From positions 1 through 32,623 of the forward strand of contig JAUYJN010000005.1 in NCBI GenBank assembly GCA_030700255.1: a stretch of DNA of 32,623 bases, written 5' to 3'. Of the stretch, positions 1-32,623 are shown in pieces. The position numbers and the translations under genes were made by a program. The DNA comes from Candidatus Peregrinibacteria bacterium (GTDB lineage Bacteria > Patescibacteriota > Gracilibacteria > UBA1369 > JABINC01). The notes under the pieces were generated by a model. It saw only the letters and a program-made list of their open reading frames with translations. It had not been told where the DNA came from and did not search any database. How positions within the stretch are numbered: position 1 is the stretch's first letter; every line of letters begins with the position of its first letter.

Positions 1-384
1 GATAGCTCCTTTTGACAAATTCTTCACCGCATATACCAAAATTTCCTCATTGTCGGTTTCGGCGATTGAAACTATACGAGCTATTTTGTGCATACTGATT
101 TCTCCTCTGATAAATGATGTGCGAAGCTCAGAGAGATTTTCATCTTCAAGCTTCCTGTCTATTTGAATTGCACGTTGTACTTGGAGTTTGCTCAGCCCTG
201 CGAGCCTTGCACCAAACTCGACAACCGTTTCAAACCCTTTTTTCTCATAAAGTTTTCGTCTATTTACTTCGGGTATCAGACCTATGAATTTGCGTTTCCA
301 GTGGATGACGTTTTTTCCAAAATTTTCACATAGACCGATGAGTTCTTTGTCAGAAAGTTTTTCGACAACAAAAGTTTTTTCCAT
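1..384 (-). CDS. HNH-endonuclease-like protein, N-terminal part (runs off the left edge)
   Basis: An open frame of 128 codons starts with ATG at 384 and is still open at base 1, so the C terminus is outside the window. The product begins MEKTFVVEKLSDKELIG and is mostly helical and charged, with a GARLAGLSKLQVQRAI segment near residue 65. This resembles the helical N-terminal region that precedes a C-terminal HNH nuclease domain in many small-genome bacteria. The HNH motif itself is not visible here, so the name rests on overall resemblance and on the HNH tail found at the other end of the window. No Shine-Dalgarno sequence precedes the ATG. A promoter candidate lies 64 bp upstream. A different helical DNA-binding protein is possible. 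Confidence 0.55.
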   Translation of the reverse strand, partial: MEKTFVVEKLSDKELIGLCENFGKNVIHWKRKFIGLIPEVNRRKLYEKKGFETVVEFGARLAGLSKLQVQRAIQIDRKLEDENLSELRTSFIRGEISMHKIARIVSIAETDNEEILVYAVKNLSKGAI

Positions 385-420
385 GAGTTTTTAACTAAAA
401 ATTATTGTGATTTATGGGTG

Positions 421-640
421 AATTACCAATGGTGATTTTGTGAACAAATTATAACATTCGCTCACCATTTTCGGTCAAGGTTAAAACGTGAGAAATCTTG
501 AACCACAAGCCAAAAAACCCAATTTTAACTTGCGGTAAAATACAAATATTACATGGTGAGTATTGACTTACTTTTCGTAGATGTTTTAACTGATAAATTG
601 GTGAGTTTTGACTGATGAAGGTGGGTCGAAAAATTACCAA
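421..640. repeat. Cluster of six iteron-like 9-bp motifs in noncoding DNA
   Basis: The 313-bp gap between the HNH-like gene and truB holds six matches to A[AC]TYACCAW or one step from it. They are AATTACCAA at 421-429 (+), AATCACCAT at 437-429 (-), GCTCACCAT at 460-468 (+), ACTCACCAT at 561-553 (-), ACTCACCAA at 606-598 (-) and AATTACCAA at 632-640 (+). The first two form an inverted pair around one central base. The fourth and fifth share a longer 16-base form, AGTCAAWACTCACCAW, spaced 45 bp apart. No convincing gene is seen in this gap. Confidence 0.5.
448..478 (-). promoter_or_regulatory. Promoter of the left HNH-like gene
   Basis: Read on the minus strand, TTGACC (478-473) is followed after 19 bp by a perfect TATAAT (453-448). 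The spacer is slightly long. Transcription would start near 441 and give a leader of about 57 nt before the ATG at 384. Copies of the A[AC]TYACCAW motif lie inside the spacer (460-468) and just downstream of the expected start (421-437), where a regulator could bind. Confidence 0.5.
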
Positions 641-697
641 CTCTAAGTATGTATTTTACGTAGCGAATCCCTAGTATATTTTAATATTTTTTATGTT

Positions 698-1642
698 TCA
701 TAATTCACGCATAGCATCAATTATTTCATCAAAAGTTGTTTCTTTACTAAACATAAGTGCCTGATCAAGAGTAAAAAATCCATTTTTCAAAACAAATTGA
801 GAAACGGTTAATCCTGCGCCTGTAGAAGAAATCCCAGTTGTGATGGACACTCCGGCTTCTATAGATGGAGCCGAGGATTTTGAAGTACAAGTGACTGGAA
901 ATAACGATTTTTCGCCCACATTATCGGTGAAATTCGGTGCATAAATATTGATTCGCTCTAGCCCAATAAGTACTGCGGGGACACCTAATTTCTCACCAAG
1001 ATCACGGACAAGGGAACGGATATAAGTGCCTTTTGATACAGCATATCGAACACCACTGAGCACCGGCACAAAGCACACCTCCTCTCCAATACTCACCTCG
1101 GAAACTTCATCCATCACATAATCAATCCCGCCATCATCATCTGTAGGAAAAACTGTTATTTCACGTGTTTTCAATTCCACCTCGATGCCCTTGCGAGCAA
1201 GCTCATAAGCACGTTTCCCATTTACTTTGAGAGCTGAGAATTGTGGTGGTAACTGCTGCTGGACTCCTACAAACGAATTAAGAGCAGACACTATTTTTTC
1301 CAATTGAAAATCATAAGGCTCAGTACAAACTGACAAATCAGAGCAGTCCAAATCAAATGTCGGACTTTCAATCCCAAATCCAATATCAGCAATATATGTT
1401 TTGTTAAAGTCACTAAACCGGCTCATAGCAGAGGTACCCTTGCCAATACCTATGATCAAAAGCCCGGTTGCAAATGGATCAAGAGTACCACTATGGCCGA
1501 CTTTTAACCTCTTCAGAGTAAAGCCTCGCTCTCGAAGTCCGCGCTCAAGAATACCCCGAATCAATTTCACACAATCAAAAGAAGTCCATCCATGAGGTTT
1601 ATTCACAAGGAGAAAACCGGATAACTTTTCTGAAATTTCCAT
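698..1642 (-). CDS. truB: tRNA pseudouridine-55 synthase TruB
   Basis: TruB isomerises U55 to pseudouridine in the T-loop of tRNAs in the cytoplasm. From ATG at 1642 the product is 314 aa. The family signatures are in order: GFLLVNKPHGWTS (residues 9-21), KVGHSGTLDPFATG (47-60, with Asp55 as the catalytic aspartate), QQLPPQFSALKVNGKRAYELAR, and KGTYIRSLVRDLGEKLG. A Ser/Gly/Thr-rich low-complexity stretch of about 40 residues lies near the C terminus before a last helical segment, which is unusual. A GTG two codons earlier (1648) is an alternative start. I prefer the ATG because it begins the conserved block more naturally. The gene lies 12 bp behind the murE-like gene and is the last of the minus-strand block. 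It ends in TGA. No hairpin terminator is evident after it. Confidence 0.95.
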   Translation of the reverse strand: MEISEKLSGFLLVNKPHGWTSFDCVKLIRGILERGLRERGFTLKRLKVGHSGTLDPFATGLLIIGIGKGTSAMSRFSDFNKTYIADIGFGIESPTFDLDCSDLSVCTEPYDFQLEKIVSALNSFVGVQQQLPPQFSALKVNGKRAYELARKGIEVELKTREITVFPTDDDGGIDYVMDEVSEVSIGEEVCFVPVLSGVRYAVSKGTYIRSLVRDLGEKLGVPAVLIGLERINIYAPNFTDNVGEKSLFPVTCTSKSSAPSIEAGVSITTGISSTGAGLTVSQFVLKNGFFTLDQALMFSKETTFDEIIDAMREL

Positions 1643-1654
1643 ACACACTAAAAG

Positions 1655-3013
1655 TTAACTGACAAAACACTTATTCCCACTAACTTTCTCACCACCTGGA
1701 AGAGTCAATTCAAGTTCACGACTTAGAAGTTCACGAGCAACGACTCGATCATCCCATGGAATTAGTTTATCACCCATAGCTTGAACCTCTTCACAACCTT
1801 TACCGGCAATAACTACAGTATCATTTTTGCGAGCGACTGTAAGCCCTAGACGAATAGCTTCTTTGCGATCCGGAATAAGCCAAAGCCCTTTATTGCCAAC
1901 GCAAGGCCCCTCTTCACGTTTTATACCTTTCGCGATATCTTTGAGAATCTCCATACGATCTTCAGTATAAGGATCATCATCCGTAAGCACTATAAAGTCA
2001 GCATATTTATCAGCAACCTCGCCCATCTTTGATCTTTTTGACCTATCCCGACCACCACCGGTACACCCAAAAATAAGTATTAACTTACCTTTTGTAAGGG
2101 GTTTGAAAATCTCACAAAGCTGTTTCAGAGAATCCACAGTATGCGCATAATCCACTACAACAGAAAAGTCCTGCCCTGTATCTATCCATTCTTGACGACC
2201 TGGGATCGGTTCAAGATCCTCAAGTGCATCCTTGATTGCATGAGTGCTTATACCATTTGCGAGAGCTGCACTGATTGCAGCAAGAGTGTTATATATATTG
2301 AACTTACCTACAAGCTTGGTGACAATTCTCTCATTGTGATTTGGGATTTTTAGAACAAATTCAGTCCCACCGGCATGTAAATTTATAAATTCAGCCGTAC
2401 ATGTGCCCCGATTCAATCCATATATATAAGTAAAATCTGATGCAACGTCTTTGAACTCATCGTAATATTGATCATCTTGATTTAGCACTGCAACTTTCTT
2501 CACATTTGCCTTACGTTTACCTGCGCTAAGACTTCGAAAAAGCTTCAACTTCTCCCCTCTATATGCCTTGTGACTACCATGATATTCTATGTGATCTTCA
2601 TCGATTTGAGTAAGCACGGCTGTATCGACATTCACACCATATATACGATGCTGAGTTATAGCATGAGATGAAACCTCCAAAACCGCATGAGTACAGCCGG
2701 CTTTTACCATGTCTCGTAGCATTTTCTGAAGAACAAATGGTGAAGGCGTATTTTGCTTCGTCTTGTTCACCCATCTATTACCTGCGATTTGAAAATGAGT
2801 ACTGGTTGTCATACCAACTTTGTGCCCACTACTTTCAAATATTTTCGCGATAAGATGACATGTAGTTGTTTTACCTTTTGTTCCGGTCACACCTATAACG
2901 GTCATCCGACTGGCAGGGAACCCATAATAAACAGCAGCGGCCACAGCTTTTAACTTATGATATGCGAGCCTAAAAGGATGTCTATCCGGGAAAATTTTTT
3001 TAACGAAATCCAT
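1655..3013 (-). CDS. murE: MurE-type Mur ligase (UDP-MurNAc-tripeptide synthetase-like), lacking the N-terminal domain
   Basis: Mur ligases add an amino acid to UDP-MurNAc-peptides with ATP during peptidoglycan precursor synthesis. MurE adds the third residue to the dipeptide. The 452-aa product has the ATP-binding loop GTKGKTTT at residues 44-51, followed by SSHA, the Lys-containing YRGEKLKLF segment expected to carry the carbamylated lysine, DYAHTVDSL, and FGCTGGGRDRSKR. Canonical MurE proteins have about 65 more residues before the ATP loop, forming the UDP-binding domain. Here a short helical leader replaces it. The amino-acid-recognition loop reads DDPYTED rather than the DNPR of meso-diaminopimelate enzymes, so the added residue may be lysine, ornithine or something else. 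The gene starts 14 bp after ribF and precedes truB, so it is probably co-transcribed. A different MurE-like ligase role cannot be excluded. Confidence 0.85.
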   Translation of the reverse strand: MDFVKKIFPDRHPFRLAYHKLKAVAAAVYYGFPASRMTVIGVTGTKGKTTTCHLIAKIFESSGHKVGMTTSTHFQIAGNRWVNKTKQNTPSPFVLQKMLRDMVKAGCTHAVLEVSSHAITQHRIYGVNVDTAVLTQIDEDHIEYHGSHKAYRGEKLKLFRSLSAGKRKANVKKVAVLNQDDQYYDEFKDVASDFTYIYGLNRGTCTAEFINLHAGGTEFVLKIPNHNERIVTKLVGKFNIYNTLAAISAALANGISTHAIKDALEDLEPIPGRQEWIDTGQDFSVVVDYAHTVDSLKQLCEIFKPLTKGKLILIFGCTGGGRDRSKRSKMGEVADKYADFIVLTDDDPYTEDRMEILKDIAKGIKREEGPCVGNKGLWLIPDRKEAIRLGLTVARKNDTVVIAGKGCEEVQAMGDKLIPWDDRVVARELLSRELELTLPGGEKVSGNKCFVS

Positions 3014-3027
3014 TATTTAAAAATTAT

Positions 3028-3426
3028 TTAATCTGCGCATGTAAATTCATGCTCGAAAAAAAACTTCTTCGCTTTTTTCACATCTTTCTCTATTTGCGCT
3101 ACTAGATCATCCGGATTTGAAAATTTCTCAACACTGCGGAGTTTATGAAACACCTCTGTATGAGCCTCTACCCCATATAACTCACGATCTTCAAAATCAA
3201 AAAGATAAACTTCAAAAGTCTCGGCTCCATCAAATGTATCCCGAGGCCCTAAATGCATAACCCCAAGGTACTGCGCATCCGGCAATGAAACGCGACATGC
3301 ATAGACACCGGTCTCAAACTCACTAAAGTCCGGATAAACCAAATTTATAGTAGGAAACCCTAGAGTTTTACCCATACCGGCTCCACGAATTATTGGGGAC
3401 GTAACCGCAAACAATTCTTTTATCAT
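3028..3426 (-). CDS. ribF: Stand-alone riboflavin kinase (RibF C-terminal domain only)
   Basis: This enzyme phosphorylates riboflavin to FMN with ATP. The 132-aa product contains only the flavokinase domain. The signature MGKTLGFPTINL spans residues 18-29, and FEVYLFDF (71-78) carries Glu72 in the position of the catalytic glutamate. The usual bacterial RibF is about 300 aa, with an N-terminal FAD synthetase (nucleotidyltransferase) domain that is entirely missing here. The start at ATG 3426 is the natural beginning of the kinase domain. The gene lies 19 bp behind hpf and 14 bp ahead of the murE-like gene. Its pairing with truB is a familiar bacterial arrangement. FAD would have to come from another enzyme or from outside the cell. 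Confidence 0.88.
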   Translation of the reverse strand: MIKELFAVTSPIIRGAGMGKTLGFPTINLVYPDFSEFETGVYACRVSLPDAQYLGVMHLGPRDTFDGAETFEVYLFDFEDRELYGVEAHTEVFHKLRSVEKFSNPDDLVAQIEKDVKKAKKFFFEHEFTCAD

Positions 3427-3445
3427 ATCGAATTCATATTAAATA

Positions 3446-4036
3446 TTACTCCAAATCACCGGCCATTTTTGGCTCAATCACGCCATACGTATTATCTTCT
3501 TTTCTATAAATCATAGAAAACCTATTTGTATCCAAATTCTCAAATATAAAACAACTATGTCCGATCAATTCCATCTGCTCTATAGCTTCTTCTTCGTGCA
3601 TAGCCTCTGTATTTGAATAACGTTTTCTGCGAGTAATCAAAACCGGTGGAGGGGTAAATTCTTCATTTACGATGCGTGGGATCTGTATACCTGCTGATTC
3701 CATCACCCATCTACCCTCTTTGTCACGTTTGTGACTTCTCGATGCATAACGATTCACCTGTTTTTTTAATTTTGCGACAGCCAAATCTATGGCTTCTGTA
3801 ACCTGATTCGCATGAACTTCTGCACGCAATATAGACTTTGGCACAGCCATAGTAATCTGACATTCTACATGCTTACCTTCTGTCCTATTTACAGCTTTCT
3901 TAATTTCAACTTTAACCCGTGTCGAAGGATCGTCCACACGATCACCAAGACTCCCCAAGGCTGCGATCTTATCTGTGACATACGACTTATGCTCAGGATT
4001 TACCAATATATCGTGCGTAGTGATATCTATCTGCAT
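3446..4036 (-). CDS. hpf: Long-form ribosome hibernation-promoting factor (HPF/YfiA family)
   Basis: HPF binds the 30S decoding region and, in its long form, joins ribosomes into inactive 100S dimers during starvation. The product is 196 aa, the usual long-form length. Residues 1-100 match the S30AE ribosome-binding fold (MQIDITTHDILVNPE..., then AVAKLKKQVNRYASR). A linker follows, then the C-terminal dimerisation domain at about 131-196, with TRRKRYSN, EEAIEQMELIGHSCFIF and YRKEDNTYGVIEPK. The ATG at 4036 is the start. Upstream is a perfect TATAAT on the minus strand inside an inverted repeat, so hpf may have its own promoter in addition to read-through from tpiA. No Shine-Dalgarno sequence is present. 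Confidence 0.93.
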   Translation of the reverse strand: MQIDITTHDILVNPEHKSYVTDKIAALGSLGDRVDDPSTRVKVEIKKAVNRTEGKHVECQITMAVPKSILRAEVHANQVTEAIDLAVAKLKKQVNRYASRSHKRDKEGRWVMESAGIQIPRIVNEEFTPPPVLITRRKRYSNTEAMHEEEAIEQMELIGHSCFIFENLDTNRFSMIYRKEDNTYGVIEPKMAGDLE

Positions 4037-4062
4037 ATTTATAGGAGGTTAAGAATTAATGC

Positions 4063-4091
4063 CCTTTCGGTAAAAGATTATAACGGAAAGG
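4063..4091 (-). promoter_or_regulatory. hpf promoter -10 box inside an inverted repeat
   Basis: On the minus strand a perfect TATAAT lies at 4082-4077, 41 bp ahead of the hpf ATG. It is framed by an inverted repeat, CCTTTCGGT (4063-4071) and ACGGAAAGG (4083-4091), whose arms match at 8 of 9 positions. No good -35 box is seen at the normal distance (TTTCTC). A weak -35 with a palindrome around the -10 would suit a regulated promoter. The same repeat could instead act as a weak hairpin after tpiA. Confidence 0.35.
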
Positions 4092-4157
4092 AAGAAGCAG
4101 AGAAAGAAACAATCAATATTTCCTGTTTACAGAAATTCATTTCGCAATTAAAACCGC

Positions 4158-4838
4158 CTAATATTTATTTGAATGAGCCAACTTTATACCTTCAACCAAA
4201 TCCAATAAAGCTTTCTCCGGATCTAGGGCCTTCATAATTCCGGAAGCTATGAGTATACCGCTTGCACCAAGCTCAAATGCAATTTTTACATCTCGACAAT
4301 CCTTAATACCGGCCCCAATAATCACCTTGCCCTCGCCTATAAATTCAACAGAACGATCTATAATTTCAGGATTGGCAGTTGAAACAGAGATATCACCACC
4401 TATGAGCTCTGTAGGCTCAACAGCTATCATATCAGGATCAAATTCAAGGAATGCTACGCCCTCTTCCGCACTCTCAGCACACACTATTTGCTTGAGACCA
4501 ACTTCTTTGGCACGACGAATACAGTGAGCAAGTTCATCACGATTTATACGTTTTTCGGAATGATTTAGAAGAGTTCCATATGCTCCAACATCCTTTACAG
4601 CTTCAGGCAATACTCCACCAGTCCCCTTACCACATGAAATAGGATCAATATGTTGTACAAACACAGGGATATCCACAGAATTAACAATCTCTTTGAGATC
4701 AAGTGCTGAAACGGCAATACCTATAGACACGCCAGTCTCTTTTGCGACCTTTTCATGGATTTTTGCCATGCGGACTGCGTCCGCCCCAAAGCCTTCATCA
4801 TAGACTTTGAAATTCGTAATAATCAGTGGAAATTTCAT
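4158..4838 (-). CDS. tpiA: Triosephosphate isomerase, archaeal type
   Basis: TPI interconverts dihydroxyacetone phosphate and glyceraldehyde 3-phosphate in glycolysis. The product is 226 aa, the length of the archaeal (tetrameric) class, against about 250 aa for ordinary bacterial TPI. Visible catalytic elements are Asn9 and Lys11 in ITNFKVY, His93 in TLLNHSEKR, and Glu141 in AVEPTELIGG. The archaeal enzymes have VEPPELIG at this last position, where bacterial enzymes read YEPVWAIG. The C-terminal phosphate-binding segments GAGIKDCRDV and GILIASGIMKA are present. ATG 4838 gives a start directly at the first beta strand. It is the first gene of the minus-strand block, 121 bp ahead of hpf. Its class suggests old or lateral ancestry from archaea, or a lineage shared with other small-genome bacteria. 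Confidence 0.93.
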   Translation of the reverse strand: MKFPLIITNFKVYDEGFGADAVRMAKIHEKVAKETGVSIGIAVSALDLKEIVNSVDIPVFVQHIDPISCGKGTGGVLPEAVKDVGAYGTLLNHSEKRINRDELAHCIRRAKEVGLKQIVCAESAEEGVAFLEFDPDMIAVEPTELIGGDISVSTANPEIIDRSVEFIGEGKVIIGAGIKDCRDVKIAFELGASGILIASGIMKALDPEKALLDLVEGIKLAHSNKY

Positions 4839-4914
4839 AATAAAAAGTTACATAACAGAAAGAAATATAGTACACATGAACATAATCGACAATAGATAGA
4901 TTTGTGTAATAGTT

Positions 4915-5178
4915 TCAGACATTTAGAACAGTGTAGTTGAGACGTTGCTTTTGTAAGCGGAATTTGATGGCTCCGAACTTGAGAGGCGGAAGAAAATGCT
5001 TGGTCTTTTGTGGTCGTTTTTCATTGAAATACTTAAGCGTCTTTAAGTTCATCATATGCAATTGTGAGAGTGAAGTAAACGTCCTTCCTCGATATACTTT
5101 AAACCACTGCCAACGTATCTTTGCCAACTGTTTTTCTTTTACTTCCTAGTGAATTTCGAGTAATTTTGCTTTGGACAT
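4915..5178 (-). pseudogene. Amber-interrupted small ORF resembling an integrase-core transposase C terminus
   Basis: From ATG 5178 the frame reads MSKAKLLEIH, meets TAG (5148-5146), then stays open through about 77 more codons to a stop at 4915. The part after the stop contains FTSLSQLHMMNLKTLKYFNEKRPQ in two overlapping stretches. This resembles the end of DDE integrase-core transposases, where a helix is followed by YxNexRPHxxL and a Pro. The rest of a transposase is absent, so I read it as a remnant. A short basic protein with a nonsense mutation (CAG to TAG would restore it) is the main alternative. It lies between tpiA and the promoter of the large plus-strand island. The remaining noncoding DNA in 4839-5325 shows only AT-rich promoter-like sequence. 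Confidence 0.35.
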
Positions 5179-5264
5179 CGTGTGTTTGGGTTAAGTTATA
5201 GCGATTTAATTCTACCACGGTGTCCTAAATGTGTGTGTACTATATAACATATTAAAAATAATAC

Positions 5265-5293
5265 TTGACGCGGGCGCAACAAGGTTATACAAT
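5265..5293 (+). promoter_or_regulatory. Strong sigma70-type promoter of the large plus-strand island
   Basis: TTGACG (5265-5270) is followed after exactly 17 bp by TACAAT (5288-5293), each one mismatch from consensus. Transcription should start near 5300, leaving about 26 nt before the ATG at 5326. The leader is AT-rich and has no Shine-Dalgarno sequence. This is the best-formed promoter in the window. Confidence 0.7.
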
Positions 5294-5325
5294 CACGCCT
5301 TATAATAATTTATAAATCTACAATT

Positions 5326-7437
5326 ATGTCACTGGACAAAAAAATAGTCGATGATAAAGAAGTAATGGAAATTATAAAAAATGCACTTGGTCTTGGTGAA
5401 AGTGACCTTAGTAATATAACGCCTATTTTACCTGCAATTGACTCAAAGGCAATCCTTGCAAAATTTGACGAAGAAACCGCATCTTTACAATCCAATCCTA
5501 AAGAAGCATTCACACTTCCGGATTTCAATGATTTAGAAGTTAAATCTGATATAGAAGAAGAAAAAACAAGGATTTCAGAGATAAAAGCTCAACATGCAAA
5601 AACATTATATCAACTTGCACAATCGGTGACCAAACGTGAAAAAATCGCTGTCCAAGCAGAAATTGAAAGAGAAAAGGCAATCATAGAATATTTAGACACT
5701 CTAATCAGCGCATATGAGTCAATGTTAATCGTCGCAAACAATAAATATGAATATAAAACTTTGTACGAACGAACAGCGGCTGAACTTAAAACTAAAATTG
5801 AAGAACTTGATAGTGACATTCAAGCTTTAAAAAAAAGTAAGCAAGCAGCTGAAAGCCGAAAAGAAACTGCTACAAATACAGTTATACGTAAACTAAAAGA
5901 GATAACATGGCTTCAAAGTGAGAAACCGAGTGAAGAGATAAAAGCAAATAACACTCTAATAGACACTCTAACACGTGAACTAGAGGAGAAGGCTACGCAA
6001 CGTGATGCTGCAGACACAAATTTACAAACTGTAAGGAGAGAATTTAATGATATAAAAGTATCTCCAGAAGAAGAAAAACTAAACGAGGCAAGAGATACTA
6101 TAGCTAAGAGAGATGAGGAGATCAAAGAAATTGAATGGGAAATAACGAAGGCCGTAACAGAAAGGGATTATGGCCTTATGGGAACTAAAGCCCAAGAGTG
6201 TCTAAGCAAAATTGCAGAAAAAGAGCAAGCGGCAGGCACACTCGCCGACCTTATGAAACAAATGCTAGGAAAGCCTGAAGAAGATATAACCAACTTATCA
6301 GAAGAGGAGCTTGAAGCGAAATTTAATACTACTTACGCAAAACATTTAGATGCACGAAGAGATATACAATGTAAGATAGAAACACTGAATGAAGAATATA
6401 ATATTTTAGATAGAAGAATTGAAGAAATAGAAGTGCAAATATCTAAAACACGTAAAAGAAATATAGATGTTCAAGTATATTTAAATGATGTAAATCTAGT
6501 ACCTAAACTACATAAAGACAAAGAAGCATTTTTAGCAGAGGAAGGGAAGGAAGCTACGATTATAGACGAATTAGAAGAACGTATATCAACTTTAGATGAA
6601 CTTAAAAAGAAACTTGATGAAGTACCTGTTAATAATGATGAGAGAGAACTTAAGGCAGATGATTTCAGAACAAATACACTTGAGCCTTCTCAAAATAACG
6701 TAGATGTTGCTATCAAACTGGTAAAAGAAAAAAGAACACTCGCGGAGACTATTGATAAAGAAGTAATGGAAATTATACTATTCAGCTCAGAAGAAGCAAG
6801 AAATGAAAGCCTAGTAAGAAGATTAACTGACGAAAACAGAAAAATTCTGCGAGCACAACTAGTCGCGACACTAAGCGCAACCTCTCAAACTACTGAGGTT
6901 TCACAAGCAGTCTTTGATGAATTAGCACAACTAGTCGCGACACTAAGCGCAGCCTCTCAAACTACTAAAGCTTCACAAGCAGTCTTTGATGAATTAACAC
7001 AACTTAAAGAATCAATCAAAATAAGAAATGTAAGACAAAATCGTCTAATCACAGCTCTTATGGTTGCTGCTTTACTTTTAGTTGGTGGTAACTTCTTCAG
7101 CGAAGACAGTAACAATACAAGTCTAACAGGATATGATGACAGGACGGAAGAAGAGGACGACGACGATAACGATACAAGCGCAGAAAACACGGATGACACA
7201 AATAGTACGGAAAAAACTGAAGCTACCACTGCTGCTCTTACTTGGATACCCTCCTCCGCAACTACCCCTACTCAGCAAGAAGCCCCTACCCCTGCTCCTA
7301 CTTCTACTCCTACTCCAACCCCTCCTCCAGCTACTAAAAAAGCAAAAGCGCCTGCCACAAAGAAACCTGCTTCAACAGAACCTACACCTACACCTACCCC
7401 ATCACCACCAAACCCTTGGAGGAAACCAAACATATAA
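5326..7437 (+). CDS. Membrane-anchored coiled-coil protein with Pro/Thr-rich tail, family unknown
   Basis: I do not recognise a family. The 703-aa product is dominated by long charged heptad-like helices (residues about 60-470), rich in Glu, Lys and Leu, typical of an extended coiled coil. Residues 510-557 are two tandem copies of a 24-aa unit. One hydrophobic segment at about 574-592 (LITALMVAALLLVGG) is a likely transmembrane helix. After it come an acidic stretch (EEEDDDDND) and a tail of Pro/Thr/Ala repeats (about 640-703), which looks like an extended linker. There is no signal peptide, so the coiled coil is probably cytoplasmic and the tail outside, but topology is inferred. It has its own strong promoter. 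The stop codon may be secondary: the frame continues in phase into the decayed ORF at 7465, so a C-terminal domain may have been lost. Confidence 0.8.
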   Translation: MSLDKKIVDDKEVMEIIKNALGLGESDLSNITPILPAIDSKAILAKFDEETASLQSNPKEAFTLPDFNDLEVKSDIEEEKTRISEIKAQHAKTLYQLAQSVTKREKIAVQAEIEREKAIIEYLDTLISAYESMLIVANNKYEYKTLYERTAAELKTKIEELDSDIQALKKSKQAAESRKETATNTVIRKLKEITWLQSEKPSEEIKANNTLIDTLTRELEEKATQRDAADTNLQTVRREFNDIKVSPEEEKLNEARDTIAKRDEEIKEIEWEITKAVTERDYGLMGTKAQECLSKIAEKEQAAGTLADLMKQMLGKPEEDITNLSEEELEAKFNTTYAKHLDARRDIQCKIETLNEEYNILDRRIEEIEVQISKTRKRNIDVQVYLNDVNLVPKLHKDKEAFLAEEGKEATIIDELEERISTLDELKKKLDEVPVNNDERELKADDFRTNTLEPSQNNVDVAIKLVKEKRTLAETIDKEVMEIILFSSEEARNESLVRRLTDENRKILRAQLVATLSATSQTTEVSQAVFDELAQLVATLSAASQTTKASQAVFDELTQLKESIKIRNVRQNRLITALMVAALLLVGGNFFSEDSNNTSLTGYDDRTEEEDDDDNDTSAENTDDTNSTEKTEATTAALTWIPSSATTPTQQEAPTPAPTSTPTPTPPPATKKAKAPATKKPASTEPTPTPTPSPPNPWRKPNI
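6853..6996 (+). repeat. Tandem duplication, two 72-bp copies
   Basis: Copies at 6853-6924 and 6925-6996 differ at about 4 of 72 bases and encode two 24-residue units (LVATLSATSQTTEVSQAVFD and LVATLSAASQTTKASQAVFD, with their flanks). The period is a multiple of three, so the frame is kept. They sit between the coiled-coil region and the membrane segment. High identity implies a recent duplication or conversion. Confidence 0.9.
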
Positions 7438-7464
7438 ACCACACTTTATAAACACGAAGAAGGC

Positions 7465-7706
7465 ATGAAAGATGTTTTTGACCGAACCGGTTTAAGGGGA
7501 CAAACCTAGATGTTTTAACAAGATTTGCAAAAACAGAATTTGGCATAGAACAATCTGAAATAATGGCGATTCTTAAAGAATTAACAGAATATTTATCAAA
7601 AAAGGGAGAGCTTCAACAATTAGAGGTATTAAAAAATTACTTAGATGAGGCGACTAGACTGATTACAACATTCCCACGCCTACGTCAAGCTGAGGTTCCT
7701 TATTAG
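7465..7706 (+). pseudogene. Frameshifted ORF of about 80 codons, possible lost C-terminal domain of the upstream gene
   Basis: ATG 7465 opens MKDVFDRTGLRGQT and stops at TAG 7507-7509. In the -1 frame the reading continues at once as NLDVLTRFAKTEFGIEQ and on to EVPY, ending at TAG 7704-7706. Joined, the pieces make one plausible helical protein of about 80 aa, so a single-base change near 7500-7506 has split it. The site lacks a standard X XXY YYZ slippery heptamer, which favours decay or a sequence error over programmed frameshifting. The first piece is in the same frame as the 703-aa gene, only nine codons after its TAA. The whole could therefore once have been a folded domain at the end of the Pro-rich linker. 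A weak AAGG precedes the ATG. Confidence 0.5.
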
Positions 7707-7718
7707 GGACCTCTTTTT
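7692..7718 (+). terminator. Intrinsic terminator at the end of the first transcription unit
   Basis: GAGGTTCC (7692-7699) pairs with GGGACCTC (7706-7713), giving 8 bp with one G-U, a TTATTA loop, then five T residues (7714-7718). It overlaps the last codon and stop of the decayed ORF and ends exactly where the first ATG of the giant ORF begins. Confidence 0.75.
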
Positions 7719-10700
7719 ATGGTAAAATATAAAGATTTTATAAATGTACATAAAAAAACTATCCCGCTAATGCAAAACTTCCACTGTCAATTCACCCCCT
7801 CTAACTCATTCGACTCATCTCGTAAGTGTTTTTCACTCGAATCAAGGCTAGTTTGGGCAAAAGAAGCTTCAGAGAACGGAGAGAGTAGTCCTGCCGAAAT
7901 AGCAAGACATGCTATAACGCCGGAAAAGCTAGGGGAAGCTATAGTCAAACAACTTAGAAAGATTCTAAAAAAAGATATCCTTAAGGTAACTAGTGATAGT
8001 AAAGCCAGAGAAAGCACATCGCAAGAAGTAAGAATTGGAGGGAAGAACTATACAATTAAAAATGATGATTTAATACAGCTTGGATCACATCAATTAACTC
8101 GATCACTAACGGCCTCTCCACTTTGGGATGATATTAAAACTGCAATTCCAGATATAAGCAGTAGAAAAACAGAAATCATAGATTTGATGAGTTTATACAA
8201 AATTAGCATGACATCTCTTATACCAAAGGATGTATTTTGGCTTAAAACACTAAAAGAGGGGCTCTCTGAAACAGATAGAACAGAACTACAAGAGCTGGAA
8301 GATGCCTGGAATGAAACCGCCTCTCAGGACAGAGGGGAATTCAAAAAAGAGATGGAGAAAGAGTACAAGGCGGCAGTGGAAGATTCTAGAAGAAAAATGG
8401 AAGATGAAGAGGCGAAAGAAGCAGCTAAAGAGGGCCGTGCTACATCAGCACAAATGCGTGAATGGAAAAATTTTACCGATAAATTTAAAACAAAATCCGG
8501 CACAGTCGATAAATGGGAGGGTCTTACACCGGAATTAAAAACGCTTACATTAAGTAGTAATGATTTTACTGATCTTTTATCCATAGATGACATAAAGGAA
8601 ACAAAATTTATAAGAGAAGATGCCGAAGGGAAGGCATTAACATTTGAAGCAACACCGGAAGAAATAGCCCTATTTGAAAAAATAACTGCATTCATTGGGG
8701 GGAATTTAGGATTTGGAGAGAACGTAATAAGGAATATGCAATCTCAAGTATCAAATGATATCTCAAACCCAACAAGCGAACCTGAGCATATTAAACAAGC
8801 GGAAGGAATGAGATTAGTATTAGTAAACTTGAGACAATTTGCAACCGGTTCTCACATATTCAAGAAAATCCTTGAAGATTTCAAAGGAAAAGATTATCAA
8901 ACATTCTATGGAGCTTTCTACGACAACAACGGTAAGTTAACAAAAAGTAATAGCAAAGGACTAGGGAAATACATTTCAGACCTTGGATTAAAAGATGCTC
9001 TTACAACAGAAGAATATAATAAGATATTCCTTGTTGTATGTCCAGCTGCAATATATCAAACTTGCACCTCTTTAAAGAAAAAAGAAGAGGAGGCGGAAGC
9101 AAAAAGTGAACGTAAAAAAATCGCAGAAAAAGAGGCTGAAAAAATGGCGAAAGCGGAAATAGCAAGAATGAATGAGGAAAACGAACGTCAAAGAATTCAA
9201 GCACAAGAAACTGCAGAAAGAGAACAAAAAGAAGCGCTGTCCGCACAAGAAAGAGCAAAAGAAGATGCTAAAAAAGCAGAAGAAGAGGCGAAGAGACTTG
9301 AAGGTGAAAGGGCCGAAGCGGAGAAACATGATAGAGAATTAAAAGCACTTAAAGAAAAAGTAGGAACTGCTAGCACAAAAATGAAACAATATATTGACAC
9401 TGTTAACCCAAATACAACTCAATGGGTAAATTTAAAAGACTTATCAGAATTACAAAAACCAATTCAGGACGAAGAAATCGAAAATGCAAATGAAGAAAAC
9501 ACATTTGAAGATTTACGAAAAGAATATATTGAAAAGGCAATAAAAATATATATGAGGGATTTAAGAGAATTAAATGCGATAGATTTCGCAACAAAAGTAA
9601 GAGGAGATAGCGTTTATGTAGAAAGTAAGTCAAAGGTAATACAAATCCCAGGGGGGGATACAACTACTATACCAGCGAAAAAAACATACATATCATTAAC
9701 TATTTTTACCCTTGCACTAGAACGAACCGGGCTCAATGAGTACAAAAGATATTACTCAAGAGAGGCGAAGGATACGAGAGATGCCCTGTTGGCAAAGGCT
9801 ACAAAAGCATTTGAAATTTTCAAAAAAGCAGACACACCAAATGAAGACATAGCCCCGGAAGATCTGGCAAAACCGGAATTCGCACAAATATTTGCTGAAT
9901 TTAAATCCGGATCAGCTCCAGCCATCGCTTCAAACACGCCAAAACCAAAAACACAAGAAAAACAAAATCCATTTGATGATCTCGGGGATGATGCAAAGTT
10001 TACACAAACAAGAGGAAATGCACTCAGATTTGCGAAGTCAGGAAATATGAATAAAGCGAAACCATTATATGAAGAGGCACTTAAGTATGTAGAAGATAAT
10101 TACAACCTTGGAGAAGGGGCGAATTCAGTCAAAATAATAGATAAGTACCTGGCAGTAGGTATTGAATACATAAACTATCTTTACAAGAGCATGGGAAGCA
10201 AAGCAGACGTAAAGCATTTTAAAAAAACCGTCGAACGCTTATCTAAAGTAAAAGATTACTGTCATGAATTTAAAATGCCTCTAGCTCAATGGGAACGGGC
10301 TTCAAGTCAAATACACGAAATAAAACTAATAAAATTTGGAACTGGCCCTGATAAAAGTTCAGAACTAAACTTCGCTGCACAAATAGCAGATCCAAGGGCC
10401 AAAGCCACATTTACAAGAATAGAAAGTAATGCAATAGAAGATACCAAGGGTGAAAAAGAAGCTTCTACATTTTTCTTTGAAGGAACATATACATTTGAGA
10501 ATATAAATACAATCTTTACACAGAGCAAGCTCACGATAAACAACGTCGAAGTATCCTTAGAAAAAGGTAAAAAGTATAAAATAGAACAAAAGAATGGTGT
10601 TTCAAAAATAATTGAGATTATAAATAAAGGGACGTTACCAAATGGCGACACCCGTGTCACCTACAAAATAGATGATAAAACAAAAACTATTGTCATACCA

Positions 10701-13700
10701 AAGGATGGTGAATACAAAGTGATAGTCGAAGGTAGCATTGTGTATAAAATACCTTCAGTGGAAGAAATAGACGTCGCAAGCCTAAACAAAAGATTAAAGC
10801 AACTTGGGAAAATCAAAATAACAGAAGAACCCACTGAAGCTATTGCAGAGAGTAAAGATGTACAAGAAGAAACAAAACCTGCAATCGAAGAAAAACCAAA
10901 AGTTCACTCATATGGTCTACCGGAAGATAGGGCTGCGCTCGCCGGTTACATAAAGACAACCGAGGAACTATATATAAATAATGGAAATATAGTTAGTGCA
11001 TCGATTATTGCGGAGACAATAGAAAAGGAATTTCCAAATATGGAAGGTGATGCTGCTCTGTATTTTGCAGATATGTGTATGGCTATAGCTGATGGTCTTT
11101 ATAAACAATTGGCAAATGATGAGAGGACAGATTATGCAGACGTGGATATACGCTTAACTGAAGCGTTAGAATATTTTGAAAAAGCAAGTAAATATTCAGA
11201 GGTGGCAAAAGCTACCGGAAGTATAATAACCAGTGAAGTCCTAGATCAAAATCTAAGTAGTCATAGCTTGGGACAACTACAAAGAATTCAAATAAGTGAT
11301 ATTTCCGATTATAAAATCACAAGAACTTTTGATGTAAAAATAGATCCGATTGATAAAAAAATATCAGAGAAAATCAGTGCCGCAATTGAGGAAATAAATA
11401 AAGAGCGGAAAAAAACTAAATTCAAAAAATCATACATCAAAGATAATAGTATATTTGTTTATGTTTTCTCAGGAGACTCAATAAATAATAGCATAATCGA
11501 TACAACGACAAAGTCACCACTATCTCTCAAAGAAATAGATGCTAAAAGAGTTGCAGACTTGGCCATCGCTGAAGCAGAGTTAGAAGTGGAGACGCAAGAA
11601 GAGCATGTCGCAGAACCTGTGGTAGAAACCGAGGCGGAAAGAATCACAAAAGAATTTGATACAAAAATAGCATATCTTATGAATGCTGATGAAAAGCCTG
11701 AAGTCGATGAAATGCTAAAACAAAGAATTGATTTCGATCAAATACTCGATTTATATAAATTGACTGAATTTGGAAGTTCAGACAAAAAGACAAGTTATGA
11801 AGGTCTCGCAGAGAAATTCATAAGTCTTGCGATAGATGGCATGATGTCAAAAATGGAAAGTTCATTCACTATTTCTCAAACAAATAATGGCAGAAGACAA
11901 TCATGGTTAAAAGATAACAAATACTCTACAGAAAACTTCCTTGATTACTACTTTGAAAAAATGGGTGTTAAAGAATTTAAGACGAAACTCATTAGCAATG
12001 AAGATATTAAAGAAAAAGCCGAAACACAATTAAATGGAAGTGAATATGTAAAAACCGCCCTACTCTTCGATGTTTCAATTAGTGATAAATTTAAAGCTAT
12101 AGTATCAAAAGCAGATACAAAAACTGTAGGTGAATGGATTTACCCGGATAGAGTGCCGGACCCTATTACAGATGCAGGACTTTCAAAGATGTTAGCACCT
12201 GCAAGATATTTAAGGTGGGTTAAAGAAGAAGTCTTCAAAGATCAAAGAGATCTGTTCCATGAAGATGATAGAGATGCTGCAGAAAAAATAATAAAAGATT
12301 TTTTGATAGCGAATCTAAGCAATGATAGCCTTAAAAAAACTGCTGAAGAAGTAAATAAATATGAAGAAGTGCCAATCACCGATCTCGAAAATGCAACAAA
12401 AGAAATCCTCGCTACAGATATATTTATGAATGCGGCAACACTTGAAAGTGAGTTGATTGAGAAATTTGAAAACAAGTCTGATGGAACAAAGCAAAGGCTC
12501 GCAATCAGTTCAACAGACGGTGATAGTACAAATGAAGGTATAAGATTCAGACAACTTGCACTGGTTGCATTCAGAGAAAAATTTGAACACTTCAAAAATG
12601 ATACGAATAAAGCACCATATAGCTCAAGTGAGGCATTGAGAGAAAGCTGGCTAACCGTATATCAAGCTTACAATATCCAAACATTCTCACCAAAGAGCTT
12701 TGAAATATTTGAACTAACTGATGCGCCTCGGCACATAGACAGAAGTGACCCTCTAGATAAAGCTCTTGGAGATTTGATGCGTGATGCAGTGATGTATTTC
12801 GCAGAAATATATTTGAAAGAAGCATTGCAAGAAGCGAAATTTAACGGAGTTGATTTCCGGGCGAAATTTGCAGTAAAGGACGGTTCAGGAAATATCACAT
12901 ACGATGAAAAAGCATTCTTCCGTGCTATTGCAGAAACAGAAATACCTGATGCCGAAGGCGACATATATGCATCGCTAGATTATGTGACACATTTCTTAAA
13001 TGATTTTGATTCATTTAAATTTGAAAAAAGGGTTGCAAAAGCTATCAATCCGGAAACAAAAATACTCGATACAGCCTACGTATATTCAGGGGATTCTAAA
13101 AAAGTGGAAACATGGAGAGATGGAGCAAAGGAAACTACAGAATCTTATAATGAAAACGAAATTAAAAGTAATAAACCAGCCTTAGATTTCATCAAATGGT
13201 TTGGAAAAGAAACAAAGTCAAATGTTCCAAAGAAGATAGATCCTAGTGTGCTTTCGGCAATGACCGGGAGGCTTGTTGCAACTTTAAATAATGAACCTGT
13301 CCCAGCTGAAGTTGCTTCAACACAACCGGAAATAATGGTGGGAGATGAGAAATTTACACTTGAAGCTATAAGCGAGGCCGTCACCAAACAAGGACTCATG
13401 GACGGTAAACGTTGGGATCAAATCAAGATAAACGATATATTTTTAGCAAATATAATGCTTAATTCAGCATACGTCGATGATGCTGTTAGAATTTATATGG
13501 AAGGTAATAAAGATGAAGCAAATGTTGAAAATAGAAATGGGTTCTTCTACAGATATCTAAGAAAAACTTATAAGAAAAAAGATAGGGAAGCCTTATTAGC
13601 ACTTACTCCTGACAAACTCACAGACAAGCTTAATAAAGAATATGAAATCCCTCGTGAACATCTAGTTCATAATTTCGATGTAGCCGGAAAATTAAGAGAA

Positions 13701-16700
13701 TATCAAGAAGAAACGCTTGGAGCAGAAAGTGTCACGGCGACACTTGAGCGAGAAGAAGATGAACTAATAGCAGAAACAAGGAAAGATGAAGAAGATGAAA
13801 AAACTACTCTACGTAGCAAGGCTGCGGAGATTGAAGACCAAAGAATTCAAGCCATCGCCGAAAGATTAATTGATAGTGATGCTCTAGCAGCTAAAACTCT
13901 AATAAAAGGAATGAGCCATCAAGAATCAAAAGCTTCAGAAAGAGGAATTTCTGAGGCAAGAGATACAACTAAAACGACAGCCGAATTCTTGAATAGAACA
14001 CCGGATGCGGAAGTCCAAGCAATGTTTGATAACATAAATGCATTTATAAAATCAGAGATTAATAATGCCGATCCAAAAGCAACTCAACTTAGAGCTGCTC
14101 AGATTGTAATCAAAGATATTTTAATAAATGCTGCGCATGAAAATGGTATAAGACCTCCACTTAAAAAATATGATCTCGGACAAGTACTCATACTAAATAA
14201 TTTACGCATCGCAAATCATTTGGTAAATGTTATGCAAGATCAATCTACTGAGATGGTACCTGAAGAATTAGACCAAATGCTCACAGAGTTATTTGAAAAA
14301 GATGATACATTTAGAGAGCTACTTTTCAGAGACGGTCTGTCACTCGAACCACTTAAAACAGCTTGGATCGAAGCAAGAAACAAAGAACCACAAAAATTAA
14401 CAGCCGACCTACTCCGCGAAATACTTCTCCGTCTTCCAAGTACAGAAGAGCAAATCAAACAAATCCCAAGTGAAATAATGCTCCGGTGGTATGAGAAAAC
14501 AGCTGACGGCGAACTCGTATTCAAAGAGCAATTAGATACAATGAAAATCGTCCTAATCATACTAAATAGTTTCGGATTTAGAATCCAATCTCTTGATCCG
14601 CCAACTACTTCTTCTGAAAATGAATTAGCAAATGAAGTACTCACACGAATAAAAGATATCCTTAATATTTATCACCCTCGTAACGAAGCTCTCGGGGACA
14701 AAAACAAGGATGGAGAACCGGGCAGGGATTACACTCTTAAAGACCCGTATAAAGCTAAACTTTTAAGGCTCACACCTTTGGCGGAAGCTGCGACATTTGA
14801 AGACGCAAGTTCAGCTGAAAAATTTGAAACATTAAAAGCTGCCTTCTTTGACGCAATAGGAAATGTAAGGGATCGCCGAGACAGAGCCTCAACTCTGGAA
14901 CCTTACCGAGAAGTTCTAACTTATCTCAATGACAAGGATTTAAGTGTTAATACAGATAAACAATATATGACACTATTTTACGAGACCTTAATGACAATGA
15001 AGGCTCCTGAAAAAACTGAAGTCATAAGAAGTGAAGAGTTAACCGTACGTGAGCAAGTAATAGATGCTGAACGCACAAAACTTGCAGAAGAAACAAATTT
15101 ACAAAATTCATTACTCGAACAACTTTATAGAGAAAACGTATTAATAGATGCAAAAGAAACGATCGATGAAACGGGAGGACTCAAACTAAAAGATTCAAAA
15201 GTTGACTTCAGTAATTTACAACATTTAAGTCGCAATGTATTCTCAGAAAAATTCAGATACGCAGTCAAAGGCGGGGAATTTCTAACGGGAAAAGAAGCGG
15301 GAGAAGCTTACGGAACAGCACTGAACCTCCTACTTTCAAGCAAAGCCGCTGATAAATCAATTGTCGGGTTCGGTGATTTTGCACTAAGTAAATTTTATAA
15401 AAACACCGCCGGAATAGATTCCCCATTACAAGCGAAAGAAAAATTCTTCAGTGATTACAAGGACATAAAAGATGTTTTAAAAACTATCGCAGAACATCAG
15501 GATAAAAATCCTGAAATAGAAGGATTCGAAAAAGGATATGAAAACGAACCTTGGTACAAAGCATACAAACCACTTGCGAAACGTACGGCACGTATACTTT
15601 ATGATCAACTGCAAAGAGATGGCGTACTAGAGAAAAAACTCATAATAGACCCTAAAACACTTAAATTTTTAGAAGAAACACTACTACGTGGAGAAGCTCC
15701 TAAAAGTCTGGAAATGATGGAGACTGAAATGGAAAGCTATATGGTAAGCAGCTCGAAAATTATAGATGTATTAAAGAAAATCAATGAAGAAATCGGTATT
15801 GTAAACATGATCGAAAGTACCGAAGAAAACGCAGATCAAACAAGGCTTTATACAATTACCGGATATAGTCGGTTACACTCTCCATACAATGATAAAAATC
15901 AGCCGGAATACGTTTCATTTGCAGAGTACCTGGAAAGACTACATCTACTGCAAACTCAGATGAATATTTACAATGGTATGGATAGAGAAATGAATAAAGA
16001 AACATCGCCTCATCAACTTTGGCTTAAAAAATGGAAAGAAAAAAGTTTCGATAAAACAACCAAAGAAACATATAGATGGTTGACCGGTGATTTCACTACG
16101 AGAGACCAAGGGGAAATGATCAATTTCTTAAACGAAGTTCTCAACAAATATAATAAAGAAAGGCCGGAAATCTTGAGATCCGCACATAAGCAGTGGACGC
16201 TCGAAGAAATCAAGCAAGCTCGCAGATTTGATGCAATGCATGAAGGCATCGCTGCAAATAACCAATTAAATGATCCAAGATCATACAAAGACAAAAGATT
16301 TGGCACATTACTGGAAGACGCAGAAACTGACGCAAACTTACAATTTGAAAATCTCAAAGATGCTTCCGGACCATGGAGCGAACATGACATTGCATTCAAC
16401 TACGGACTCACAAGTGAGAATTCAAGACTGCAAAGTTTCGAAGCGGTTTACATTTCAAATAGAATGAAAAAAGATTTCGTTGAAGCGTTAAAGTCACTCG
16501 ATATAAGACCACCGGAAAAGAAGCAAAAAATGATAGATGCTTTCCAAAATAATCCTGACGATATAGCCAAATTATTTTATGCAATTCTTGGCAAAGAAGA
16601 AACAAGGAAACGTCCAGGGTTCTTCAAAGTGAATTTCGAAGAAGTAAAAATAGGAACCGATAGAGTAAAAAGACCTTGGGCGGTAATGGATATTCCACAA

Positions 16701-19700
16701 GTAGACTGTGCGAGTTTCTTAGAAAAAAATCAAGAAATAATTCAAGATTTAACATGGAAGACCCCTACTCTAAGAGAGATTGTACTTGCCAAAGGAACCC
16801 CTGGATTCATCGAGTTTTTCCAAAGAGGTGAAGTCCTCGAACATATAGTATATGACCAATCAGAAGCAGCAATGGCAAGGTTACAAACATCAGAAAATCC
16901 GCTTGATAGTTTGATGGAATACACACTTCGAATTCATGAAATAAGCGATAGAGGAAAATCAATCGACAGACCAAACCGTGCAGAATTAGAACAAAAAGCC
17001 AAAGAACAATATACGGATTTATACGAGATGTATGTAAATCGTGACTCAGCATGGCAACAATATACAAGCAATACATTTGTGATGAGCAACGACCCTGAAC
17101 TCAAAAAAACAGAAGAATTGAAATTCAAAGGTAAATATGCGGACAAACTCCTAAAAGACGGTATCTCGACTATGAGCTTCATGCTTGAATACCCAATTAC
17201 ATGGGATACAAAATATGACAGATTTATAGATGTTGATACTGTTCATAATTTGTATGAAGCAATAGGGATTCTATTTGCCGAGAATCTAAGTGGATTTGGA
17301 GTAGACAATGAAAATATTGAAATAAGCACACTACAAAAACTTCTTATAATACGTGATTCAAATGAAAAGATTTTTGATGCAAACAATAAAACGAGATCGG
17401 ATCGAATGTCTAAATTAAAACCTAGACACATAGATGCTATAGCGACTGCGATGCAGTTCGGAAAAATCTACAAAAAAGCAATCGAACAAGGTGAAAATAG
17501 AAAACAAATGGTATTTGATATTTTTAGAAGTAAAAAAGATGGAGGTATAGATATAGCCTCATTGTTGAAAGCACAGGACGTGGCATTTAAAGCGAAAGGT
17601 GTCGATCTTACAGCTGATGAACTTTATAAAATAGGTGATGACCTACGTACAAGACTCGCTAACAACACACTCAGCCATATAGAACTAAGTCGAGATATGG
17701 AGGGCGCAGCCATAGAATATATGGACTTCCGAACTTTACTTGCCTTCCCTGTCGAGGGTTACGAAGGCATAGATGATGAAGTATTCATGCAATGGAAACT
17801 GAAAGTAAGTGGACAAGCAAAAGAGCTATTCACCGAAAGAATGCGCCATCTGGTCGCACCATTCATTGATGCCGAATTAACACCTTCAAACCTTGATAAA
17901 ATTCTACAAGCCTATGTTGATATACAAGATTTAAAGCATAAACAATTAGAAATTAAACCGTATGGCGATGAATATTCCAATATAGAAAGTGAAATAAAAA
18001 ACATAGATAAAAAGTTAAGCAAACCTATGCCGCCGGAGGCAAAAACAAAGCTTGAAGAAAGAAAACAACGTTTGATAATTGCCAAAGAAACACTAAAGAA
18101 ATCAAAAGAAGATTACGATGCACTAAGTACAAAAATTGGAATAATAAATGATATATTGGAAAAAGAAATCGGAATTGATTATGCGGTAGAAAAATTAGAA
18201 AAATTACTTGTAAATGATTATGGTGAACTTTTGAGAAAAGCTGTAACTGATTTACCGAAAATCGATGCTGCGAGCTTCTTCGGAGGATTTGGAATGAATG
18301 TAGATGTTATGGCGGAGAGAGCACAGCTCGGATGGAATGCGGGAATCAATCTGCCAAAAGAACATCGGATAGATCTAATGCTAACAGTCACTCCGGGAGA
18401 CGGAGCCGGCGTTCAAGCCGGAGGATCAAAAGGATGGAACGAGCTCGGTGCGGAGGGCAGAGGAAAAGTACAAATTTTCGCGCATGGAGGATTTAATGCG
18501 GGACTAAATGATACGGTAGCAAGGTTCAATGGAGGAGTCGAATATTCAAAACTTGAAGGCGGAAGACGTGAGTCACGTGGAAGTATAGGAGCCTTTGCAA
18601 CTGCAGAAATAGGACCGGATGGAATCAAAGCGACTATTGGAGCTATGGCTTCAGTCGGGGGATTATCACCTGAAGAAAAGGAAATAAAATACAAAAAAGA
18701 ACTTAAAGCCGGAAGGGAAGGAATTCTTAAAAAAGAATACGAACGCGTCGATGCTTACGTAGAAGCTACGGTTACAGGGTCTTACGCTGAAAAAGAAGCT
18801 ATAAAAAAATCCATAATGGAAGCCATGGAAGATGTGTTCTTAAGAGCTATTATAGATGCGGAGGCCGGACGTGCGGCAATGCCAAAAACAATAGAATTAA
18901 CAAGATTCGAGGTCGGAGTAAGTGTCGGACTGGATAAAAATATAGCCACTCTCGGACTCCCTGTACAATTACATATGGCATTTGTATTCTCTGTAGATGG
19001 GAGAGTTTTTGTAACCAGAGTTGCAACACCGGAACACATAATGGATGAGGCCTCTGACAATGAAATAATGAGAATACTTGAAGATGAAGGAATTAAAGCC
19101 GGAGAAATGACACTAACTTCTCCACTAACTATCGATGACAACAATATGCTTTCAAGTGCAACGGCCAGAGGAATGATCGAAAGGGCTGAAGATGCAAAAG
19201 ACATACTTATCAAAGTCGGTGAAGGTGGAGAAAAGATATATACAAAAAAAGGTGATGAAGGTCTCAAACTCAAAGGTGCATATGAAAAATCAGTCACACT
19301 TGGGAATTTGGAAGAGGCAAAAAGCAAATTCACCGAGGATTTCAATAAATACATGGACATATATCGTGACAAAATCAAAGCGGCACAAATCAGACTCGAA
19401 CCAATTCCGGGCGATATCCACAAAAAACGTCTCGTACTTTACAACACACCTGGAATCACAGAAATCCACATGGATCCGACATCTGAAGATTTAATGGAAA
19501 TAGATGCAAATGGGAATATGATTTTCGACTTCGCATCGGGATTCCCGATTATCACAAAAGAAGTATTTGAATTCGAAGCGGAAAATTACGGGGCAAATAC
19601 GGTAAATATAATTACGATCAAATTTAACCGTCATCTTTCACGTAAACAAATCGAAGCAAGTGAAAGAAACTATTACACGGTGATGAGAAATGATGAGGAC

Positions 19701-22616
19701 ACCGAAAGCAAAGCTATTAAAATGACACCAAGACGAGCAATCGAGCTCGACTTAACTATGGTCGAACGTGCCAAGAAAAAAGACACAGAAGGGTTCTTCC
19801 AAGAAATTAAAGCTCTATACGATCGCTCTAAACACATCGATGCAATGCATCACAAATTCATAGACAGATTCGGTGGTATCAAAGCCGTCGACCCAAGATA
19901 TGAGTATATTTCAAAAGACAGAGTGGAAGATATTAGTGATGCCGTAACAGCTTTTATACATCCTAAGCCTACAAGCGATCCTAAACGAATAGATGAACAA
20001 AAAGCTCTAATCAAAGATATCGAGAAATACTTCACTTTGAGTATAAAAATAAATGAAGATGATAAAAAGGGAAGGCACAGGCTTGAAGAGAAAGATCAAC
20101 TTGATTTACTTCCAACACAAGTTCAAGAAACTAAACAATTAATTCAACTTATCCAAAAATGGTACAAAAAAGAATATGGAGCAGAACTTAATAACTATGA
20201 ACTTCAATACTTCCTAGGTCAGATGGTCTTTGAAACGTTCTACAATATTCATAGATCAAGCTATACAAATAAATCTTATTTTATAAGTGCTGATGAAATA
20301 TTCACTGATAATGGAACGATAGACGAGCCGGGTAAACGAGAAAAATTACAAAAGAATATGGGTTCACTCTCAAATCCTGTTTACAAAACAATGCAAAATT
20401 ACCTTGCTCATCTACATGGATCAGGAAGAGATATGGCAAGGAGTGTTGCGGAAAACTACGTAAACAATCACCCTATTCAAGGGCAAGAAGCAAATAGAGA
20501 CGCAAGAATAAAAGCTTTAACTGAATCTTTGATTGGAGATAGTGAGCAAGAAGTCCATAGATTGATCATGGAGAAAATGGAACTATCTTCGATAGAAGAA
20601 GCAAAAGAATATTGCGACTATCTAGCTTACAAATATTTCAAGGATCGAGATTCTGCTGGCTATGACGGCAAAGGGTACATAGCAAGAGAACAATTAAGTT
20701 TCATACCTAAAAGAATCGAAGAAATCGAAATTAGACTCAAAACTCCAGAAACAATCAGAGCATTCTACGGAGCATATGAAAATATATTTGAAGGAAGTCA
20801 GGCTGACATGATTCATGATGAAAATTCTATGCTACTTACAAGATTAAATGCATCGTTTGCATCTGCAAGACATTTCAAAGAAGATGTAGTTAATCCAAGA
20901 GGCTGGTACAGTGCAGGTGGACGTGCAGTAGAGGCTCTAAGTGCAAACTTCGGAGGTCTACGTAAATCATTTATATATGACCTTGGTGATCCAAAAGAAT
21001 CAGAAAAGGCACGTGCGGTATTTGAATACATGAGACCACTTCCAAGGCTTGGTAGAGAAGACGGAGTCGAATATAACCCACTATCAGATGTAGATTTCTT
21101 CCAAACCGGAGACGAAGATATCAGATTCGCAGTTCGACAAGAAGAAGCACCCATCCACGATCCAAAAAGAAAACGAAGGATTTCAACAAAAAGTGAGTTA
21201 GAAGATGCAATAACAAAAGCAGAAAAACTTTACGAAGATATCGAAATCACAATGCAAGACGTAAAAGAATATTTATCAACTCCTATGGGTCTCAAAGTCC
21301 TAGAGTGGGCTGGAATGTTCTTAAAAAAAACAGATGCAGATATAATGCTTGATCTATTTTCAGAAGTAAGAGCTGTACCTTACGACGACCTAAAAAACAG
21401 AGAACCACTAACTGAACCAACAAAAGCTGCATTCGTAGAATTTGTAAATATAAATCGTGTACTTCGTGAAATAGAATATTTCAACGCAAACCCCGAAGCT
21501 CACGAAGATGCATTCTACACCGTAGGTCTTGGCGGTACAGAATACGAAGCTCAAATAAGATACATACCTGTTGAAAGAATCGAGAGTGGTGTAAAAAAAT
21601 TAACTGATTCATTCAATATAATTGAAAACGATACTGACTTTGATAAAAATATATCAAAATTCTTAGGAGATTATGTTGAGATTGAAAGTACCGAATTAAC
21701 AAAATTACTAGACAATACAAATGGAAGAGCAAACTGTATCAGCTATCTCAAAAATCATGAGAAAGAAGTCGGATTTGCTAAGGAAGAAATAGATGGATTA
21801 TTCAAAGATTTCAAAACTAGAGAGTCAGCTTTAAGGCAATTCGCAAGAATAATCGCACTTTCGAAATTCACTCCACTTTCAAAACAAGAAAGAGAATCAA
21901 TTTTGAAATCAAATGATGCCACAAAAGAAATAAGCAGAATGATAACGGAGGAAAACGAAAAACAATATTTGAATCAAAAAAATAGTCGAGTTATGCCAGA
22001 CGGCACAGTACAGGACGTAGTACCTGTGGCATATATATTCAAGAGTTCTGACCCTGAAAATGTAATAATCGTAAATGCAGGAGGTATATCTGCAACCGGA
22101 ACATTCCTGAAATGTGGTAACTGGTCAACTCTAGCACAAGAGCAATTAGCACTATTTGTGCAAGAACAAAGAACTACAGTATTAGATGGCGGCGGAGCCG
22201 CCAAAAAAGTAACCGGAGATGTAATCAAACCTAAGATGGAAACCCAATATGGTGAAGGAGTATTCGGAGTATCGGGCGGAGGTAGATTGAAGGTGACACC
22301 TCCAACAGATATAACTCATGGTAAAAATAATACAGATACAAATAGTACAAACAGTGGAGTAAATGAAGGATATGAAGATATTCCAATAGACGATAATGGT
22401 GAAGTAGACACAATCACTGGTGACAAAGGATCTTTTACAGTCACTCCAACTGAAGCGGGTGCCACAACCGGAACATCCGGAGGGAAACAGTCCCCGGAGG
22501 GAATTTCACTACGCAGAGGTAATCAAAATCCTGAGACTACAGAATCTAAACCAAAAGTAAAACAGCCTAAGAAAAAATCTGATGATGAAAGTGAAGAGGA
22601 CTTAAGTGGAATATAA
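7719..22616 (+). CDS. Giant protein of unknown family, up to 4,965 aa
   Basis: This is a single open frame of almost 15 kb. I recognise no family and assign no function. There is no signal peptide, no membrane segment and very little cysteine, so it looks cytoplasmic or exported by a non-Sec route. Visible pieces: a highly charged Glu/Lys/Ala helix at about 455-555, TPR-like helical pairs at about 760-860 and 1070-1150, then thousands of residues of mostly helical, Lys/Glu-rich sequence. A Gly-rich alternating-hydrophobic segment at about 3517-3650 stands out as beta structure. It is followed by more helical sequence and a disordered Thr/Ser/Gly tail (about 4850-4965) ending in Lys/Glu/Asp. 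The first ATG (7719) abuts a terminator, and ATG 7770 (MQNFHCQF) is a plausible real start, giving 4,948 aa. It lies between a membrane-anchored coiled-coil protein and a secreted modular protein. Confidence 0.85.
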   Translation: MVKYKDFINVHKKTIPLMQNFHCQFTPSNSFDSSRKCFSLESRLVWAKEASENGESSPAEIARHAITPEKLGEAIVKQLRKILKKDILKVTSDSKARESTSQEVRIGGKNYTIKNDDLIQLGSHQLTRSLTASPLWDDIKTAIPDISSRKTEIIDLMSLYKISMTSLIPKDVFWLKTLKEGLSETDRTELQELEDAWNETASQDRGEFKKEMEKEYKAAVEDSRRKMEDEEAKEAAKEGRATSAQMREWKNFTDKFKTKSGTVDKWEGLTPELKTLTLSSNDFTDLLSIDDIKETKFIREDAEGKALTFEATPEEIALFEKITAFIGGNLGFGENVIRNMQSQVSNDISNPTSEPEHIKQAEGMRLVLVNLRQFATGSHIFKKILEDFKGKDYQTFYGAFYDNNGKLTKSNSKGLGKYISDLGLKDALTTEEYNKIFLVVCPAAIYQTCTSLKKKEEEAEAKSERKKIAEKEAEKMAKAEIARMNEENERQRIQAQETAEREQKEALSAQERAKEDAKKAEEEAKRLEGERAEAEKHDRELKALKEKVGTASTKMKQYIDTVNPNTTQWVNLKDLSELQKPIQDEEIENANEENTFEDLRKEYIEKAIKIYMRDLRELNAIDFATKVRGDSVYVESKSKVIQIPGGDTTTIPAKKTYISLTIFTLALERTGLNEYKRYYSREAKDTRDALLAKATKAFEIFKKADTPNEDIAPEDLAKPEFAQIFAEFKSGSAPAIASNTPKPKTQEKQNPFDDLGDDAKFTQTRGNALRFAKSGNMNKAKPLYEEALKYVEDNYNLGEGANSVKIIDKYLAVGIEYINYLYKSMGSKADVKHFKKTVERLSKVKDYCHEFKMPLAQWERASSQIHEIKLIKFGTGPDKSSELNFAAQIADPRAKATFTRIESNAIEDTKGEKEASTFFFEGTYTFENINTIFTQSKLTINNVEVSLEKGKKYKIEQKNGVSKIIEIINKGTLPNGDTRVTYKIDDKTKTIVIPKDGEYKVIVEGSIVYKIPSVEEIDVASLNKRLKQLGKIKITEEPTEAIAESKDVQEETKPAIEEKPKVHSYGLPEDRAALAGYIKTTEELYINNGNIVSASIIAETIEKEFPNMEGDAALYFADMCMAIADGLYKQLANDERTDYADVDIRLTEALEYFEKASKYSEVAKATGSIITSEVLDQNLSSHSLGQLQRIQISDISDYKITRTFDVKIDPIDKKISEKISAAIEEINKERKKTKFKKSYIKDNSIFVYVFSGDSINNSIIDTTTKSPLSLKEIDAKRVADLAIAEAELEVETQEEHVAEPVVETEAERITKEFDTKIAYLMNADEKPEVDEMLKQRIDFDQILDLYKLTEFGSSDKKTSYEGLAEKFISLAIDGMMSKMESSFTISQTNNGRRQSWLKDNKYSTENFLDYYFEKMGVKEFKTKLISNEDIKEKAETQLNGSEYVKTALLFDVSISDKFKAIVSKADTKTVGEWIYPDRVPDPITDAGLSKMLAPARYLRWVKEEVFKDQRDLFHEDDRDAAEKIIKDFLIANLSNDSLKKTAEEVNKYEEVPITDLENATKEILATDIFMNAATLESELIEKFENKSDGTKQRLAISSTDGDSTNEGIRFRQLALVAFREKFEHFKNDTNKAPYSSSEALRESWLTVYQAYNIQTFSPKSFEIFELTDAPRHIDRSDPLDKALGDLMRDAVMYFAEIYLKEALQEAKFNGVDFRAKFAVKDGSGNITYDEKAFFRAIAETEIPDAEGDIYASLDYVTHFLNDFDSFKFEKRVAKAINPETKILDTAYVYSGDSKKVETWRDGAKETTESYNENEIKSNKPALDFIKWFGKETKSNVPKKIDPSVLSAMTGRLVATLNNEPVPAEVASTQPEIMVGDEKFTLEAISEAVTKQGLMDGKRWDQIKINDIFLANIMLNSAYVDDAVRIYMEGNKDEANVENRNGFFYRYLRKTYKKKDREALLALTPDKLTDKLNKEYEIPREHLVHNFDVAGKLREYQEETLGAESVTATLEREEDELIAETRKDEEDEKTTLRSKAAEIEDQRIQAIAERLIDSDALAAKTLIKGMSHQESKASERGISEARDTTKTTAEFLNRTPDAEVQAMFDNINAFIKSEINNADPKATQLRAAQIVIKDILINAAHENGIRPPLKKYDLGQVLILNNLRIANHLVNVMQDQSTEMVPEELDQMLTELFEKDDTFRELLFRDGLSLEPLKTAWIEARNKEPQKLTADLLREILLRLPSTEEQIKQIPSEIMLRWYEKTADGELVFKEQLDTMKIVLIILNSFGFRIQSLDPPTTSSENELANEVLTRIKDILNIYHPRNEALGDKNKDGEPGRDYTLKDPYKAKLLRLTPLAEAATFEDASSAEKFETLKAAFFDAIGNVRDRRDRASTLEPYREVLTYLNDKDLSVNTDKQYMTLFYETLMTMKAPEKTEVIRSEELTVREQVIDAERTKLAEETNLQNSLLEQLYRENVLIDAKETIDETGGLKLKDSKVDFSNLQHLSRNVFSEKFRYAVKGGEFLTGKEAGEAYGTALNLLLSSKAADKSIVGFGDFALSKFYKNTAGIDSPLQAKEKFFSDYKDIKDVLKTIAEHQDKNPEIEGFEKGYENEPWYKAYKPLAKRTARILYDQLQRDGVLEKKLIIDPKTLKFLEETLLRGEAPKSLEMMETEMESYMVSSSKIIDVLKKINEEIGIVNMIESTEENADQTRLYTITGYSRLHSPYNDKNQPEYVSFAEYLERLHLLQTQMNIYNGMDREMNKETSPHQLWLKKWKEKSFDKTTKETYRWLTGDFTTRDQGEMINFLNEVLNKYNKERPEILRSAHKQWTLEEIKQARRFDAMHEGIAANNQLNDPRSYKDKRFGTLLEDAETDANLQFENLKDASGPWSEHDIAFNYGLTSENSRLQSFEAVYISNRMKKDFVEALKSLDIRPPEKKQKMIDAFQNNPDDIAKLFYAILGKEETRKRPGFFKVNFEEVKIGTDRVKRPWAVMDIPQVDCASFLEKNQEIIQDLTWKTPTLREIVLAKGTPGFIEFFQRGEVLEHIVYDQSEAAMARLQTSENPLDSLMEYTLRIHEISDRGKSIDRPNRAELEQKAKEQYTDLYEMYVNRDSAWQQYTSNTFVMSNDPELKKTEELKFKGKYADKLLKDGISTMSFMLEYPITWDTKYDRFIDVDTVHNLYEAIGILFAENLSGFGVDNENIEISTLQKLLIIRDSNEKIFDANNKTRSDRMSKLKPRHIDAIATAMQFGKIYKKAIEQGENRKQMVFDIFRSKKDGGIDIASLLKAQDVAFKAKGVDLTADELYKIGDDLRTRLANNTLSHIELSRDMEGAAIEYMDFRTLLAFPVEGYEGIDDEVFMQWKLKVSGQAKELFTERMRHLVAPFIDAELTPSNLDKILQAYVDIQDLKHKQLEIKPYGDEYSNIESEIKNIDKKLSKPMPPEAKTKLEERKQRLIIAKETLKKSKEDYDALSTKIGIINDILEKEIGIDYAVEKLEKLLVNDYGELLRKAVTDLPKIDAASFFGGFGMNVDVMAERAQLGWNAGINLPKEHRIDLMLTVTPGDGAGVQAGGSKGWNELGAEGRGKVQIFAHGGFNAGLNDTVARFNGGVEYSKLEGGRRESRGSIGAFATAEIGPDGIKATIGAMASVGGLSPEEKEIKYKKELKAGREGILKKEYERVDAYVEATVTGSYAEKEAIKKSIMEAMEDVFLRAIIDAEAGRAAMPKTIELTRFEVGVSVGLDKNIATLGLPVQLHMAFVFSVDGRVFVTRVATPEHIMDEASDNEIMRILEDEGIKAGEMTLTSPLTIDDNNMLSSATARGMIERAEDAKDILIKVGEGGEKIYTKKGDEGLKLKGAYEKSVTLGNLEEAKSKFTEDFNKYMDIYRDKIKAAQIRLEPIPGDIHKKRLVLYNTPGITEIHMDPTSEDLMEIDANGNMIFDFASGFPIITKEVFEFEAENYGANTVNIITIKFNRHLSRKQIEASERNYYTVMRNDEDTESKAIKMTPRRAIELDLTMVERAKKKDTEGFFQEIKALYDRSKHIDAMHHKFIDRFGGIKAVDPRYEYISKDRVEDISDAVTAFIHPKPTSDPKRIDEQKALIKDIEKYFTLSIKINEDDKKGRHRLEEKDQLDLLPTQVQETKQLIQLIQKWYKKEYGAELNNYELQYFLGQMVFETFYNIHRSSYTNKSYFISADEIFTDNGTIDEPGKREKLQKNMGSLSNPVYKTMQNYLAHLHGSGRDMARSVAENYVNNHPIQGQEANRDARIKALTESLIGDSEQEVHRLIMEKMELSSIEEAKEYCDYLAYKYFKDRDSAGYDGKGYIAREQLSFIPKRIEEIEIRLKTPETIRAFYGAYENIFEGSQADMIHDENSMLLTRLNASFASARHFKEDVVNPRGWYSAGGRAVEALSANFGGLRKSFIYDLGDPKESEKARAVFEYMRPLPRLGREDGVEYNPLSDVDFFQTGDEDIRFAVRQEEAPIHDPKRKRRISTKSELEDAITKAEKLYEDIEITMQDVKEYLSTPMGLKVLEWAGMFLKKTDADIMLDLFSEVRAVPYDDLKNREPLTEPTKAAFVEFVNINRVLREIEYFNANPEAHEDAFYTVGLGGTEYEAQIRYIPVERIESGVKKLTDSFNIIENDTDFDKNISKFLGDYVEIESTELTKLLDNTNGRANCISYLKNHEKEVGFAKEEIDGLFKDFKTRESALRQFARIIALSKFTPLSKQERESILKSNDATKEISRMITEENEKQYLNQKNSRVMPDGTVQDVVPVAYIFKSSDPENVIIVNAGGISATGTFLKCGNWSTLAQEQLALFVQEQRTTVLDGGGAAKKVTGDVIKPKMETQYGEGVFGVSGGGRLKVTPPTDITHGKNNTDTNSTNSGVNEGYEDIPIDDNGEVDTITGDKGSFTVTPTEAGATTGTSGGKQSPEGISLRRGNQNPETTESKPKVKQPKKKSDDESEEDLSGI
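7720..7728 (+). promoter_or_regulatory. Possible extended -10 promoter of the giant gene
   Basis: TGGTAAAAT fits the extended -10 form TGnTAtAAT with one mismatch. The -35 position 17 bp upstream (TTATTA) is poor and falls in the terminator loop. Transcription would start near 7735. That is downstream of the first ATG (7719), so translation would have to begin at the next in-frame ATG, 7770. Confidence 0.3.
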
Positions 22617-22624
22617 AAAAACCC

Positions 22625-22653
22625 TTTATTTAAAGCCAAGACTAGTCTATAAT
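22625..22653 (+). promoter_or_regulatory. Promoter of the secreted surface protein
   Basis: A perfect TATAAT (22648-22653) lies 28 bp ahead of the ATG at 22682. The -35 position at 17 bp spacing reads TTTATT, which matches only half the consensus. Expression of the surface protein may therefore be separate from the giant gene. No terminator hairpin is seen in the 65-bp gap. Confidence 0.5.
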
Positions 22654-22681
22654 TCGCCCTTAATTTACACTTATAAAACGC

Positions 22682-25600
22682 ATGAAAAAATTCCTCTCGA
22701 AAATCCCAGGACTTACATTAACAATATTGCTAATAATAATATTAGCAATAAATGTTGCTTATGCGGTAAAGCCGGCGAAAAAAGCTCAAAGCCCTTTTAA
22801 TGGCCTATTACAAATAGTGGAGTCACTTAATCCTTTGGGTAAAAACCCAACTCTTCCACTTATAATAGGTGGGCCTATGACACCGGACACAACGCCTTCG
22901 AGACCATGTATATTGATGCCACCTGAATATTATAACCCTGCAAATCCATATGACAGATGGCCAATAGTAACAACATGGTATTATGATGTTTTAAATAATT
23001 TCTCAGGATACATAATAGATGCCGTAGACCAAGATAGTAACAATAGATTCAGCGAAGCTGTCGATACCTACACTCGTCCACTCCCACAAAACTCATTCAA
23101 TAATTTTTGTTTCAATGCGGGACAAGACAAAAACCCATACGTAGATGATGATGGGGATGGAGAATTTAATGAAGATAGACCTGGCGGAGGAGACAATGAC
23201 GGTGATGGGAATATAGATGAAGATGGTTGGCCATGGGATGGTAATTTTGGAGATTATGGGACACTCGCTCTCTATCAAGGTAATGAAAATGGCGACACAG
23301 GGACAAATAGTAATGATGTAACCTACCCTGTTGTTGATGAAAGAAGATTTATGGTTGTCTCAAAATGTGACGATCCAAACACTTCAACTTCAACAAACGA
23401 AGCCTATGATGCTAACGATGTAACTTGTAATGGTCAATTCACATCTTTAAATGAGTATACTGCTATGATAGACCAAGTGGATATAGAACCTGGCGACATA
23501 GTTCGTTTTGGTGTTTATGTTCACAACAATTCACGTTATCCGGATAATCCAAGTGCGATTGCAAATGATGTATTACTACAATTTGACACCAAAACGAACC
23601 CGAACAAGCCTCGTGCCGCTATAAGTGCACCAAACAATATTTATCATGAAAATCCTTATAATACTAGCAGCCCTACTCTCAGGGATGTTGACGATTTAGA
23701 TAACGACGGTAATACGGTGGAGATACTCAGAATGGCAACCGATACAACTAGAGTAAATTCTTTGGTGCCGATACTGCTCACACCTATCCCTGATGCTACT
23801 TGGCTATACAATGAACAAATCGCATCAAACCCACCGAATTCAAATAATCCTTCTTATCATGTACCTTTCAGAATAACCAATGGTAGCACTACAATTATTC
23901 AAGATTATGGAACTCCACCATCTGTACCGATTACAGAAACTTTTGATCCATCTATAGTCAATGAAGATTTCGAACTTGGAATAGATCAAGTACCGGGATG
24001 TTTCGAATTTGATGGATGGTATTTTTTCGACTACCAAGTAGAAGCAGCGCAGGAGCCACTTTGTGAAGAACTCGATGTACAATGGATGCAACAATGGCCG
24101 GCTTATGAGCCTCTTCCTGTACTTCGCGATGAATTCATTTTACCCGCAGATGGTAATCCACCGGTGCCAATCAATTTTTCAGACGGAACGGATGAAGGAC
24201 TTTATATAGTTGGAGACAGTACAGCTCCGCTAATAATACAAATAAACCGAAACGGGTATGAAGGAGATCTCATATGGGAACTTGTAATACCGGACGGCTC
24301 AGGTAACTTGGTTCCATATCAATCAAGTGTCGATCATTTCTGTTCAAATGCAGCCACTGGAATGCAACAAGACAGCTGTAATTCGGGAACTACAATGAGT
24401 GATAACAATGCAGGAATTATATTTAATAGATTTCGAACAAACGTAAACTCAACTCTAGGGGCAGCTTACAAACAAAATACTTTCAAAGTATATAACCTAA
24501 ATCAAGAAGTAATCTTACATGTATATGCTCCGGCAGGGAACGGAGAAAAAACTTCAGCTTGTAAAGAAGCTGTGTACTTTCCTTCTTGTCAGGATATGAC
24601 GTTAATAGCTCCTATCACTTTGGATGACCTTACAATCGATCTTGCAACAGGAATTGAAATAGAAGTAGACACCGTTCCAGAATTCTACAATGGACCTATA
24701 GTCTTTGGAACTGACAATCAATGTGGTGTATTTGATATAGATGATGGCGGCAGTGATTACACAGATGATCCAAATCCGTTACAAAACTTAACAATTCTTT
24801 ACGAAGTAACTGTAGACTTCGGTATCAATGACCCAAAAACTGCGTGGTACAACATCAATACGGGAGAGCCGGGATGTTCTACTAACACAGGAGAAGGTGA
24901 CAATATTACTATCCGTGCCCTATCTGACAAAAGAGGTTTCTGTGAACAAACATTCACACTTACAGAATCAGAACCTCAATTCTGTACAGATTTAGAGGTA
25001 AGTGTACAGCCCGATGTATACTTAGATGATGGCAGTGACACAATGACTGCAACCATAGATATAAATGCATCTGCAGGATGGAGCGGAACTTTAGCCGCCC
25101 TAGTATGTGCAAGCCCAACAAACCCATTGCTATGCGTACTCAGCCTCGACCATACCGCAAAAATCACTTCAATCAATATTCCAACCGGAAGTATTTTCGA
25201 CACACCTGGCACAGTATCCCAAGCGGCCGCAACAATCGGCCCGGTTGGTGACGGTGACCAAGTACGAATACAAATAGAAAATATTAACAATGAATTAAGC
25301 CAACTATATGTATACGCATTACCTATTGAACCAGCATGTTCCGACATCACCCCTTTTGAATGGTGTGGAGATGGAATCATAAACGACGGAGAGGCTTGTG
25401 ACGATGGAAACAATATAGATGATGATGATTGTAGCAACACATGTGAGATCGGGGAAACACCGGGAGAATGTACAGATGTAGAGCTCACAACAGTTCCAAC
25501 ACCTATATATTTAGAAGATACCTCAACTGCATTTGATGTAAATATTGATGTTACCGCAGATCCAACTTGGACAGGAAGTAGTTCAACTATGGTATGTCCG

Positions 25601-28600
25601 GCTGCATATGCAAATGACTACACGTTATGTTTCATATTCAGAGATTTAACAGTTCAAATAACAAACCTTGTATTAACTCCAACCGGACCAAATACATTTA
25701 TAAACTTCGGACAATTAAATGTCGGCCCACTAGCTGACGGTCAACAAATCACATTCACCGCAAGTAACATATCTGACCCAACAGACGTAATCGCAACATT
25801 CACATTCCCTGAAGATCCAGCTTGTAACGACAGCGTACCTTTCGAATATTGTGGGGACGGAATCGTAAATGATGGAGAAGATTGTGATTCAGCTAACCCA
25901 TTAACTCCAGAGTGTACTGATAGTTGTGAATTCCCTGAAGGACCTTTTGAATGTACAGATTTAACACTGACTACAGTTCCAACTCCTGTATATTTAGAAG
26001 ATTCTTCAACTGCATTTGATACAACTATAGATGTATCCGCAGATCCAGCTTGGGCTGGAAGCGCACTTGAGATACTAGTATGTAGCTCTCCTTTTACACT
26101 GACTTCATGTCAAGGATCACTAGATACTACCGCAGAAATTTCGATCAATACATCACCAAGCGGATCAGTCGTAACTAATGACGGAACAAATGATGTGTCA
26201 GTCGACCCAGTAGTTGATGGAAACCAAGTAACTGCAACCGTTACAAACATTTCAGATCCTTCAAACACGATCGCATCATTTGTAATCAACGAACCATTTT
26301 GTGAGGATTCAAGTGGTTTCGAATATTGTGGGGATGGAATCGTAAATGATGGAGAAGATTGTGATTCAGCTAACCCACTAACTCCAGAGTGTACTGATAG
26401 TTGTGAATTCCCTGAAGGACCACTTGCTTGTAACGACGTACTACTCACAATCGCCCCAACATACCTAGAAGAAGGTACGATTGTTAATGGGATAATAACC
26501 GTATCGGCTGATACAGGCTGGACTGGAGATCTTACAATCTATGTCTGTGATGACCCAACTTCAACCGTGAGCTGTCTTGCGACTCTTGATACAACTGCAG
26601 AAATAAATAGCCTCCCAAATGTACCAAGTGGCTTTGCAGCTGGACCAGTACAAGACGGAGACGTCGTGACTTTCCAAGTTGAAAATATTTCAAATGCAGG
26701 AACATCTATAGCAGCCTTCGCATCAGGCTTAGGCGCAGAATGTAACGACAATGCCAATTTCTCACTTTGTGGGGATGGAATAATTGATACAGGTGAAGCC
26801 TGTGACGATGGAGTGAACAATGGAACAGGTCCTTCTGAATGTAGAGCAGACTGTACACTCCCTTATTGTGGCGACGGCATTCAAGACTTAACGGAAGACT
26901 GTGATGACGGAATCCTCAATGGAACACCTGACAGTACATGTTCAATTTCATGTGACACTCCTGGTATTCCAGGTACGGAGGGGCCAACAACATGTACGGA
27001 TCTCGAAATCACAAGTAATTCACAAATCAACAGCATCCCTGCATACATAGAAATAGAAACTAATCCAAATTACTGGGGGGAAACAAATACTGCTACTTTC
27101 AATTATTCAAGTAGCAATCCAAATGGAATTTTCTCTTCAAATGATGGTATAGGTACAGGAGGATTTTTGAATACAAACGACAAGAGCGTTCTTTATACCG
27201 GTAATATCGGAGATACAATTAGTGTTAGTGATTCAGTGCAACAATTCGGAGCTTGTAGCGATACAATCACAATTACAGAAGGACCAAATCCACCAAACGA
27301 GCCTGAAGGCCCGGATACTCCTGGAGATGATGACGGTGGTGGAGATACTCCTGGGGGAGGTGACGGAGATGACGGTGGTGGAGATAACTGTCCTCAACTG
27401 GACATCATCACACCAAATCCAAAAATCCTTACAGCACCTGAAGGATATATAGAAATAGTTTCACCAACCGTACCGGTATTTGACACTGGGGCCCCTGCTT
27501 ACAATGGACCGTTTATATATTCTACTACAGATACGAATATTAAATTCGTAGATACAGAAACATTAGATGGAGCATCAGCTGTAGATAACTATATCTACAA
27601 TAGTATGCCAATCCCACCCTCTGTATGGGTAAATGGAGATGGAGAAACAGGGCTGACCACATCATCAAAAGAAATCTTCTATTTCGATGCGGATTTATCG
27701 CAGGACATTACCATAATTGTAACGGATCAAAAATACCCAACCTCTCTTTGTGGTGACACTTTGCAAAATTCAATCATGACGATAACAGGACCTCAGATTG
27801 AAAAATTCGGATGGGTACATGAAACAGGAGGTAATACTACAGATCAAATAGAACGTGAAGTGAATTATCAAATCTCATACTGGAACTCACTTACAAATCC
27901 GGAAGATCCAGATTCATATCCTAGAGAAGTTGTCATAACCGATACTATGGCGGAGGAATCCATCAACGGTCATCCGGGTATTTATGCGGTACTCGATGAT
28001 GGCTCACAAAATACAATGGATTACGTTCTTTATGATTACGAAGATGGAACGGACTATACAAATAATCCATTCATAACAAACTTCATAAATCGTGAGATAG
28101 TTGATGCAAGCGGCGATGTTGTAATCAAATATTACAGAGACAAACCTTCTGTCCACTGGTTACAAGAAGGTAATGACAACACGTGGGGAGGGGACGCTGC
28201 TCAGATACATGAATGTAGTGAAGTTCTTGAAACTTACCTTACACCTATATTAGCAGAGGGAGAGGTCGCACCTCCTCCACCTACATATGAAGATGCTGGA
28301 ATTCTATGTTTCACAGGAAGAATAGATACGGCAGACGGTATAACTGTTTACAATATGGAAGCTGATACTGAATTTGAGCTTGAATATCAAGGCCACATAT
28401 ACGCTTCAAATTTCTGTGATGATGAAACAAATACAAGCTTAACTGAATCATTCCCAAATACTGCAACTGGTACATATACTGCAGGAACAGAAACTGAAAC
28501 TATCAGTGATTCAGAGACGTTATATGGTACATGCAAATACGCGCTCACACGTAATGCAGGAGATGTGCTGTTTTATACAGATGCGGATCCGGGAGCAAAT

Positions 28601-29446
28601 CTTGCGGCACTTACGGAGGATGAAGTTAGAAATTCCGATGGACTTGTGTTTATAAGAAATCTACTAAATTCGGTTGTTGAAACAGTGTTTGGCGGTGGAG
28701 TAAGCGGAGGCACAACAGCCTCACAATGTGATAATCCGGACGGGAATAATTTGATTCCACATGTTTTATCATCATTTATTTGTCAGGTTTACTATGACCC
28801 AAACAATACAAATGACGAATGGAAACCATACAAAGTAAACCAAAAAGTAGATTTTGAATACTTAGATGGATATGGAGAGTTTATAGATAATGTGCTATTG
28901 GGAGACCTCAGCTCAAGTAGTTTACAGAACTACGCCGCCAACTATGATCCATTTGCACAACTTAATGATCAAGGTACTCGTGGCAAAGTTTACAAATTCA
29001 ATGGAAACGTAACGATAGGCAATGGTCAGCCAATTCCAGTACTTGAAGGAGGAGCGAAGACTATAATCGTAGATGGAGACCTAAATATAAATAGCGACAT
29101 AACTTATCCGAATGACATAAATTTACAGGATCATGAAATCAGCTCAATCGCATTTATCGTGATGGGAGATATAAATATAAGTACAAACGTTCAAAATCTA
29201 GCCGGAGTTTATGTAAGCCGAGGTGGAGCATTTAACAATATCGGTGACATTTCAAACAAACAATTAATATTCCGAGGATCAGTATTCGGAAACCTACAAC
29301 CACTTATAAACAACAGAGCCTTCATAGGCGCACCGGTCCTCGATGGAGGAAATGTCGTAATTCGATACGATAACCGAGCTCTCCGTAACACGCCTCCCGG
29401 CCTCAAAGATGCAATCGACCTGAAATGGTTGCGAGTTGCCAGGTAA
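22682..29446 (+). CDS. Secreted, modular, cysteine-rich surface protein (DUF4215-like repeats)
   Basis: The 2,254-aa product has a clear Sec signal peptide: MKK, a hydrophobic core, then AYA with cleavage expected after residue 28. A Ca-binding-like acidic segment (DDDGDGEFNED and DNDGDGNIDEDG) lies at about 154-182. DUF11-like beta domains are suggested at about 262-305 and 1707-1790. From about 767 to 1545 there are five beta-sandwich-like modules, each opening with CxDxxL and about 160 residues apart. The first four end in CGDGIxxxGExCDD repeats (about 894, 1056, 1215, 1362, 1394), matching the Myxococcus-type cysteine-rich repeat (DUF4215). An Asp/Gly/Pro linker follows. The last 150 residues (GNVTIGNG, KTIIVDGDLNINSDITYP) look like a beta-solenoid, ending ALRNTPPGLKDAIDLKWLRV. 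No membrane anchor or LPXTG motif is seen, so attachment is unknown. A role in adhesion or cell contact is inferred. Confidence 0.85.
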   Translation: MKKFLSKIPGLTLTILLIIILAINVAYAVKPAKKAQSPFNGLLQIVESLNPLGKNPTLPLIIGGPMTPDTTPSRPCILMPPEYYNPANPYDRWPIVTTWYYDVLNNFSGYIIDAVDQDSNNRFSEAVDTYTRPLPQNSFNNFCFNAGQDKNPYVDDDGDGEFNEDRPGGGDNDGDGNIDEDGWPWDGNFGDYGTLALYQGNENGDTGTNSNDVTYPVVDERRFMVVSKCDDPNTSTSTNEAYDANDVTCNGQFTSLNEYTAMIDQVDIEPGDIVRFGVYVHNNSRYPDNPSAIANDVLLQFDTKTNPNKPRAAISAPNNIYHENPYNTSSPTLRDVDDLDNDGNTVEILRMATDTTRVNSLVPILLTPIPDATWLYNEQIASNPPNSNNPSYHVPFRITNGSTTIIQDYGTPPSVPITETFDPSIVNEDFELGIDQVPGCFEFDGWYFFDYQVEAAQEPLCEELDVQWMQQWPAYEPLPVLRDEFILPADGNPPVPINFSDGTDEGLYIVGDSTAPLIIQINRNGYEGDLIWELVIPDGSGNLVPYQSSVDHFCSNAATGMQQDSCNSGTTMSDNNAGIIFNRFRTNVNSTLGAAYKQNTFKVYNLNQEVILHVYAPAGNGEKTSACKEAVYFPSCQDMTLIAPITLDDLTIDLATGIEIEVDTVPEFYNGPIVFGTDNQCGVFDIDDGGSDYTDDPNPLQNLTILYEVTVDFGINDPKTAWYNINTGEPGCSTNTGEGDNITIRALSDKRGFCEQTFTLTESEPQFCTDLEVSVQPDVYLDDGSDTMTATIDINASAGWSGTLAALVCASPTNPLLCVLSLDHTAKITSINIPTGSIFDTPGTVSQAAATIGPVGDGDQVRIQIENINNELSQLYVYALPIEPACSDITPFEWCGDGIINDGEACDDGNNIDDDDCSNTCEIGETPGECTDVELTTVPTPIYLEDTSTAFDVNIDVTADPTWTGSSSTMVCPAAYANDYTLCFIFRDLTVQITNLVLTPTGPNTFINFGQLNVGPLADGQQITFTASNISDPTDVIATFTFPEDPACNDSVPFEYCGDGIVNDGEDCDSANPLTPECTDSCEFPEGPFECTDLTLTTVPTPVYLEDSSTAFDTTIDVSADPAWAGSALEILVCSSPFTLTSCQGSLDTTAEISINTSPSGSVVTNDGTNDVSVDPVVDGNQVTATVTNISDPSNTIASFVINEPFCEDSSGFEYCGDGIVNDGEDCDSANPLTPECTDSCEFPEGPLACNDVLLTIAPTYLEEGTIVNGIITVSADTGWTGDLTIYVCDDPTSTVSCLATLDTTAEINSLPNVPSGFAAGPVQDGDVVTFQVENISNAGTSIAAFASGLGAECNDNANFSLCGDGIIDTGEACDDGVNNGTGPSECRADCTLPYCGDGIQDLTEDCDDGILNGTPDSTCSISCDTPGIPGTEGPTTCTDLEITSNSQINSIPAYIEIETNPNYWGETNTATFNYSSSNPNGIFSSNDGIGTGGFLNTNDKSVLYTGNIGDTISVSDSVQQFGACSDTITITEGPNPPNEPEGPDTPGDDDGGGDTPGGGDGDDGGGDNCPQLDIITPNPKILTAPEGYIEIVSPTVPVFDTGAPAYNGPFIYSTTDTNIKFVDTETLDGASAVDNYIYNSMPIPPSVWVNGDGETGLTTSSKEIFYFDADLSQDITIIVTDQKYPTSLCGDTLQNSIMTITGPQIEKFGWVHETGGNTTDQIEREVNYQISYWNSLTNPEDPDSYPREVVITDTMAEESINGHPGIYAVLDDGSQNTMDYVLYDYEDGTDYTNNPFITNFINREIVDASGDVVIKYYRDKPSVHWLQEGNDNTWGGDAAQIHECSEVLETYLTPILAEGEVAPPPPTYEDAGILCFTGRIDTADGITVYNMEADTEFELEYQGHIYASNFCDDETNTSLTESFPNTATGTYTAGTETETISDSETLYGTCKYALTRNAGDVLFYTDADPGANLAALTEDEVRNSDGLVFIRNLLNSVVETVFGGGVSGGTTASQCDNPDGNNLIPHVLSSFICQVYYDPNNTNDEWKPYKVNQKVDFEYLDGYGEFIDNVLLGDLSSSSLQNYAANYDPFAQLNDQGTRGKVYKFNGNVTIGNGQPIPVLEGGAKTIIVDGDLNINSDITYPNDINLQDHEISSIAFIVMGDINISTNVQNLAGVYVSRGGAFNNIGDISNKQLIFRGSVFGNLQPLINNRAFIGAPVLDGGNVVIRYDNRALRNTPPGLKDAIDLKWLRVAR
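25841..26421 (+). repeat. Two nearly identical 104-bp copies of a cysteine-rich repeat, 477 bp apart
   Basis: Copies at 25841-25944 and 26318-26421 encode FEYCGDGIVNDGEDCDS and its continuation through CTDSCEFPEG, and differ at only about two silent bases. The beta-module DNA between them is less conserved. The 477-bp spacing (159 codons) equals the module length, pointing to recent duplication or gene conversion. Confidence 0.9.
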
Positions 29447-29470
29447 AAGTAGTAATATTGCGTCCCCACC

Positions 29471-29488
29471 ATGTGAATATATTCACAT
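29471..29488. promoter_or_regulatory. Perfect 18-bp palindrome with CRP-like half-sites, just ahead of holA
   Basis: ATGTGAATATATTCACAT is its own reverse complement and contains TGTGA-N6-TCACA, the classical CRP/FNR-family half-site arrangement. It ends 4 bp before the holA ATG (29493) and begins 24 bp after the surface-protein stop. As RNA it could fold into a 7-bp hairpin with a TATA loop, but no T-tract follows, so termination is unlikely. Confidence 0.5.
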
Positions 29489-29492
29489 TTCA

Positions 29493-30500
29493 ATGAACAA
29501 CATCATTCTCTTCTACGGAGAAAATACATATTTAATCAATGAGAAACTCAAGCTCTGGGAGCGGGAATTTGTCAAAAAACACGGAGATCTGAATCTTCTC
29601 AAGCTTGATGGTTCGATAACTTATACCAAAGACATTTATGAACAAACAAATCAGATGCCTTTTTTGAGTGAAAAAAAACTTGTTATCGTAAAAGGATTTT
29701 TACAAAAAAAAGCTGATGACCAAGAAACTCCGGCTAATAACCAAAAAGCTCTGGCTGATGACCAAAAAGCTCTAATAGATTATTTAGAAAAAATTGCGGA
29801 CTTCACGATTTTGGTTTTTGTGGAAACGCAGTCTCCGGACAAAAGACTTTCATTATTCAAACATCTTATCAAAAATTACCGTGCAGAAGAATTCAAAAAT
29901 TTAGAGGGATTTCTTCTACATAACTGGATCATAAAAATAGTAAAAAACTCCGGCTCGGAAATAACACTTCAAAATGCGAAATATTTAACGGAAGTCTGTG
30001 GCAATAACATGGTAGAGCTCGCATGCGAGCTCGAAAAACTTTCACTAAATCGATTGCATCAACAAATCAGAAAAGAAGATATCGATCTAATAACAGTGCC
30101 CAAACTCGCACACAATATATTTAAACTCACAGATGCAATCGCTGCAAAAAATGTAAAAACCGCCATAGAAATTTTAGAAGAAATGAAAAATTTCAACGAG
30201 GCAATGCCAATGATTTTTCACATGATTGTCCGCCAGTTTAGAATAATAATTCAAATCAAGGACTGTATGGACAAAGGTATGCAGCAAGCAGATGTCCGGC
30301 GCGAAGTGCCGGAACATCCATTTGTGATAACAAATGGGATGAAGCAAGCCGCAAATTTCTCAATGAAACAACTCAAAAAAATCTATTCCGCCCTACTCGA
30401 CATAGAAAAATCTTTCAAATCCGGCGGCATCAAAATAAGCGTAAACGACCATTCCGAATTCGAACTTGCCCTACAAAAATTCGTAGTCACAAATTGCTAA
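29493..30500 (+). CDS. holA: DNA polymerase III delta subunit
   Basis: HolA is the clamp-loader subunit that opens the beta sliding clamp during replication. The product is 335 aa, the normal length. It begins MNNIILFYGENTYLINEKL, matching the N-terminal strand and loop of the family. Further family features are FLSEKKLVIVKGF, the TILVFVE strand, the GNNMVELACELEKLSL helix of the lid region, and FHMIVRQFRIIIQIKD of the C-terminal collar domain. An upstream TTG (29436) is in frame, but it would overlap the surface-protein end and add a non-homologous leader, so I choose ATG 29493. Residues 74-94 form three tandem 7-aa units not expected in HolA. It converges with gatA, sharing 4 bp at the stop codons. 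Confidence 0.92.
   Translation: MNNIILFYGENTYLINEKLKLWEREFVKKHGDLNLLKLDGSITYTKDIYEQTNQMPFLSEKKLVIVKGFLQKKADDQETPANNQKALADDQKALIDYLEKIADFTILVFVETQSPDKRLSLFKHLIKNYRAEEFKNLEGFLLHNWIIKIVKNSGSEITLQNAKYLTEVCGNNMVELACELEKLSLNRLHQQIRKEDIDLITVPKLAHNIFKLTDAIAAKNVKTAIEILEEMKNFNEAMPMIFHMIVRQFRIIIQIKDCMDKGMQQADVRREVPEHPFVITNGMKQAANFSMKQLKKIYSALLDIEKSFKSGGIKISVNDHSEFELALQKFVVTNC
29712..29774 (+). repeat. Three tandem 21-bp units inside holA
   Basis: Units at 29712-29732, 29733-29753 and 29754-29774 encode ADDQETP, ANNQKAL and ADDQKAL. They form a hydrophilic insertion in the N-terminal domain. Copy number could vary between strains without breaking the frame. Confidence 0.85.
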
Positions 30501-31951
30501 CCCCTATCCTCGATCTTGCTCCCTACTCTAAAAAGCAAATCTTCACGGAACTGAGGAGCTATTATTTGTGTACCGATAGGGAGGCCTTCTAAATTAAATC
30601 CACTGGGAACACTCATGGCACTGAGCCCTGCGCAAGAAGCTGGACTTACTAAAGCATCCGCCATATACATAGCTACCGGGTCATTTGATTTTTCTCCGAT
30701 TTTAAATGCAGGGGTCGGTGTAACCGGAGCAATCAAAACATCTACAGTTTCAAAAACTTTATTAAAATCATTTATAATAACAGTACGAACTTTTTGTGCT
30801 TTTTTGTAATATGCGTCGACGTATCCACTAGATGAAACATAAGTTCCAATCATAATTCTTCTTTTGATTTCATCTCCAAATCCAGCCTCTCGACCTGAAC
30901 AATAATAATCATACAAATCTTTTGTCTGACCTTCCGGTTTTGAGCCATAACGTATCGTATCAAAACGAGCTAAATTTGCAGAAAGCTCTGTCGGAGACAA
31001 AATATAATAAACAGCCATTGCATATTTGGTAGTCGGCAAACTCACCTCTATGACTTCCGCACCCATTGCTTTTAATTTTCCAATTTGTTCTTTTACTCGA
31101 ATTTTTGTCTCTTCATCTATTCCATCTTCAAAATACTCTTTTGGAACACCAATTTTGAGACCCTTCACATCTTGCCCGAGAGCCTCCAAATAATTTGGCA
31201 CTTCTTTGTCAGGAGTCACCGAATCATATTCATCTTTTCCTGCTGTAACCTGAAGTACTCGAGCTGAGTCTTCAACAGTCAAAGAAAAATGTCCAATCGT
31301 ATCATAAGAAGAGGCCATAGAAGTGACTCCGGCACGAGAAACTCTACCATAAGTAACTTTGAGTCCAACTAAATTACAAAAAGATGCGGGCTGCCTTATA
31401 GAACCACCTGTGTCAGTACCCATTGAAAAAACTGCCATACCTTTGGCAGTAGCACTGGCTCCGCCGCCACTCGATCCACCGGCTACACGAGTTAAATCAT
31501 AAGGGTTTTTTGTTACACCAAACGCAGAGTGCTCCGTCGATGCTCCACAAGCAAATTCATCCATATTTTGTTTGCCGAGGATAACTACTCCGGCATCCTT
31601 TAGCCGCTTCGTTGCAGTCGCATCATACGGCGAAATCATATTTTTTGTAATTTTAGAACCATTGGTCGTTCGCATACCCTGGCTCGCATAAATATCTTTG
31701 AGTCCACATGGAACCCCCTCAAGAGGCAAAAACTCTTCACCTGCTTTAACTTTACGAGAGATATCCACATCAATTTCTTTTGCTCTCTCAATCGCACCTT
31801 CACTATCTACAGTCAAATAAGCATTCAATTCTTCGTTATGTGCAGCTATCTGCGCCAAATAAGCGCGAGTTAGTTCTTCACACGTAAATTCACCACTTTT
31901 GTATCCGGAGTGTATACTGCCAATTGTTAAATTTTCTAAGTCTAGAGTCAA
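30497..31951 (-). CDS. gatA: Asp/Glu-tRNA amidotransferase subunit A
   Basis: GatA is the amidase of the GatCAB complex. It releases ammonia from glutamine to convert Glu-tRNA(Gln) or Asp-tRNA(Asn) to the amide form. The 484-aa product has the amidase signature. Catalytic Lys85 is in GLKDIYAS, Ser160 in GGSSGGGAS, and Ser184 in GTDTGGSIRQPASF. The spacings (75 and 24) equal those of characterised GatA proteins. The start is TTG at 31951, since no in-frame ATG lies upstream and the next methionine is inside the conserved core. It follows gatC after 82 bp and overlaps the holA end by 4 bp tail to tail. gatB is not in the window. Confidence 0.96.
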   Translation of the reverse strand: MTLDLENLTIGSIHSGYKSGEFTCEELTRAYLAQIAAHNEELNAYLTVDSEGAIERAKEIDVDISRKVKAGEEFLPLEGVPCGLKDIYASQGMRTTNGSKITKNMISPYDATATKRLKDAGVVILGKQNMDEFACGASTEHSAFGVTKNPYDLTRVAGGSSGGGASATAKGMAVFSMGTDTGGSIRQPASFCNLVGLKVTYGRVSRAGVTSMASSYDTIGHFSLTVEDSARVLQVTAGKDEYDSVTPDKEVPNYLEALGQDVKGLKIGVPKEYFEDGIDEETKIRVKEQIGKLKAMGAEVIEVSLPTTKYAMAVYYILSPTELSANLARFDTIRYGSKPEGQTKDLYDYYCSGREAGFGDEIKRRIMIGTYVSSSGYVDAYYKKAQKVRTVIINDFNKVFETVDVLIAPVTPTPAFKIGEKSNDPVAMYMADALVSPASCAGLSAMSVPSGFNLEGLPIGTQIIAPQFREDLLFRVGSKIEDRG

Positions 31952-31962
31952 AATATGTTTTT

Positions 31963-32010
31963 ATTATTTAGAATATATGATTTACCTTCAAATGTTACTC
32001 TTAAGAGTAA
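31963..32010 (-). promoter_or_regulatory. Possible gatA promoter with an adjacent 16-bp palindrome
   Basis: In the 82-bp gatC-gatA gap, minus-strand TTGAAG (31991-31986) is followed after 17 bp by AATAAT (31968-31963), a fair promoter. A perfect palindrome, TTACTCTTAAGAGTAA (31995-32010), lies 3 bp upstream of the -35 box. It has no T-tract, so it is more like a protein-binding site than a terminator. Confidence 0.35.
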
Positions 32011-32033
32011 AACTAAGTACCAAATTACAAATA

Positions 32034-32342
32034 TCACAATACCGATGGTACTCTTATTTGTTTGCGCTCAACCGGTAATTCGGTACAAGCAAGTAAAGCG
32101 TCCCGCCTTTCAAATACATCACCGGGAATCAAATCACACTTTACACTGTCCTCTCTAAGTACATTTTCAAGGCCTGTAACCTGACACGTCTCTTCTACCC
32201 CGTCAGTATCAACTTCTTTTAACATTTCCATCCACTGCAAAATACCGGTCAACTGAGTAGAAAATTTTTCAACCTCCTCTTCACTTAATTTTAACCGTGC
32301 CAGATGCGCAATGTGCCGAACTTCTTCAGATGTAAGCTTCAT
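32034..32342 (-). CDS. gatC: Asp/Glu-tRNA amidotransferase subunit C
   Basis: GatC is the small subunit that stabilises GatA in the GatCAB complex. From ATG 32342 the product is 102 aa, the usual size. It opens with MKLTSEEVRHIAHLARLKLSEEE in two overlapping stretches, the family N terminus, and closes with RKQIRVPSVL, matching the usual (V)PxVL end. The frame is open 16 codons further upstream to a TTG at 32390, but that leader is not conserved in the family. The stop is TGA, which supports standard stop usage here. It lies directly upstream of gatA on the same strand. Confidence 0.93.
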   Translation of the reverse strand: MKLTSEEVRHIAHLARLKLSEEEVEKFSTQLTGILQWMEMLKEVDTDGVEETCQVTGLENVLREDSVKCDLIPGDVFERRDALLACTELPVERKQIRVPSVL

Positions 32343-32486
32343 AGTTTTGTATAACGCAGCAATACTACTAAAACCATCAAAACCTTTCAAGACAATATAC
32401 CTTTGAACATAACCCTACAAAAAGCCAATCCAACACCTACCACTCAACCCTCCCCAAACCCATCGATTCAACACTGATTCTCAAGC

Positions 32487-32623
32487 TCACCTTTTTGCCA
32501 AATATTTCTTATCCATAACATGGGTAATTTCATGATGCTCCTTGCAAAGAAGCACTAGATGCCTCGGATCATGGCTCCTTTGGATCCCAAATCGTATCGT
32601 ATGATGAATTGTTTTCGCATCTC
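32487..32623 (-). CDS. HNH endonuclease, C-terminal end (runs off the right edge)
   Basis: The last 44 codons before TGA 32487 are open to the right edge of the window. They read IHHTIRFGIQRSHDPRHLV and LLCKEHHEITHVMDKKYLAKR. This has the HH...HDPRHLVLLCxxHHxxxH layout of HNH nucleases, with the paired first histidines, the central His/Asp-Pro element and the final histidines expected to form the metal site. The N-terminal part is outside the window. It ends 144 bp ahead of gatC on the same strand. It may be the same family as the truncated gene at the left edge. Confidence 0.75.
   Translation of the reverse strand, partial: DAKTIHHTIRFGIQRSHDPRHLVLLCKEHHEITHVMDKKYLAKR

Follow-up and report, generated by a model that had tools for sequence, protein, structure and literature searches.

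Positions 7438 to 7706 of the analyzed DNA hold coding-like sequence interrupted by a stop codon and a frame break, and we read them, with about as much confidence as doubt, as the decayed remnant (or scar) of a coding sequence lying between a complete gene for a 703-residue protein and an old terminator. The window, by which we mean the whole 32,623-nucleotide stretch, belongs, as contig C5, to a Candidatus Peregrinibacteria genome of 1.37 Mb (46 contigs, 97% complete). Among the 98 relatives examined, the genome G001 (Candidatus Peregrinibacteria bacterium SI060_bin36) is the sole member of the same genus.

The upstream 703-residue protein and its homologue in the sister genome

A genome_contigs search with an alignment of the giant protein encoded downstream in the window gave one locus, namely, contig C25 of G001 (JABINC010000041.1). 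This contig is syntenic with the window over truB, a murE-like gene, ribF, hpf, and tpiA, all on one strand; the window copies of ribF, hpf, and tpiA were named by Pfam, and the other two we take to be truB and murE-like from our own recognition of their sequences. After tpiA, on the opposite strand, G001 carries genes for proteins of 874, 306, and 573 amino acids, followed by a giant gene.

The 703-residue protein of the window (5326-7437, plus strand) and the 874-residue protein of G001 both adjoin tpiA and by eye share a coiled-coil-like body, one hydrophobic stretch (a single transmembrane [TM] segment), an acidic part, and a Pro-rich tail. The two proteins are homologous, with a local alignment score of 190 compared to 102 for the reversed 874-residue sequence, and 77 other long ORFs, used as controls, scored no higher than 101. 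Between the two genomes, the promoter region behind tpiA is alignable as well (score of 34 versus 19.6 ± 2.2 for shuffles preserving composition only; 0/500 shuffles reached it). From PTPTPTP to the end of the protein, 11 residues remain in the window and 13 in G001, and the frame behind the G001 stop codon reads IAQI and then stops again, with no long open frame. Since the G001 protein ends just after its Pro-rich tail, the TAA at 7435 is likely the natural end of the 703-residue protein, judging from this one comparison, and we read that protein as complete.

This result argues against the central proposal of the sequence-only reading, namely, that a new stop codon and a frameshift cut off a C-terminal domain from the 703-residue protein. 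That reading had suggested looking among orthologues for a fused form of ~790 residues and had accepted that the idea would fall if none carried it; the single homologue available for comparison (1/1, the 874-residue protein) has no fused domain, and removal of a domain is thus unsupported. Searches of genome_contigs and viral_contigs with the 703-residue protein confirmed nothing. A lost domain could still appeal to the 23 in-frame codons right after the TAA, which are weakly coding-like, and to the predicted helical character of the small ORF that follows, but the 703-residue protein also has no detectable homology to the G001 573-residue protein (score of 83 versus 76 for the reversed sequence), and we regard this explanation as improbable.

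Within the 703-residue gene, a near-perfect direct repeat was also observed at window positions ~6850 to 7000 (AQLVATLSATSQTTEVSQAVFDEL / AQLVATLSAASQTTKASQAVFDEL); it lies ahead of the TM segment and probably arose by recent internal duplication.

Reading frames and codon use between 7438 and 7706

The earlier reading was correct that the frame continues beyond the TAA at 7435-7437 that closes the 703-residue ORF: it stays open for 23 codons (TTLYKHEEGMKDVFDRTGLRGQT; 7438-7509, plus strand), which include ATG 7465, until the TAG at 7507-7509. It was also correct that a shifted frame runs on to EVPY. This small ORF (P0002; 7482-7706, plus strand, 74 codons) is open from 7482 and reads PNRF...EVPY up to the TAG at 7704-7706. 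Joined, the two frames amount to ~90 codons.

For the codon table used in scoring, we sampled 326,136 bases of the genome (20 of the 46 contigs at no more than 20 kb each, with the window's contig left out) and trained on the 149 long ORFs therein. The small ORF has gene-like codon use, more so than chance would explain. At 0.177 bits per codon, it ranks at the 41st percentile among 447 windows of 74 codons from real genes, whose mean is 0.195, versus a mean of -0.208 for 543 shadow ORFs (wrong-frame gene sequence rather than true intergenic sequence), only 2 of which matched it; its total of 13 bits was reached in 3/2000 shuffles. The length of the small ORF by itself, however, is not more than chance, as 186/2000 dinucleotide shuffles of 7438-7718 had one frame or another open for 74 codons or more. 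The 23 codons behind the TAA are weakly coding-like, with a signal weaker than that of the small ORF (4.03 bits over 7438-7506, equaled by 2.8% of 4136 wrong-frame stretches). Sliding windows prefer frame 1 at ~7450 to 7480 and the other frame from ~7510 onward, and the shifted frame splits into -2.5 bits at 7482-7502 and 15.6 bits at 7503-7703. Given that the coding signal sets in at ~7503 and that ATG, GTG, and TTG are all absent from the shifted frame before ATG 7563, the coding-like sequence begins without a start codon in frame.

Comparisons of the small ORF with sequence collections returned nothing convincing. Against this genome and its 98 relatives, scattered weak matches in unrelated frames were obtained (18/99 genomes at E ≤ 1, including its own; best other E value, 0.0215), and Pfam, NCBIfam, and PHROGs were similarly unproductive. 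The 74-residue sequence had no confirmed match in viral_contigs, no match by sequence in the PDB below an E value of 0.04, and five matches by fold in the PDB, none of them significant (best E value, 3.9); Rfam gave 0 matches for 7400-7800. A single-sequence AlphaFold2 model of the small ORF is helical, comprising three predicted helices of 13 to 20 residues plus a fourth, short one, at a mean pLDDT of 73.9.

These searches bear on whether 7438-7706 is plain 3′ noncoding sequence before the terminator, with an open frame and codon score that are fortuitous. No homologue was found in the 98 relatives or viral_contigs, an open stretch of this length is not rare by chance, and the only DNA in common with G001 is the terminator/promoter junction described below, all of which this explanation would accommodate; the codon score is the sole argument against chance, and we consider noncoding sequence quite unlikely.

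A separate gene of ~80 codons, beginning at ATG 7465 (frame 1) or ATG 7472 (frame 2) and carrying one frameshift from a recent mutation or an assembly error, is another explanation, favored in that frame 1 is coding-like to ~7500 and the other frame from ~7503, such that one change suffices. An SD-like sequence, GAAGAAGG, also lies 8 bases before ATG 7472, but we set it aside because the genome shows no sign of SD use: when the first ATG of each of 151 long ORFs was surveyed with overlaps kept (genome sample L033-L052), a core SD preceded 4/151 ORF starts compared to 9/151 after shuffling. A list of SD-scarce organisms within PMC10783764 includes the Peregrinibacteria member Peribacter riflensis. 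The lack of a homologue in the 98 relatives counts against a small gene as well. As for the sequence error raised by the earlier reading, ten ORFs of the window, comprising 30,225 coding bases, are without a frame break, which makes an assembly error unlikely. The rule of three caps the chance of an error-caused break in 269 bases at ~3%, a bound that is somewhat circular in that open ORFs were chosen. Overall, we judge a small gene with a single lesion to be unlikely, although gene-like codon use and predicted helices fit a living small gene equally well as a recent remnant. It would be highly unlikely, in our estimation, for the locus to encode a living, lineage-specific, fast-evolving small protein that uses an unusual start or frameshifting in a genome lacking SD signals and works with the neighboring membrane and giant proteins.

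Recoding had also been suggested; in a programmed form, readthrough at 7435 and a frameshift near 7490-7506 would generate an extended protein of ~790 residues. Consistent with recoding, both genomes have a tail ending in FPxxRQAxxP that follows a stop codon and whose end lies within the terminator loop. Nevertheless, two independent events would be required, and the G001 homologue of the 703-residue protein has no such extension, with conservation being absent in this one relative, where IAQI and a stop codon follow the 874-residue gene. A strict slippery heptamer (X XXY YYZ) is absent from 7438-7512, where relaxed heptamers alone occur, at 7473, 7488, and 7491. RNA folding around the shift is weak (z scores of -0.36 to -1.69), and no strong stimulatory RNA structure was detected downstream by a test that covers structures other than pseudoknots (z scores of -1.69 and -1.17 for two stretches). 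We find no support for recoding and consider it barely credible. For phase variation, another earlier suggestion, no clear repeat tract was apparent: the longest homopolymers are five T's from 7475, four G's from 7496, and six A's from 7598 and 7631, and both six-A runs fall inside the open small ORF.

The shared, probable terminator/promoter junction and the giant gene

The 3′ end of the small ORF lies within DNA that is conserved in G001. An intrinsic-terminator-like hairpin of nine pairs spans 7692-7713 and, together with its T5 run, scores as a terminator (7692-7718, plus strand; -16.1 kcal/mol, z score of -2.4), with the stop codon of the small ORF falling in the hairpin loop and 3′ stem. 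It is followed by TGGTAAAATATAAAGATTT (7720-7738, plus strand), which is 18/19 bases identical in G001 and probably serves the giant gene as an extended -10 promoter. Window positions 7671-7738 align with G001 locus L032 over 69 columns with a score of 67 (shuffles preserving composition only, 16.3 ± 2.5; 0/500 reached it), and the aligned junction encompasses the small-ORF end, the hairpin and T-run, and TGGTAAAATATA(A/C)AGATTT. The small ORF therefore ends where the 573-residue region of G001 ends. Window DNA upstream of ~7670 did not align to G001.

Behind the TAA of the G001 573-residue gene, the frame reads SIQPTTTVRAKPTTIFPMPRQAKLP and a stop codon, the end of which is similar to TTFPRLRQAEVPY and its stop codon; the G001 tail, TIFPMPRQAKLP, likewise stands in frame behind a stop codon. 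The open stretch in G001 comprises 25 codons (L032 10525-10602) and ends in the terminator loop, as the small ORF does. Since these 25 codons score -3.2 bits with the codon table of the window's genome and are not coding-like, the junction may be conserved as terminator and promoter only, and we most safely regard it as a conserved terminator and promoter. At the protein level, the C-terminal 40 residues of the small ORF have a local match to G001 that 0/1000 shuffles equaled, compared to 208/1000 for the whole 573-residue protein, and a global comparison of the small ORF with the final 75 residues of the 573-residue region was equaled by 3/1000 shuffles, a result carried by the tail (these shuffles, too, preserve composition only). 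We rejected the C-terminal match as independent proof of translation, as it reflects conservation of the junction DNA. Comparisons of the small-ORF body with the G001 proteins of 306, 573, and 874 residues, in which the shuffles again keep only composition, yielded no significant similarity. A by-eye match to the start of the 306-residue protein was dropped, as it fell outside that protein's best three windows, the best of which ranked 21st among 16,117 windows.

When the 81-base junction was used as a BLAST query, matches were obtained in 94/99 genomes at E ≤ 1, and most of the matches listed cover only the T-run/promoter part. This distribution suggests that the T-run plus TGGTAAAATATAAAGATTT (7714-7738), as a terminator-promoter composite, is a common form of extended -10 promoter in the group.

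ATG 7719 sits within the junction, and the giant gene probably starts instead at ATG 7770 (7770-22616, plus strand) based on protein homology and a by-eye alignment of MQNFHCQF...RLVW with MTGPYHRF...RLVW of G001. The window contains two giant ORFs, one of 4965 amino acids (7719-22616), for which neither Pfam nor NCBIfam gave a match at E ≤ 0.01, and one of 2254 amino acids (22682-29446) with a DUF4215/Cys-rich acidic repeat; the open frame homologous to the giant ORF in G001 encodes 6983 amino acids. A passage of PMC8080830 describes giant membrane proteins in a relative.

Proposed origin of the putative remnant and comparison with known systems

In G001, the 306- and 573-residue genes occupy the interval between the 874-residue gene and the shared junction. 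Searches for each of these two proteins in 59 genomes matched only G001 itself, and neither had a match in the window's genome (G000) at E ≤ 0.001. The simplest origin of the remnant would be loss of intervening genes. Under our preferred reading of 7438-7706 as decayed coding sequence, the 703-residue gene would end naturally at 7437, and the stretch behind it would be the transcribed tail of that gene's unit. The window's lineage may have lost intervening sequence like the 306- and 573-residue genes, or gained and then lost other code, retaining only a 3′ piece of ~70 to 90 codons without a working start. Translation of the remnant would then be absent or limited to short peptides. Transcription would stop at the hairpin at 7692-7718, and the giant gene would use its own promoter. 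What we infer, as opposed to observe, is that the small-ORF body stems from a lost gene (573-like or another), that it is transcribed, and that it is not translated. Because the body is without significant similarity to the G001 proteins and the DNA upstream of ~7670 is unaligned, descent from a 573-like gene in particular is not established. Gene loss has been described for this group, with a section of PMC8080830 giving a loss of 30 to 50% of inferred ancestral genes.

Decay had been among the explanations offered by the sequence-only reading, and this part is retained, as decay is the likeliest account of coding-like sequence with a stop codon and a frame break; the proposed origin in the 703-residue protein is not. 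A scrap of decayed code behind a complete gene is in itself ordinary. For annotation, however, the locus is cautionary, since a stop codon and frameshift behind a Pro-rich tail mimic a lost domain, while the sister genome suggests a natural end. It also points to fast turnover, in this lineage, of what lies between a promoter and a terminator that are themselves conserved: one genome has two genes (~3 kb) there and the other a scrap.

Among the closest counterparts, the 874-306-573-giant cluster of G001 resembles the window in its surrounding gene order, its homologous 703/874-residue and giant proteins, and its terminator/promoter junction, but it has two extra genes where the window has a small ORF whose body lacks significant similarity to them. 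Genes with programmed frameshifts, such as prfB (+1) and dnaX (-1), likewise present two frames in succession, whereas the stretch at 7438-7706 has no strict heptamer, strong stimulatory structure, or conservation. The stretch differs from a bacterial pseudogene remnant, or intergenic scar, in that no intact parent gene is identified for the small ORF, the last codons and junction but not the body aligning with the 573-residue region of the one relative compared. It has the coding-like composition of such a remnant, no usable start before 7563, and a frame broken by the TAG at 7507-7509, and, like such remnants, it adjoins intact genes and precedes an old terminator.

Follow-up and report, generated by a model that had tools for sequence, protein, structure and literature searches.

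A giant protein of Candidatus Peregrinibacteria that appears to be an extremely long representative of a family confined to one order and encoded beside a surface protein

Introduction

Peregrinibacteria are tiny, probably host-dependent bacteria. One contig of a 1.37-Mb Candidatus Peregrinibacteria genome, analysed here as a whole (32,623 nucleotides; hereafter the window), carries a reading frame of 4,965 codons. An initial annotation, made from the letters of the DNA, had described it as an intact ORF for a maintained protein of no recognised family. This raised the question of what such a protein is, whether it has relatives, and where in or on the cell it might act.

An intact reading frame

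7692..7713, + strand: terminator-like hairpin, directly ahead of the giant ORF
7719..22616, + strand: giant ORF, 4,965 aa, intact from ATG to TAA; possible true start at ATG 7770

The reading frame is open under genetic code table 11, and the result is the same under table 4. With the base composition of the ORF, the chance of 4,965 codons without a stop is about e^-355, and the GC contents of the three codon positions (0.49/0.34/0.27) differ in a coding-like manner. Translation may in fact begin at ATG 7770 (codon 18), because the terminator-like hairpin ends at 7713 and because the N-terminal tag described below would then lie at residue 26, matching relatives.

No transmembrane window reached the threshold in the protein (maximum KD19 1.36), which also lacks a signal peptide or any hydrophobic segment of transmembrane or signal strength. 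No internal repeat was significant. Lys and Glu make up 20% of the residues. Cys depletion is at the 10th percentile of the soluble proteins of the complete genome G052; low Cys is not diagnostic of export. Searches of Pfam, NCBIfam, PHROG and PDB with the full-length protein gave no family match, and a scan of genome contigs with the window's own sequence gave no hit.

Much of the initial annotation was confirmed by these results: the ORF is intact, signal peptide, membrane segments and adhesin-type repeats are absent, and no known family in the four databases matches most of the length. The statement that the protein is made and maintained agrees with a colinear homologue of 6,969 aa at the same locus in a genome of the same genus. 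Its exclusion of a polyketide or peptide synthase also stands, as catalytic and carrier domains and Pfam or NCBIfam hits are absent, and so does that of an RTX toxin or Ig-repeat adhesin, for which there were no domain hits, repeats or export signal. The TPR-like parts that it noted near the N-terminus do not reach significance (PF07719, E = 1.3, with 9.7 bits where the cut-off is 27). Two statements held in part. The absence of a recognised family is correct for the databases, but the protein is no orphan, since its C-terminal part of about 1,450 residues matches an order-wide family (see below). The description as mainly Lys/Glu-rich helix holds for the composition, but not for the core, where the models predict a beta-meander rich in Gly and, after it, another beta domain. 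The proposed dN/dS analysis would be uninformative because the nearest homologue is only 35–40% identical and synonymous sites would be saturated.

A long extension shared within the genus

7869..18095, + strand: N-terminal extension, Lys/Glu-rich and lineage-specific (residues ~51–3459); colinear blocks with the homologue in genome G001 only

The homologue in the same-genus genome G001 lies among the same neighbours. The two proteins share five long similar blocks with 28–38% identity each and up to 55% per 100 residues, and large insertions separate the blocks in the middle. The extension of about 3,460 aa had no convincing relatives outside the genus. Judged by these alignments, the giant size in this genus comes from an extension that lengthens a conserved core. 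Apparent repeats inside the extension were lost on reseeding, except for one duplicated segment in G001.

An order-wide family

18252..20402, + strand: family core (residues 3512–4228), found with a profile from which the window's genus was left out

A profile made from the C-terminal portions of the giant protein and its G001 homologue detected a weak relative (E = 2e-4) in genome G009, from another family of the order. This ORF, of 1,682 aa, lies at the same locus, consisting of tpiA, the large protein and a protein with a signal peptide. When the tpiA flank was inspected in 20 further genomes, most had a large ORF at the same place, and many of these ORFs were clearly homologous to each other, with a common core of about 900 aligned columns. 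The profile of this core matched 63 of the 89 genomes of the order. It matched none outside the order among 353 genomes of the class, and among 380 genomes of the phylum the sole match outside the order was marginal and not convincing (G369, E = 5e-4).

The profile used for this order-wide count included the window protein, and membership was therefore tested with a leave-one-out profile lacking the window protein, the G001 homologue and L026. With hmmsearch --max (filters off), this profile found residues 3512–4228 of the giant protein (E = 2.1e-14) and the G001 protein (E = 1.2e-15), against E = 0.03 for the best reversed-sequence control; with the default filters, the giant protein was missed. 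Profile-profile alignment of the giant protein with the family profile by hhalign gave 98.7%. The C-terminal ~1,450 residues thus belong, by profile comparison, to a previously undescribed family of Candidatus Peregrinibacteria.

Member lengths at 24 loci ranged from 1,484 to 5,541 aa, with a median of 2,002 aa, to which the 6,969 aa of the G001 protein are to be added; the majority of the remaining members are large proteins of unexceptional size (1,484–3,344 aa). The 5,541-aa protein (L026, family f16) occupies the same locus and its membership is weak (domain E = 3e-4, or 3e-7 with the giant/G001 piece). A signal peptide or a clear transmembrane segment was absent in about 31 members. In a scan with the alignment of family f7, the member records were labelled Candidatus Peregrinibacteria or Patescibacteria. 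The giant protein is, on the similarity searches, one of the largest members, of extreme length, of an order-specific family.

A conserved locus with a surface protein

4158..4838, − strand: tpiA, which bounds the conserved locus on its upstream side
5326..7437, + strand: 703-aa coiled-coil-like protein with one transmembrane-like segment near its C-terminal end and a Thr/Pro-rich tail
22682..29446, + strand: Cys-rich surface protein, 2,254 aa, with a signal-peptide-like N-terminus, DUF4215 / myxo_disulf_rpt repeats and a conserved C-terminal domain
29436..30500, + strand: holA, which bounds the conserved locus on its downstream side

The order tpiA, large protein, surface protein with signal peptide, holA was conserved in most of the roughly two dozen loci examined. 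In the window, the minus-strand genes upstream are truB, murE, ribF (riboflavin kinase part), hpf and tpiA; gatA and then gatC follow holA. The surface protein gene starts 65 bases 3′ of the giant ORF, and strong orthologues of the surface protein number about one per genome.

For the 89 genomes of the order, we compared the presence of the large protein (by the core profile) with that of the surface protein (by a strong match, E < 1e-30). Both were present in 55 genomes, only the large protein in 8, only the surface protein in 13 and neither in 13 (Fisher p = 6e-4, for genomes that are not independent). Several of the 13 genomes with only the surface protein have a large ORF in place, and a relaxed search recognises those of L119–L121. 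In genus g13, two genomes (G013 and G060) have both genes, and three (G024, G032 and G057) have neither, tpiA adjoining other genes there. The two proteins are retained or lost together. Their lengths also correlate (rho = 0.68, n = 24; for family means, rho = 0.66, p = 0.04); the correlation is not significant within f14, and kinship was handled only through the family means. Through joint presence, joint loss and length, a role of the gene pair in building the surface or contacting a host can be put to the test.

At the position of the 703-aa gene, G001 has similar-looking genes, with no significant sequence similarity (E = 0.14). Between this gene and the giant ORF, a small remnant-like frame (7485–7706; NRFKGTNLDVLTRFAKTEFGIEQSEIMAILKELTEYL...) has no start codon at its front and no Pfam match above cut-off; it is possibly a broken small gene. 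In family f7 (L016, L024 and L032), an extra protein of 176–178 aa with one N-terminal hydrophobic segment is encoded between the large and surface proteins, and that of L016 has a weak cohesin match. In family f2 (L129, L130 and L131), holA has the opposite orientation to the surface protein gene.

A rare N-terminal tag

7833..7868, + strand: N-terminal tag SLESRLVWAKEA (residues 39–50 of the giant protein)

The pattern [RK][LFM][VIL][FYW] occurs within the first 60 aa in 17 of 31 complete N-termini of the family, where about 0.4 would be expected. In two of these 17 the match is at a neighbouring site, and most other members have a looser or near form. The consensus, R-L/F-V/I-F/Y/W, is very rare in proteomes. 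A search of G052 with a loose regular expression showed no enrichment. With a 12-column position-specific score, two of the 842 ORFs of this complete genome scored above 10, namely its giant protein, which belongs to the training set, and one of 710 aa, which does not. In the genome of the window, none of 272 ORFs (326 kb, about a quarter of the genome) scored above 10.

A few signal-less proteins of relatives, tagged or weakly tagged, have recognisable domains: LysM in G011 (a training member), SLT, Amidase_2 and LysM in G023 (score 15.2), and DUF5715 in G012 (score 11.7). Domains active on peptidoglycan normally lie outside the cytoplasm, and such tagged, signal-less proteins therefore point, in a few suggestive cases, to export without Sec. 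A broader proposal, that Peregrinibacteria have an undescribed Sec-independent route that reads the N-terminal tag and carries large signal-less proteins to the surface or into a partner cell, is unlikely to prove right in this form. If the route exists, its cargo would comprise some peptidoglycan-cleaving proteins and the family with the barrel-like core. Should the tag serve as a sorting signal, the means by which such cells export signal-less proteins would become a question in its own right.

The 710-aa protein of G052 (L080:15665-17797; G052:C1:235665-237797) is Cys-free, belongs to no recognised family, has a tag score of 18.5 and lies near ftsA/ftsZ-like genes. In G023, two large signal-less proteins adjoin each other (L170:1146-5315 and 5388-8636); the first is the tagged SLT, Amidase_2 and LysM protein mentioned above, and the second has YkuD, VanY and DUF1615 domains and a tag-like FFRPQFIFLISKP. 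A signal-less protein of 1,766 aa in G021 (L169:4180-9480) has LRR, a weak SLT match, Amidase_2 and LysM, and lacks the tag. In family f2, a second small tagged protein (186–190 aa) is encoded directly before the large protein (L030:781-1341 and the matching gene of L031).

The C-terminal core

18273..18662, + strand: Gly-rich beta-meander of 8 strands (residues ~3519–3648); strands from a model with pLDDT ~50; outer-membrane-barrel-like
19323..19952, + strand: most conserved beta domain (residues ~3869–4078), EIHMDP...FPIITKEVFEFE...ANTVNIITIKFNRH, with beta strands in the model
22092..22214, + strand: C-terminal K-C-G-N motif region (residues 4792–4832), followed by a low-complexity tail

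AlphaFold models were obtained for a short member (L019, pLDDT 66) and for the giant protein's own core (pLDDT 51). Both have about 8 consecutive antiparallel strands, a helical insertion, 2 more strands, a second beta domain and a helical part; the L019 model alone has C-terminal strands around the K-C-A/G-N motif. A profile of residues 3870–4130 of the giant protein and its G001 homologue hit L033 (2.9e-9), L026 and L013. At the C-terminus, a K/R-C-A/G-N motif is near-invariant in the family; the giant protein has FLKCGN, a match that is weak by itself (i-E 0.018). Its last 100 aa are 43% Pro, Gly, Ser and Thr. Profile searches of Pfam and PDB with the core gave no match, and a search of viral predicted structures gave no significant one.

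Possible site of action

In the proposed architecture of the family, a short tag is followed by a Lys/Glu-rich stalk that evolves fast and varies in length, then by a beta-rich C-terminal core and a low-complexity tail. Adjacency to a surface protein gene and joint retention or loss led us to a probable role in building the surface or touching cells. There is, in our estimate, about an even chance that the giant protein works in the envelope or faces a host, is exported independently of Sec and has the surface protein as its partner. It would act at the cell envelope, reached without a Sec signal peptide and with the tag as a candidate sorting signal; the core would contact the envelope, the partner or another cell, the stalk formed by the long extension would set the reach, and the job would be to build the cell surface or to attach to other cells. 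The signal-like segment and disulphide-type repeats of the partner speak for this location, as do the proteins with transmembrane-like segments at the locus in the genus and in f7. Against it, a family without a signal peptide or clear transmembrane segment in any member would by default be called cytoplasmic, and we know of no export system here for such signal-less proteins. The link between tag and peptidoglycan comes from few cases, and some homologues, such as that of G021, lack the tag.

The main alternative, possible if somewhat unlikely, is a cytoplasmic scaffold, that is, a long helical protein that would organise the envelope on its inner side, such as the site where the surface protein is assembled, and would never be exported. 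The lack of export signals in the ~31 members and the Lys/Glu-rich composition fit such a scaffold, low Cys being common in soluble proteins too, and the neighbouring genus-specific proteins are coiled-coil-like with one transmembrane segment. However, proteins with the same rare tag in relatives carry peptidoglycan-active domains, and the Gly-rich amphipathic beta-meander of the core is unlike typical scaffolds.

The meander bears on another explanation, in which the protein is an exported effector or tether whose meander would form a barrel within a diderm partner cell's outer membrane. The first strands of the core have 15–25% Gly and a hydrophobic/polar alternation of 0.80, which was reached in none of 5,000 shuffles. 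Foldseek searches with both models returned mainly outer-membrane barrels (KdgM, NanC, invasin, TamA and BtuB) with probabilities up to 1.0, but with no E-value below 0.08 and from models of pLDDT 51–66. Omp85 was absent in 31 of 31 genomes, in which positive controls rang, and the cells therefore have no outer membrane of their own of that type. Epibiotic or predatory relatives exist (PMC8080830). On the other hand, soluble meander barrels of the lipocalin type alternate too, and the lineage has no known host, so we regard insertion into a partner's membrane as distinctly unlikely. The predicted core resembles KdgM, NanC, invasin and TamA in its up-and-down, Gly-rich amphipathic strands, and differs in the lack of a signal peptide in the family, of Omp85 in the genomes and of a significant E-value; we describe the segment as probably outer-membrane-barrel-like and do not class the protein as a barrel.

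Sequence drift, in which the locus tolerates bloated, weakly constrained coding sequence and the giant size has no function, would suit an extension without relatives outside the genus and lengths of 1,484–6,969 aa, but is very improbable given extension blocks that are recognisably conserved between two species of the genus and stop-free in both, and a core and partner conserved across the order.

Relation to other giant proteins

Giant proteins of Peregrinibacteria are already known and uncharacterised; what is new here is the family, the locus and the tag. In a survey of proteins >5,000 aa, Peregrinibacteria came out as one of the bacterial phyla with the strongest enrichment, and their huge proteins are reported without a COG assignment (PMC11573180). 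These come from the same phylum as the giant protein, but the part of the survey available to us names no family, locus or partner, and most members of the present family are below its 5,000-aa cut. One family of huge Peregrinibacteria proteins is now defined by core, tag, locus and partner.

Genomes of Ca. Peribacter vary mainly in large proteins, several of them predicted to be extracellular, with a Cys-rich set (PMC4736985). Those of Ca. Peribacter riflensis are similarly large, some have Myxococcus-type Cys repeats as in the partner described here (myxo_disulf_rpt), and attachment was proposed for them; they differ in being predicted extracellular, whereas the giant protein is Cys-poor and signal-less. 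For Vampirococcus lugosii, of a neighbouring CPR clade, giant membrane proteins have been proposed to serve in host attachment (PMC8080830). These share giant size in a related clade, but have a membrane localisation and PKD, DUF11 and WD40 domains, none of which the giant protein has. The portions of PMC11573180, PMC4736985 and PMC8080830 available to us do not describe its family.

The largest ORF of genome G052 (G052:C1:395275-408861), of 4,528 aa, has an N-terminal signal-like segment and lies away from the tpiA/holA locus.
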